IMG/VR virus record: IMGVR_UViG_3300038426_000075
Span: 1-64,000 of that record
Direction: 5' to 3' (one strand)
Source of the DNA: a virus
DNA: 64,000 bases
Shown: in pieces, positions 1 to 64,000 of the stretch
How the letters are laid out: each line of letters starts with the position of its first letter
Numbering within the stretch: the stretch's first letter is position 1
The notes under the pieces: model-generated
Told to the model about the DNA's origin: nothing
Databases searched by the model: none
The model's input: the letters and a program-made list of their open reading frames with translations, nothing else
Position numbers and translations under genes: made by a program

Positions 1-6656: not shown

Positions 6657-7052
6657 CTAAAACGGCACATCGGAATCATCTGTGCCAGGCGGGAGATCGT
6701 CTTTTCCGCCGCCCTCTGCGGGTTGCTTGCGCTCTTCTCCAATTACCACCACTACCTTGGCAAGCACTTCCGTAACATATTGCTTTACGCCTTCCTTCTC
6801 CCATGATCTCTGGGTGAGCTCACCCTCTATGAGGACCAAATCTCCTTTAGTGGCCTGCCCTAACGCTTCAGCCAATTTTCCCCATGCAACGATCTTGTGC
6901 CAGGTCGTTGTCTTTTTCCACTCACCGTCTTGCTTCCAGGATTTCTCGGTTGCTATAGAAGCGTTGCAAACCGGTTTCCCGTTTTGAGTGAACCTCTGCT
7001 CTGGATCTTTCCCGAGATGACCCAATAGGGTGATTCTGTTAATACTTGGCAT
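6657..7052 (-). CDS. ssb: Single-stranded DNA-binding protein
   Basis: The 131 residues contain the OB-fold core of bacterial SSB: INRITLLGHLGKDPEQRFT, NASIATEKSW, TTWHKIVAWGKLAE, KGDLVLIEGELTQRSW. A short linker is followed by the acidic tip DDSDVPF, which docks partner proteins. It coats single strands during replication and recombination. AAGGAGGAG precedes the ATG. Its neighbours RecT, the MBL-fold protein and the SbcC-like ATPase form a recombination module. Confidence 0.95.
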   Translation of the reverse strand: MPSINRITLLGHLGKDPEQRFTQNGKPVCNASIATEKSWKQDGEWKKTTTWHKIVAWGKLAEALGQATKGDLVLIEGELTQRSWEKEGVKQYVTEVLAKVVVVIGEERKQPAEGGGKDDLPPGTDDSDVPF

Positions 7053-7085
7053 TTAGGTCTCCTCCTTTTTTGTTAAATCGCCAAA

Positions 7086-7544
7086 TTATGATAAAATTTC
7101 TCCTCCCTCTTTTTTCCCTCCCTTCATTGCTTGCATAGCCCTCCCTATCTGGTTAGCAAGCTCTTGAGGTACTTCTTCTAAAAATACTGGAAGTAGTTGT
7201 TTTGGATCAGGCGGTGTACGGACCACTTTCCACCCTTGCCTTAATCCAATATTTGGCACAAAGATATTGTGTCTTAGGCGTATCAGGCCCCAAATGAGCT
7301 TTTGGAAGAGATTGCAGGCGAATGCGTACTTTTCCTCCAAAAAATTCTTCTCGGCAAAATCATAATCTGGAAGCATTGCCCAAATTGCCTTGCATTCTTC
7401 GGAAAGATTGATGTTCAATACAATTTCTCCTTTCTCCAAGGGAAGTTGTGGTTCTTTGTACTTTTTTTCTTTCAGGATTTTTAAAAACATTTCTTTCCCA
7501 AATAATTCCTCTCCGATAACGGTTATGGCCTCTAATAGGTTCAT
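7086..7544 (-). CDS. Hypothetical protein in recombination module
   Basis: A 152-residue protein with a helical centre (NFLEEKYAFACNLFQKLIWG) and a basic, disordered C-terminus (MKGGKKEGGEIL). No motif recognised. It sits between ssb and the MBL-fold gene with normal ribosome-site spacing (AAGGAGAAGG), so an accessory role in replication or recombination is guessed from position only. Confidence 0.6.
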   Translation of the reverse strand: MNLLEAITVIGEELFGKEMFLKILKEKKYKEPQLPLEKGEIVLNINLSEECKAIWAMLPDYDFAEKNFLEEKYAFACNLFQKLIWGLIRLRHNIFVPNIGLRQGWKVVRTPPDPKQLLPVFLEEVPQELANQIGRAMQAMKGGKKEGGEILS

Positions 7545-7559
7545 TCCTTCTCCTTTCTT

Positions 7560-8273
7560 TTAACAAGCCTCAGTAGGAATCCCCGTCGCTGCCTGCACTT
7601 CCTGTATCATCCTGCGTTCGTCTGAATTGCCATCCGAAAGGTGCATTAGGTAAATGGTGCGACACCTGCTTAAATCATTGGCCTTAAGCATAGCAATTAC
7701 ATTCTCAAGGCTCATATGGTTCCTCCGCACCCTCTTACCCACGACGGCGGGAATATTGCCTTCCAGAATGTTTTGAGACACAAGTTCGGCTATATTGTTG
7801 CACTCGATTGCAATTATCGTAATCCCCTCGAATCTATTTTCTACGTAGGAGGTATCGGGTACGAAAAGGAGGCGATCATCCTTTTGGGCGATAAAGAATC
7901 CCAGGGACTCCTCGGCGTCGTGTTCGAGATGGAAGGTTCTAATTACCCACCCGGGCAGATCATATTTATGTTCCCACCCATCAATAATATGATTACGATG
8001 GTGGAGGAGCACATCCAGCCGATTTGCAGTGCCCTGGCTCATATATACATCTACGCCAGCCTTCAGGAGGTCCATGACTGCCTTCGAATGATCACCGTGC
8101 TCGTGAGAGATGAGGCAACCAACCAAGTCCGAAATCGCAACCCCGTGGGCCCTCAACTTATCCCGAAGCTGTTTGATGGGCAATCCCGCTTCCAAAAGTA
8201 GGGGGGATGCCCCATCAGATTGGAGGAGATAGGCATTCCCCTTACTACTACTTGCTAATGAAGTGAATTTCAT
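7560..8273 (-). CDS. Metallo-beta-lactamase-fold hydrolase, RecT partner
   Basis: Starting at MKFTSLASSSKGNAYLLQ, this 237-residue protein has the MBL-fold signature SHEHGDH (H57, H59, D61, H62), then HLEHDAEESLGF and PDTSYVEN as further metal-binding strands, and HLSDGNSD near the end. It belongs to the YycJ-like group of presumed nucleases. In many phages such a gene sits next to recT, as here, and is thought to supply the exonuclease of a single-strand annealing pair. I chose the start that overlaps the end of recT by a few bases; the frame upstream lies inside recT. Confidence 0.85.
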   Translation of the reverse strand: MKFTSLASSSKGNAYLLQSDGASPLLLEAGLPIKQLRDKLRAHGVAISDLVGCLISHEHGDHSKAVMDLLKAGVDVYMSQGTANRLDVLLHHRNHIIDGWEHKYDLPGWVIRTFHLEHDAEESLGFFIAQKDDRLLFVPDTSYVENRFEGITIIAIECNNIAELVSQNILEGNIPAVVGKRVRRNHMSLENVIAMLKANDLSRCRTIYLMHLSDGNSDERRMIQEVQAATGIPTEAC

Positions 8274-8274
8274 C

Positions 8275-9267
8275 TCAGAACCCCGGACATCTCCTTTGCG
8301 GGTTTTCTGCTGCCCCCGCAACTCTCGGTCCCATCTGTGTATTTTCAGGTTTCTTTGTTTCCTCCGGTACTTCCTTAGCCACTTTCTCAGAATCCGCTGG
8401 TATCGTGATGGTGTCTCCACTATTCGCCTTCTCTTCTATCGCAGATTGGACAACCGCAGCATCGATTGTATCTTCTTCTTTTTCAACAGCCAGAAAAGCA
8501 GCATTTACCTTTTCAGAATCGATCTGAAGTTTGCTTGTTGCCCTGGTTACGAGCGTCTTATACCTCATCTCAGTGGGATAACCCCCCCAAAATTCCTTGC
8601 TCTGTGCTTTGGATTCTGACTTTTTAAAGTCTTCCTCTGTGACGATTATGAGCATATTTTTGCTCTCTTCTTTAAAGATGATATAGGCAAATCCCCCTAC
8701 TATTTTCCCGCGGTTGAAGGGTTTCTCGATCTGGAATTTGTAGGATTCAACAGCATTCCCATGAGACTTTTTGATAGGTTCGAATACATCATTTTCATGA
8801 ACCAGTTCATACCGAATATCCACTGGCTGCTCAACGGCCATTGCACGGCGATAGAAATCTTTGCCAACATATCCAATGCGAAGATCAAGGTCATATTTCC
8901 CGGCCCGTTTATTGAAATAAGGGATGGGTGAAATGTGATTGGGTATCAGAGCATCAAGACCAAGCTCGATTCTATTCATGGCATCCACTGCAAGTTTCGG
9001 CATATTGAGATTGGCCCAGGTGATCGGAGTGCCATCCGTCCCCTTGTCCAGCCGCTTACGCTCAAGCTCTCCGAGAGCAGTATCTATACGAAGGAAAAGA
9101 TGCTGAGCCAAACGCTTCTGCATTGGGGTCAATCCCATATTGCTCCCTGTAATGCTGTTAAATTCCTTCATGACGGCATTGGTGAATCTTTCTGAAATCG
9201 GCCGTTCTTGCGACTGGGGTAGATTTTTCTCGTCTTTCTTGTTTTTCTGTTCCACTTTCTGTTCCAT
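8275..9267 (-). CDS. recT: RecT-family single-strand annealing protein
   Basis: The 330 residues follow RecT family order: helical N-terminus, LTPMQKRLAQHLFLRIDTAL, then the core LGLDALIPNHISPIPYFNKR with LRIGYVGKDFYRRAM, FAYIIFKEESKNMLIIVTEE and YPTEMRYKTLVTRATSKLQI, and an acidic, disordered tail. It anneals complementary single strands in phage recombination. AAGGAGG precedes the ATG. The upstream homing-like gene runs about 100 bases into its 5' end in another frame. Confidence 0.9.
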   Translation of the reverse strand: MEQKVEQKNKKDEKNLPQSQERPISERFTNAVMKEFNSITGSNMGLTPMQKRLAQHLFLRIDTALGELERKRLDKGTDGTPITWANLNMPKLAVDAMNRIELGLDALIPNHISPIPYFNKRAGKYDLDLRIGYVGKDFYRRAMAVEQPVDIRYELVHENDVFEPIKKSHGNAVESYKFQIEKPFNRGKIVGGFAYIIFKEESKNMLIIVTEEDFKKSESKAQSKEFWGGYPTEMRYKTLVTRATSKLQIDSEKVNAAFLAVEKEEDTIDAAVVQSAIEEKANSGDTITIPADSEKVAKEVPEETKKPENTQMGPRVAGAAENPQRRCPGF

Positions 9268-9719
9268 GTTATTTCCTCCTTTTGGAATGCCGTCTCAATC
9301 GGGTATCCCTTCTTGATCCGGGCATATAGTGTGGTGACTTTTATTCCTAATTCTTTTGCCCAATCGGAAAGAATTTGAGTCCTGCCTTGATATGTGATCT
9401 TAATTACTCTCCGGTTGTTTCTCCTTTGCTGACCTTTTGGAATCCATGTGCAGTTGGTTGGCTCGTAGTTTCCGTCATTGTTGACTCGTTCAATGCTGAG
9501 TCCAGGTTGGTATCCATTCGCCATAGCCCACGAATGAAAGACGGCATAGTCGGCCCACTCTGAACAAATTGTGATGCCTCTACCGCCATAATTTTTATAA
9601 GAATTACTATTTGTATTGCCACACCGCTGGCGCATTTCTCTCCAGATTCTATAAAGAGAGGTTTCCTTGCCTGGCAATATTCTTGATAATCGGTGTGTGT
9701 AGTGTCCTTTGTGATCCAT
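9168..9719 (-). CDS. AP2/HNH-type homing-like protein, overlapping both neighbours
   Basis: The core is TSLYRIWREMRQRCGNTNSN, YGGRGITICSEW, SIERVNNDGNYEPTNCTWIP, followed by a C-terminal HTH-like segment (RTQILSDWAKELGIKVTTLY). It is closely related to the proteins at 6108 and 11691 but lacks their N-terminal zinc module. Its 5' end overlaps the end of the ATPase gene by 71 bases, and its lysine/arginine-rich tail runs 100 bases into recT. The natural family end is near TAFQKEE, so the tail may be read-through created by insertion. Confidence 0.75.
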   Translation of the reverse strand: MDHKGHYTHRLSRILPGKETSLYRIWREMRQRCGNTNSNSYKNYGGRGITICSEWADYAVFHSWAMANGYQPGLSIERVNNDGNYEPTNCTWIPKGQQRRNNRRVIKITYQGRTQILSDWAKELGIKVTTLYARIKKGYPIETAFQKEEITWNRKWNRKTRKTRKIYPSRKNGRFQKDSPMPS

Positions 9720-11694
9720 CTTGATTAACCTCTACCCTCAACGTCTTGTCCTCGGACACATAAAGTCTTATCATCTGCGACCCAACATCGAAAAGATTAT
9801 TCACGGCCTCGGCGTTATCGGCGAACACAGGAGCCTTAAGTTGGTAGTGCTCTTGCAGGACCTTCACGATTTCGAGTCCTGCATTTATGCGGGCGCCATT
9901 ATTCAAACCGGCATCAAATGGAACACCCCCTACTGTGATCTGGCAGCACTCAGATACCGCAAGATTTATCTGAACATCAAAGAGCTTAAATCTAACCGTG
10001 TCGAACTTATCATTGATTCTCGTCGTCAGCATACTTACTTTCTGCCGTACAAAAAGATCCATGAGGTAGAGCTCCCCTTCCAGCTTTTCAAACTCGGCCG
10101 AGAGTTTCTTTTCGGAATCCTTCAACTCTTCGATTCGTCTCTCTCCTTGCTCTCTGGCGCGGAACAGGTCCACTATTGCCTTCTTAGAACTGAGGTTTCC
10201 TTGAAACTGTGATATCTCTACCTTGATCTTTTCAATGTCCTGCGCCTTGCCTTCCCTCTCTCCCAGGATTTGAGACTCCATATCTTCAATTTCATCCAGA
10301 AGTTCTGCCCTATTCCGGACCCCGGAGAAGTCTTCGGATGATTGTTTGAGGACATTTCGCTCCTCGATGGAGACCTCCAGTTTGGTCTCGGTTTCGTGAA
10401 TTGATGAGGAGACGATCTCACGTTCTTTTTTAAGAGCATCGATCTCCCCGGCAAGGCTGTTCCGCTGTTCCTTTAACTGGAGACCTCGCCGATTGATTTC
10501 ACCTAAACCCTCGGCCTTATCTTCATTAAAGGCTGCAAGAGCCTTATCCCGAGCACTCTGAACTTGATCTGGTGGAAGTGCCTGACCGCAAGAGGGGCAT
10601 GTATCGGAAGTTGTGTCCTCAAACTTCCGTGCATCAATGATACTCCACTTATTGCGAAGATCGGAAAGGTTAAGATCCGTGCTCTTCAGGCTGCTATCTT
10701 TCCATTTAAGGTCCTCATCTATGGTTTTTATTCGCTTTCGAGAAGCGTTTACCCTTGCTTCAACCTCTGAAATTTCCTGGTTAAGGCGCCCCAGGATTGC
10801 CAGGGATCCGGACCGATTGGCATCCTCCATCTTTCGAAGATCTGCATTGAGCCCAGAGAGCTTCTTTGTGAGATCAGCGATACTACCTCCGGTGTTTACC
10901 CCTTGGAGCCTTAATTTGGCATCGTTCAGGGCAGTTTCTAATGCCTGGGCCTCCTTCTCTGATGCCTGTCGGTCAATGCCGTCGGTAATGGGGATTCCTC
11001 GGCGAACCTCATCGACTCGGACTGCAATTTGAGGGAGTTCTTTGTTGATCTGTGTGCGGCGAGAACTGATGATCGATCTCAAATCATCGAATGGTGTCTT
11101 ACTTGACTTGAATTTTTCAAGAGATGCCTTTAAAGGGAAAAGCTTTTCGTCTGATGCTATAACATTCGCATCGGAAATATTTCCGCATACGTCAAGCAAG
11201 ATTGAGCGTTGACGTTGCCATGGAAGGGCTGGGAATGTTGTGGGACTCGTCAGCAAGCGAAATATTTCCTCTGTTCCGGTCATTTCTTCAATAAAGGTTT
11301 TATATTCTTTTTCGGTTTTCGGAATTGAGTTGATAAAGTGCTGTGTGGAATGACCGCTAAACTCAGCCTGTGCACGACCCCGAGCCTTGACCCATTTTTC
11401 TTTAAATATCTTTTTTAAATTTATCTCTTCACTGTCCACAAGTAGAGTTGCTTCGACCGAATGATCAATGCCTCTTTCAGCTATATTGCCCTCAGCATCG
11501 AGATTCTTAATGGAGAATTCCGCACGCCCAAGTGCATCTTTCCCAAAAAGGAGCCAGGAAAAACCGCTTAATAATCTGGTCTTCCCGGAAGCGTTTTCTC
11601 CATAACAAAATATATCTTGTCCTTTGGGTTGTAGGCTGAAATTTCCGCCCTGAAATTGGTTCAATGTGAGATTGGATAATCGTATCTCTTTCAT
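9649..11694 (-). CDS. SbcC/Rad50-like AAA ATPase
   Basis: The 681 residues show Walker A GENASGKT at 32-39, a long coiled coil with a central zinc-hook motif CPSC at 366-369, and a C-terminal ATPase half with LNNGARINAGLEIV (signature-like) and APVFADNAEAVN (Walker B region, D followed by N as in several phage members). This is the AAA_23 family of phage DNA-metabolism ATPases. It probably tethers or processes DNA ends with RecT, SSB and the MBL-fold enzyme. Its ATG overlaps the upstream stop (ATGA). Confidence 0.85.
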   Translation of the reverse strand: MKEIRLSNLTLNQFQGGNFSLQPKGQDIFCYGENASGKTRLLSGFSWLLFGKDALGRAEFSIKNLDAEGNIAERGIDHSVEATLLVDSEEINLKKIFKEKWVKARGRAQAEFSGHSTQHFINSIPKTEKEYKTFIEEMTGTEEIFRLLTSPTTFPALPWQRQRSILLDVCGNISDANVIASDEKLFPLKASLEKFKSSKTPFDDLRSIISSRRTQINKELPQIAVRVDEVRRGIPITDGIDRQASEKEAQALETALNDAKLRLQGVNTGGSIADLTKKLSGLNADLRKMEDANRSGSLAILGRLNQEISEVEARVNASRKRIKTIDEDLKWKDSSLKSTDLNLSDLRNKWSIIDARKFEDTTSDTCPSCGQALPPDQVQSARDKALAAFNEDKAEGLGEINRRGLQLKEQRNSLAGEIDALKKEREIVSSSIHETETKLEVSIEERNVLKQSSEDFSGVRNRAELLDEIEDMESQILGEREGKAQDIEKIKVEISQFQGNLSSKKAIVDLFRAREQGERRIEELKDSEKKLSAEFEKLEGELYLMDLFVRQKVSMLTTRINDKFDTVRFKLFDVQINLAVSECCQITVGGVPFDAGLNNGARINAGLEIVKVLQEHYQLKAPVFADNAEAVNNLFDVGSQMIRLYVSEDKTLRVEVNQDGSQRTLHTPIIKNIARQGNLSL

Positions 11695-12323
11695 GTGAGG
11701 TCCTTTCCGGTCAGCGCTCTTTCAACCGACCATCCATTTTTTAATCTCTGCCACAGCGTACCTACTCTAATGCCTAAAGATTCTGCCCAGGCAGTCAATG
11801 TCAGAGTGCGTCCGTTGTGAGTAATAAAATGATTCCTTTGTGTGTTGTTATTCTGCTCCTTTTGCGTAGCCCACCTACAATTGTCAGGAGTATAGCCCTT
11901 GTTGCTATCTTTTCTCTCAATGGTAAGGTGATCCAGATAACCGTTAGCCATCGCCCATTCATAAAACTTTTTAAAATCAAGCCATTCGTCACAGATGATG
12001 ATTCCGCGCCCACCATAGTTGGCATAAGCTTGGTTAGTAGACAATAAACAACGTTTTTTCATGCCCCACCATATTTCATATAACCGAGTCTTAGACAGTC
12101 CATGGGTGGTAAGCTGCTTGCGAGAATTCTCTTTTTTGAGACACCCACAACTTGTATTGAATCCCTTGCTTGCTCTGTGAAGGTTGCTTTGGCTTACCGT
12201 TGCCGTTTTCCCACAGTCACAAATACAAAGCCAGTTCACATTCAGCTGTTTGTTTCTGCCGACCGGTTTCAAAGCCACCAATCTTCCAAATCTCCGTCCT
12301 GTTAAATCTAAGAATCTACTCAT
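11691..12323 (-). CDS. AP2/HNH-type homing-like protein with C-terminal HTH
   Basis: N-terminal LTGRRFGRLVAL with CICDCG and SCGCL as the zinc module; central LYEIWWGMKKRCLLSTNQAY, YGGRGIIICDEWLDF and CRWATQKEQNNN; C-terminal HTH (LTLTAWAESLGIRVGTLWQR). It is the fullest of the three relatives in this window. Both ends are neatly coupled: 8-bp overlap with the gene before and ATGA overlap with the ATPase after. Such precise fit suggests selection for expression with the operon. Confidence 0.82.
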   Translation of the reverse strand: MSRFLDLTGRRFGRLVALKPVGRNKQLNVNWLCICDCGKTATVSQSNLHRASKGFNTSCGCLKKENSRKQLTTHGLSKTRLYEIWWGMKKRCLLSTNQAYANYGGRGIIICDEWLDFKKFYEWAMANGYLDHLTIERKDSNKGYTPDNCRWATQKEQNNNTQRNHFITHNGRTLTLTAWAESLGIRVGTLWQRLKNGWSVERALTGKDLT

Positions 12324-12480
12324 CTTCTTCCTCCTCTTGGTTTTCCACGGACTCCCCTAATACTTCCTCTACCTTCTCACCCTCGAACTGTGCCTGTTTC
12401 AAGGTTTTGATAAGATCTTTCCGCCTTTCCTCATCCCTCCTATCGAGATCGTCTAAGAACCTTGATATCGATCGATTCAT
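12316..12480 (-). CDS. Small acidic-tailed protein (54 aa)
   Basis: Starts at MNRSISRFLDDL after GGAAGGAG with 7-base spacing. It has one charged helix and ends in EEEEDE. Function unknown. It overlaps the following homing-like gene by 8 bases. Confidence 0.55.
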   Translation of the reverse strand: MNRSISRFLDDLDRRDEERRKDLIKTLKQAQFEGEKVEEVLGESVENQEEEEDE

Positions 12481-12519
12481 CGAGTTTCTCCTTCCCAATT
12501 GTCCTGATAAAAGAGATAG

Positions 12520-12681
12520 TCAGACAGTTTCTTCAATCTTGGGAGCCTCCTTTTCTTTCTTTTCCCATCCTTTGAGTTTACCTTGACCTGCAAAAAAGCC
12601 ATGGATCCAAATCATCACAGCACAACCAAAAAATTCAAGAACGGTAATAACCCAAATAATTAAAGGGTCAGGATGTTCCAT
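12520..12681 (-). CDS. Small single-pass membrane protein (53 aa)
   Basis: From MEHPDPLIIWVITVLEFFGC the first 35 residues form a strongly hydrophobic helix ending in a basic and then acidic tail (KKEKEAPKIEETV). I chose this ATG because it follows GATGGGAAG and the previous stop closely; the frame upstream overlaps the preceding gene. Possibly a holin-like or regulatory membrane peptide, but nothing specific can be said. Confidence 0.55.
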   Translation of the reverse strand: MEHPDPLIIWVITVLEFFGCAVMIWIHGFFAGQGKLKGWEKKEKEAPKIEETV

Positions 12682-12686
12682 TTCTT

Positions 12687-12923
12687 TTACTTCCCATCTT
12701 TCTTGACAATCTCCTCGGAGTGAAAAATATTCTTCCCCGTCTTCTTCAGCACCTTGATTGCACACTCTTCAGAGCACACTTCATAGATCGTTCCATTTTC
12801 CACGGGGATTGATTGGACTTTATCACCTACGACAACCTTCTTGGTGATCCTCGGCTGAAACTCAAATATTCGTGGAGTAATCTCTGGACAAACATCACAA
12901 TGAAACAATGAAATTTTAGCCAT
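12687..12923 (-). CDS. Small zinc-binding protein
   Basis: CDVC at 9-12 and CSEEC at about 50-54 make a probable zinc site like the TRASH/MYM type. The remainder is beta-rich (KKVVVGDKVQSIPVENGTIY). GGGAGGAA precedes the ATG. Function unknown. Confidence 0.6.
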   Translation of the reverse strand: MAKISLFHCDVCPEITPRIFEFQPRITKKVVVGDKVQSIPVENGTIYEVCSEECAIKVLKKTGKNIFHSEEIVKKDGK

Positions 12924-12949
12924 GGTTAATTCCTCCCTTTAGAAACATA

Positions 12950-13177
12950 TTAGTAATCTATCCCCTTTCTTGCTGGTGGAATCTTCCTCATTTCTTCCCT
13001 CATCTCATGGTTACTTTTCTCAAGGTAGTTTAATTTATCTCTAAATATGGGACTCACCTGCCAAGAGTAGAAGAACTGTCCGGCAATGAAGCCAATAAGG
13101 ATGCCGAGTATAGCCCAAGCAAAAATATTCTTTAGGTCTGTTTTTTCGCTTCCGCCACAAATCGGACACTTCGTCAT
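12950..13177 (-). CDS. Small membrane protein with zinc knuckle
   Basis: MTKCPICGGSEK at the start is half of a zinc ribbon; residues about 17-40 (IFAWAILGILIGFIAGQFFY) are a transmembrane helix; the rest is a charged coiled coil. The start overlaps the upstream stop (ATGA). Function unknown. Confidence 0.6.
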   Translation of the reverse strand: MTKCPICGGSEKTDLKNIFAWAILGILIGFIAGQFFYSWQVSPIFRDKLNYLEKSNHEMREEMRKIPPARKGIDY

Positions 13178-13410
13178 CTTTGTTGCCTCTTTCCGATAGT
13201 TGCAATCGAATTGCAGCTCGTTTCCTGCTGTCCATTCTCTTTTCTTGGATACCCCCTGGCTGAGTCAATGGCATCATAGACATCTACACCGTGTAAAATA
13301 TAAAGCAGGGAGACCCTTAACTCTTGCTCATCCATGTCTTGGACTATAGGACAAAGAGTTTTTTGAACATTAACCCTATCAAGTTCTGCTAAATAATGTA
13401 TAGCTGGCAT
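13174..13410 (-). CDS. Hypothetical protein (78 aa)
   Basis: Contains DMDEQELRVSLLYILHGVDV and a basic, polar C-terminus. GGGAGGGT precedes the ATG. No family recognised. It is coupled to the downstream membrane protein. Confidence 0.55.
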   Translation of the reverse strand: MPAIHYLAELDRVNVQKTLCPIVQDMDEQELRVSLLYILHGVDVYDAIDSARGYPRKENGQQETSCNSIATIGKRQQR

Positions 13411-13432
13411 GTCATTACCCTCCCATAAGACT

Positions 13433-13457
13433 GGAAGGGAGCTACTGGCCCCCTTCC
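13433..13457 (-). terminator. Intergenic GC-rich hairpin
   Basis: GGAAGGG and CCCTTCC form a 7-bp stem between two genes of the same strand. No clear T-run follows, so it may be a weak terminator or an mRNA-processing structure. Confidence 0.3.
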
Positions 13458-13471
13458 AAACCTTCTCGTTT

Positions 13472-14068
13472 TTACTTCTCCCATATTACTTTCGCCTTGG
13501 ATTCTTGTTTCTCCAAAGGAAGAAGGTAGTAACTGATAACAAATTGCGGATCTGCGGTGTTGACAGCAATCGCTGGCATAATGCTTGCGTTCGAACCATA
13601 AGCTAATGGATTTGTTCCACCACCAAAACCCGCTACGCTTCCCCCGCCACCACCTCCAGAACCAATGGTTCTTGAGGACATCTTAAACTTAACCCTGAAT
13701 CGAATTCGTTCTGTTGAATCCACACCAAACTTTTTCATCACAGAGGAAAGATGTTCTAATATTTCTTTCTCAACATCTTCCAAACGAATACGATCCAAGC
13801 ACCAACCATTAAAAGTCACCACCCTAACTATCTTCTCAGTAGTCAAGGGTTTAACCTGATCAAACTGAGGCATTTCTTTTGTTGCATCCCCAACTACACC
13901 TGGAAGCATCTGGAGTAAATAGGGATAGATCGGCTGAGGCATTAGATACTGATAGCCCGAGCTTGAGTATGCGATTGCCTCAGATCCAGCTATAACTCCA
14001 GGACCATCAGCAAAAGCAGTTCCAGTTACCAATATCAATAAAATAATTGTCATCAGAAATTTCTTCAC
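13472..14068 (-). CDS. Exported protein, unknown function
   Basis: A GTG start after AAGGAGGTG gives a clear Sec signal peptide (MKKFLMTIILLILVTGTAFA, cleavage after AFA). The mature part has MPQPIYPYLLQMLPG, a central alpha/beta region and a glycine-rich linker (GSGGGGGGS), then a final folded segment. Export of an early-region phage protein is unusual. Together with the next gene it may alter the envelope. No family recognised. Confidence 0.65.
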   Translation of the reverse strand: MKKFLMTIILLILVTGTAFADGPGVIAGSEAIAYSSSGYQYLMPQPIYPYLLQMLPGVVGDATKEMPQFDQVKPLTTEKIVRVVTFNGWCLDRIRLEDVEKEILEHLSSVMKKFGVDSTERIRFRVKFKMSSRTIGSGGGGGGSVAGFGGGTNPLAYGSNASIMPAIAVNTADPQFVISYYLLPLEKQESKAKVIWEK

Positions 14069-14093
14069 TTTTCACACCTCCTTAAAAGATTAG

Positions 14094-14115
14094 GAAGGGG
14101 AGTTGCCTCCCCTCC
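14094..14115 (-). other. Intergenic hairpin with GNRA loop
   Basis: GGGGAG-GCAA-CTCCCC forms a compact 6-bp stem capped by GCAA between the two exported-protein genes. No T-run follows, so differential mRNA stability or partial termination is possible. Confidence 0.35.
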
Positions 14116-14124
14116 CTTACGTTT

Positions 14125-14505
14125 TTACCAAGCAATCCCAAAACTAATAAGGGACCCTGGAGCGAACGGGCTAAATGTTGCGGTAAATCCACTACCGTAA
14201 GTCGCTAAAGCTGCGCCAGTTTGGGCTGCAATAGCATCTCCGCTGCCAACAGTAGTAACTGCTGTGCCACCGGAAGAAGCCGCATAGGTTGTAACGGTTG
14301 GATCGACGCTAAATTTAACCTGGGCCTCAGATGAGTTCCACGCATTGGATAGAGTCCAACCATTTGTCTGGGAAATGCCCATCACGGCAGCAAAAGAACC
14401 AGCCTCTACTTTAGCTGGGCTGGAAATGGGATCGTGATCCCCTGCAAATGCAGGAACTGCCAACATTACTGCCAACATTAAACTAACAATCAACATCTTT
14501 TTCAT
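14125..14505 (-). CDS. Small exported protein, unknown function
   Basis: Signal peptide MKKMLIVSLMLAVMLAVPAF with cleavage after AFA, then about 105 residues rich in Ser, Thr, Gly and Ala with alternating polar/hydrophobic pattern (beta-rich), ending in FGIAW. A C-terminal aromatic residue and beta pattern would suit an outer-membrane or surface protein, but it is too short for a barrel. AAAGGAG precedes the ATG. Confidence 0.6.
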   Translation of the reverse strand: MKKMLIVSLMLAVMLAVPAFAGDHDPISSPAKVEAGSFAAVMGISQTNGWTLSNAWNSSEAQVKFSVDPTVTTYAASSGGTAVTTVGSGDAIAAQTGAALATYGSGFTATFSPFAPGSLISFGIAW

Positions 14506-14551
14506 AAAAATTTTCTCCTTTAAAGTTTAGGTTTAGATCACAAGCCTCCTT

Positions 14552-14824
14552 CTACGTTTGCTCGCCTCCTTCTTTTGGATTTTCAGCCAACAGCGAGGCC
14601 GAGTTCATGCTGGGGTATCTCAGGCTACCCCTGGCCTTCAATGTTCTTTTCAATTCTCCGAATGAGGCTTTTTGTCGGAGAAACTTGTCAACGACCTCTG
14701 GCAAGCCGTTATCACCTTCAAAAGAAACTCTCATGATTAATCCGGGAGCCAGTTCAAACTCTTCCCAGTGATCATAACCACCATTGATTTTTGTGAGTGT
14801 TTGCATTTTTGAAAGGAAACTCAT
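14552..14824 (-). CDS. Hypothetical protein (90 aa)
   Basis: Contains GGYDHWEEFELAPGLIMRVS and KFLRQKASFGELKRTLKA. No known motif. Its ATG sits within the overlapping stop of the upstream zinc-ribbon gene, so the two are co-translated. Confidence 0.55.
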   Translation of the reverse strand: MSFLSKMQTLTKINGGYDHWEEFELAPGLIMRVSFEGDNGLPEVVDKFLRQKASFGELKRTLKARGSLRYPSMNSASLLAENPKEGGEQT

Positions 14825-15009
14825 GATTTTCTCCCTATCTCCCTATTTATTCTTCCCCATCCCGCATCTCTCAGCTTTTCCAGGGCACGCTGGATCTCGA
14901 CAGTCTCGAACTCAAAACAGGGATCGCAGAGACCGTGCGTTTCGGATTTGTCGTCCAGCGGTTCTTTCTCGCCCATCACGGTTTTACAGCGATAACAGAT
15001 GCGTATCAT
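14821..15009 (-). CDS. Zinc-ribbon microprotein (62 aa)
   Basis: CYRC at 5-8 and CDPC at about 27-30 form a probable zinc ribbon, followed by one helix (VEIQRALEKLRDAG). GGAGGG precedes the ATG. One of many such small ribbons in this genome. Confidence 0.6.
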   Translation of the reverse strand: MIRICYRCKTVMGEKEPLDDKSETHGLCDPCFEFETVEIQRALEKLRDAGWGRINREIGRKS

Positions 15010-15045
15010 TTTCGTTTACCCTCCTTATGGACATTCCCCTGGAAT

Positions 15046-15177
15046 TTAATTCAACGCAATTTCACATCCCTTACATTCATTCAAATCCTTATGGCAATCA
15101 AAACAGTAGCCAGTAGGATCGGTCCAGGGGAAATCAGCGATGATATATTTTTTCCAAATTTGTTTGAGCCAATTCAT
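15046..15177 (-). CDS. Zinc-finger microprotein (43 aa)
   Basis: ATG follows GGAAAGGGGGCG. The product has CFDC and CKGC pairs (about 25-28 and 35-38) after a basic N-terminus (MNWLKQIWKKY). Ribosome site and cysteine spacing support it. Function unknown. Confidence 0.55.
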   Translation of the reverse strand: MNWLKQIWKKYIIADFPWTDPTGYCFDCHKDLNECKGCEIALN

Positions 15178-15216
15178 ATGCTTCGCCCCCTTTCCAAGAC
15201 ATAAATAATTTAAGAT

Positions 15217-15423
15217 TTAGACCTTCAGTACGCCTTTGATTCCATGCTCCTTCATCCAGGCCTCGATCTCCCGCTCTGAAAACCTAATAACCCCCCCGAT
15301 CCGGATGTGAGGGATTATCGCCATATCCGGGGCGACCCTGCAGCGCGCCTTCCGAAGAACCCAAGATGAGGAGACGCCGAGCCTATTGGCCACATCTTTT
15401 GCCTTCAACCAAGTCTCACTCAT
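15217..15423 (-). CDS. Excisionase/AlpA-like HTH protein
   Basis: The 68 residues have a MerR-like winged HTH: LKAKDVANRLGVSSSWVLRK as the helix-turn-helix and IRFSEREIEAWMKEHG as the second part. This is the fold of phage excisionases and AlpA-type regulators. With an integrase at 19052 it could direct excision, though it could also be a simple regulator. A copy of the dispersed palindrome lies 42 bases upstream. Confidence 0.7.
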   Translation of the reverse strand: MSETWLKAKDVANRLGVSSSWVLRKARCRVAPDMAIIPHIRIGGVIRFSEREIEAWMKEHGIKGVLKV

Positions 15424-15464
15424 TTTCCTGCCTTTCCTGTTTTGTGCTTATCCATCTTCTCTCT

Positions 15465-15478
15465 TACGCAACTGCGTC
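15465..15478 (-). promoter_or_regulatory. Dispersed palindromic operator, copy 3
   Basis: TACGCAACTGCGTC lies upstream of the excisionase-like gene. On the minus strand it is followed by TAAGAG, but no good -35 box is seen 17 bases upstream. Confidence 0.55.
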
Positions 15479-15521
15479 ACTTTATCTACAACGGGCATAA
15501 ATCATGCCCGTGTTCTCCCAA

Positions 15522-15737
15522 TTATTTGCTCTTCCTGTACGAGATTGCCTGCTCGAAGGTCCTGAACCTGAAGGGGTGGAACTTCGAGGTAATTCTGGAT
15601 TGGACCGCTCCCAGAAGGTCCCTGATATCCCATTCGTTCATGTCCTTGATAATGGGAGCCAGAAAGTCGATGATCTCTTTGGAAAGTTCCCTCCGTTTCC
15701 GAGCCTCCTCCCTTCTCTTCTTTGCCTCATCTTTCAT
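15522..15737 (-). CDS. Small basic helical protein (71 aa)
   Basis: Very basic N-terminal helix (KKRREEARKRRELSKEIIDF) followed by WDIRDLLGAVQSRI. GGAGGTGA precedes the ATG, and the ATG overlaps the upstream stop. Possibly nucleic-acid binding; no family recognised. Confidence 0.55.
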   Translation of the reverse strand: MKDEAKKRREEARKRRELSKEIIDFLAPIIKDMNEWDIRDLLGAVQSRITSKFHPFRFRTFEQAISYRKSK

Positions 15738-15883
15738 TTGCTATCACCTCCCTTCCACCTATTTTGAATTTTCTCTATCGGGGCATGCGGTAATAAATCC
15801 ACATCGCGTTGGCTGGACGGGTCGGTGGGTTGGCCACATGCCCCGAAATGTTTTTTTGTTTTGTCAGAAGAATATGCAGCCAT
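15734..15883 (-). CDS. Hypothetical microprotein (49 aa)
   Basis: Reads MAAYSSDKTKKHFGACGQPT and ends with a TGA that overlaps the next ATG (ATGA). The ribosome site is weak, so support comes mainly from the coupling. Function unknown. Confidence 0.4.
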   Translation of the reverse strand: MAAYSSDKTKKHFGACGQPTDPSSQRDVDLLPHAPIEKIQNRWKGGDSK

Positions 15884-15901
15884 CTTGACTTTCGTTTCCC
15901 A

Positions 15902-16279
15902 TTATTTCCGCTTTCCCGTCTGTTCTTTTGTCCCCTTCAGAATTTCCACCAACATTTCCAGATCTGGAAGCTTTTCTCTCAGATCATTCAGAATCCTCTT
16001 CTCTCGTTCCTCCTTCTTTTGGTCGAACTTCTTGTTCAAGAAATCCTTCGGCCTGAGATCGCCGATCCGCTCCATGTAGACTTCCATGTCTGAAACCGTA
16101 AACCTGGGACTATTTTCTTGCGGGGAGAGATTCATCCTTTTGGAGAGACCTTCAGGCGAATGACCCATCTCAGCGGCAACATACTTTAGGGGTTTCCCGC
16201 AGGTTTGGAGGCAATAAACAAAGAATGTGTAAAGGTCATCAGTTTCCATAGCCAACTCGTCCAGAACATCGATTTTCAC
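15902..16279 (-). CDS. CII-like regulatory protein
   Basis: A GTG start after GGGAGG gives a 125-residue protein. LYTFFVYCLQTCGKPLKYVA, AAEMGHSPEGLSKRMNLSP forms a helix-turn-helix resembling phage CII-type or P2 Cox/CII regulators, followed by a charged coiled coil. It lies in the early operon near the lysogeny switch, which supports a regulatory role. The assignment to a named family is tentative. Confidence 0.55.
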   Translation of the reverse strand: MKIDVLDELAMETDDLYTFFVYCLQTCGKPLKYVAAEMGHSPEGLSKRMNLSPQENSPRFTVSDMEVYMERIGDLRPKDFLNKKFDQKKEEREKRILNDLREKLPDLEMLVEILKGTKEQTGKRK

Positions 16280-16382
16280 TATTTACCTCCCTTGGTGCAT
16301 CCAATTGGTTGCAACTCTCTTTCCTTGAATTTCCCAAATCCATAGGGTCTAATATTCCTATGACATTAAATTTTTTATCCAA

Positions 16383-16655
16383 CTATCTTCCCCTTTTTTT
16401 CGCTTGCAGTGGTTTAGATTTTTTGATATTATGGTGCAAATCTTTATCATTATTAATAGGGAGTTTTTCGGGAGGCCAAATCTGGTGAACCGGTCGACCC
16501 ACGGCATCGGCGATCGCTTGTCGAATACGTGGATTTTTACGGAGGCCCTTGATAACAGAGTTGACGGCGGGAACTGTCATCTTCAATTTGTTGGCAATTG
16601 ATGTTTGGGTAACATCCAGCAGCTTCATGAGAATGATAATTTCTTTAGAGTTCAT
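16383..16655 (-). CDS. Cro/Ner-like HTH regulator
   Basis: From MNSKEIIILMKLLDVTQTSI the product has a lambda-repressor-type helix-turn-helix (QTSIANKLKMTVPAVNSVIK) and the Ner-like segment AVGRPVHQIWPPEKLP, then a basic tail. GGGGGAAG precedes the ATG. It is the first minus-strand gene read from the strong promoter at 17009, opposite the repressor gene, which is the usual place of a cro-type gene. Confidence 0.75.
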   Translation of the reverse strand: MNSKEIIILMKLLDVTQTSIANKLKMTVPAVNSVIKGLRKNPRIRQAIADAVGRPVHQIWPPEKLPINNDKDLHHNIKKSKPLQAKKRGR

Positions 16656-16695
16656 AAGTTTCTTCCCCCTGTGATAAAAAGAATGGAGACAAGCC

Positions 16696-16944
16696 ATGTA
16701 TGCGCTCGTATTGATCGATATTTCCCCAAGATTCTTCGATAAGCTCGAATTATTGAGATTTTTAGAAAACATCGAAGAAAATGAGGCACAAGAGACAAAG
16801 GACTCAAAGATTCTCGAAGGCGTTTGGCTGATAGACCTAAGTAGACAACTATCTTTTCTCTGTAAAATCCTACGTGAGGTTCAAGGTCGTCATCTTTCAT
16901 ATAGGGTCTCCTTTTTCGAGAACAAACCGGAATTTATCATATGA
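16696..16944 (+). CDS. Small alpha/beta protein in the switch region
   Basis: On the plus strand, between the Cro-like gene and the divergent promoters. ATG follows AATGGAGA with good spacing. Predicted order is strand (MYALVLIDI), helix (KLELLRFLENIEENEAQ), strand (LEGVWLIDL), helix (QLSFLCKILREVQG), strand (SYRVSFFE), which would fit a small ferredoxin-like fold. It would be transcribed against the early transcript from 17009, so the pair could regulate each other. The minus-strand frame in the same place is less protein-like. No family identified. Confidence 0.5.
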   Translation: MYALVLIDISPRFFDKLELLRFLENIEENEAQETKDSKILEGVWLIDLSRQLSFLCKILREVQGRHLSYRVSFFENKPEFII

Positions 16945-17008
16945 GAAGTTGCTTGGTTTTGGAGTTCATTCTGGTTAACTTTTAAAGCGTGTGTGACCAT
17001 GATTTAGA

Positions 17009-17037
17009 TATTTATCATTTTAGTTGTAATTTGTCAA
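17009..17037 (-). promoter_or_regulatory. Early promoter (PR-like), minus strand
   Basis: TTGACA, a 17-base spacer and TAAATA on the minus strand, directed to the Cro-like gene and the early operon. A 12-bp operator half-repeat overlaps the -10 end of the spacer. Confidence 0.75.
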
Positions 17038-17060
17038 GAAAAAAATATAACTAAAATCAT
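17014..17060. promoter_or_regulatory. Repressor operator inverted repeat and repressor promoter
   Basis: ATCATTTTAGTT (17014-17025) and AACTAAAATCAT (17049-17060) are a 12-bp inverted repeat with one mismatch. The arms cover the early promoter and a plus-strand promoter TTGTAA-16-TATAAC (17024-17051). The layout is that of a repressor binding site between divergent promoters, distinct from the dispersed TACGC palindrome. Confidence 0.6.
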
Positions 17061-17074
17061 TTTTCTTGTAATGT

Positions 17075-17536
17075 ATGAAAACTAAAGAAGAAATACGCTC
17101 ACTTTTTTCAGCAAGATTACGTGAAATTGCCCAAAAAAGATTTGGTTATCAACCCGGAAAAGATCACGGAATGCGAACAGATATCGCAAATGAATTGAAG
17201 ATTAGTGTCGGAACGGTACAGCAGTGGTTTGATGAGGAAAAAGAAACTATGCCCGATGTTATGCAATTCCTTAAAATTCATGATGCCTTTGGAATTACCC
17301 CGAATGAACTTTTGGGGATTGAAGAGATACAACCTAAAGAATTCATTCCTCCTGTAGAAATTACAGAGGATTTTGTATCATTCCCAATACAAATATTTGA
17401 CTCAACCATTCAAACCGGTGGCCAATTCTTAGGGCAGGTCATCATTCACAAAAGGGTGTTTGGAAGAAGAAAAAACCTTGCTGCCGTTTACCTAAATGGG
17501 GGAAAAGAAATAAAAGTAGTGATTGTTGGAAAATGA
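17075..17536 (+). CDS. CI-like repressor
   Basis: The N-terminus has a helix-turn-helix (RTDIANELKISVGTVQQWFD) and IHDAFGITPNELLGIEEI. The C-terminal 55 residues (FVSFPIQIFDSTIQTGG, then KNLAAVYLNGGKEIKVVIV) look like a short beta-rich dimerisation domain without a recognisable S24 protease dyad. At 153 residues it is shorter than autocleaving CI proteins. No Shine-Dalgarno sequence precedes the ATG and the predicted transcript start is about 18 bases upstream, so weak translation from a short leader is likely. Its HTH resembles that of the protein at 18305. Confidence 0.7.
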   Translation: MKTKEEIRSLFSARLREIAQKRFGYQPGKDHGMRTDIANELKISVGTVQQWFDEEKETMPDVMQFLKIHDAFGITPNELLGIEEIQPKEFIPPVEITEDFVSFPIQIFDSTIQTGGQFLGQVIIHKRVFGRRKNLAAVYLNGGKEIKVVIVGK

Positions 17537-18300
17537 AAAGTATCTTAAAGGGCACAAAGAGAAAAACCCTACTTTCCGTATTGACAATCGTTGTCCTCTC
17601 TAGTTGTTCGGTCAATGATTTCTTTGGCCACCAAACCACACAATATATCGCCGTTAGAGAGGTAAAAGGCAAAAGTACGCTCAAAGGTACATACGATGTT
17701 GAGCGGGCACTTAGTGAGGGTGTTCCAGAAGAAGAGATAGCACGGTATCTTGCTATTACCCGCAACTTTGACGTTGATAGGTACATAAAGGCGGGCTTCA
17801 CATATAGGGAGATAATTGATTACCTTGCCAAGCAGCCTAAAATAGGCGGAGAAGTAAAGATAGAATGGAAACGTCACAAAATAGTGTACAAAGTCTATCC
17901 CGATAAACAGGATGTCGTCTATTGGGTAGAGACTTCCGATGGTAAAGAACGTTCTCCACTTTCTCGGGTTGGAAACTGCATTGTGGCGGATTCTGATAAT
18001 TGGGAGGGAGAGATGGATTATGGTTCTTGGCCCTGGCCAAGGAGAGTTGAAATTATTAATGGAAAGTCCAAATTTGATGGTCTTGAGTTGACGAAAGTTG
18101 GATGGTGGAAGTGGAATTTTGACAAGGAAAACTTTCAGGGTTCAGTAATTATCAGTACGACTTGGTTTGTGTGGAACAATCATTTGGTATGGATTCTATC
18201 GGGCATTGGGGTCCTTTTAATTATCCTATATGGTTGGCATTCCGATACCGAAGATAAGAAACGCAAGAGGCAGGAAGCAAGGCAAGCAAAGGAGGAATAG
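17533..18300 (+). CDS. Lysogeny-module lipoprotein with virion-type repeat
   Basis: A signal sequence with lipobox (VVLSSC, C25 by count) starts a 255-residue protein. Residues about 54-100 contain two repeats ending EEEIARYLAITRN and YREIIDYLAKQ, about 60% identical over 48 residues to the N-terminus of the giant virion protein at 21152. A beta-rich domain with many Trp and Tyr residues follows, then a C-terminal membrane helix (WILSGIGVLLIILYGW) and a basic tail. It overlaps the repressor gene by 4 bases (ATGA), so it should be made in lysogens. An inner-membrane anchored periplasmic protein, perhaps for superinfection exclusion, is my inference. Confidence 0.75.
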   Translation: MKSILKGTKRKTLLSVLTIVVLSSCSVNDFFGHQTTQYIAVREVKGKSTLKGTYDVERALSEGVPEEEIARYLAITRNFDVDRYIKAGFTYREIIDYLAKQPKIGGEVKIEWKRHKIVYKVYPDKQDVVYWVETSDGKERSPLSRVGNCIVADSDNWEGEMDYGSWPWPRRVEIINGKSKFDGLELTKVGWWKWNFDKENFQGSVIISTTWFVWNNHLVWILSGIGVLLIILYGWHSDTEDKKRKRQEARQAKEE

Positions 18301-18304
18301 AGGA

Positions 18305-18577
18305 ATGAGAAAACCGAATTCGACTCAGAGAATATTTCAAGACAGGTTTATTGCGGAGGCAGAGCGGCGGCTGGGGATGGGTCGTTATCACCGAGGGTTT
18401 ATGACTGAGGTGACACGATCCCTCAAAATGAAGCAGGTCTCCGTGGTCCAGCGGTGGCTCGAAGGATGGATGCCACGGCTGCCCCATCTGTTAAAAATCT
18501 ACAGGGAGTGGGGAGTCACACCCAATAAATTGTTGGGGATTGAAGAGGAGTCACGATCCAGGCCAAAGCGGAAATGA
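18305..18577 (+). CDS. HTH regulator, paralogue of the repressor N-terminus
   Basis: From MRKPNSTQRIFQDRFIAEAE the 90 residues contain an HTH (TEVTRSLKMKQVSVVQRWLE) and IYREWGVTPNKLLGIEEE, closely matching IHDAFGITPNELLGIEEI in the repressor at 17075. It lacks the C-terminal dimerisation part and ends in a basic tail. AGGAGGAAT and GAGGA precede the ATG. It could modulate or compete with the repressor. Confidence 0.7.
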   Translation: MRKPNSTQRIFQDRFIAEAERRLGMGRYHRGFMTEVTRSLKMKQVSVVQRWLEGWMPRLPHLLKIYREWGVTPNKLLGIEEESRSRPKRK

Positions 18578-18601
18578 TTCGTTCCGCTCAAGGAGGTTTC
18601 T

Positions 18602-19048
18602 ATGAAAATTACAACCCTAAGTGCCTTTCTTATTGTCCTGCTTATTCTTCCTACCCCGATACTCGCTCAAAAAAATTACCTCATTATTGACGGGAAGAAA
18701 TACGAACTTGCTCCAGGACCAAGTTATTACGATGCCCATCCTGAAGAGAGAAACGCTACAACCCAACCCAACAAACCAATTGATGGCACTGGAACAAGAG
18801 AACAAGGGAATGAAGGAGGAAGCCATATCGATTACCCCTCGGCCCCTCCACCGCCACCCCCTTCATCTGCACCTCCTCCTCCATCTATGCGGATCGGCGT
18901 TCGTGGTGGAGTAATTGATGGCCAAACAGGGGATTTTTACCCACAAGTAAAAGGCGGTGTAGTTAATCCTCGAACCGGAGAATTTCTACCTGATGTTGAA
19001 AAAGGATATATTGATCTGGGAACAGGTGAATTCATCCCCAAGCGATAG
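18602..19048 (+). CDS. Secreted proline-rich repeat protein
   Basis: Signal peptide (LIVLLILPTPILAQ), then YYDAHPEER (a motif found as YYDVHPEER in the virion protein at 27903), a polyproline stretch (PPPPPPSSAPPPPS), and three C-terminal repeats of about 18 residues of the form GGVIDGQTGDFYP, GGVVNPRTGEFLP, GYIDLGTGEFIP. CAAGGAGG precedes the ATG. As part of the lysogeny operon it is probably a conversion protein acting in the periplasm or at the surface. The repeat unit is also known from other phage and bacterial proteins; its role is not known to me. Confidence 0.65.
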   Translation: MKITTLSAFLIVLLILPTPILAQKNYLIIDGKKYELAPGPSYYDAHPEERNATTQPNKPIDGTGTREQGNEGGSHIDYPSAPPPPPPSSAPPPPSMRIGVRGGVIDGQTGDFYPQVKGGVVNPRTGEFLPDVEKGYIDLGTGEFIPKR

Positions 19049-19051
19049 ATA

Positions 19052-20179
19052 ATGGCTTCAATCCAAAAATTCGCCAGGCTTGGCCACCGGATTTATTGGA
19101 GACTTTATCTTCCTGACGGCACATTTAAAGAAAAGTACAAAGCTTCCAGCTCCAAGACGGTCCTGCAGGAGATTCTTGCAGACATTATCAAGATCGAATC
19201 TCTTTCACGCCGGAGAGAACTATCGGGGCAGGATCTTGTCCGGGCCCTGAACATGGGGATCATCACTCGGGCCGAAATAGACTTCTTCAGACCTCACGTA
19301 GAACCCCTGGAACCACACTTTCTTGTGGAGTTGAGGCCGGAGTTCGAAAATCTCTCGAAAGCCCAATCAACAGCCCACCACACCCACATGGCCAACCTCT
19401 CCAAGGCAAACGTTATTGAGGAGTATTTCCGGGCCATTCCGATAAATGAGATCACGCCAGAGGCAATCGAAAGATTCAGGGTGGAACGGAAGCGAACGGT
19501 CACAAACACGACGGTCAACCACGACCTGAAGGTCCTCCGGAAGTATCTGGATATCGCCGTAAGCAAGAAATTGATCAAGAATAACTCGGCCAGAAAGACC
19601 ACACTTCTACGTGAACCAAAGGACAGAATTCCAAGGTGCTTCTACCCCGCTGAGTTAAAAACTTTCTTCCGGGGACTGAAAAGATTTAGACACCTCCTTT
19701 ATGGGGAGATGCCTTTTATTGTCCGTACCCTTATCTACACCGGCCTCAGAAGATCGGAACTTTGCAATCTGAAGCCCGAGAATATAAAGTTCCACCTTCG
19801 TCAGATCCATCTGATCGGCAAGGGCAGGAAGACCAGAATCGTAGGAATCCACCGATCACTTGTCAGGGAATTCAGAACCAGGATCAAAAAGGGTTACATC
19901 CTTCGACCCGGGATTGATCCGTCATCTATCAGCCATGCGTTTAAGAAAATGATTAGAGGTTTGGATCTTGCTGAAGCACTCACTCTGCATTCACTTCGTC
20001 ATACCTACATCTCTTATCTCCTTGAAAAAGGCGCCCCGACAAAGAAGGTCCAGGAGCACGCCGGCCACTTCAGCCTTGCCGTGACAGACCACTACACCCA
20101 TGCACTACCATCTGAGGTTGTGATTGAAGATATACTTGATTTTGAGGGTCCAAAAGTGGACAAAAGAGGCAAAAAATAG
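19052..20179 (+). CDS. int: Tyrosine-family integrase
   Basis: The 375 residues have an N-terminal arm-binding region, a core-binding SAM-like domain (about 105-185) and a catalytic domain with R233 (TGLRRSEL), K258, H313-R316 (HSLRHTY), H339 (GHF) and Y348 (DHYTH). All catalytic residues are present. It directly precedes a tRNA-Gly 3' fragment and arm-type repeats, so it should integrate the phage into a host tRNA-Gly(CCC) gene. The last gene of the lysogeny operon, 3 bases after the secreted protein. Confidence 0.95.
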   Translation: MASIQKFARLGHRIYWRLYLPDGTFKEKYKASSSKTVLQEILADIIKIESLSRRRELSGQDLVRALNMGIITRAEIDFFRPHVEPLEPHFLVELRPEFENLSKAQSTAHHTHMANLSKANVIEEYFRAIPINEITPEAIERFRVERKRTVTNTTVNHDLKVLRKYLDIAVSKKLIKNNSARKTTLLREPKDRIPRCFYPAELKTFFRGLKRFRHLLYGEMPFIVRTLIYTGLRRSELCNLKPENIKFHLRQIHLIGKGRKTRIVGIHRSLVREFRTRIKKGYILRPGIDPSSISHAFKKMIRGLDLAEALTLHSLRHTYISYLLEKGAPTKKVQEHAGHFSLAVTDHYTHALPSEVVIEDILDFEGPKVDKRGKK

Positions 20180-20203
20180 GGCTAAATAGGGTGAAAAAAT
20201 CGG

Positions 20204-20447
20204 TACTTTGGCGATACCAATTTTATAACAGTTCGATTTCATTAAATTGCCCCAGGCTTCCCAAGCCGAGGGTCGCGGGTTCGAACCCCGTTGCCCGCTC
20301 CACTAAAATCCCTAATAAAACCCACGAAATGGCCAATAATAAGATATCTTACGGATCAAACAACCCCAAGGATCATTTTCTATAATTTACTATTTTTTGG
20401 GTAAAAACTGGTTTTGGAGTGATTTCGTAGCGATACTTTGGCGATAC
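20204..20447 (+). repeat. Direct repeats flanking attP, candidate integrase arm sites
   Basis: TACTTTGGCGATAC occurs at 20204-20217 and again at 20434-20447 in the same orientation, one on each side of the tRNA-like core. Such flanking repeats are what arm-type integrase sites look like. The left copy is followed by C and the right by T. Confidence 0.65.
20255..20302 (+). other. attP core: 3' half of tRNA-Gly(CCC)
   Basis: From the anticodon loop (TTCCCAA) through the variable loop, the T-arm (GCGGG-TTCGAAC-CCCGT) and acceptor strand to the encoded CCA, this is the 3' half of a tRNA-Gly(CCC). The 5' half is missing and the outer anticodon-stem pairs do not match, so it is not a functional tRNA. 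It lies 76 bases after the integrase, and virion genes follow on the other side, as expected for attP in a circular or free phage genome. Confidence 0.85.
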
Positions 20448-20464
20448 TCATTCATAGGCTCTCC

Positions 20465-20860
20465 TTATTTTGTATCCGCCTTTGCCTTCCCATGCCCATT
20501 ACCAGCTTTAAGGTGTTCATCCATGGACCAAGTTAGTTTATTCACGTTTTCTTTAAGCAAATCAAGCTTTATATTCATCTCATCCCGTTTAATGGCGGTT
20601 TGGTTATCCATCACCTCTATCCTATTAAAAATTTTCTCGGTGCTTTTCGTTTGGGTTCCCCAAAGAAAGCCTACGACTGCCATAGACATTAAAATAAATA
20701 TTCCTATAATCTTCCACATTTGGGCAGAACTGGCCTTAGTTGTCTGTAATAGTTCCACCATGTCCCATTGTTTTTCATCACTCTTCTTTAAATTACCGAT
20801 TTCAGTTTGGATACCGGAACAAACGGTACAATCAAGCCTAATACGATCCTTCTCTGTCAT
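20465..20860 (-). CDS. Membrane protein with coiled coil, possibly lysis-related
   Basis: The 131 residues have a CTVC pair near the start, a single membrane helix at about 50-68 (IIGIFILMSMAVVGFLWG) and a helical region with heptads. The layout resembles XhlA-type lysis accessory proteins, but no holin or endolysin was recognised beside it. It is the first gene beyond attP. Confidence 0.5.
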   Translation of the reverse strand: MTEKDRIRLDCTVCSGIQTEIGNLKKSDEKQWDMVELLQTTKASSAQMWKIIGIFILMSMAVVGFLWGTQTKSTEKIFNRIEVMDNQTAIKRDEMNIKLDLLKENVNKLTWSMDEHLKAGNGHGKAKADTK

Positions 20861-20891
20861 TGTCTCATCTCCTCTGTAAATAGCTCAGACC

Positions 20892-21155
20892 CTACAGACC
20901 CACCATTTTGAGAAAAGCTAAGGCCTTCTCAATTTTTTTATGGAAATGCGAAAGTTCTGTAATTGTTTCGACAGATCTCTTAAAAGATAACTTGGTGTTA
21001 ATTGTTTTAAAGGAATACTCCATGGCCGTAGAAGCCTCCCTTATGCTCGCTATACATTCATAAATCAGCCCGAGGGAACGATAGAACTTAAACGGGAAGG
21101 TGATTTTTAAATAAATTATTTTTAATGCTTTCCCAAGCCGTTTATGATTCATCAT
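20892..21155 (-). CDS. Hypothetical helical protein (87 aa)
   Basis: A basic, helical product (LGKALKIIYLKITFPFKF, then FKRSVETITELSHFHKKIEK). It starts at an ATG overlapping the stop of the giant virion gene (ATGA), so is translated after it. Function unknown. Confidence 0.55.
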   Translation of the reverse strand: MMNHKRLGKALKIIYLKITFPFKFYRSLGLIYECIASIREASTAMEYSFKTINTKLSFKRSVETITELSHFHKKIEKALAFLKMVGL

Positions 21156-24100
21156 AGTCCCATGCCAGGAGGAAGATAGGATGGCGCCCCCTGCCCCGGA
21201 GGATGAACCCTCTTTTTGTCGTTTTCGCCCCTACCCATAAAGGCCGGAATAGCAAATGGAATGGCAGAATAAACCGGAGGAATTTGTACTTTTTCGGCAG
21301 CATATTTTCCCATGGCATCTGCCAAATTGCTTTGTGCCTTTTTTATGTCTTTAAAGAATCTATTATTCAAAGGAATGAGTTTCCCAAGTCTTTTGACAAT
21401 CCGGTCAATGATGTTTTTTGCAACGTTTACTACCTTCTTGAACAAAGAAGGCTCCCGATCATGTAAGATGTTCCAAAAATCCTTATTCATGAACTGCTGG
21501 CCAGAAAAATCAGCATAGAGTTCTTCTTTCACTTCTTCAGCACTTTCAAACCTCGGCATCCCAGATTGTTTCTTAGACAGATTTAAACCAACACGGTATA
21601 CGGAAAAATCTTGAATGAGATCGTCAGTCGCATCTATAAATTTTTTATAGAGAGTAGGCTGCTCACTTTTTAAGGTGTGTATAAGTTCATGTCCTATCAC
21701 AAAAAGATGGGGAGCACTAGATTTTATATGGAGATATATGGTGTCTGGTTCTTCGGGAATTACGATGCCATTAAAGGAGACTACTTCTTTTGTATCAAAG
21801 AAGACCACTTTTTTGCCGAAGGTCCGTCCAAGTTCACTAATAGCCTTCCCACTCTTAGGCACACGGACCTCGGCCAGGGCATCATCAGCCAGTTTTCTTC
21901 CGGTTGACGATTCAATTTCGGATTTGAGCTTTTTGATGGCTTCTGTAATCCCAATTTTTTTGATTTTTGACTCATCGAAGGCTCCTTTCATTTGCGATAT
22001 TTCTTTTGTCTCAAATTCCTTTTCATGGGCTTGAGCATATTTAATGGCATCGCCTTCAGTGTTTCTTGTCCCTGCCAATTCACCATCGGGTCGATAAATA
22101 TCAAATTTACCGGCAACTTCCTGAATTTTGTACCCTTCTGGGAGTTCTATCTTCGAGACATCTGAAAATGGAAATCTTCCCTTATTCTCTTCCCACCACT
22201 TGGCTGCCTTTTCTTCCGGCATTATAGCTTTATTAAAACGGATAGCTTGTGTGACCTCATCTCCGGTAGTCTTATCCTTACCCATAATATAAGAAACACC
22301 ATTCGTGCGGGATTTTCTGCGAAAATAGGAGACCCCTTTTATGTTGGTGCTTGGAAGAAGTCTGAATCTTCCCTCGTTTTCAGTTGAGTTGGGATCGAAG
22401 GTAAAAGGACGGGATTCGCCTTTTTTCCAGTTACCCGCTTTCTCCTCCACTGGTGCTGGCTCCAACTTCACGCCCGCAAATTTCTTGCTGGCCTCAAACT
22501 TGGCGGGGTCTTCCCGATATTCGTGCTCATCCTGGCTGGATAGCTTGTGAGCATCGGGATACTTCATTCCCTGGTTTATTATCCTGTCCCGCTCGGTCCC
22601 CTCGTGGACGATGATGGCGGTGCGCTCTTCGGGACTGATCTGGTCATCAACGGCAACGGTATTTTTAGGAAACCACTTATAGGCCCCATCATTACCGCCT
22701 TCTGTCCAGCTTGAATCGACTTTCCGAATCATGTCACCATCTACAAGCCAAACCTGTGTTTTATCCTTGCCGATTGTTCCTAAAAGCTGTTTTTTGGCAT
22801 CTTCAATAAGCTGTGGATTTAGTTTTTTATCTGATTTTTGGGGAGGGTTGTCTCTCGTTCGTTCCCGTTGCTCGATGGCATTCCCTTGTTTAAGAGCTTC
22901 ATCGTATGACTTCCCCTCAGACATCAATTGTCTTTGTTTGGTCGCATTGTCCAATAGATAACCATAGTCTGCGTTCTTAATCTCTTTATCGAGCCAAATC
23001 TCATTCTCTGGAATGTAGGGAGAATTTTGATGGTAGGAAAAATTGGTAAACTCCTCGTCAATATTTTTTCGGATAAGATCCCCATCAACAATAAAAGCTG
23101 TGACAGGGCCTTCTTTTTTGTATTCTTTGGCGTTTACTTGGGTGTGAAGATCGGCGGGGGATATCTCGGCCAGGGGTTCTTTTACGACGGGGGAAGTTTC
23201 GGATTCGGTGAGAGCTTTCTTAATTGCTTCAAGGTCTGGAGGTCCCTCTTCAGTCTCAATAGTTTTTTGAGCCTCTCCAAGTCTTCTGGTGATATTTTCT
23301 TCGGAGATTCCTTTTCCACGCTGTTCCTCCTTCCAACCCATTATCTCATTATCAACGCTTGCTGTCAAGGATTGAATAGCTTCTTTTTTGGATGTCCATA
23401 AATCCGCTTCCGCCCGATCTTGGATAATGGCATTGGCTGTCTGTTTTACTCTCTCAAAAATCTGCTGTTGGCGAAGTCCTAACTTTTCACCATTTAAGCC
23501 TTTATTGATCGCCTTTATGGTTTCTTCCTTTCCGGCAGATATCCCACCTAACATTTGTTGAATCTTCATTGAAGAACCATATCGTCCTTCACCTTCAGCA
23601 AGAACTCCTCCAGCCTCACCACTTTTAATGATACCTTGGAGTTCGCGAATCGTACCAGCTAGTTCTTCACCTAAAGGTTCAGCAAATGGCAACCTTGGAT
23701 ACGCCTTCTCCCTTTCAGCCTGAACCGCAGCCTTACCCGCTTCACCTAAAGGTGTCCCTTCAAGGGTAGGCGTAGCTCCCTCTTTGGCACCTTTCATCTC
23801 CAAACCTTGTTTGATGCCAGGGAGAGCAAATTGATCTTTAGCGGTCGGGGAGAGTGCGGGTTTCTCTATTGGAGCAATAGGTGCAGGTGCCCCCTCGATT
23901 TTCTCTGCTGGTACGAATTCCCCCGTCTTCTTCATTGTATATCCACTTATGGCCTTCTCGGGATCCAGCCCTTCGTCAGCGATAATTTGACCATGAACTG
24001 AATCCGTATAGACCTTTCCGTCCTGCATCACAGCTACCTTATCAATCTCTGGATACTCTTCTGGCATGAGCTCAAGGTGCTGAGCCGTCGGGGGAATTGC

Positions 24101-26224
24101 CTGAGTTGCAAGTGATTGCAAGTCGGGGTAGTCGGCTAAAACTTCGGGGGAGACGGGTTTGCCTTTTTCAACAGCATCCTGCACTTCATATTGATGGAGT
24201 GATCTTGCCGTTTTCTTATCAAGAGTACCTTCTGGGTTGCTAGGATCAATTGAGCGGTCAACAAATTCCTTTTTTGTCATCTCCCACGGTTGCTTTCCTA
24301 CCATATCTGCCAGATTGACAGTTTCTTCAAATCCCTTCTCTTTATGGTGTCTAAGTTCGTGATCAAGAGCCCTTTGGAAACCTTGTCTACTTAAATCCTT
24401 TCTTAGATAGATATTGCCCTCTGCATCATTTGTCGAACCTAATCCAGTCCCCTCAACACCTTTTGGGAGTTCAACTTCTTCAACCTTATAAACCTTATGG
24501 CCTTCTACCTCAAAATAGTCCGTAGATTGATTAGGAACCTGGGATTTAAAGCGATTAAATAGAGAATCATAATTAATAACCCCCTCCTCACTCACTGGCA
24601 TGCCCTCTTTTGAGACTTCTTGACCAGCAAGGGGTTCGGTAGCCTCCATAATCGGAAATTCTTCGGGTGGAAGTTTGGCCGCTTCCTCCATATCTTTACG
24701 GGCTATTTCAGTAATAATATTCTCTTTTGGCTTCGCAACCGTCGGCATTTGCTGCCCCATCCCCATCATCTGGGGGATTGGTTGAGGAATAGGGGCTTGA
24801 ATGGGTGGTGCTGTCGGTGTTGGCTGTGGAGGTAGAGCAATTGGACCGACTCCCATCGGCAGAATTGGCTGAGGTGCTTCAATCGGTGGTGCCTCTGGCC
24901 GTGGAGCGATAGATGATGCCGGCGGCATGGTGGTTCCGACAGGTTCTGGTGTCTCGGTCCCAATTCCAGGAGGTCTTACCGGTTCTGGTTCTCCCGTAAT
25001 AGGGTTAATTTTAAACTCTGTTCCAACGGGAGCTTTTAGCCGCAAGATCGTCTTGGGTTTGGGTTCCATTAGCTGAAAACCTTGGCCTGGAGGCAATGCC
25101 AATTGAGCTCCTGCCTTTATTTCTGTAGCCGGTTGAACTGCTGGAGTCCCGGGGGCAGGAATCGTCGAGCCGACAACTTCTGGAACTTCCGGCGCCATCC
25201 CAGGAGGAGTAATTTGTGGACTCTCTGCGGGCTTGCCTGCCTCTGCAAAGGGAGGATATTCCTCTCCTTTGTTCCTTCGTCTCAGAGCCTCTTCCCTCCA
25301 CGATGGATTGTTCCAACGCCTTAGAACATCGCCTTCGGAATATCCCTTGTTCATCATGTCCTCAAGAGACTGTGTAACAAGACCACGTTCCTTATTTGTA
25401 AGGCTTCTAAGCCAAGGACCTATTGGCGTTTTTAAAAATCTGGTTAATACCGCTGGTAGTACTTCCTCCGCAATGGTACCAGCCGCTCTCATAGCAGTTG
25501 GAAAAGCTGCCCATTCCGCAGCAGTCATTGTTTCTTTTGCCAAGGATTCATAGGGAGAAATCTTCTTTTTCCCAGTAACCAATTCTTTCTCGATCTCTTT
25601 CAATTTCTCTGGATCAGTTGTCGTCCCAGGGGGGAAAAAGTCTCCCTTTAATTCTGCTCGACCTTCCTCTCCTGCATATTTCCCAAAGGGAATCGTAAAT
25701 TTTGCCACTTCCAATGCTGTCGGCGGAATCGCAGCCAAATAGGGATGGCGAGCAGCAAAGGGAGAAGTGACAACTTTAGGTTCGACAACGGGAGGCACCT
25801 TTGGTGTCGGCTTTACTGGCTCATGCGAAGGAATGGGTTCCTCTTTCGGAAATCCCGACAAATCAACTCCTGCTTCCGCAGGTGTTTCACGTGCAACCAC
25901 AGCTGTCATTGGAGAAGGCTTCGGTCTCTCTATCGGCTTCATGAGGTTCGGGTTGATCAAACCGGGAGGGGTGATAGGTGACACTGTTCGTTCCGGGACA
26001 AGAGGGGTAGGGGACTTCTCAACGATCGGTTTAGGCAAGGCTTCCTGTACGGTAGGTTTTGCTACAATACTCTTTTGAGGAGCGAGGTATTCGATGACCT
26101 CCCGATAGGGGACTCCTGCCTTCACAGCATCATCAAGCCGATAGTTTCTAGTTGCGGCCAGATGCTTAGCTATCTCTTCTTCTGGTACTCCATCCTTAAG
26201 TGCCTGCTCATAATTATATGGCAT
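21152..26224 (-). CDS. Giant polyvalent virion protein with metallopeptidase-like domains
   Basis: At 1690 residues it resembles phage polyvalent proteins ejected with the DNA. Residues 3-50 hold two repeats (GVPEEEIAKHLAATRN, VPYREVIEYLAPQ) shared with the lysogeny lipoprotein. A proline-rich region follows to about 500. HExxH occurs as HELRH at 622-626 and HELIH at 1512-1516, the second inside a zincin-like domain (VIGHELIHTLKSEQPTLY). Between them is a tandem duplicated module at about 1045-1125 and 1160-1235, each starting VDGD(L/M)IRK. The second copy has VHEGTERD, H1207, while the first has LDNATKQR, so it has lost these residues. The C-terminus is Pro/Gly-rich. It probably acts on host targets after entry or processes virion proteins. 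Confidence 0.75.
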   Translation of the reverse strand: MPYNYEQALKDGVPEEEIAKHLAATRNYRLDDAVKAGVPYREVIEYLAPQKSIVAKPTVQEALPKPIVEKSPTPLVPERTVSPITPPGLINPNLMKPIERPKPSPMTAVVARETPAEAGVDLSGFPKEEPIPSHEPVKPTPKVPPVVEPKVVTSPFAARHPYLAAIPPTALEVAKFTIPFGKYAGEEGRAELKGDFFPPGTTTDPEKLKEIEKELVTGKKKISPYESLAKETMTAAEWAAFPTAMRAAGTIAEEVLPAVLTRFLKTPIGPWLRSLTNKERGLVTQSLEDMMNKGYSEGDVLRRWNNPSWREEALRRRNKGEEYPPFAEAGKPAESPQITPPGMAPEVPEVVGSTIPAPGTPAVQPATEIKAGAQLALPPGQGFQLMEPKPKTILRLKAPVGTEFKINPITGEPEPVRPPGIGTETPEPVGTTMPPASSIAPRPEAPPIEAPQPILPMGVGPIALPPQPTPTAPPIQAPIPQPIPQMMGMGQQMPTVAKPKENIITEIARKDMEEAAKLPPEEFPIMEATEPLAGQEVSKEGMPVSEEGVINYDSLFNRFKSQVPNQSTDYFEVEGHKVYKVEEVELPKGVEGTGLGSTNDAEGNIYLRKDLSRQGFQRALDHELRHHKEKGFEETVNLADMVGKQPWEMTKKEFVDRSIDPSNPEGTLDKKTARSLHQYEVQDAVEKGKPVSPEVLADYPDLQSLATQAIPPTAQHLELMPEEYPEIDKVAVMQDGKVYTDSVHGQIIADEGLDPEKAISGYTMKKTGEFVPAEKIEGAPAPIAPIEKPALSPTAKDQFALPGIKQGLEMKGAKEGATPTLEGTPLGEAGKAAVQAEREKAYPRLPFAEPLGEELAGTIRELQGIIKSGEAGGVLAEGEGRYGSSMKIQQMLGGISAGKEETIKAINKGLNGEKLGLRQQQIFERVKQTANAIIQDRAEADLWTSKKEAIQSLTASVDNEIMGWKEEQRGKGISEENITRRLGEAQKTIETEEGPPDLEAIKKALTESETSPVVKEPLAEISPADLHTQVNAKEYKKEGPVTAFIVDGDLIRKNIDEEFTNFSYHQNSPYIPENEIWLDKEIKNADYGYLLDNATKQRQLMSEGKSYDEALKQGNAIEQRERTRDNPPQKSDKKLNPQLIEDAKKQLLGTIGKDKTQVWLVDGDMIRKVDSSWTEGGNDGAYKWFPKNTVAVDDQISPEERTAIIVHEGTERDRIINQGMKYPDAHKLSSQDEHEYREDPAKFEASKKFAGVKLEPAPVEEKAGNWKKGESRPFTFDPNSTENEGRFRLLPSTNIKGVSYFRRKSRTNGVSYIMGKDKTTGDEVTQAIRFNKAIMPEEKAAKWWEENKGRFPFSDVSKIELPEGYKIQEVAGKFDIYRPDGELAGTRNTEGDAIKYAQAHEKEFETKEISQMKGAFDESKIKKIGITEAIKKLKSEIESSTGRKLADDALAEVRVPKSGKAISELGRTFGKKVVFFDTKEVVSFNGIVIPEEPDTIYLHIKSSAPHLFVIGHELIHTLKSEQPTLYKKFIDATDDLIQDFSVYRVGLNLSKKQSGMPRFESAEEVKEELYADFSGQQFMNKDFWNILHDREPSLFKKVVNVAKNIIDRIVKRLGKLIPLNNRFFKDIKKAQSNLADAMGKYAAEKVQIPPVYSAIPFAIPAFMGRGENDKKRVHPPGQGAPSYLPPGMGL

Positions 26225-26226
26225 GT

Positions 26227-27900
26227 CTACTCACTTTCATAGCGGGAATGGTCAACAGGAACTCTTGTTGCTGCTGGTTTTTCTACCCTACCCGCAAATC
26301 CCAGTGGTGCAAGAACTTCTGGTTTCGTTCCAATCTCGGCAATTTTTCTTATTGGTCCCCCAACTTTCTTAGCGGCCCAACCATAAGTGTTCAGGAATTC
26401 CCCCACTGCTCTCGGAGAACTTGCCAAAAGAATAGGCCAAAATTTAGGATTTATGAATTTTAAAAGAGCCGCTCCACCACCTGCTGCGAGCACCTTTCCC
26501 ATTGATCCCCTTGGAATCCATTGTTTTCCCACATACCCAGCAACCTCAGCAGGGATATCAACCCCGGATTTATTCCCTAAAATCTGCATAAGATCTTTTC
26601 TCATCTCAAAGTTTTCTCTCAACGCTGAAGAGAGTCTCCGAAGAGTGTTATCAGCGGTTATTCTACCTATGGGGAAGGTCGCACCTTCTTTTTTTAACAT
26701 CAGGTTACTTTCTATATCTTTTATGAGATTGGTCGCTTCGGCGTATCCCTTTGTCATCTTTTCATATTCAGGTATTGCACCTTTGAGACCTTTGCTAAGA
26801 TTGTTCTCAAGTCGGGTTAAAAATACCTCCGCAGGACTTTGTTTTTCCACCTGATCTATGTATTTGCTCAATCTCTTTTTTAAATTATCGAGTCCCAATA
26901 CCGTATTATCTTCCCAGTTCGTAACGTCTTCAATTGCCCTTTGGACTACATCCCGGTTCTTAACAAGAGGGCTTTGACTAAAATCCAGCTTAGTCCTGGC
27001 GTGCGTGCCCTTCCATTGCATAGAGGTTCCTATCTGAAATTCATCTGGTCCCATTAGTTTAGCCAGCTCTTGGTCCAAACTGCTTCTTACCTGAGTAAAT
27101 GCTCCGGGGGTAGCCCTCACTTTCGCCAATTCAGTAGTGTAAGCACTTCCACGCTGATCCCTGAGACTTTGCAGAGCGTCTTTAGCGTGATCAACAACTT
27201 CTTCTCCCGTAAGCTTTCCCCTCATCGCCTTGGTAAATGCTTCACTCCCTTTAGCCGCTTCCTCAATAAATCCTGGCCCTCCTCCTGTAAGAGCTCCGAC
27301 AGCTTCCTTTGTGGCTTTTCCAACGGCACCCACTATTGGTTTCGCAACCTTCAGGGGTAGGGTTAACGGATCCGTAACCGTTGCCGCAGTCTCCAATACC
27401 TTAGCCGTTCTACCTAACCCAGCAAGTTTTGCACCTTTTCCAGCCAACCCAAGCCCCCCAGATGCAAGTAGAGCAGCATCCACTGGTTTCTCATAAAGGT
27501 AATCAAATGCCATCCCTGGTATTTTGAGAGGGCTTTGATAGGCTTTGACAATGGGTTTTGAAACTTTCTCAAATGCCGCTTGCGCTTCTGGCGTGGCTGG
27601 TTCACCTGTGACCTTTTCCAATCCTCCTCTTATTATCTGGCCCGCCGCCTCTCCTACATTTTCAGCCGTTCGAAATGGGTGAGTAACGGCCGTAACGAGT
27701 CCCTTAGCGACATCAGCCACATTGGTTCCGACATTGCTTACAAACCCGCCAATGGATTTCCCGGGCGGCGCAGGCGGTCTCGGTCCAGTAGTTTTTGTCT
27801 GTTCGATTTGATTAATTAAGGCAGAATCAGTAACCGCTTGCCCTTTATTTGCCTCTAATTGTTTAATAAGTTCAGGATCAGTAACCGCACCATTTGCCAT
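26227..27900 (-). CDS. Internal virion protein with VTDxxLIxQ repeats
   Basis: The start MANGAVTDPELIKQLEANKG is followed by VTDSALINQIEQTK, a two-unit repeat common at the N-termini of podovirus internal or ejected proteins. The rest (558 residues in all) is helical with glycine-rich hydrophobic stretches (AALLASGGLGLAGKGAKLAG) and a C-terminal HSRYESE. I chose the ATG at 27900, which follows GGAGAATAGCC at the stop of the upstream gene. Likely forms part of the ejection apparatus. Confidence 0.65.
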   Translation of the reverse strand: MANGAVTDPELIKQLEANKGQAVTDSALINQIEQTKTTGPRPPAPPGKSIGGFVSNVGTNVADVAKGLVTAVTHPFRTAENVGEAAGQIIRGGLEKVTGEPATPEAQAAFEKVSKPIVKAYQSPLKIPGMAFDYLYEKPVDAALLASGGLGLAGKGAKLAGLGRTAKVLETAATVTDPLTLPLKVAKPIVGAVGKATKEAVGALTGGGPGFIEEAAKGSEAFTKAMRGKLTGEEVVDHAKDALQSLRDQRGSAYTTELAKVRATPGAFTQVRSSLDQELAKLMGPDEFQIGTSMQWKGTHARTKLDFSQSPLVKNRDVVQRAIEDVTNWEDNTVLGLDNLKKRLSKYIDQVEKQSPAEVFLTRLENNLSKGLKGAIPEYEKMTKGYAEATNLIKDIESNLMLKKEGATFPIGRITADNTLRRLSSALRENFEMRKDLMQILGNKSGVDIPAEVAGYVGKQWIPRGSMGKVLAAGGGAALLKFINPKFWPILLASSPRAVGEFLNTYGWAAKKVGGPIRKIAEIGTKPEVLAPLGFAGRVEKPAATRVPVDHSRYESE

Positions 27901-27902
27901 GG

Positions 27903-30764
27903 CTATTCTCCTTCTGGGAACCACTGACCATTGCGCTTAATATAATTTTTGCCACCAACCGTACTTCTTTCTTCGCCCCCCACTACTGGTGCTCCCACAC
28001 CCGCAGGATTCCCACCAAAATCAGCGGCACGTGACCCCGCTGCTCCACCTGGCCTAACGTTTTTTGGTTCACCGGGCAGAGATGGAATCTTTCCCACTGA
28101 CTCCTGTACCGATGAGTCCAATGCATCTATCTTATTCTGCATTTCTGATTTCAAGAATTTACTTACTTCCACAAGGGCCTTATGAGTAAAACCAGCTTCA
28201 ATAAATTTATTGGCAATAGCTCTCTGCTCATTCTGGATAACTGCCCCTCCAATACCCATTGATCCCATCATCCTCGCATATTCGGTTACTACCGTTTGAA
28301 CCGCATCGTACAACTTGATGGCATTTGGATCGCTTAATAATCTTATTTGTCCGGTACGAATAGCATCATTTAAGACCGGGATTGATGTTCTCGGGAGGTT
28401 CTTTGAAATATCAACCATTAAGTTTATATTCCTATCAACCATTCCTTCAAAGGCCCCTGCATTTGCCCTTAGTTTTATCAGACCAGCAGTTGCCTCTTTC
28501 TGTCCCTTGAGAACCATCTGATTGGCCAGAATCATTTTATCTCCCATTCCCTCTTCTTTTGCCACACGTCCAGCAACTTTATAGAATTCCATCATGGCGA
28601 TTGAGCCACCCATACCTGGGAATCTGGGTGGTTCACCGCCTCGCAACCACATTCGGGCCGAAAGTTCTAAGGCATTTTTCATTTCAGGAGTAGAAATCTG
28701 CCCTATTGAAACAGAGGCAATGTTCGGAGGGATAACTGCCGGAACCCATTTATTTCCAGCCCCCAGGGTTGCCGAAGGTACAAATCCTTCAGGCTTTCCC
28801 ATCTTTTGCCATGTATCTTTGGCCTCCTTGATGGCTTCATTCTTATCTGGATAACCCTTCTGTCCTTCTCCCTTAACTTCTGCCTGCTTGGCTAAAATCT
28901 CACCGGGATAAGGTTCTCTATTAGTTATTCCCTTATTTATAAGATCTTGCTTTACCGCAGCTGTTTCCAACCCAAGTTGAGTCAGGGGTGCCGTTTTCCT
29001 CATTCCCCTTGCCTCAGCCGCAGCAACTCTCTCCTCTGACGTGAAAATTTTCTCTGGTATTCCCGCAGTCGTCCCGGTTAGACGTGCTAACTGCTCTGTA
29101 AGTATTGGAATATTCTTTAATGCCGCATCACGCTGTGCCCTTGCCGTCTTGGGATTCTGAGACAACCCATAGCCCTGAGCAATGTTTTTGGCGTCATCAA
29201 GAGATTTCTGGATTGCATCTATTGAAGATTTAGTCTCCCCTTTGGCCATCTCCATGAAGCGTTCTTCGGGGTGGACATCGTAGTAGGTTGGTTCTGGACC
29301 CAATGAAGCTAACGCTTCTTCTCTTCTGGTTTTTGTCCCCCTCTCTAACGTTGGCCTTAACGTCTCCAATGCCTCTTCCTGGGTAGGACGAACCCATCCT
29401 TTAGGAGTTGTAATTCCACCTTGACCTTCTGCACTGCGTATGGAATAACGGGTTTCTCCAGAGGGAAGAACTTCTTTATTAATATCAGAAAGGTTTCCCG
29501 ATATACCGCCCTCTACCGGTTTGGTGGGTTCAGTCCCTGCGACCGGTGTCTGTTCCACCTTTTGAGCCTTGGGAACAATCACAGTTGGCACACGAGAGGA
29601 AGCAAGAGATTCTATCGGAAACGCTGTTTTTAGTAGTGCTACACGTCTTTTGCGTTCTTCTTCCGTCATCCCTTCCTCAAGATTAGGAGAAGTAGCCCCT
29701 CCAACATCCCTTGACAATAGTGGTGTCATACCAGGAGCTCCCGATGCCGCTTTTAAACGCTCATATAAATCTGGCGCCTGGGCAATTCCGTACTTCTTAT
29801 TGTAAGCGGCCAACTGATCGGAACCAAACACGGGGGATCCCTTATTCTCCTTAAATGGAGGAGGGGTCAATTCCGGTGATGAAGCTTTTGGTGGAGGTGG
29901 CGGCGTTGCCGTATCGAGTTCTTCTTCTTCAGGTTTCCAGATACGCTGAGGAGCGTATGAGGCTAAAGAAAGTGTGGATGTCAATGGTAGAGGCTTCGGT
30001 TCTAACGACTCCAAATTAGAAACCCATGGCGAGACATGGATAGGAGTAGACTTTAATAATGATGTGTTACGTCCCGCTTCAATTCCTTGTTGGGTGGAAG
30101 CTCCCAAATTTTCATAAGAGGTTTCTTTAAAAAGGCTTGGATTGACTTCTCCACCCTCTTGCTTCGGGATAAGTGGCATTGTTGATCCAGCTTCCGCAGG
30201 TCCTGTCGTTGATGTTTGCTTCCCTTCCGGGGCAAAAGAACTCAACCCTCCCTCCGACCTACCAGCTTTCATTCCGGGTCGGTAGTATATTGATTGATCG
30301 CTGAAAGACGGGTGCCCTGGTAATTTATAGGTATCTGGTAAATGTTCCGTTGTACTCCTATGTCCTTTTAGCCAAGCTCCTCGAGTGTCGTAAAAGTGTC
30401 TCGGATCATCTGGATTTGGATTGAGGCCCATATTCTTTGCACGCTCCGCATACCATCCCTGAAAATTCTTTTCCATCTCGGGCGTAAATGAGGACTTCCA
30501 GTCCGGGGGTTGCCATCCAGGGCCTACTTCTCCCCCGTCTTGTCTCGATTCCAACGGTATGACATTTCCTTTTTTTGCAGGGAAGTATACTCCAGGAGCT
30601 GTTACCACTTCTGGATTCGGCCTTCCGTCGGGCTTCGTCTCGGCGATCGTATAACCATGTGTCGGCTTCGGCACTTTTGGAGGCCTCGGCTCCTTCAGGA
30701 TATCCGAGAGGATATCAACCAGTCTCACATTCGTCCGTTTGTGCCAGTCCTGCGAAAGTTCCAT
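27903..30764 (-). CDS. Large internal virion protein
   Basis: At 953 residues it carries near its N-terminus the motif series FQGWYAERAKNMGLNPNPDD, YDTRGAWLKGH, LPDTYKLPGHPSFSDQSIY, a pattern I recall from many podovirus virion proteins. A proline-rich centre holds TYYDVHPEERFME at about 495, matching the secreted lysogeny protein at 18602. The C-terminal third is helical and may form a tube. AAAGGAG precedes the ATG. Probably one of three co-assembled ejection proteins. Confidence 0.65.
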   Translation of the reverse strand: MELSQDWHKRTNVRLVDILSDILKEPRPPKVPKPTHGYTIAETKPDGRPNPEVVTAPGVYFPAKKGNVIPLESRQDGGEVGPGWQPPDWKSSFTPEMEKNFQGWYAERAKNMGLNPNPDDPRHFYDTRGAWLKGHRSTTEHLPDTYKLPGHPSFSDQSIYYRPGMKAGRSEGGLSSFAPEGKQTSTTGPAEAGSTMPLIPKQEGGEVNPSLFKETSYENLGASTQQGIEAGRNTSLLKSTPIHVSPWVSNLESLEPKPLPLTSTLSLASYAPQRIWKPEEEELDTATPPPPPKASSPELTPPPFKENKGSPVFGSDQLAAYNKKYGIAQAPDLYERLKAASGAPGMTPLLSRDVGGATSPNLEEGMTEEERKRRVALLKTAFPIESLASSRVPTVIVPKAQKVEQTPVAGTEPTKPVEGGISGNLSDINKEVLPSGETRYSIRSAEGQGGITTPKGWVRPTQEEALETLRPTLERGTKTRREEALASLGPEPTYYDVHPEERFMEMAKGETKSSIDAIQKSLDDAKNIAQGYGLSQNPKTARAQRDAALKNIPILTEQLARLTGTTAGIPEKIFTSEERVAAAEARGMRKTAPLTQLGLETAAVKQDLINKGITNREPYPGEILAKQAEVKGEGQKGYPDKNEAIKEAKDTWQKMGKPEGFVPSATLGAGNKWVPAVIPPNIASVSIGQISTPEMKNALELSARMWLRGGEPPRFPGMGGSIAMMEFYKVAGRVAKEEGMGDKMILANQMVLKGQKEATAGLIKLRANAGAFEGMVDRNINLMVDISKNLPRTSIPVLNDAIRTGQIRLLSDPNAIKLYDAVQTVVTEYARMMGSMGIGGAVIQNEQRAIANKFIEAGFTHKALVEVSKFLKSEMQNKIDALDSSVQESVGKIPSLPGEPKNVRPGGAAGSRAADFGGNPAGVGAPVVGGEERSTVGGKNYIKRNGQWFPEGE

Positions 30765-30781
30765 GATTTTCTCCTTTAACC

Positions 30782-32050
30782 CTATGTACTGGATATGGTC
30801 TCGCTCGCACTTGCGCTGTCACTACGACTCATTGATGCAGCCGCATGGATGCTCGACAATGCGCCGGCCACTTCTTGGGCAACGATGGCCCCCATAGCCT
30901 TAATAACCTCAATCCTTAATCCGATGAGAGCTTCGTACTCTCGGATCTGGATGTCCGCATTTTTGAGGTAGAGTTCGGCTCGGGAAATGGCAAGACTCGT
31001 TTGCGTCTTTATGATTTCAAGCTCGACGTTAGTTAATGCCTGATATACCTGAACATCGGCCCTATACGCCTCGATTTCCCCAGTAAAGACCTTGATCAGG
31101 GCATCCAACCGGGCCGCTTCTGCTTCAACCTCCGCCCTAAAAGCCGTCACCTCGGCTACATATATCTCAACCTTTGTCTTTGCCTCAGTCATTCTTACGT
31201 TAGCAACCGTCTGGTAGATATCGGTCATCATCCGGTATTTGGCAATCTCGACATTGTAGACCTGGATCTGAGCCTGAACGGTTGCCCGGGAGGCTTCAAA
31301 AAGCCTCGCCTGAGTCGTCTGAAGGAAGTTCATCAAAATCCCTTCGAGTTGGGTAGCCTGGGCGATTGCTGACTCCCGAACTTTGATGGCAAGATCGGAT
31401 TCCTGGATAGCAATTTGTCCGCTTCTGTCTTCATACACATTTGCGTATCTGATGTCCTCAGATTCAATCGCTGCCACTAAAACCCCATCCGGCAAAGGTA
31501 AACCGCTTTTGGACCACTCGGCACGCTTCTGAGCCAATAGATCCTGATGGGTCAGTAAATCCCTTGCCCGGCCGCGGTTCCATTTTGCGGTTTCGATATC
31601 TGGTCTATCTATATCCGTCTGGACATCGGCCAAAAGACGTGCCTTAAGGGCCGTCAGCAATGCCGACTCATACGTTACCGCAGCCGCATCAATGGGGTCC
31701 ACATGGACGGCGAGACCACTTATATCGGGGACCGTTAGGTCGCTCAGGTCGATATTAGCGAACACGCTTTTTTCGGGAGGAGAGGGAAAATTCGTCGTCA
31801 CATCAGGCCTTGTTGGTCTAACCCCAATGAACGGAGTAATAGTAGAAGTATCGATACCCTGAAGCGTGACATCTGTATCAATCTGCTTGATTGAACCGGA
31901 GATGGTCGCGAGATTATTTAAGAGTCCTTCAGCCAAATTTACTGCCTGCGTCGTATAGTCTCGGGCCAGATCGAATTGTTTTTCGACCTCCACCATTGCC
32001 ACTTCATAAATAGGGACACCGCCAACGGTGCCAGGGGTGCCATTAGACAT
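30782..32050 (-). CDS. Helical structural protein (422 aa)
   Basis: After an extended N-terminus, residues about 165-400 are an almost unbroken alpha-helical, alanine-rich coiled coil (VEAEAARLDALIKVFTGEIE, YRADVQVYQALTNVELE), ending in a Ser/Ala tail. Such proteins form internal or tail structures in phages. It precedes the internal virion proteins. No named family recognised. Confidence 0.6.
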   Translation of the reverse strand: MSNGTPGTVGGVPIYEVAMVEVEKQFDLARDYTTQAVNLAEGLLNNLATISGSIKQIDTDVTLQGIDTSTITPFIGVRPTRPDVTTNFPSPPEKSVFANIDLSDLTVPDISGLAVHVDPIDAAAVTYESALLTALKARLLADVQTDIDRPDIETAKWNRGRARDLLTHQDLLAQKRAEWSKSGLPLPDGVLVAAIESEDIRYANVYEDRSGQIAIQESDLAIKVRESAIAQATQLEGILMNFLQTTQARLFEASRATVQAQIQVYNVEIAKYRMMTDIYQTVANVRMTEAKTKVEIYVAEVTAFRAEVEAEAARLDALIKVFTGEIEAYRADVQVYQALTNVELEIIKTQTSLAISRAELYLKNADIQIREYEALIGLRIEVIKAMGAIVAQEVAGALSSIHAAASMSRSDSASASETISST

Positions 32051-32059
32051 TGTAGCCTC

Positions 32060-32575
32060 CTATTTCAATCCGTCGTTGGTTACGGTCTTGATTCCCAGAT
32101 CAGCCTTCATCCCACCTCGCCAATCTGGATTCTCCTCGGACATTCGCTGTGCCCTAAATAGCTCGGATTTCTCCGTTTTAAACCCACATCCAATTGGTTT
32201 CATATCAGGACCTATTTCCTCACATGAATACATTGTATGATACTTTCCTCCTTCTGAATCAGTACAAGATGGACATATATCTTTTAGTGATAATCCATCC
32301 TTACGTCCACATTGTGGGCAATCTTTACGGGGAAAAATAAACTTCCCATTTTTATCCACCATTTCATGCGGTGCAGGCAGATGGGAAATGTCTCTGGAAG
32401 AAAGGGTTTGTACAATCACACCAAGCAAAGGAGCGGTCTCATTAAATAAAATGGTGATATTTTTTTCTTCCGGCAATCCCTTCGCCTTTCTGATTTCTTT
32501 TGCTGCATTAATTACGAGCTGTCTAATTTGATGTTGACACTCATCAAATCTGTCGGCAATTCTTTTTTCGGCCAT
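32060..32575 (-). CDS. Zinc-finger protein in virion operon
   Basis: Residues 1-75 are helical (IRQLVINAAKEIRKAKG). CPQC and CPSC at about 86-104 and further cysteines (SCEEI, GCGFK) form a two-site zinc ribbon. AGGAGGAG precedes the ATG. Presence between structural genes suggests a virion assembly or DNA-associated role, otherwise unknown. Confidence 0.6.
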   Translation of the reverse strand: MAEKRIADRFDECQHQIRQLVINAAKEIRKAKGLPEEKNITILFNETAPLLGVIVQTLSSRDISHLPAPHEMVDKNGKFIFPRKDCPQCGRKDGLSLKDICPSCTDSEGGKYHTMYSCEEIGPDMKPIGCGFKTEKSELFRAQRMSEENPDWRGGMKADLGIKTVTNDGLK

Positions 32576-32584
32576 CTTCTCCTC

Positions 32585-34315
32585 CTAAAACGGTAATCCG
32601 GTTAATGGATTCAGAGGACAACATCCAGCTGCCTTCATTGCATCGCCTCTTTCATCCGTTACAGTACCCATATGCCATGGGGAAATATCTCCATCACAGC
32701 AACCGTTACAATCGTTTCTTCCAACAGTATTGTCTGCACAGATAACCTCTCTCCATCGCCCACAAACTCCTAAACATATGTCTTCTCGCACTGGTTCCCC
32801 GCTGTCGTAATATAAGAGCACTGTCCCACTACAATTCCATTCCCAGTGCTGCGTCCTGAGACCCAGTTCGTGGCAGATACCACAATAGCTACAATCTGCT
32901 TGCGGAGGACACACATCACAGCAAAAACGGAATGTAGTCGTCCATAACTGCAATGCCATGCCCGGTGGAGTATAACAATTTACGGCCAAGCTGATTGCAG
33001 CACTTCCTCCGCAGCAATCCGTGAGCGTAATAGTTGGGTTATCGACGCAGTTTACATTCGTGGCTGGGGCGGTATATACAGCTTCCCCGCTATCATTGGG
33101 GCTGAAAGCGATAGTCCCCCCACCAGCAGTAACGGCCCAAGACCAAGGACCACATCCACCCTGAGCGGTAAGGGTTTGAGATCCGCCACAACTCATTAAA
33201 AGGGAAGTACAGAGAATAGAAAGAGGATCGGCATCATCACAACATGGAGTACCTATAACAGTATAGGTACTCCCGCATCGATCTTTTAATTTTATAATAC
33301 CAGGCTGGGTGCACTCGATACCAACACCCAAACCGGTGGATAGACCATCTTTTGACGTACCAAGCAGTGACAATGCCCCTGAAGCCGTCCATTCGAAGGG
33401 TAAACATCCTCCATTAACCTCTGGAATAGCGTATAATTTGCCAAATACACGATAGACAAGCAATCCACCAGCTCCTCCAAGGGGAACGGAAGTTGGCATT
33501 TTGCAAAGGGCCATACCCTCGTAAACTATATAGGGTTGACAAGTTCCAAAATCTTCCCACCAAATCTCCACTTTTCTAAGATCAGGGGTTTTTAAACAGC
33601 AATCCACATCAATCTTTTGCTGTTGACTACATATTACATTAGCATTATTATCGAGGATGATGCCCCCAAGAAGCAGGATGCCTAAACCAGTTCTGGAAAG
33701 TATGCCTGTCTCGGTATATGACTTCCAAATAATGTAATTTCCTTTATCATCATGACCATGATCTATTATCTGACCCCAAGCTGGAGGAGAAAGGGAGTAA
33801 ACCGTATGGTTATTTGGTTCACCGTCATAGTGTCTTGGTTCAACAGGAGCAGTATAGGTGAACAAAAAATCCCATACAATGTCCTGACAGGTGGGACATT
33901 TGCTTACATCAATTAAATAATAGGTTTTGAAATAATCAATTCCAACGACATCTGTAGGTTCTATCACTCCTGAATTTTTCATCGGAGGAACAAAAAGCGG
34001 AAAATCAATAAATGTAATAGTGCATATACCTTTTATAGCTGTGACGACCCGACTTACATCAATCTCAACAAAGTCCTGACCAAACACCGACTTCACAATG
34101 ATCGTTGTTCCAGGTTCAGGCGAACGTTTGTCTTGGAGCGATTTCAATTTCGGGACAGCTATGTTCATCCTGTTTTTTAACTGATAGAGCATATTCTTGG
34201 CTTCCCCAACAAATTGTTGGCAATAGGCCGGATCTCCGATAAGGTTCCACGAAACGGCACCCGATGGGTATCGGTATCTCCAATCATCTAATTCCGAATA
34301 GTCTCGCTTTGCCAT
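32585..34315 (-). CDS. Cysteine-rich structural protein with Ig-like region
   Basis: The 576 residues contain about 36 cysteines (CPTC, DVDCC, TPCCDD, TDCCGG, FCCDVCPP, CSYCGIC, NGCCDG), about 6 per cent and very unusual for a phage cytoplasmic protein. A region near 390-450 (GGSQTLTAQGGCGPWSWAV, then TPPGMALQLW) has an Ig-like beta pattern. Many disulfides or bound metals would give a rigid, extracellular fibre or tail part. The start overlaps the preceding stop (TAATG). Confidence 0.6.
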   Translation of the reverse strand: MAKRDYSELDDWRYRYPSGAVSWNLIGDPAYCQQFVGEAKNMLYQLKNRMNIAVPKLKSLQDKRSPEPGTTIIVKSVFGQDFVEIDVSRVVTAIKGICTITFIDFPLFVPPMKNSGVIEPTDVVGIDYFKTYYLIDVSKCPTCQDIVWDFLFTYTAPVEPRHYDGEPNNHTVYSLSPPAWGQIIDHGHDDKGNYIIWKSYTETGILSRTGLGILLLGGIILDNNANVICSQQQKIDVDCCLKTPDLRKVEIWWEDFGTCQPYIVYEGMALCKMPTSVPLGGAGGLLVYRVFGKLYAIPEVNGGCLPFEWTASGALSLLGTSKDGLSTGLGVGIECTQPGIIKLKDRCGSTYTVIGTPCCDDADPLSILCTSLLMSCGGSQTLTAQGGCGPWSWAVTAGGGTIAFSPNDSGEAVYTAPATNVNCVDNPTITLTDCCGGSAAISLAVNCYTPPGMALQLWTTTFRFCCDVCPPQADCSYCGICHELGLRTQHWEWNCSGTVLLYYDSGEPVREDICLGVCGRWREVICADNTVGRNDCNGCCDGDISPWHMGTVTDERGDAMKAAGCCPLNPLTGLPF

Positions 34316-35190
34316 TACGACTGTTCCTCTGTCACCTTCTTTAAGTGAAGCCTTTGATAAGCAAAACTACCTTCTGGCCCCTGGTCGGGAATCTTTAAAG
34401 ATGAATGCTCATAAGAAAAAGAGCCTTCAGTTACCGGAGGAGATTTCAGCTTCAAAAATTGATATCTAAAGTTCTCTGGAATTTTAGGTTTAGCTTGAAA
34501 TACGTTAATTGAATCGATACGATGAAGATGTTGAAGCATTTGGACAATAAGCTGGTAAATCTGACTGAGACTGACTGAACCTAAAGAATGACTGTGAATT
34601 AAATCCTCTACTATCAAAAGGAAGGAAAGGACAAGATTGACATTTTCTATTCCGTGGGCATGAGCCAAACTTTGAACCAAGAGATTATGAACCTGAGAAA
34701 GAATAACGCCATCTATAGCGTGTGAATGACTCATGGCCTGCACGATAAGTTGATGGATCTGTATCAACGTGGGAGTATCAATAGAATGAACATGAGAAAG
34801 GGCTTGGATTAATAATTGATGAATCTGTGTAAGCACCACGTTGTCGATAGCATTGATGTGGGCTAAATTATTAACCAAAAGATTATGAATTTGAGAAATA
34901 CTAACCTCGCCTAGGGCGTGTGAATGGGTCATGGCCTGGACAATAAGAAGATAGCTTTGAGATAAATCTACCGTCCCTAAAGAATGGGCATGCATCAAGG
35001 CCTGAACCACCAATAAAACGTTATAAATCATTTGGACATTATCGATGGCGTGAGCATGGGCCAAATTATCAACCAGAAGGTGATGAACCTGTGTGAGCGC
35101 AACACCATCAATAACGTTGGCATGGGCTAAATTGTCCACGGCCAACTGGAACTCTCCGCAAATAATAGGAACTATCCAATTTGGAAGCAT
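34315..35190 (-). CDS. Virion repeat protein with ten 22-residue HxH repeats
   Basis: Residues about 20-240 consist of about ten tandem units of 22 residues, each of the form LxHxHxIDxVxLxQxHxLLVQ (examples NLAHAHAIDNVQMIY, ALSHVHSIDTPTLIQIHQLL, AMSHSHAIDGVILSQ). Regular beta-turn-beta units with HxH pairs suggest a fibrous trimer with metal ions along the axis, as known for T4 long tail fibre gp37. I start at MLPNWIVPI, whose ATG overlaps the upstream stop by one base. Probably a fibre or tail needle. Confidence 0.7.
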   Translation of the reverse strand: MLPNWIVPIICGEFQLAVDNLAHANVIDGVALTQVHHLLVDNLAHAHAIDNVQMIYNVLLVVQALMHAHSLGTVDLSQSYLLIVQAMTHSHALGEVSISQIHNLLVNNLAHINAIDNVVLTQIHQLLIQALSHVHSIDTPTLIQIHQLIVQAMSHSHAIDGVILSQVHNLLVQSLAHAHGIENVNLVLSFLLIVEDLIHSHSLGSVSLSQIYQLIVQMLQHLHRIDSINVFQAKPKIPENFRYQFLKLKSPPVTEGSFSYEHSSLKIPDQGPEGSFAYQRLHLKKVTEEQS

Positions 35191-35675
35191 TAAATTGGCT
35201 CCACGTATATCGTAACGGTTCCAGAAGAAATACTTTGTACCAAAGGCCAGACCCAATTGGCCTTGCCGCAGTCAAAAATGTATCGGGCCGAATAGTATCG
35301 GGTTCCGTCTGTAAGTGCTGCATCTCCTATAAATGTGATAGACTCCGTTAATCCAATAGCAACGGGCGTTCCTGCGGCATCGTGCATGATCAGGCAAATC
35401 TTTGCGTTTGCCGAGGCTACGGAAAATGTTGCATAGACCTCAACTAAACTTGAATTTCCGAGAGCCTTTGCCGAAGCATTCTTGGTATGAACGTCTCCAG
35501 TATCTGCCGAAGCAACAGCGGATCGGAGAGCAGCTCCATAATTGGCCTTCTTGCTTACCATGTATCCAGCGGGAGAGATATTGGCAGTCGATGATACCTG
35601 ATTATTTTGGATTGCCAAAATATCCACCCCTGTATCAGCGGCTAATGTGTGAAGGACTTCGTCCCCTACTGCCAT
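35190..35675 (-). CDS. Hypothetical beta-rich structural protein
   Basis: 161 residues with alternating small and hydrophobic residues (VEVYATFSVASANAKICLIM, IGLTESITFIGDAALTDG), as in virion beta-sandwich proteins. AAGGAGG precedes the ATG. It is coupled to the repeat protein. Function unknown. Confidence 0.55.
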   Translation of the reverse strand: MAVGDEVLHTLAADTGVDILAIQNNQVSSTANISPAGYMVSKKANYGAALRSAVASADTGDVHTKNASAKALGNSSLVEVYATFSVASANAKICLIMHDAAGTPVAIGLTESITFIGDAALTDGTRYYSARYIFDCGKANWVWPLVQSISSGTVTIYVEPI

Positions 35676-35677
35676 AA

Positions 35678-37501
35678 CTACCTCCTTCTTCCGTAAGCAT
35701 GAAGAGGTTCAGGCCTTACCATGACTCCTCTCCGTGTCATTGCTGAAATATTTGGATAGTGAATCAGCTTAAAATTTTCGGATGAATACTTATCGTTACC
35801 TGCGCCGAGACCCAATGGGAGTGATTTCGTAGGGTCCCATGATGCACTCAATGCTGCTCCAGGCTTATAGGCCCAACTTCCGGTATACTCCCATCGTGCA
35901 GCAAATTCTGTTTGTAATAATGCAGGAAAGTAGGAAGTGACATAAGCCACATTATCTTGTACGCTTCCACTAGAAACAGAGCCAGCGAGAAGGTTATTGA
36001 CCGTTGGAGTCGTATAGGCGTTTGCCGTAGGATACACCAGATTGATATGCGTTCCGTCAGGAATAGATAAAATCCTGTTTATCTCTCTATGGCCTCCATC
36101 TCCTATCCACACTATTTCCCATTGAACAAACGGAGCACTGCTTGTTACCGGAATTGATGTTACTCCGGCGGAAACGCTACTCGCCGCAGTCGTCTTGGTT
36201 GCGTCTCTTGCGAAGATTGGATTCCCCGGATCTGCCACAAAATTAGTCCAGTCTCTACTTCTCCATATTCCCTGTTGATACTGACTCGAATGATAGCCCT
36301 GGACATACAGAATAATCTCGCCCCTTTGGTAAAAAATATCAGTAGGTAGTATCGTACTATCATTCCACGACCCGCCTGCTCCTACCAAAATAATCGGATT
36401 ATTTGGATCAGCAACCCAAGGACCACCAACATACCCCGATGTAAAATGTCCAATTTGCCATACCGATGAGACGTTGACCCCTCCAACGTACATGTGCCAT
36501 TTTCTTGAGGCCAAATCATAGGCAATGACAGGAAATCCATGTCCGCCAACATCCCAAGTCCCAGCATCCCCGACAGTGTCCATATACCCTACATCCGTGA
36601 AGGTAGCCCCAAGATCATTTGAATAAGCAAGCCGAATTCTATACTTTGCATCAGTATTTCGGTAAGCTGTGTAAAAAAGATAAATCTTCCCATCGAACCA
36701 AATAGGATTCGGGGCATATACCGAATTTTCTCCACTCAACGCAGCAATCGAAGCATTATATCCATCCCATCGGTGAAATTTTATTCCGCTATCATACGAC
36801 AATGCTCGAAAAATGGACTGGGTTCCAGATACCTGACCATTGTAGAAGGCAATCATCACTGGATCATTGGAGAATTGGCAAAAGTCGGTCTTCATCGAGG
36901 TAATGTAATAATAATCCGTCCATGGCTCCCCCCAATATAGATAAAGGGTTGTGAAGGCTTTCATGGCCGAAAACGCAATGGGGGATGTCTCTAAAACAGA
37001 CATGGTATCCCCATTTTTTCTTATTGAAATCCTCCAAGATCCCCCCTTAACGATAAGAGAAATATCTAACCAATAAGCTTGGCCTATGGCAAAACCGGAA
37101 ATACCAGTTGTCCAATTACTTCCGTTCCAGTAATATACTGTTCCAGTCGTTACTTGTTTATATTCTATGTAAACCAAACCCGAACTCTGAACATAATAAA
37201 CCTGAAGCACCGTTTTTGCGTATTGAGCGGCAAAGGTGTCGCATGCCGGAATTCCATCTGAAAGGCAAAGCAAATGGACATAACCACTAACGGTACCGTC
37301 CATTAAATGCCGCATCGTATAAACAAAATCCTTCGTCGTGTCGATAGCAGCCTTGACATAAACCAGTGCCCCGTTAGCTGCGGCAGCGCCCATTGTAATA
37401 TTGCACGACCCACCCGAATTGGAGACAGCTCCATCTCCGGCAACGGATGTCCCAAAGACGCTGGTATCGAGTGCGCTATCAAAATTATCAAGCCAGCTCA
37501 T
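35678..37501 (-). CDS. Tailspike-like protein with glycosidase-type beta-propeller
   Basis: The N-terminal 200 residues have a concanavalin-like beta-sandwich look (DFVYTMRHLMDGTVSGYVHL). The centre (NPIWFDGKIYLFYTAYRNTD, RIRLAYSNDLGATFTDVG, KWHMYVGG) shows repeated blades like five-bladed propeller glycosidases of the GH43/GH32 type. A C-terminal beta region follows. It may bind or cleave a host surface polysaccharide. Catalytic residues cannot be assigned with confidence. It starts at an ATG overlapping the previous stop (ATGA). Confidence 0.65.
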   Translation of the reverse strand: MSWLDNFDSALDTSVFGTSVAGDGAVSNSGGSCNITMGAAAANGALVYVKAAIDTTKDFVYTMRHLMDGTVSGYVHLLCLSDGIPACDTFAAQYAKTVLQVYYVQSSGLVYIEYKQVTTGTVYYWNGSNWTTGISGFAIGQAYWLDISLIVKGGSWRISIRKNGDTMSVLETSPIAFSAMKAFTTLYLYWGEPWTDYYYITSMKTDFCQFSNDPVMIAFYNGQVSGTQSIFRALSYDSGIKFHRWDGYNASIAALSGENSVYAPNPIWFDGKIYLFYTAYRNTDAKYRIRLAYSNDLGATFTDVGYMDTVGDAGTWDVGGHGFPVIAYDLASRKWHMYVGGVNVSSVWQIGHFTSGYVGGPWVADPNNPIILVGAGGSWNDSTILPTDIFYQRGEIILYVQGYHSSQYQQGIWRSRDWTNFVADPGNPIFARDATKTTAASSVSAGVTSIPVTSSAPFVQWEIVWIGDGGHREINRILSIPDGTHINLVYPTANAYTTPTVNNLLAGSVSSGSVQDNVAYVTSYFPALLQTEFAARWEYTGSWAYKPGAALSASWDPTKSLPLGLGAGNDKYSSENFKLIHYPNISAMTRRGVMVRPEPLHAYGRRR

Positions 37502-37854
37502 GTCGGGTCCGCTATTTCCTCTTTAAAAGCCGGAATGGTCACGGTATTCCCTGCCGTCAAAACCTGAGACGTGCATGTCGTTGTAAGTTTGATTACACCG
37601 CCCAAACTTAAAACAATGTGCAGAGCAGTTCCGCTCCCCGTCACAGATACGCCAGCCTTTTGTGCCGTTGTTATTTTGCGCCCAGATGAATCCCCTTCTG
37701 CGATTGCATAATCCCCAGGGGCCATCGCAACATTTGCGAGGGTATTAGTTAAGTCGGTTGGAGTGGTCACGTCGCTAGTCACATCCATACGAGTACAGGC
37801 CTGGACTACGCCAAGGGCTGCATCCAATACGGCATCTGCCACTGATTTACCCAT
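37498..37854 (-). CDS. Small beta-rich structural protein
   Basis: From MGKSVADAVLDAALGVVQAC the product (118 residues) has a beta-rich C-terminus (GVSVTGSGTALHIVLSLGG). GGAGGAAGA precedes the ATG. Probably a virion part by position; no family recognised. Confidence 0.55.
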   Translation of the reverse strand: MGKSVADAVLDAALGVVQACTRMDVTSDVTTPTDLTNTLANVAMAPGDYAIAEGDSSGRKITTAQKAGVSVTGSGTALHIVLSLGGVIKLTTTCTSQVLTAGNTVTIPAFKEEIADPT

Positions 37855-37960
37855 TGTCTTCCTCCTCCATAATTTTGATTCCATGACTAATGATCACGTC
37901 CTGGACTTCGAGCACGATCTCTTTCTTTTCCTCTTTCTTTTCTTCTTTAATTTCTTCCAT
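37847..37960 (-). CDS. Charged microprotein (37 aa)
   Basis: Reads MEEIKEEKKEEKKEIVLEVQ and ends with a TAA overlapping the start of the next gene (ATGGGTAA). The N-terminus is nearly all Glu and Lys. Support rests on coupling and a plausible ribosome region (AGGAGGTAATTAAG). Confidence 0.45.
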   Translation of the reverse strand: MEEIKEEKKEEKKEIVLEVQDVIISHGIKIMEEEDNG

Positions 37961-37972
37961 CTTAATTACCTC

Positions 37973-38902
37973 CTATCGCTTTCTATGTGTTATCGGATCA
38001 ACCATTGCCCTGAATGATTCCAGGTCAAAGTCGGCTCCATCAAGGTTTCTTATCACGAAGGACATAAATCTGTTCTTCAATCCCCGTGGAAATTTGACCC
38101 TTTCTTCCCCGGAAAAAGTCCCATTTGTATTCAGGACCCTTGTTATCGGATCTATCCTTCCCTCATCAAGGATAAGTTGTATGGAAATTGGCCCCCCTCT
38201 TTTTACGATCCATCCTTCTCGAAGTCGCTTTATGACATCCCTCCACAAATCCTCAGTCCCAGTTTGGATTGCGCTATCAATCCTGACCCCGGCATCATCA
38301 TCTCCATCCAAAAGAAAAACCCCTTGCTCGGAAGCCCCAATGTAAATACCGAGTCCATGGTAATCGCAGAATGAGTTGAATGGATAATTGCTGTACTCAG
38401 TCGTTCCAAAATGGCTCAGATTTACAGCGAATCCCTTTCGAATCGGAACGAATGCCGGCAGCACTCTGATCTCAAGCCATGGGTCAATAAATGGGATATC
38501 TAAGGCAAAGGCCAACTGGTTTTGATGGCCAATGGTAAGAACAAGCCCCAATGCGGGAATTTCAATTGCTCCACTAAGTACCCCACCGGATATCAAGGTT
38601 CCAGATAATTGAAGGGCAGGGATTCGGAGTGCGGCATCAATCTCATTACGAGGAGCAATCCTAAGAGAAAGTTCTACTGCCGGCATGGGGAGAGAAGCAG
38701 ATAGCTTCCCCCCGCTTTTGATGGTTGCAGAGACCTCCAGGGCAGGGACTTCAAGTGGAAAGTCGAGTACCGCCCCCTGAGAGATGCTGGCACTCAGTTC
38801 GAGAGCAGGGATCCCTAAGCTGGCCGAGAGTGTACCCGCACTGATAACAAGCTCGGTCTCCAGGACAGGGATCTCAAGTGCAAACCACAGGTTATTTGAC
38901 AT
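37973..38902 (-). CDS. Structural protein with six IPALELS repeats
   Basis: Residues about 5-145 are built of six repeats of about 23 residues with core IPALELS (LGIPALELSASISQGA, LEVPALEVSATIKSGG, MPAVELSLRI, IPALQLSGTL, IPALGLVLTI). They predict a regular beta structure. The rest is a globular domain (VFLLDGDDDAGVRIDSA). The neighbouring neck protein at 39735 ends with one unit of the same repeat (LGIPAIEVSGHI), so the two may interact through it. Confidence 0.65.
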   Translation of the reverse strand: MSNNLWFALEIPVLETELVISAGTLSASLGIPALELSASISQGAVLDFPLEVPALEVSATIKSGGKLSASLPMPAVELSLRIAPRNEIDAALRIPALQLSGTLISGGVLSGAIEIPALGLVLTIGHQNQLAFALDIPFIDPWLEIRVLPAFVPIRKGFAVNLSHFGTTEYSNYPFNSFCDYHGLGIYIGASEQGVFLLDGDDDAGVRIDSAIQTGTEDLWRDVIKRLREGWIVKRGGPISIQLILDEGRIDPITRVLNTNGTFSGEERVKFPRGLKNRFMSFVIRNLDGADFDLESFRAMVDPITHRKR

Positions 38903-38911
38903 TTACCCACC

Positions 38912-39706
38912 TTATGTCTTGGAAGTGGGCAGCGTCAAAGAAAATGAAAGAACGACTGAAACGGCCGCAGCGGTAATCGATGCCGGATCAATTGTTGCGT
39001 CTCCACCCACAGCAGCAAGCGTCCCCTGAACCCGTTTAAAAACATAGGTGGAATCAAGAGCTCCAACATCGTCTGGCGTACATAAGGTGAAGTATCCCGC
39101 GACGCCAGAGGCCAGATTGCTCAAGCATTCCCAAGTATCTCCGGCTGGTTTTGAAATTACGCCCGCAACCGGTGGACCGAATTGGAGGGTATTAACTCTG
39201 GCTACCGAAGTCTTTGCCGTATAGGTAACTGCCTGATCTCCCGCCCCCCCCGAATTATCCAGGGTAAGTGCTAAACCTGCTATCCTGTTTTGCACCCAAA
39301 TAGCAGGTGTAGTCGGATCGCAAATAGCTTGGAGCTGAGGAATATCATTTAACATTCTGGCGACGTGGAGGTTAATCAAGGTTTCATTTCCGGTATCTGC
39401 TGCCGGGATTATATAGGTGTAAGTTGTCGCTACCCCCTCCACCGTTACGGTGACTTTGACTGTCTTCCCTGTAGTTCCACCCGCCGCAATTGTCAGCAAA
39501 TAGGATCTCGCCGTTGATCGATCCGTTGTGGCAACGGCACCCCCAGAGAGGGTGTACCTTGCCAATTTTGTTCCGATCCGTGCATCCTCGGGATTGGTAG
39601 GCGGATTCCCGTCATACACATCGAGCACGAAGTCCTCGAGGTCTTCCCTTACTCCCCTCCCTCCCATGATTGAATTCAACAAAGCCTGCGAATATTTTAC
39701 TGTCAT
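38912..39706 (-). CDS. Hypothetical virion protein (264 aa)
   Basis: Starts MTVKYSQALLNSIMGGRGVR after AAGGAGGACAC. The middle is beta-rich with repeats of Thr and Val (GKTVKVTVTVEGVATTYTYI). Such proteins are typical of neck or tail tube components. A palindromic operator lies just upstream. No named family. Confidence 0.55.
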   Translation of the reverse strand: MTVKYSQALLNSIMGGRGVREDLEDFVLDVYDGNPPTNPEDARIGTKLARYTLSGGAVATTDRSTARSYLLTIAAGGTTGKTVKVTVTVEGVATTYTYIIPAADTGNETLINLHVARMLNDIPQLQAICDPTTPAIWVQNRIAGLALTLDNSGGAGDQAVTYTAKTSVARVNTLQFGPPVAGVISKPAGDTWECLSNLASGVAGYFTLCTPDDVGALDSTYVFKRVQGTLAAVGGDATIDPASITAAAVSVVLSFSLTLPTSKT

Positions 39707-39719
39707 CTGTGTCCTCCTT

Positions 39720-39733
39720 TACGCAAATGCGTA
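39720..39733 (-). promoter_or_regulatory. Dispersed palindromic operator, copy 4
   Basis: TACGCAAATGCGTA sits exactly in the gap between two late genes, adjoining the AAAGGAGG ribosome site of the downstream gene. No -35 box is seen, so it may be a roadblock-type or translational/operator site. Confidence 0.6.
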
Positions 39734-39734
39734 T

Positions 39735-40736
39735 TTAAGCTGTGGTTATATGCCCACTAACCTCTATTGCCGGAATTCCTAATGCTGCCTCAATCCCACC
39801 ATAGCCGGGCATTAGATCGTAGGTTCCCAGAAACTGCCGAATCTTTACCTGATTCTTAAGGATCCGGTAAAGAACTATCACTCTTCCTCTTGCCGCTCCA
39901 TCTATCCAGAAATGGTCTGCCGTAACTCTATTGACCTGCCCACCCGGAAGTCCCATGTAGCAACCGTCTTGCGTAGCCCAGAGCACGATCTTCTCTGTCC
40001 GTCCACCGATAAGGGCCGTTCCGGATGTCTGGTGTACGATTGAGATTGCCGTTCCCTCGATGGCCGGAAAATCGCATACATCGGTATAATTGAATTTAGG
40101 CGGATCTCCCGCACCTCCCCCAAGGAATCCGCACTTCTTGGTATCACTCACATAAAGGCCATCTTTAACCGCCTTCAACATCCTTCCCCTTCCTACGAAC
40201 GAGACGAAATTATGCCTTGTATCTCTGACCCATGGCTCCGTGGCATCTGAATAGAGGAGAAGACCGTTCTGAAACACCCAGAGGCGGGAGTCCCAATACT
40301 CCATCAGGTGCCCAGCCACCATTCTGGCTTTGAATTCCTGGTCAACTTCTGGAATACCATGAGCCACATGTTCTCTGATGTATCCAAATTTCTCGACGTT
40401 CGAGAAAAATACCATGTCCCCAACGTCCTGAAAAATCATCTCAATATCACCCACATTTGAAAGAATGGTAGTGTAGGTGAAGGTCATGGTGTTAAAATTT
40501 AGAGTCGCTTCTTTAAGATCTCCCGCCTGCACACAAAGGGTAATGTCGGCATTGGACCACATACTGTGGGTGCTCTCATCATCAAGTAACGTCCTTCCTC
40601 TCCGTCGATGGAGTTTCTTGTCATTATCGGAATCGATGTTCATGGCATACGGCACATAGCCAGCCGGGATCCTGGTTGGATCCCGCTTCTTCGAAACACC
40701 CACAATGTTTTTATATTCAAAATTTGGCTGAGGCAT
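39735..40736 (-). CDS. Neck beta-propeller-like protein
   Basis: The 333 residues begin FEYKNIVGVSKKRDPTRIPA and contain RRRGRTLL, then propeller-like blades (YWDSRLWVFQNGLLLYSDA, LWATQDGCYMGLPGGQVNRV, YVSDTKKCGFLGGG). This suits a P22 gp10-like or T7 gp12-like tail hub. The C-terminus is one IPALELS-type repeat (IEAALGIPAIEVSGHI). It follows the head-tail adaptor gene. Confidence 0.6.
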   Translation of the reverse strand: MPQPNFEYKNIVGVSKKRDPTRIPAGYVPYAMNIDSDNDKKLHRRRGRTLLDDESTHSMWSNADITLCVQAGDLKEATLNFNTMTFTYTTILSNVGDIEMIFQDVGDMVFFSNVEKFGYIREHVAHGIPEVDQEFKARMVAGHLMEYWDSRLWVFQNGLLLYSDATEPWVRDTRHNFVSFVGRGRMLKAVKDGLYVSDTKKCGFLGGGAGDPPKFNYTDVCDFPAIEGTAISIVHQTSGTALIGGRTEKIVLWATQDGCYMGLPGGQVNRVTADHFWIDGAARGRVIVLYRILKNQVKIRQFLGTYDLMPGYGGIEAALGIPAIEVSGHITTA

Positions 40737-40745
40737 CGTCTATCC

Positions 40746-41723
40746 CTAATAACTCTTCCAGATTCCAGATCTACCGGACCTGACTTGTCTTTCCGATCGA
40801 TCCAAGAAGATCAGGTCTTTCTTGACCTTCGCCTTTAAAATCTCAAAACGTTTACCATTTTTATCCGATGATGCCGGATCAAGGGTCTGTGTATCTTCTT
40901 TTAGGAAAGCCTCCCTGCCTATTCCATAGATCAATTCCCGGTGATACATTGCCTTGATTTCCGGGGCCACCGGAGGATTCGCAGTGATATCAGCAGTGGT
41001 GAATGGAGCCAGGGGTAAGCGATTGACCACCGTAATAAGGGTGTTACAGACCTTCCGAAGCGTAGCACTCGTCAGGAATTCATCGGACAAAGCTTGGTTG
41101 ACGGTGATCTCGGATGCGGTGAGCGAAGCGACCGTTACATAACCATTGTTTTTGACCGTCCCGGAAATATTGATCTCATCCCCTACGTCATAGTGGGTCG
41201 TGAAGTTCCATGGATTTCCGTCTTCATCCACTCCAGTTATTGAAATCTGACTCGTTGCTGCCGTAAATGAAATGCTCGAAACCCCTACTACCTCTCCCTT
41301 TCTGTGGTATTTTGGATATATATAAAAATAGCCCTTTCCACATTCTGGAATGTACCGCCGAGGACCATGCCATTCCCCTTCGTGATGATGCTCTTCCCTC
41401 CAATTCCTGTGCCATTGGTCCATATAGGCCTCGGAGGTTCTTATGAGGGTTCGGGGATGACCTGGATGATGATGTAAGAGATAGGCACCTTCTTTGATGT
41501 TGAGCACTAGGTCATCCGTGGTATATAGACCCATGTTACTAAGTAACTTATACTGAGTAAGAGAAACTGTAGATCGATCCTCCACAAGTAATGTTTCTCT
41601 GTATAACTCTTCGGTAATAATATTCAGATAATGGATAATCTCATCGTTTCCCCACAAAAAGGGCTCAATTGTATCGTCAAGGACCGTGCTTCGCGTGAGG
41701 TTAATTATTTCACCGACATTCAT
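40746..41723 (-). CDS. Head-tail adaptor protein
   Basis: From MNVGEIINLTRSTVLDDTIE, then WGNDEIIHYLNIITEELYRE, the N-terminal helices match podovirus adaptor proteins (gp4/gp11-like) that bind the portal. A beta insertion (ITGVDEDGNPWNFTTHYDVG, YVTVASLTASEITVNQAL) and a C-terminal helical arm follow. I use the ATG after AAGGGG at 41723; the frame upstream overlaps the plus-strand HNH promoter. Confidence 0.7.
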   Translation of the reverse strand: MNVGEIINLTRSTVLDDTIEPFLWGNDEIIHYLNIITEELYRETLLVEDRSTVSLTQYKLLSNMGLYTTDDLVLNIKEGAYLLHHHPGHPRTLIRTSEAYMDQWHRNWREEHHHEGEWHGPRRYIPECGKGYFYIYPKYHRKGEVVGVSSISFTAATSQISITGVDEDGNPWNFTTHYDVGDEINISGTVKNNGYVTVASLTASEITVNQALSDEFLTSATLRKVCNTLITVVNRLPLAPFTTADITANPPVAPEIKAMYHRELIYGIGREAFLKEDTQTLDPASSDKNGKRFEILKAKVKKDLIFLDRSERQVRSGRSGIWKSY

Positions 41724-41734
41724 GACTTTTCCCC

Positions 41735-41763
41735 TTGACAAACATATTACGCGATTGCATACT
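41735..41763 (+). promoter_or_regulatory. Plus-strand promoter with palindromic operator
   Basis: TTGACA, 17 bases, CATACT on the plus strand, with TACGCGATTGCATA (41748-41761) as operator overlapping the -10 box. It drives the HNH gene against the direction of the surrounding virion genes. The palindrome lies two bases further from the -35 box than in the two early promoters. Confidence 0.75.
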
Positions 41764-41778
41764 AAGAGAAAAACCAAA

Positions 41779-42375
41779 ATGCTTAAGCCTCCGAACTGGA
41801 CAGAAGCTGAGAAAGAAATCCTTCGTAGATATTTCCCTACGGAATCCAAAGAATATCTTTCTTCCATACTTCATAGAAACTTCGCGGCTATCGAGCGAAA
41901 AGCCAACTATTTGGGCATCAGAAGGTATCACCCTGAGAGCAGATTTGATAGTTTTTGGACTCCTGAACCCAATACTGGCTGCCGGCTGTGGACGGGGTCT
42001 GTAAATAGAAAAGGATATGGGCAAATTAGCAATCAAAGACCTGTTCTTGCTCATCGAGTATCGTGGGAACTGTATATAGGTCCTATTCCAAATGGTCTTT
42101 GCGTACTTCATAAATGTGACATCCCCTCTTGCGTAAACCATCGCCATCTTTTTCTTGGCACCCAACAGGATAACTCGGATGATTGTTGCAAGAAAAAGAG
42201 ACAACTCTTTGGGGAACAAAAACCTGGGGCAAAACTGTCCGATGCCGCCGTAATAGCTATCAGACAGGATTCGAGAACTCAAAGAGAGATAGCTAAATCC
42301 TTTGGCGTATCCCAAAGTGCAATCGCTCAATCTAAAATTGGAAAAACTTGGAAACATGTCACTAACCCTTCCTAA
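41779..42375 (+). CDS. HNH homing endonuclease on the opposite strand
   Basis: MLKPPNWTEAEKEILRRYFP starts a SANT/Myb-like HTH; then comes an HNH_3 core (VLAHRVSWELYIGPIP, VLHKCDIPSCVNHRHLFLGT, NSDDCCKKK) and a C-terminal HTH (TQREIAKSFGVSQSAIAQSK). The domain order equals that of the gene at 5244. It is the only plus-strand gene in the virion region, inserted between the adaptor and a small coat-associated gene, with its own promoter. Confidence 0.85.
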   Translation: MLKPPNWTEAEKEILRRYFPTESKEYLSSILHRNFAAIERKANYLGIRRYHPESRFDSFWTPEPNTGCRLWTGSVNRKGYGQISNQRPVLAHRVSWELYIGPIPNGLCVLHKCDIPSCVNHRHLFLGTQQDNSDDCCKKKRQLFGEQKPGAKLSDAAVIAIRQDSRTQREIAKSFGVSQSAIAQSKIGKTWKHVTNPS

Positions 42376-42723
42376 CTATTTCAGTTCGCCTTTTTTGGCC
42401 TTCTCGATAGAACCAATGAGGCTATCGTTTTTCTTAGGAGATTTGGTCTGGACTCCGACCTTCTGAAGTTGGACTTCGACACTAAACTGATTCTTGTCTC
42501 CCTGTCTGTCCACCTTTCTGACCTCCATCACTTCACCAATCCCAGAAATATCGACCTTCTCACCTATCTTGACCTTTTCCATCTGTGGAAATTTACCAAT
42601 CAGATCGGTATTAAAGTTAAGCCTAAACCCATAAGGATATTTCTCATCCAAAAGACTGGGTTGACTGTCTTTCTTCAATTCTGCCTTGCTCTTCTTAGGG
42701 ATTTTAAGATCAATTAAATTCAC
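42376..42723 (-). CDS. Conserved phage protein near the coat genes
   Basis: MNLIDLKIPKKSKAELKKDS, then YPYGFRLNFNTDLIGKFPQM and VEKVDISGIGEVMEVR form a pattern I have seen in capsid-associated phage proteins of about 110-120 residues. A role as a capsid staple or accessory protein is possible. It is convergent with the HNH gene. Confidence 0.6.
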   Translation of the reverse strand: MNLIDLKIPKKSKAELKKDSQPSLLDEKYPYGFRLNFNTDLIGKFPQMEKVKIGEKVDISGIGEVMEVRKVDRQGDKNQFSVEVQLQKVGVQTKSPKKNDSLIGSIEKAKKGELK

Positions 42724-42738
42724 GTTATTCGCCTCCTT

Positions 42739-42894
42739 TCAATCCTCGTTCTCGAATGTATAGCCGCAAAAAGGGCAGCGGCCGTGGAATGTTTCATCCG
42801 GCAAAAAGATCTGTCCGCACTTTCTGCAATGGATCACATAACTATTCCCCGGGTTGGGATCAATAGACCCTTCGCTTACGGTTTGATCAGCCAT
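42739..42894 (-). CDS. Zinc-ribbon microprotein (51 aa)
   Basis: CRKC (24-27) and CPFC (40-43) flank GQIFLPDETFHGR, a clean four-cysteine ribbon. The start follows AAGGAGGATTAGGT, and the stop lies next to the AAAGGAGG of the downstream gene. One of many ribbons in this genome. Confidence 0.65.
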   Translation of the reverse strand: MADQTVSEGSIDPNPGNSYVIHCRKCGQIFLPDETFHGRCPFCGYTFENED

Positions 42895-42896
42895 AC

Positions 42897-43016
42897 CTAA
42901 TCCTCCTTAACGTGCCCACAGACCTTACACACCTTAAAGATTCTCCGGCCCTTCTTCACCTTTCTCCAACTGCATTCTCCACAGGATGGGCATTTATCTG
43001 AAGATTTTATAGTCCC
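42897..43016 (-). other. Zinc-ribbon reading frame without its own start codon
   Basis: Immediately after the TAA of the gene at 43017 and in the same frame there is an open stretch coding CPSCGECSW, then VCKVCGHVKED. It has no ATG, GTG or TTG before the first CxxC. It may be a read-through extension of the upstream protein or a broken fusion. Confidence 0.45.
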
Positions 43017-43517
43017 TTACCCCATAATCCCCATCTGCGAGAGAACACTTGGTTCCTTCTCCGTTTTAGGTCTCCCGGTGCGTTTCGACGCCTTGTTATC
43101 CTTCGGCTGCTCGGCCTTTCCGGTTACCGCCTCAGTCTTCTCAACTGGCTCGGGCGCCTCATCTTCCATCGCCTCGGCTTGCGCCTGCAGGGACCTGATT
43201 TCGGCCAGCAATTCTGCCTTGGTCATCTTCTTGCCGGCAGCCGGTGGTGCTGGATGATCGGGGGGCAATACTTCTTCCTCGAACTCCGGCCCTCCGAATC
43301 TCTGATCCCACCATGCGAGAGCCTTTTGCCTCTGTGGATCGGGCAGAGATTCCAAGAGGGATTTGTCTTTTACAGGTTCCCCATTGGGAAGGATGTAATT
43401 TCCATCCATCGTCTCAAAGAAATTTCCCTGTTCTGTCGTAAAATTATGGCGCGTATAGACCTCCACTCCGTTCAAAACCTTTCTCGATCCTTCCGGTACT
43501 GTTTGGTTCGGTAACAT
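43017..43517 (-). CDS. Hypothetical protein with disordered acidic tail
   Basis: 166 residues: N-terminal region (EGSRKVLNGVEVYTRHNFTT), central helix (ERQKALAWWDQRFGG-like) and a charged, disordered C-terminus ending LSQMGIMG. AAAGGAG precedes the ATG. The in-frame zinc ribbon follows its stop. A strong terminator lies upstream of it. Confidence 0.6.
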   Translation of the reverse strand: MLPNQTVPEGSRKVLNGVEVYTRHNFTTEQGNFFETMDGNYILPNGEPVKDKSLLESLPDPQRQKALAWWDQRFGGPEFEEEVLPPDHPAPPAAGKKMTKAELLAEIRSLQAQAEAMEDEAPEPVEKTEAVTGKAEQPKDNKASKRTGRPKTEKEPSVLSQMGIMG

Positions 43518-43545
43518 AAAGACTCTCCTTTCTGTTTTGATTTTG

Positions 43546-43573
43546 AAAAAGGTGGGGGCCCGAAGCCCCCACC
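43546..43573 (-). terminator. Rho-independent terminator
   Basis: GGTGGGGGC-TTCGG-GCCCCCACC on the minus strand is a perfect 9-bp stem followed by TTTTT. It ends transcription coming from the coat, decoration and beta-helix genes. Confidence 0.9.
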
Positions 43574-43595
43574 CTGAAAGTTAAACGTTAAAAGG

Positions 43596-44585
43596 TTAGC
43601 CGGTTAAAGCAACCCATCTTCCACCAGTGCCTGCCCCAGGAACATCATTACCAAAGAGAAGGCCACTGTCGGATGTTTCCAGACCCGTCACTCCCTGAAC
43701 GACAGAGTTCTTTAAGAGAACCTTGCCAACACCTCCCGTTGTGACAATGGTAAAAGCCTGGGTTAGGTTTGCCCCAAAGTTTTGGAACATACAATCCTCG
43801 AACAGCACGAAACGATCCATGCCATAAGCCGAGATATTCATGAACACGCTGCCTACCCCACCCCACTTATCTATATTGCAGCGCCTGAAAATGTTTCTTG
43901 GGGCAAGAGTCGCAGCTGTCTGAGCACCGCCGTCAAAGTCAATTTGTGCATTGGCCACATTCCCACCTTGTATAGTGTCCACACCAATGACACAATCCTC
44001 GAAAATATTCTCACCCGTTCTGATCACCAATGAACGCATTGCAGCATTACCGGCAGCCAATCCACCCGAGTCTAATCCGGCAGCGATATGACAGTGATTA
44101 AATCTCTGCCTGAGTCCGGTAATCAGCATACAAACTGCCGCATTGGTAATGTGAGCGCCTCCCTGCTGGAATTCTATATTCTGGAAGAAGTTGGCGTTTC
44201 CGCTTACCGTGATCATCGGAGTACATGCAGTAATCACGGTAGCGGGAACAATAATCCTTGCGCGGGGAGAATAAGGGGTTCCCTGATTGGCTCCAATGAC
44301 AAAGCAGTTACTTTTATGCCAGTCAAATACTGTCGTAATGTTATATGTTCCCGGTAGAACTATCAGAGCATCATTCCTCTGATCTTTCATGGCTGTATAG
44401 GCCGTAGGTAAATCATTGAAGATGTGATCACCCGGGACTCTCTGGTTTGCGAGCCAGACGTGATAATTATCTCCAACGACCGTAGGATCACACAGATAGA
44501 ATACATCTCCAATTCCGGGTCCTAACTGGAGAGTGCTCTGAAGCCAAAATCTTAACGATTGGGAAAGATTTCCTAATTTAATCAT
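43596..44585 (-). CDS. Right-handed beta-helix virion protein
   Basis: After a helical start, residues about 60-320 show beta-helix rungs (DALIVLPGTYNITTVFDWHK, NCHIAAGLDSGG-like, RNIFRRCNIDKWGGVG, VLFEDCMFQNFGANL) typical of pectate-lyase-like folds. There is no signal peptide. It lies between the decoration gene and a terminator, so a head decoration or spike protein is likely. Confidence 0.65.
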   Translation of the reverse strand: MIKLGNLSQSLRFWLQSTLQLGPGIGDVFYLCDPTVVGDNYHVWLANQRVPGDHIFNDLPTAYTAMKDQRNDALIVLPGTYNITTVFDWHKSNCFVIGANQGTPYSPRARIIVPATVITACTPMITVSGNANFFQNIEFQQGGAHITNAAVCMLITGLRQRFNHCHIAAGLDSGGLAAGNAAMRSLVIRTGENIFEDCVIGVDTIQGGNVANAQIDFDGGAQTAATLAPRNIFRRCNIDKWGGVGSVFMNISAYGMDRFVLFEDCMFQNFGANLTQAFTIVTTGGVGKVLLKNSVVQGVTGLETSDSGLLFGNDVPGAGTGGRWVALTG

Positions 44586-44741
44586 GGTAGTCCTCCATAG
44601 TTTTCCCCTACAGGTGTTGCAATGAATTGCAACCGTAGGATACTGGTTAAATTGTTAAAGAAATGAAGACCTTCGCCATTGCCAATTCTTCTTTGCCGAT
44701 CAATCAAAGGACATAACTGTCCCGATGAGCGTCGAAGAGAT

Positions 44742-44764
44742 GGGGAGAGGAAAATCCCCTCCCC
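44742..44764 (-). other. Intergenic GC-rich hairpin
   Basis: GGGGAGGGGATTTTCCTCTCCCC can fold into a stem with TTTT loop in the 189-bp gap between the decoration protein and the beta-helix gene. No T-run follows. No gene is convincing in this gap. Confidence 0.3.
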
Positions 44765-44774
44765 AGTTGATTGT

Positions 44775-45233
44775 TTATGCACTCTGGAGGAAGTTGCTGT
44801 TGTTAGCCTTGACTTCCGGCCTTGGATAAGCCTCGAACCAGGGCCTCCACATCCCGGAGCCTCCACCACTATTAGCGGTGAACACCAATTCATCGCCGGC
44901 ATTGAGCTTTACGGGAGCAACGACTACTACTCCGGCAACTGTGGAGTGACAATTCTTCCAGACAATCTTCCCTAATGGAGTCAGGGTCGGAATGGTGACT
45001 ACAGCCACCGCCGTTGCCGTTGCATCACCCCCAGAGCCTGGAATCAATCTCCTGGTGACGGTAATGATCATAGCACTTGTATCAAGTGTAACCAGGATCT
45101 TGGCCCCGACCGCAAAAAGATCACAGGGCTGATTCACCCTGCAAAGAACCACTGCACTTGCGGCAAAAGTGCCAATATCAGTTGATGCCACTGCTTCGTT
45201 AATCGCTTGAATTTTTGAATCTGTGTAAGCCAT
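44775..45233 (-). CDS. Probable capsid decoration protein
   Basis: 152 residues with repeated beta segments (CDLFAVGAKILVTLDTSAMI, VVAPVKLNAGDELVFTANSG) and a short Pro/Arg-rich end. The position directly after the major coat gene is the usual place of a decoration or head-vertex protein. AAGGAGG precedes the ATG. Confidence 0.6.
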   Translation of the reverse strand: MAYTDSKIQAINEAVASTDIGTFAASAVVLCRVNQPCDLFAVGAKILVTLDTSAMIITVTRRLIPGSGGDATATAVAVVTIPTLTPLGKIVWKNCHSTVAGVVVVAPVKLNAGDELVFTANSGGGSGMWRPWFEAYPRPEVKANNSNFLQSA

Positions 45234-45324
45234 TTTTATTACCTCCTTATCTTTTTTGAACTACTTTAAATTCGGGTTGAGAAATAAGATGGGCCATGTT
45301 CGACCCATCCCTACAAGTAATCTC

Positions 45325-45338
45325 TACGCAGATGCGTA
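45325..45338 (-). promoter_or_regulatory. Dispersed palindromic operator, copy 6
   Basis: TACGCAGATGCGTA abuts the stop codon of the major coat gene, upstream of the decoration gene. No clear promoter boxes. Confidence 0.6.
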
Positions 45339-46298
45339 TTACGAGCTGGAAATGTAGCAGCCCTTCACTTTTCCAGCTGTTGCGGTCAATGGCCAAACGA
45401 GTCCGAGGCCAAGAACCCCATACCATGCCGCTGAATTTAACCGACCATGATCCTGTCCGAAGTTAACCTGCACTCTGACCTCCGGCGTTTCCGCCTCGAT
45501 CATAGCTGCAAAGTCGTCTCCGAGGATGATCCCTTCACCAAGAACAGAATTCGTCCCCGCGTTATTTTTGAGACAGACAGTGTCCTTGATTTCGATACAC
45601 CGGATACTCTCAATCTTTCCAACCTCGGAGTTATGGAAGACATCCCCTTCACGGAGATATTGCTTCCAAGTTTCAAAGTTGTCGTCATTCTTGACGCCCC
45701 TCATTGCCTTTGTGGCGAGCAATCCAATATAGTCGTCACCCTCGTAAGGATCTACGATATAGGTGTCAGCAAAGGCATCCCTGATCGCTCCCAGATGAGC
45801 GATGTTTACGTTGACAAGGGCTGCTGTAACAATGGTCCCGGTTTCAGTGAAGGTCCCTCCTGTCAGAGAAGTAGGGGTGTATGTCAGGTAGGTGGTCTTC
45901 ATGACGGTTGCCGCAAGTCGGTCCAGGGCCTTTGTCATCTGCTTTCTGAGGGCTTTCTGAATCGGGTCCTGCGGGTCGAATTTGGAAAGCAATTGGGACA
46001 TATGGCTGAATGTCACCGCACGGCCATACTCTGCAACTGTGATCGCCGTGGTGGACAGAGCAAAGTCGTCCACGGGGATCCTGTCGTGCTCCGAAAGAGC
46101 AGCACTTGTGGGCTGGGTCAAAAGATCAGCCCGGGTAAGGGTTTGTGACTCGCCGCGTTTCTTCCCGAAGCCAGGTTCGGTCCTGACGAAATCCATGAAC
46201 TTGGACTCGACAATAGACTGTTCACGAAGCTTCGCACTCAAAGCATTATTCTTGTAGACGCCTGTGGGAGCGCTAAACTCCCAGGTAAAATCTGCCAT
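45339..46298 (-). CDS. Major capsid protein, N4-gp56 family
   Basis: The 319 residues fit N4-gp56-type HK97-fold coat proteins: YKNNALSAKLREQSIVESKF near the N-terminus, GESQTLTRADLLTQPTSAAL, the helix MSQLLSKFDPQDPIQKALRK, YLTYTPTSLTGG, and a C-terminal core VVRVQVNFGQDHGRL-like strand with GVLGLGLVWPL. AAGGAGG precedes the ATG. It is preceded by the scaffold gene. Its presence defines the podovirus-like head. Confidence 0.85.
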   Translation of the reverse strand: MADFTWEFSAPTGVYKNNALSAKLREQSIVESKFMDFVRTEPGFGKKRGESQTLTRADLLTQPTSAALSEHDRIPVDDFALSTTAITVAEYGRAVTFSHMSQLLSKFDPQDPIQKALRKQMTKALDRLAATVMKTTYLTYTPTSLTGGTFTETGTIVTAALVNVNIAHLGAIRDAFADTYIVDPYEGDDYIGLLATKAMRGVKNDDNFETWKQYLREGDVFHNSEVGKIESIRCIEIKDTVCLKNNAGTNSVLGEGIILGDDFAAMIEAETPEVRVQVNFGQDHGRLNSAAWYGVLGLGLVWPLTATAGKVKGCYISSS

Positions 46299-46312
46299 GG
46301 TTTATTTCCTCC

Positions 46313-47350
46313 TTATGGTGAGTGACGGAGTTTCCTCCTTTCGAGAGCTGCTCGTTGAGCATCGCCCATCGTATGAGAGGCCTCCGGTTCTTTTTTGGTT
46401 GTTACCTTTGAACCGCGCCCAAGGACTTCAAGATTCTCTTGGTTCTCCTTTTCCTTAAGGGCACGTTCCCTTTCCTCGCCTCTGAGTTCATCAACGAAGT
46501 CTTTGCATAACTTGGCGGTCTCTTTGATCTGGTCTTCCATAGGGAGTGATTTTGAGACGTCCGTTGAGAAGTCCCAGAACAGTCGAAGAATACGTTCCTT
46601 CTCCTTCGGACTGGTCTTGTCAGAAATCAAGCCAGCCTCTTCCAAGGCGGTATCGACTGCGGATATAACGGCCTCCTTGTTTCTCTTGGCTTCTTCACGC
46701 TCCTCGAATGCGAGATTGGCAATCTCGGTTTGTGCCTCGGCCCAAACAAGGGCTACCTTTCCGTTATATTCCCCCATCTTCTTCTGGTAGTCGGCCCACT
46801 TGGTATCAAACTCCGGATCGTCTCGATCCTGTGGTGGCACGGGAGATGGTATGGCCGCGGCCTTGGCAATGGTATCATCGGCAACCTTCTGGCGTTTCAC
46901 ACTCCATGGGTTTTCGGCAGCGGCTGTGACCGGGGCTTTACTGGCGGCTTCGTCCACGCGCTTTTGAAGATCTGAAACAACGGTTTCCAGCTTCTTAGCC
47001 TTTGTGGTAGCCTCCGTCATCTTCTTTTTGGCCTCTTTGACAGCCTTCTCAGCAGCTGCTTGGTCCTTGTACTCAAGGCGGGCCTCTTCTTCTTCCTTTT
47101 CCTTACCCTCACCCTCGACCTTCTTCAGCTCTTCAGCCGCTCGATCCTCTTCAGCCTTCTTCTGCCTTGCCTTTTTTTCCTCCACTTCCTTTTCGACCGC
47201 TTCGGCACCTATTGCTCCGTGCTCGGGAGATCCCTCAAACTTGGCTTTGGACGAATCCTCACCGGGGTCCGCGCCAATCGGGGTATTCCCTTCGTCGGGG
47301 TCAAAATCGTCATCCAGATTCAAATCTTTTGCCGTCAATGTCTTTGCCAT
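46313..47350 (-). CDS. Scaffolding protein
   Basis: From MAKTLTAKDLNLDDDFDPDE the product (345 residues) has an acidic N-terminus and a long Glu/Lys/Ala helical centre (KKARQKKAEEDRAAEELKKV). The C-terminal part (EGKEKENQENLEVL-like) ends with a basic tail (MGDAQRAALERRKLRHSP). This composition and the place before the coat gene are typical of scaffolds. I chose the ATG at 47350; the frame upstream passes through a palindrome and terminator-like structures. Confidence 0.75.
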   Translation of the reverse strand: MAKTLTAKDLNLDDDFDPDEGNTPIGADPGEDSSKAKFEGSPEHGAIGAEAVEKEVEEKKARQKKAEEDRAAEELKKVEGEGKEKEEEEARLEYKDQAAAEKAVKEAKKKMTEATTKAKKLETVVSDLQKRVDEAASKAPVTAAAENPWSVKRQKVADDTIAKAAAIPSPVPPQDRDDPEFDTKWADYQKKMGEYNGKVALVWAEAQTEIANLAFEEREEAKRNKEAVISAVDTALEEAGLISDKTSPKEKERILRLFWDFSTDVSKSLPMEDQIKETAKLCKDFVDELRGEERERALKEKENQENLEVLGRGSKVTTKKEPEASHTMGDAQRAALERRKLRHSP

Positions 47351-47421
47351 CGTTTTCACTCTCTCCGAGAGTCCATTTCTGGGTCGGAGTCCTTTCTTGT
47401 ATTTCCAAGTGCGAATCCTTG

Positions 47422-47435
47422 TACGCATTTGCGTA
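47422..47435 (-). promoter_or_regulatory. Dispersed palindromic operator, copy 7
   Basis: TACGCATTTGCGTA lies between a structured intergenic region and the scaffold gene, downstream of the HNH gene at 47584. -10 and -35 boxes are weak. Confidence 0.6.
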
Positions 47436-47462
47436 TTCAGGGGCACTGTGGATGCTGTGTAG

Positions 47463-47561
47463 GCAACAAAAAAGGCGGTCAGACATGAGTGTCGTGGCAC
47501 CCACGAATGCCGCCTTTTTCCAGAATATCTGCCCACTAAGTGATCAACTTAGTGAGGTTGC
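47463..47561 (-). terminator. Composite terminator and hairpin array
   Basis: On the minus strand come CACTAAGT-TGATC-ACTTAGTG (8-bp stem), CAGATATTCTG, then AAAAAGGCGG...CCGCCTTTTTT with inner TCGTGG-GTG-CCACGA. The outer GCAAC/GTTGC pair could close the whole. The T-runs on both strands suit a bidirectional terminator between the HNH gene and the scaffold gene. Confidence 0.65.
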
Positions 47562-47583
47562 TTTTATTATTTCCTATTCAAAT

Positions 47584-48006
47584 CTATATATGTTCATTTC
47601 GATCTTTTTCTCTCCACTCTCTTTGATATTCATTATGGGCCTCATTACACGCTGAACATCTACAGTCTCTATAAGAATATCCAGAATGTGTTCCGTGTGA
47701 AATTGGACCTTTCTGTTCCTTTCTGTTCTGCATTGAATTGCAACTCAAATGAGCGAAAGCAATGTTATCCATATCCCAAAATAGATTGACATCAACACCC
47801 AACCATTTCCGCTTATGCTCAACTGATAAATCTCTGACGGTATCAATGAGTTTGCCACATAAATAACACTTATTAAGATCATATTTTTTTAAAAGATCGA
47901 ATAAAATCATCTTTCTTAGTCGATGGGTTGCCGTTCCAAAGGACATACCCAAAAAATCACTCTTCCTTTTGTTACATTTCCAATGATTTTCCTTTGTATC
48001 CCCCAT
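47584..48006 (-). CDS. HNH endonuclease
   Basis: 140 residues with FGTATHRLRKMILFDLLKKY, NKCYLCGKLI, LSVEHKRKWLG and FAHLSCNSMQNRKEQ: the HNH core with cysteine pairs, followed by a second cysteine motif (CRCSACNEAHNEYQR). The family of small free-standing phage HNH nucleases. GGAGG precedes the ATG. It lies immediately next to the tRNA gene. Confidence 0.85.
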   Translation of the reverse strand: MGDTKENHWKCNKRKSDFLGMSFGTATHRLRKMILFDLLKKYDLNKCYLCGKLIDTVRDLSVEHKRKWLGVDVNLFWDMDNIAFAHLSCNSMQNRKEQKGPISHGTHSGYSYRDCRCSACNEAHNEYQREWREKDRNEHI

Positions 48007-48056
48007 GCTTTGACCTCCGTCTTTGATGGGAATTTTTGTTACTTTATCTTTCTATA

Positions 48057-48133
48057 TGGTAGCGGGAGCCAGATTCGCACTGGCGACCTCCGGGGTATGA
48101 GCCCGGCGCGCTTACTGCCTGCGCCATCCCGCA
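48057..48133 (-). tRNA. tRNA(CAT), initiator-like
   Basis: A 77-nt cloverleaf on the minus strand with encoded CCA. Anticodon loop CTCATAC gives CAT. The anticodon stem is CCGGG/CCCGG, including the three G-C pairs (29-31/39-41) that mark initiator tRNA. Position 1 opposite 72 is a U-U mismatch, also initiator-like, although the standard is C-A. The D stem has C11-G24, the elongator state. T-loop TGCGAAT has G at position 55 instead of T. All stems are otherwise intact. It could serve in initiation or as a Met/Ile tRNA; initiation is favoured by two of three hallmarks. Confidence 0.85.
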
Positions 48134-48162
48134 ATCTATTCTATATTTGGTATTTCCCTTGC

Positions 48163-48492
48163 TTACCTTCCCAATCTTATCCGCGTCAACCTTTTGGCTG
48201 CCGCTTCTCCAATTTGGATATCTCGTCCAAGTTTATCAAGCATTCCCAAAAGTGTGAGTGCTTTAGGATCAGCATTTAACAACTCCTCTATCCTTTGCTG
48301 CAAGTCCTTTTCGATCATGGCCACAAAAAACTTTCCAGCCCTCGTCTTTAGTTTCTGTTCGGCCTCCATGCCAGCAGAGGCATCCGCTTCAAGCTGGCCC
48401 TCCAATAGTTTTTCTCTCTCGGTAGGACCCTTGTTTCTTGGCCTTCCACTCATGATATCAACTGCCATCCCACCAATGATGCTATCGCTCAT
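48163..48492 (-). CDS. Hypothetical helical protein (109 aa)
   Basis: Starts MSDSIIGGMAVDIMSGRPRN at an ATG overlapping the upstream stop (ATGA). The C-terminus is helical (FVAMIEKDLQQRIEELLNAD, LGMLDKLGRDIQIGEAAAKR). A small-terminase-like role is imaginable but no HTH is evident. Function unknown. Confidence 0.5.
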   Translation of the reverse strand: MSDSIIGGMAVDIMSGRPRNKGPTEREKLLEGQLEADASAGMEAEQKLKTRAGKFFVAMIEKDLQQRIEELLNADPKALTLLGMLDKLGRDIQIGEAAAKRLTRIRLGR

Positions 48493-48734
48493 GCCTCTCT
48501 CCAAATTCCTTTTTCAAGAAACCCATGCCATTTATGTTCACCCTCATCGAGCAGAATCGAAGGTGAAACTGTTATTGTTCCATCCTCATGCTCGGTAACT
48601 TCATGATTGATTAAACTTCCCATATGGCATCCAGGTGGTCTCATATACCATGTGCCGTACTTATCCTTCCCATACTCACCCTCACACAAAAGAAGGTTTC
48701 CCTTTTCGTCTGGATAAGCCCTTCGCCCAATCAT
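48489..48734 (-). CDS. Conserved small protein (DUF6527-like)
   Basis: CEGEYGKDKYGTWYMRPPGC, MGSLINHEVTEHEDGTITVS and EGEHKWHGFLEKGIWRE resemble a small conserved domain found in phages (DUF6527 type). The fold is beta-rich with conserved Trp and His residues. Coupled to both neighbours by ATGA overlaps. Function unknown. Confidence 0.6.
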   Translation of the reverse strand: MIGRRAYPDEKGNLLLCEGEYGKDKYGTWYMRPPGCHMGSLINHEVTEHEDGTITVSPSILLDEGEHKWHGFLEKGIWREA

Positions 48735-48976
48735 CTCCCCTTCCTCTTCTTTGGGGCATATGAACTCAGGGACGATCCTCGACCGATCGATGGAAACTTA
48801 GCCTTTACCGCAGCCCTAACTCTCGATTCAACCGGCTTACCAGAGGCTCGAGCCAATGCATTCCTAGCATGGCTAATATTTTGAATCGGATATGAGCCTG
48901 ATCCTGGTGCCTTGCTTGGTATCGCAAATTGACTCTTGGAAAGTTTTTTCCTTTCGGAATAGCTTAACTTTGCCAT
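48731..48976 (-). CDS. Small basic phage protein
   Basis: From MAKLSYSERKKLSKSQFAIP, then YPIQNISHARNALARASGKP and a Lys/Arg-rich end: this pattern (RKKL.KSQFA.P..YPI....HARNAL) is a common small phage protein of unknown role. GGAGGAAT precedes the chosen ATG. Confidence 0.65.
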   Translation of the reverse strand: MAKLSYSERKKLSKSQFAIPSKAPGSGSYPIQNISHARNALARASGKPVESRVRAAVKAKFPSIGRGSSLSSYAPKKRKGR

Positions 48977-49002
48977 TTCATTCCTCCTGAGGAACATTGA
49001 AA

Positions 49003-49305
49003 TTAAACAGGAATTCTCTTCTTACCCCTCTTTGCCTTCTTGCCAGTCGGCATGAATCCCGCCAAAGGCGTACCTCTCATTTTCATAACCTTCGATCTCC
49101 CGGGAGAAACAGGCCCGCCTTTAGCCCTCGGAATTAACGGCTCTTTTAGCTGACGAACTGCCCACGGTTTTGGACCCGTATAAGGAAGAGCAACTCCTCC
49201 CTGTGCAACACGATCTTTCATGCTCTTTCCGTAAGGTTTGTACTTCGGTACAGGAGTGCTGACTCCAATAGCTTCGTTATACTTTTCAAACGGATCTCTT
49301 GCCAT
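49003..49305 (-). CDS. Small basic virion-type protein, paralogue 1
   Basis: 100 residues. The C-terminus (MKMRGTPLAGFMPTGKKAKR, then GKKRIPV) is shared with the next gene upstream (LMKTRGRPLSAFMPSPKKAK). Rich in Lys, Gly and Pro, so probably DNA-associated or a minor virion component. Evidently a tandem duplicate. Confidence 0.6.
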   Translation of the reverse strand: MARDPFEKYNEAIGVSTPVPKYKPYGKSMKDRVAQGGVALPYTGPKPWAVRQLKEPLIPRAKGGPVSPGRSKVMKMRGTPLAGFMPTGKKAKRGKKRIPV

Positions 49306-49327
49306 CGTCTTTCCCCTTCACTTGAAA

Positions 49328-49567
49328 TTAGACTGCAAGCCTCTTCTGGCCTTTCTTTCCCCGCTTCGCCTTTTTGGGTGAAGGCATAAATGCAGAAAGC
49401 GGCCTTCCCCTCGTTTTCATCAGGGACCGTCCGGGGAGTCCAGTCATAGGTGCAGCACCTAGACCGGATGCGGGTGGTGACGCTGGCATAGGCATTCTAC
49501 CAGCCATGGGATTCATTCCCGGGGTACTCGGTCCTCCAAGCGGAATTCGTTGCTTTTTTCTAGCCAT
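49328..49567 (-). CDS. Small basic virion-type protein, paralogue 2
   Basis: 79 residues starting MARKKQRIPLGGPSTPGMNP, with Met/Pro/Gly-rich centre and the KTRGRPLSAFMPSPKKAKRG tail seen in the neighbouring gene. GGGAGG precedes the ATG. Confidence 0.6.
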   Translation of the reverse strand: MARKKQRIPLGGPSTPGMNPMAGRMPMPASPPASGLGAAPMTGLPGRSLMKTRGRPLSAFMPSPKKAKRGKKGQKRLAV

Positions 49568-49571
49568 TTCA

Positions 49572-49748
49572 TTACCTCCCTTTCTTTTTTTTCTTCTTAT
49601 AGGGCAACCCCTTATCGGGTGTTGCTGCGAAATCGTGTAGGGCTACTCCGGTCATCTTGAGAATCCCCCGATTCTTCTTATAGACCTTCTCGGGATGATG
49701 TTCGGCAAGTCTGGCCAACCTGCCCATTGCTATTGATTCTGCTGGCAT
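49572..49748 (-). CDS. Small basic phage protein (58 aa)
   Basis: From MPAESIAMGRLARLAEHHPE, then KVYKKNRGILKMTGVALHDF and a poly-Lys end. This pattern (HPEKVYKKN..ILKM....HDFA) is familiar from short phage proteins next to head genes. The frame upstream belongs to a different gene, so I start here. Confidence 0.65.
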   Translation of the reverse strand: MPAESIAMGRLARLAEHHPEKVYKKNRGILKMTGVALHDFAATPDKGLPYKKKKKKGR

Positions 49749-49756
49749 CTTACCCC

Positions 49757-50056
49757 CTATGTGATGTGAACCCCTGCTAATGCAGCGAGAATCAGGACGA
49801 TCCAGATGATGGCGATGATACAGACAATGAATTTGAGTATCTTCGGAAGAAGAGCCCAAATTTTTGCCATCTCTCTTGCCCAATAACCAATCGCCCACAA
49901 AGCAATTCCTGCCAAAATGCAGATCACGATAATCAGAATGAGGGGGCCTAAAAACCTCGATACGTTGATGCTGCCCCCTGCAAAGGCAACGCTCGGTAAG
50001 CTGCATACTGCCATAGCCAATAACCAAAGCCATCCATTCCTGAGAGATTTAAACAT
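49757..50056 (-). CDS. Small exported membrane protein
   Basis: Signal-like start (WLWLLAMAVCSLPSVAFAGG) followed by two membrane helices (GPLILIIVICILAGIALWAI; FIVCIIAIIWIVLILAALAG). This pilin-like or VirB2/TrbC-like layout is unusual for a virion gene. AAAGGAG precedes the ATG. It could be a holin-like pore or an envelope protein. Confidence 0.6.
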   Translation of the reverse strand: MFKSLRNGWLWLLAMAVCSLPSVAFAGGSINVSRFLGPLILIIVICILAGIALWAIGYWAREMAKIWALLPKILKFIVCIIAIIWIVLILAALAGVHIT

Positions 50057-50068
50057 GGTTTTCTCCTT

Positions 50069-50386
50069 TCAATTTAGTTTCTTGAAATTTCTCGTCCCGA
50101 TATTGTCCCTGCCGTTATACATCCGAACAGGTTTCCACGTGGAGTATTTAACTGGCCTACCGTCTGTATTTCGCATCTTCATCACCCGGTCAAATTTTGG
50201 TTTCTCTTTGAACAGATTAGATAAATCCTCTTCTTCCTTTTCCCTTTGGAGCTGAGTAAGAGTAAGAAGCAAACGATCAACCTGATTAGTGTCTGGCCCC
50301 GCCGTGCTTGTCGTGGAGCCGGTGCTCGGCAAATAAGTGGCCGTGGTCCTGGGCGTTTCCGACACTGTTACGTATACAGGGACCAT
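50069..50386 (-). CDS. Hypothetical protein (105 aa)
   Basis: From MVPVYVTVSETPRTTATYLP after GGAGGAGG. The centre is helical (VDRLLLTLTQLQREKEEEDL), the C-terminus basic. No family recognised. Confidence 0.5.
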   Translation of the reverse strand: MVPVYVTVSETPRTTATYLPSTGSTTSTAGPDTNQVDRLLLTLTQLQREKEEEDLSNLFKEKPKFDRVMKMRNTDGRPVKYSTWKPVRMYNGRDNIGTRNFKKLN

Positions 50387-50448
50387 GCCTCCTCCTCTCC
50401 CTTGGAGCATATTATTAATATAATCTTTTTCATGTTTATCCTCTCCTC

Positions 50449-52008
50449 CTATCTAAAACTAAACCCTTGACCAGTGATTCCTTGTAAAGCTGGAGGTGTC
50501 CACTCGAATGCCCCCATATCCCAGGCTGGGCCTTGGGGACGGGGGATGCCATCTTTATCAGTGGTAAAGGTTGCAGATAAATCCAGTCCCCCATCTCTCA
50601 CATGACCTGTTCCTTGTGGAGAAGAAGAGGTAAGTTTGTAACTTGCATCCCAGGCAGGATTTTCGATAATGTTCCCATCTGCCGTTCCTGTCCATGTATC
50701 ATTGAGATATGCAATTGTTCTCGTTGCTCCATCAAGATAAACAGCTGTATCGGCTGCCTTATAGAAATCATTGTTTTGTACGGTGATGGAATTTGATGCA
50801 AGCAATTCACTAAACGCATATCCTGTACCACCTATATAGACAATGTTATTTTTTATAAGATTTCCATCTCCAGCATCTGACTCTATTTTAATTCCAGAAT
50901 TGGCCGTAGCACTATTTGGTATGATGGCATTGTTATAAATCAGATTACTTGCCGATGAACTCTGAATCATTATTTCAGAGTAAGTAGAAGAATTATAATC
51001 TGTCAGATTATTATATACAACATTGTTATAAATGACATTTGAATTTGAAGTCTGAGCAATTTCAATTCCGTAATATTTATTTCCATAGACTGTATTTCCA
51101 TAAACTGAGTTTGAATTGCATGAAGTGACTAACTGGATACCTCTATTTCCCGATTCCCATCCTGTATTATTATAGATGGTATTATTATAAACCAAATTGC
51201 CGACCATAGAATTCAGGGCTATCCCATTGCCAGCACAGTTATAGATTGTGTTATTGTAGAAAGAGTTTCCGTTCGGAGGATTAGCTTCAAACCCTTGTCC
51301 TGACGCACTTATTCCATTTGCCCCTGCAGTGATGGTATTATAAATGATGTTGTACCTAATAATATTATTATCCGCACCATAACCACTAAGTTTAACTCCG
51401 TAGTAATTTATACCGTGAATAAGGCAATACTCAACAATACAGGCTTTTGGCCCATCTTCGGTAGAAGCATTTCCAAGATTCTCAGCCGTGATTCCTTCAA
51501 GTTTGATTCCCTGATAGACCTGGTAATTGTTATTCCGAATCTCTAAATTCTTCAACCAGATATGATCCCCACCTATTACCTTAATAATATTATAAGCAGC
51601 ATCTCCTCCGTCAAAGACAATGTGATGACCTACATCACTACCAGAACCATCCCATTTCACATACTGAACAATATTAAGAGTATCCCCAATTTCTATCATA
51701 TTGATATGGCTTGCCGTGGAGATAGTAACATCCTCATTCTGATAATTAGAGAAGGTAACATAGTTTCCAGCACTTCCATCATCGGCAGAAGTGATAACAA
51801 TGGCAGAGGTTATTACATAGGTTCCAGACCTAATATAAATATTGTCTCCTCCAGCCAAAGTTTTATTATCAATGACAGTTTGAACCGTTAGGCAGGGAGA
51901 AGCAAAACTGCAAGTCGTTCCACTTCCTGTCGTGGCAACATAGTAATCCGTTGCGAAAACTGGAGAGGCTCCGATTAGAAATAAAACCAAAATGATTAAC
52001 TTTCTCAT
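50449..52008 (-). CDS. Sec-targeted right-handed beta-helix protein
   Basis: Signal peptide (LIILVLFLIGASPVFA), then YYVATTGSGTTCSFASPCLT and many beta-helix rungs (NIIRYNIIYNTITAGANGIS, NLVYNNTIYNNTG, SVYGNTVYGNKYYGIEIAQT). The fold is pectate-lyase-like with NNTIYNN turns. A carbohydrate-binding or cleaving protein, exported to the periplasm or surface, is likely. It is the first of a cassette of signal-peptide proteins and overlaps the next gene (ATGA). Confidence 0.75.
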   Translation of the reverse strand: MRKLIILVLFLIGASPVFATDYYVATTGSGTTCSFASPCLTVQTVIDNKTLAGGDNIYIRSGTYVITSAIVITSADDGSAGNYVTFSNYQNEDVTISTASHINMIEIGDTLNIVQYVKWDGSGSDVGHHIVFDGGDAAYNIIKVIGGDHIWLKNLEIRNNNYQVYQGIKLEGITAENLGNASTEDGPKACIVEYCLIHGINYYGVKLSGYGADNNIIRYNIIYNTITAGANGISASGQGFEANPPNGNSFYNNTIYNCAGNGIALNSMVGNLVYNNTIYNNTGWESGNRGIQLVTSCNSNSVYGNTVYGNKYYGIEIAQTSNSNVIYNNVVYNNLTDYNSSTYSEIMIQSSSASNLIYNNAIIPNSATANSGIKIESDAGDGNLIKNNIVYIGGTGYAFSELLASNSITVQNNDFYKAADTAVYLDGATRTIAYLNDTWTGTADGNIIENPAWDASYKLTSSSPQGTGHVRDGGLDLSATFTTDKDGIPRPQGPAWDMGAFEWTPPALQGITGQGFSFR

Positions 52009-52580
52009 GACGGATTACCTGCTTGATTATTAAAAATAATGGCAAGTGGTCTACTACTTACCAAAGTTGCTCCCGAAACATTGTCTCCACAATTATATAC
52101 ATGAGTGACACCATAAGTATCTGGAATACCTGTCGCAAATGCCCCCGCAACCATAGTTATTGATGATCCAGTAACTTGTAATCCTAACCAATATGTTGTC
52201 GCTGCTAAAATTGTAGTGGATGATGATAGGGCCACGTTAATCCATGTTGCTGAGGATATCGCACCGAGACCTGTGGGTGCCGTTAATTTGATAGCGGTTC
52301 CAGAAGAATCCCAGATTGTGATACAAACCGTTTCATCTCCCGAAGCGGTTAGAACTAATATATGGGCATAACTTATCGTTCCGGCAGTTGTCGTAACGTA
52401 ATCCGAATACACAATTTTAGTAGTAAGACATTCTAGCGAGTCTGCATTCGTAGTGCCGCCAATCAGACCATTTGCACCACCCGCAGCCACTCCTCCCCCA
52501 ACCACTCCTTGCATCATTACCTGACCAAAACAAGGAGTTGCGATTAATAATAAAAGTAAGAGAAAAATTAACTTTTTCAT
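52005..52580 (-). CDS. Small exported beta-rich protein
   Basis: Signal peptide (LIFLLLLLLIATPCFG), followed by a beta-sandwich-like sequence (TISYAHILVLTASGDETVCI, WINVALSSSTTILAATTYWL). Gly-rich linker near the start. Similar beta patterns occur in fibre tips. Function unknown. Confidence 0.6.
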   Translation of the reverse strand: MKKLIFLLLLLLIATPCFGQVMMQGVVGGGVAAGGANGLIGGTTNADSLECLTTKIVYSDYVTTTAGTISYAHILVLTASGDETVCITIWDSSGTAIKLTAPTGLGAISSATWINVALSSSTTILAATTYWLGLQVTGSSITMVAGAFATGIPDTYGVTHVYNCGDNVSGATLVSSRPLAIIFNNQAGNPS

Positions 52581-52589
52581 GTTGACTCC

Positions 52590-54569
52590 TTAATCTTTCG
52601 TCCACGTTCCCATCTGATGATATGCTGCCCAGTGAGTATCATCCACTCCAATTACACAGGCTGAGTCACCTGCTGCACCATTGGATTTGATCTTTCCACC
52701 AGTATTAGTAAGCACTCCATCTAAATCTATGAACTGTCCAGAAGTGGAAGTTTGGAAGGTAAGAACTTGACTAATTCCAGTATAGTTCCTAATGCAATAC
52801 TGTAAACCCGCTGCTGCTGTTGGTAAGGTAAAAATTGAATGAGCAGCACTATCTCCAATGTTCCAAAAGTAGGAGGCGTTCCCGTGAGTGGCGACCACAA
52901 TCGCTGTAGCCGAATTTGCCGTGGAGGTTAGCGTACCTACTGTCCCGTCCACCCTTCCCGTTGCCATGAGTGAGGTTCCCGTAGCGGCTCCAAGAGCAGG
53001 AGTCGTAAAGGATGGACTCACAAGAGGAGCATAGGCCCCAAGTTTCGTGCTAACCACACCTTCAGAAGGAATGACCGTAGTACTAGAGCCTAATGCCGTT
53101 GAAGGATTGAAGGTAAGACTACTAAGTGGAGAAATAAGGTTCCCATCTCCATCTGCCGCAGGAATCCCCCACATAAACATTGAATAATTTGTACTAATTG
53201 TTAAGGGCATTTGGAGCCAAAAATTAGTAGCAACAGTTCCAGAGGGGCCTGCAAATCCTGGGCCAGTGATATCCGTACTATTTGAGGCATAAAGTGTTAT
53301 GAAACCATATTTTCCTGATACTTTCTTGGTGACAAAACTCTTTCCTGTGAAGGTATAATTCCCGGCATCCCAATCGGCAGTCAAAGCTTGTGTGCCCGCC
53401 GCAACCAAAGGGTTAGTCAAAACTGGTTGCCAGACGCCTTCCGTACCAGCACAGACCACTGGCAAACCACTTGCATCTGAACAAATCGGTTTACTGGCTG
53501 TCACCCATTTCCAAGCTGGAATTGTACCCGACATGTAAAGACCAAAGGCGTTTGTACCTAAAGGAACAAGACCTACGAGATTGGTTCCGTTATAATAAAG
53601 AGTGTACCCCTTTGCAAAAGTTACTCCTGCAATGTCCGTGAGGAGAGCGTTGGATGCCTGTTTTCCCCCCAATCCAGTATCCACATAGGCCGTGGTCGCC
53701 AACGCTGTAGAACTGTTCCCTTGAGATTTGGTAGTGGCTGTGGTTCCATCTGGCAAGGCTGGTGTTCCAGAGAGATTGCCTGCTGTGCCTGAAATATTAG
53801 AATCCAGAAAGGCAATCGTTTTTCTTGCCGTGGCACTTGTGATCGTAAAATAGAGGGCGTCGGTCGTGAACTCAAAAGCCCCAGCCACAGGAGTATTAGC
53901 TACGGTCCCCGAAACCATCTTCCAAGGTATTGCTCCTGTCCCGCCAGTTGGCATGGTAAGGATGCCCGTAAAGGTAGGTGAGGCAAGTGGAGCATAACCA
54001 CTAAGAGAGGGAATATCCGCAAACTTAGCAAGTTTTGTCTCGGCAGCATTTGAATCTTCAAAATATGGATAAGTGTCTGATTTGAAGTAAAGCCTGTATT
54101 TTGCACCCGTAGGAGCGGCAGGTTTAGAAATAATCCCAAAATCAAGGTAACCTGTAAGGGGAACAGAACCGTCTGCCTTAAAGTCACCGTATGATCCTGC
54201 TATCTGCCAAACCCCCTCTGTCCCTGCACACACTGCTGGCTCTCCGCTGGAGTCCGTACAGGCTGGTTTGGAAGCTGTAACTCCAACACCTTTTATATGA
54301 GTGCTATCAGTAAACACTCCCCATTGATGAATAGCTGGAGTACCAGAATGGATAAGATCACCAGTACCAGCTCCTCCTACTGCTACAGATACTGACCCAT
54401 CGGTGTTATTGTTCAGCGTGCCATTGCTAAATTTTAGCTTCCACGGTACTGCCGAATGAGATCCGTCCTCTTCCTCAATGATCGGCCGCCCAGGAGCTGG
54501 AAGTGCCTGACCATGAACCTGTAAAGGCAAGAAAAGTATAACCAAGAACAGTAGGATTAGTCTTTTCAT
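52590..54569 (-). CDS. Exported tail-fibre-like protein
   Basis: Signal peptide (LILLFLVILFLPLQVHGQ), then 640 residues with fibre features: repeats of YAPLASPTFTG type (also YAPLVSPSFT), ASKPACTDSSGEPAVCAGTE and ASKPICSDASGLPVVCAGTE as a duplicated module, and a C-terminal HWAAYHQMGTW. The Sec signal is unusual for a phage fibre and suggests surface display on the infected or lysogenic cell, or an acquired bacterial gene. Confidence 0.65.
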   Translation of the reverse strand: MKRLILLFLVILFLPLQVHGQALPAPGRPIIEEEDGSHSAVPWKLKFSNGTLNNNTDGSVSVAVGGAGTGDLIHSGTPAIHQWGVFTDSTHIKGVGVTASKPACTDSSGEPAVCAGTEGVWQIAGSYGDFKADGSVPLTGYLDFGIISKPAAPTGAKYRLYFKSDTYPYFEDSNAAETKLAKFADIPSLSGYAPLASPTFTGILTMPTGGTGAIPWKMVSGTVANTPVAGAFEFTTDALYFTITSATARKTIAFLDSNISGTAGNLSGTPALPDGTTATTKSQGNSSTALATTAYVDTGLGGKQASNALLTDIAGVTFAKGYTLYYNGTNLVGLVPLGTNAFGLYMSGTIPAWKWVTASKPICSDASGLPVVCAGTEGVWQPVLTNPLVAAGTQALTADWDAGNYTFTGKSFVTKKVSGKYGFITLYASNSTDITGPGFAGPSGTVATNFWLQMPLTISTNYSMFMWGIPAADGDGNLISPLSSLTFNPSTALGSSTTVIPSEGVVSTKLGAYAPLVSPSFTTPALGAATGTSLMATGRVDGTVGTLTSTANSATAIVVATHGNASYFWNIGDSAAHSIFTLPTAAAGLQYCIRNYTGISQVLTFQTSTSGQFIDLDGVLTNTGGKIKSNGAAGDSACVIGVDDTHWAAYHQMGTWTKD

Positions 54570-54579
54570 ATTCTCCTCC

Positions 54580-54939
54580 CTACTCGTAATAATTCGCCTT
54601 GATCGTGGCGTCTACACTCCCAGACCTAATGGCTCTGAAGTTCCTGATCTTATCCGAACTGTCCAACCAGATCGGAGTCATTGCCGTGGCCGTAAACCCC
54701 GTAGTCGTATTGGCCACGAAGGTTATTGGATCGCAGCTCCAGAGGATTGAAGCGGTCTCAACCTGTAACTGAGCCGTTCGTGCCCTTCCATAAGTGGTTG
54801 AGATCAGGCTTACCACCGAGGTGCTGACCGTCACCTTTTCAGAGGCCACAAACCATGCGGCCATGGCGGAAGAGGCCAGAAGCACTACCAAAATCAGTAT
54901 CAGCATTTCCCATTTTTTAAGTAATCTAAAGGTCTTCAT
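54580..54939 (-). CDS. Small membrane-anchored protein
   Basis: A hydrophobic N-terminal segment (MLILILVVLLASSAMAAW) acts as signal or anchor; the rest is beta-rich (VVSLISTTYGRARTAQLQVE). GGGAGGGG precedes the ATG. Belongs to the exported cassette. Confidence 0.55.
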   Translation of the reverse strand: MKTFRLLKKWEMLILILVVLLASSAMAAWFVASEKVTVSTSVVSLISTTYGRARTAQLQVETASILWSCDPITFVANTTTGFTATAMTPIWLDSSDKIRNFRAIRSGSVDATIKANYYE

Positions 54940-54975
54940 TTTTCCCCTCCCTTGGAGTATATGATTTGTGGTATA

Positions 54976-55737
54976 TCACTTATAGTAAATTGTGACGTAA
55001 ACCGTTCCCCCACCAACTGGGTAATAATTTGCAGTCACACCCGTGTCGTTCAAATTGGACGTGCCTTCTTGAAACCCTCCGGATACCGTTGACATTACGG
55101 TAACGTATCCCATATCTGCCGATGATGCCGGAAGAGCTGGGAGAGCTAAAATAGCAAGAGCTTCGGAGCCATAACCGGTCCCGTTGGCCGATCCTGGGGT
55201 TACCGTTATTGTTCCGCCAGCAACGATTGAAAATCTGTAAATGCCCCATTTGTTTTGAGGGATAGTACCCGCTGCCAGAGCTGTTCCGATCGGAACAGCG
55301 ATTTTTGAATATCCCGTTCCTGCGATAGCGAAGGTAAAGGCACCGTTGGCTACATTCGTATGGGTTGATCCAAGGGCAAGGGCGGTGCCTGGTGCCGCAG
55401 AGAGGTTTACGGTGATAACGCACCCTTCAAAAATCGGATATTCGGCCTCCGGATCATCGTGTTTTGAAATCCTCACCGGCGTTGGACTTACCTGGTTCGC
55501 TGCTAGGTTCGCCTTGTGAAAAGTCATATTGCCATTTTGATCAAAGGCTTGAAACTCGGCTGTAATTGGACTAATCCAGTTTGGAATCTCAATCAAGGTG
55601 GTCTCCGCATCCCCGGAAGATACAGAATAGTTTGGAGGCCCGACTCCTCCTTTAATAACAAAGCTCTTGGTTATATCGTTTGCCCCAAACACTAACGCCT
55701 GCCTTGGAATATCCCTAAATCTTTTATTGGCACCCAT
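54976..55737 (-). CDS. Beta-rich structural protein (253 aa)
   Basis: No signal peptide. Consecutive beta segments (FVIKGGVGPPNYSVSSGDAE, WISPITAEFQAFDQNGNMTF, WGIYRFSIVAGGTITVTPGS). GGAGGTAAAA precedes the ATG. Probably a virion or fibre part; no family recognised. Confidence 0.55.
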   Translation of the reverse strand: MGANKRFRDIPRQALVFGANDITKSFVIKGGVGPPNYSVSSGDAETTLIEIPNWISPITAEFQAFDQNGNMTFHKANLAANQVSPTPVRISKHDDPEAEYPIFEGCVITVNLSAAPGTALALGSTHTNVANGAFTFAIAGTGYSKIAVPIGTALAAGTIPQNKWGIYRFSIVAGGTITVTPGSANGTGYGSEALAILALPALPASSADMGYVTVMSTVSGGFQEGTSNLNDTGVTANYYPVGGGTVYVTIYYK

Positions 55738-55748
55738 TTTTACCTCCT

Positions 55749-57167
55749 CTAAAAGTGAAAGTCGTCTCCCTTCATGGCGTTCACTTCTTTGATAATTTGA
55801 AGCACATCCGTCTCGAACTTTGCAGGAAACGAGCTATTGGACATCTCGATCTGGGAAGCGATCTTACCGGCCGCATCCACTGCGGCTTTCGGAGTCTTCC
55901 CGTGGCCCATGGCGGTCGCAACTACCTGATCGCCGGGAACAAACCAATAGTCTCCCGCCTTCCTTACGATGCGCCTAAAGCCCATGTCTTTTCTTATTTC
56001 TTGAGGAAAGTGGATCACCTCCCATGATTTGATATCGTCGGTGTAAACGCCGACCTGTGTGACGTATCCAGGATCCACTTCGGCCCGAACGTCCTGACCG
56101 GCCGCAATCTTGTAGGTATATTCGGGATAATTCTTTATGAATCTGGATTGGATCGCACCGCAGGGCCACGCATCACGAGAGGTTGGATCGTGGACTCTAA
56201 CTTTCCTTCCGTCCCAAAAGAATTCGAAGCTGATATTCCCATGGTAACCAGACTTGATCAGGGAAGGCTTTACTTTGTTGAGAATATGCTCATCGATCCC
56301 ATTTTCTTCCACCCAAACTCCGATGGTTCCCTCTCCTTTGACTTCTATCGTGTAGAGGAAGGGCCGGATATAATCCCTTCCATTGAAACCTACGTCAACA
56401 CCCAATTCGAGGCCTGGACACGCACGCTGGATCAGGATCTCCATGGTGGTAAGATATGGCCCAAAACCGGCCTGTGTAAGAGCCACGAGGGCCTGTGTTC
56501 GGGTCTTTACCCCCTTCCCCGTCTCTTTATTGCCTCGATATTCGCCAACCTTCGGGAAGAAGAGCGTCTTTCCATCCTCGTTCTTTTCGATGTAATCAAG
56601 GCACTCATCCAAACCATGAACCACGACACCATCAGGGACCCCCACACCCATCTCTTGGAGCCTCTGCCATCCCTTCACACGATTGTTTTCATTCTCTGCC
56701 CACCACGCAGAAGGTCCATAAACGTCTTTGCCTTCTCCACGCCAGATATCGGCATCCTTGCCAAAGCAACAGTCGGTAATGACAACAAAATCCTTGGAGG
56801 CAGCCTCCATCATGCTATCCACCTTATGGAGTCCCTTAAACCCATCTCCTGAAATTTTGTTCTCAATGGACGGGTAGGCCGCCGCGCCGGCAATAAAATA
56901 ATAGACTTCGAACTCCTTCATCAGTGCAAGGGCATGATCAATACCCAGGTTCGTATCGATGAAGCCAACGGTCCGCGGCATCCCATGTTCTCGCTTAAGC
57001 ATAGGAAGAGCTTTGGTCGCTTTTGCTGTCTGATAATTGGCGATTTCTGCATAGGAATATCCTTCTTTGTGCGCCTCTTCGACCTTAAAACCCGTAAATC
57101 CAGCGAGATAAAAAGCTATCTCCCGGTATGAATGACCCTCTTTTCTTTGGCCTTCAACATCGTACAT
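55749..57167 (-). CDS. ATP-grasp protein, PurD-like
   Basis: After N-terminal repeats (YREIAFYLAGFTG, YAEIANYQTAK) related to those of the lipoprotein and polyvalent protein, the body looks like an ATP-grasp ligase: YGPSAWWAENENNRVKGWQR as a PurD-like GPSK region, LFFPKVGEYRG and GKGVKTRTQAL as the ATP-binding strands, FFWDGRKVRVHDPTSR, and GHGKTPKAAVDAAGKIASQI as the C-terminal GxT.eA motif of PurD. The substrate is unknown. Placement right after the portal gene (overlapping by 1 base) suggests modification of a virion or surface molecule. Confidence 0.6.
   Translation of the reverse strand: MYDVEGQRKEGHSYREIAFYLAGFTGFKVEEAHKEGYSYAEIANYQTAKATKALPMLKREHGMPRTVGFIDTNLGIDHALALMKEFEVYYFIAGAAAYPSIENKISGDGFKGLHKVDSMMEAASKDFVVITDCCFGKDADIWRGEGKDVYGPSAWWAENENNRVKGWQRLQEMGVGVPDGVVVHGLDECLDYIEKNEDGKTLFFPKVGEYRGNKETGKGVKTRTQALVALTQAGFGPYLTTMEILIQRACPGLELGVDVGFNGRDYIRPFLYTIEVKGEGTIGVWVEENGIDEHILNKVKPSLIKSGYHGNISFEFFWDGRKVRVHDPTSRDAWPCGAIQSRFIKNYPEYTYKIAAGQDVRAEVDPGYVTQVGVYTDDIKSWEVIHFPQEIRKDMGFRRIVRKAGDYWFVPGDQVVATAMGHGKTPKAAVDAAGKIASQIEMSNSSFPAKFETDVLQIIKEVNAMKGDDFHF

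Positions 57168-64000: not shown

What the first reader, a model, noticed from the sequence alone, without database searches (positions are those of the whole stretch)
17533..18300. Lysogeny lipoprotein carries the N-terminal repeat of the giant ejected virion protein
Seen: over 48 residues the lipoprotein and the N-terminus of the protein at 21152 agree at about 29 positions (GVPEEEIA, LA.TRN, KAG, YRE.I.YLA). Related repeats start the ATP-grasp protein at 55749. The lipoprotein has a lipobox and a C-terminal membrane helix and lies in the repressor operon. Inference: in the lysogen it could engage, mimic or sequester the incoming protein of a related phage, as a new superinfection-exclusion mechanism, or share a host partner.
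Basis: partly seen in the sequence, partly recalled or inferred. Interest (0 to 1): 0.8.

Follow-up and report, generated by a model that had tools for sequence, protein, structure and literature searches.

The report
Lysogeny lipoprotein wearing an ejection-protein tag
A temperate phage carries, next to its repressor gene, an envelope-anchored lipoprotein that displays the same 50-residue helical tag found at the very start of large phage proteins encoded in infection (ejection) gene clusters, which suggests, but does not yet prove, that the resident phage uses the copied tag to jam incoming relatives.

Summary
Residues 54-104 of the lipoprotein (17533-18300, +) match residues 3-53 of the 1690-aa protein (21152-26224, -) at 30/51 positions (E 2e-16); the 55749 protein shares a weaker copy (20/44). 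There are only three copies in the 88-kb phage record. The repeat is one compact four-helix module (AlphaFold pLDDT 90). It is an unnamed N-terminal tag of large phage proteins: in about 100 viral contigs (at least 26 otherwise unrelated protein families) it almost always starts at residue 1-30, directly behind a ~500-aa gene that in several cases is a recognised ejection protein or transglycosylase. The lipoprotein is the only tagged protein with a signal peptide. Its tag groups with the giant proteins of its own phage lineage (support 0.87). A sister phage has a 100% identical repressor but lacks exactly this ORF, and its giant carries a divergent tag (25/53) while the next ~350 residues are 85-97% identical. 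I infer an accessory superinfection-exclusion lipoprotein displaying a decoy of an ejection-protein docking tag in the periplasm (0.45). It works like P22 SieA or TP-J34 Ltp but is a member of neither. Exclusion, expression and binding are untested, and only one such lipoprotein is known.

The parts
17533..18300 (+). lipoprotein gene, 255 aa: signal peptide, lipobox, linker, tag, strand-rich domain of unknown fold (about 105-205), C-terminal TM helix, basic tail
   Evidence: ATGA overlap with the repressor stop
17596..17607 (+). lipobox LSSC (residues 22-25, Cys25)
   Evidence: sequence
17692..17841 (+). tag module in the lipoprotein (residues 54-103), four helices
18163..18231 (+). predicted transmembrane helix, residues about 211-233
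   Evidence: hydropathy; helix 211-254 with pLDDT 77-90
21152..26224 (-). giant 1690-aa protein of the probable ejection cassette; tag at its N-terminus
26069..26218 (-). tag module of the giant protein; swapped relative to sister phage G001
26227..27924 (-). 565-aa protein directly upstream of the giant, weak tape-measure-like match; candidate docking partner of the tag
55749..57167 (-). 472-aa protein beside the portal gene with a weaker copy of the tag at residues 2-45
57015..57164 (-). tag copy in the 472-aa protein
17075..17536 (+). repressor-like HTH protein, 100% identical in sister phage G001
18305..18577 (+). second HTH protein; in G001 it follows the repressor directly
18602..19048 (+). 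secreted 148-aa protein in a second variable slot; shares a 15-residue match (11 identical) with virion-cluster protein 27903-30764
19052..20179 (+). tyrosine integrase

Best explanation
The gene is an accessory lysogenic-conversion (superinfection-exclusion) gene. Inferred mechanism: in the lysogen the lipoprotein is made with the repressor, exported, lipid-anchored and held by a C-terminal membrane helix, so that its tag faces the periplasm. The same tag forms the N-terminus of the giant ejection-cassette protein of this and related phages. There it probably docks that protein onto a partner during assembly of the DNA-delivery conduit, most likely the periplasmic tunnel protein encoded just upstream. 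The resident copy occupies that docking site on the incoming conduit as a decoy, so the superinfecting phage fails to deliver its DNA. Shown: the homology, the topology signals, the operon position, the precise presence/absence, the tag's position in ejection cassettes, and the lineage of the lipoprotein's tag. Inferred: expression in the lysogen, localisation, docking partner and exclusion.
For: (1) 30/51 identity, E 2e-16. The lipoprotein tag scores as canonical as real virion tags (4e-18 against 5e-18 for the giant). (2) Start codon overlaps the repressor stop; the sister phage has a 100% identical repressor and lacks exactly this ORF. The second slot before the integrase also holds different envelope-type genes in the two phages. 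(3) The tag lies at the N-terminus of 81 of 84 tagged ORFs, in 26 downstream families, and of 30 more in a second scan. 77 of 79 follow a large same-strand gene within 60 nt, median 507 aa. Among ten such neighbours tested, two match PHROG 'released from the phage upon host infection', one an SLT transglycosylase, one a virion endolysin. (4) Structure hits for the module are large polyvalent, LT_GEWL and PcfJ-like phage proteins. (5) The tag tree places the lipoprotein with the giants of its own lineage, support 0.87. (6) The giant's tag is exchanged between sisters together with the upstream gene, while the next ~350 residues are 85-97% identical. (7) Precedents: P22 SieA acts on gp16/gp20 (PMC10883804); Ltp's repeat domain acts on the tape measure protein (PMC3952083); T7 gp16-N sits in the periplasm and cements the gp15 tunnel (PMC8954989).
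Against: Only one such lipoprotein is known: none in IMG/VR, the GTDB genomes or phage records by close-relative searches. Selection on it therefore cannot be measured. The host is unknown, and no expression or exclusion data exist. That the giant is ejected is inferred from context. Upstream partners fall into about 30 families, so a single conserved docking site is not obvious. The model of the rest of the lipoprotein is poor (pLDDT 49). The sister with a different tag has the same repressor, so against that phage ordinary immunity would already suffice.
Confidence: 0.45

Rival explanations
1. The lipoprotein binds the incoming giant protein directly, tag to tag (homotypic association), rather than the giant's docking site. 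The outcome is the same: exclusion.
For: The tag is one compact helical module with strongly conserved Gly, Ala, Ile and Leu positions across 26 families although upstream partners vary, which fits self-association.
Against: No dimer prediction was run; no direct evidence of self-association.
Confidence: 0.15
2. The tag binds a conserved host envelope partner. The lipoprotein uses it for lysogenic conversion or to occlude that host factor, without touching virion proteins.
For: Strong conservation of the tag across unrelated phages and its presence on a portal-side protein are compatible with a common host partner. The SieA authors also kept a host-occlusion alternative (YajC, PMC10883804).
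Against: Tags sit in ejection cassettes and, between the sister phages, were exchanged together with the upstream virion gene.
Confidence: 0.2
3. Chance capture: the tag was picked up by recombination and the lipoprotein has another function, or none, unrelated to the tag.
For: A single instance; no relatives of the remaining 200 residues; phages recombine freely.
Against: An intact ORF fills the insert exactly and is translationally coupled to the repressor. Its tag is as canonical as in virion proteins despite 42% divergence and saturated synonymous sites, so constraint has lasted.
Confidence: 0.12
4. A member of the Ltp-type exclusion lipoproteins that acts on a tape measure protein.
For: Lipoprotein in the lysogeny module with two helical hairpins; the 565-aa neighbour matches a tape-measure PHROG weakly (E 0.001).
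Against: No match to the Ltp Pfam family up to E 10 among the families listed; no PDB match of the module.
Confidence: 0.05

Closest known systems
P22 SieA (PMC10883804)
   Same: Prophage-encoded inner-membrane protein; proposed target is the ejection proteins that build the transenvelope DNA conduit; optional among related phages.
   Different: SieA has three TM helices, no signal sequence and no lipobox. I did not compare the sequences; the passages read describe no copy of a virion module in it.
TP-J34 Ltp superinfection-exclusion lipoprotein (PMC3952083; Bebeacua et al. 2013)
   Same: Lysogeny-module lipoprotein with a spacer and a repeat domain that is the active part; blocks DNA injection by acting on a virion protein that is ejected (tape measure protein).
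   Different: Gram-positive surface lipoprotein described as lipid anchor, spacer and repeat domain, without the C-terminal TM helix seen here; no detectable sequence relation here; interaction attributed to charge, not to a copied virion module.
Phage polyvalent proteins (PMC5512222)
   Same: Large multidomain phage proteins; two of the four best structure hits of the tag are annotated as large-polyvalent-associated.
   Different: A search of that paper's text for six terms (N-terminal or helical repeat, lipoprotein, signal peptide and others) found only one passage on superinfection. The lipoprotein itself is not polyvalent.
T7 gp15/gp16-N ejectosome (PMC8954989)
   Same: The N-terminal part of the largest ejection protein sits in the periplasm and holds the tunnel made by the neighbouring gene's product; model for what the tag may do.
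   Different: No homology tested or claimed; gp16-N is a transglycosylase plus tape, not this module.

Membership tests
Ltp-type exclusion lipoproteins | signal peptide with lipobox | tested here: met
   LSSC at residues 22-25
Ltp-type exclusion lipoproteins | match to the Ltp family profile (Pfam) | tested here: not met
   no such match for the protein at E up to 1 or the tag alone at E up to 10 among those listed
Ltp-type exclusion lipoproteins | active domain folds like the solved Ltp repeat domain | tested here: inconclusive
   Foldseek against PDB: no hit with E below 4; VIA-align compared only 9 chains
Ltp-type exclusion lipoproteins | acts on the tape measure protein | not testable with these tools
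   needs experiment
SieA-type exclusion proteins | about 160 aa, three TM helices, no signal sequence | tested here: not met
   255 aa, signal peptide, one C-terminal TM helix
SieA-type exclusion proteins | blocks DNA injection by acting on ejection proteins | not testable with these tools
   inferred only
N-terminal tag of phage ejection-cassette proteins (defined here) | profile match to the about 48-residue two-hairpin module | tested here: met
   E 4e-18
N-terminal tag of phage ejection-cassette proteins (defined here) | module at the extreme N-terminus of a large protein next to an ejection-type gene | tested here: not met
   the lipoprotein is small, exported and in the lysogeny operon; module at residue 53. 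It carries the module but is not such a protein.
known anti-phage defence systems (PADLOC) | profile match | tested here: not met
   no family for the lipoprotein

The most novel reading that the evidence does not exclude
A temperate phage has copied the N-terminal docking tag of its own ejection protein onto a membrane-anchored periplasmic lipoprotein, as a dominant-negative decoy that jams assembly of the DNA-delivery conduit of any superinfecting phage with a related tag: exclusion by mimicry of the phage's own virion protein. The conserved tag itself would be an unrecognised docking or ejection module shared by at least 26 phage protein families.
Probability: 0.38. Interest if true: 0.82.

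Novelty: new variant of a known kind. Interest (0 to 1): 0.6.

Why it matters
If true, it gives a simple sequence handle on how lysogens block related phages: look for envelope proteins that carry a piece of an ejection protein. It also makes a specific part of an ejected protein, a 50-residue N-terminal tag found in very different phages, a testable candidate for the docking signal of the DNA-delivery conduit, a poorly understood step of infection. The tag has no Pfam name, so even without the exclusion idea it marks an unnamed module that helps annotate ejection genes.

Tried and rejected
Close-relative searches for the whole lipoprotein in IMG/VR, GTDB genomes and GenBank phages: none. Repeat-pattern scan of GTDB genomes: no confirmed relative; the patterns were narrow, so absence from bacteria is not shown. 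Early tblastn hits in Salinibacter phages lie in an integrase-like ORF, the Acinetobacter phage HFM1 hit in an unrelated coiled-coil-type protein, and the microvirus hit in an unannotated stretch: rejected as chance. Whole-lipoprotein AlphaFold model too poor to search. PDB profile hits with E down to 3e-7 are designed helical repeat proteins matched by many very weak stretches: rejected. Pfam hits to DUF5338, SinI, HTH_38 and DUF7626 are below cut-offs or in few members. In-place positive selection on the giant's tag was rejected: synonymous sites are saturated in the tag (dS 1.3 against 0.08-0.5 beyond), so it is an allelic swap. Tag-upstream against tag-downstream association across loci is only suggestive (median tag identity 0.60 against 0.53, non-independent pairs).

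Full report
Observation. The ORF at 17533-18300 (+) encodes 255 residues with a basic start, a hydrophobic stretch, a lipobox LSSC with Cys25, and a single C-terminal hydrophobic helix followed by a basic tail. Its ATG overlaps the stop of the repressor-like gene 17075-17536 (ATGA). BLASTP against the 1690-aa protein 21152-26224 (-) gives 30/51 identical, E 2e-16; against 55749-57167 (-) 20/44, E 1e-6. A profile finds only these three places in the whole 88,038-base virus record. In an all-against-all comparison of 157 ORFs the lipoprotein/giant pair has E 1.7e-15.

What the shared piece is. It is a module of about 50 residues made of two ~25-residue helical hairpins. AlphaFold on eight natural copies gives mean pLDDT 90 and helices at 7-12, 17-27, 32-37 and 42-50. 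No Pfam family passes its cut-off and no PDB fold matches. In the viral structure library the four best hits, all with probability 0.90 or more, are giant phage proteins: two 'large polyvalent protein associated', one LT_GEWL (transglycosylase) and one PcfJ-like protein.

Where it occurs. Scans of IMG/VR returned 72 and then 30 loci (some contigs shared). An iterated HMM over all ORFs of the loci held found 84 tagged proteins. 81 start at residue 30 or earlier; the exceptions are this lipoprotein (residue 53) and two related podovirus proteins with an internal copy. Beyond the tag the proteins fall into 26 families with no detectable similarity to one another. In 77 of 79 loci a same-strand ORF (median 507 aa) ends within 60 nt upstream. 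Of ten such neighbours scanned, two match the PHROG 'released from the phage upon host infection', one carries an SLT transglycosylase domain and one matches a virion endolysin family. The second scan gave 30 more ORFs, all with the tag near the N-terminus and none with a signal peptide. So the module is an N-terminal tag of large proteins in phage ejection cassettes, and the window's lipoprotein is the one exported protein that wears it.

Origin of the lipoprotein's tag. In a tree of 65 distinct tags the lipoprotein groups with the giants of this phage and its two relatives (support 0.87); identities are 58, 54 and 52% against at most 44% for all others. It was therefore probably taken from this phage's own lineage, long ago: synonymous sites between it and the giant are saturated.

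Sister phages. G001 (IMGVR_UViG_3300027896_000014) is collinear. Its repressor is 100% identical and the downstream HTH gene 89% identical, but the lipoprotein ORF is cleanly absent: the repressor stop is followed after about 20 bases by the HTH start. The slot between the HTH gene and the integrase also differs: a secreted 148-aa protein here, a TM protein plus a 90-aa secreted protein in G001. That is the pattern of a lysogenic-conversion region. In the giant protein, residues 1-53 (the tag) are 25/53 identical between the two phages, while residues 53-400 are 85-97% identical per segment. The upstream 565-aa gene has no significant counterpart in G001, where a 695-aa protein that itself begins with one hairpin-like unit takes its place. 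The more distant G009 shares the 565-aa gene (52%) and a tag close to that of the window. The tag thus travels with the upstream gene rather than with the rest of the giant, as expected if the two products meet; simple linkage is not excluded. Across all loci the association is only suggestive.

Mechanism. The proposal is exclusion by decoy. [quoted passage not shown] The Ltp lipoprotein of TP-J34 stops DNA injection through a repeat domain that acts on the tape measure protein (PMC3952083). In T7 the N-terminal part of gp16 lies in the periplasm and holds the gp15 tunnel (PMC8954989). If the tag is the docking piece of the giant onto the tunnel made by its neighbour, a membrane-anchored periplasmic copy would compete for the same site. 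Shown: homology, location signals, operon position, accessory status, cassette context, lineage. Inferred: expression in the lysogen, export, partner, exclusion. No profile of known defence proteins matches.

Limits. The identical repressor in G001 means that exclusion would matter chiefly against phages of other immunity with a related tag.

Verdict. The sequence observation is confirmed.

Noticed in passing
window 18602-19048 (+) and 27903-30764 (-): A second lysogeny-operon envelope protein (secreted, 148 aa) shares the motif GPSYYDAHPEER with a virion-cluster protein (GPEPTYYDVHPEER, 11/15, E 0.001); the motif in the virion-cluster protein is conserved in G001. It may be a second case of an envelope protein carrying a piece of a virion protein, or chance.
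   Followed up: partly
L015 (G001) 11872-13959, and window 26227-27924: The proteins upstream of the giant begin with short hairpin-like units of their own (G001: LRQAGFSEDEISQHI; here a two-unit VTDPELIKQLEA / VTDSALINQIEQ), so short N-terminal helical tags may be general in these cassettes.
   Followed up: no
window 21152-26224 (-): The giant contains HExxH-type motifs (HELIH near the C-terminus, HELRH in the middle), and the G001 homologue HEWAH, as in the zincin-like domains of polyvalent proteins.
   Followed up: no
window 55749-57167 (-): The 472-aa tagged protein directly follows the portal gene (1-nt overlap) and is 89% identical in G001; no family profile matched it, so its enzymatic class remains open.
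   Followed up: partly
window 20191-20385 (+): A reading frame with the sequence RVAGSNPVARSTKIP, typical of a translated tRNA 3' end, lies just after the integrase: possible attP within a tRNA fragment.
   Followed up: no
window 26097-28865 against G001: One exchanged block covers the C-terminal third of the 953-aa protein, the whole 565-aa gene and most of the giant's tag.
   Followed up: partly
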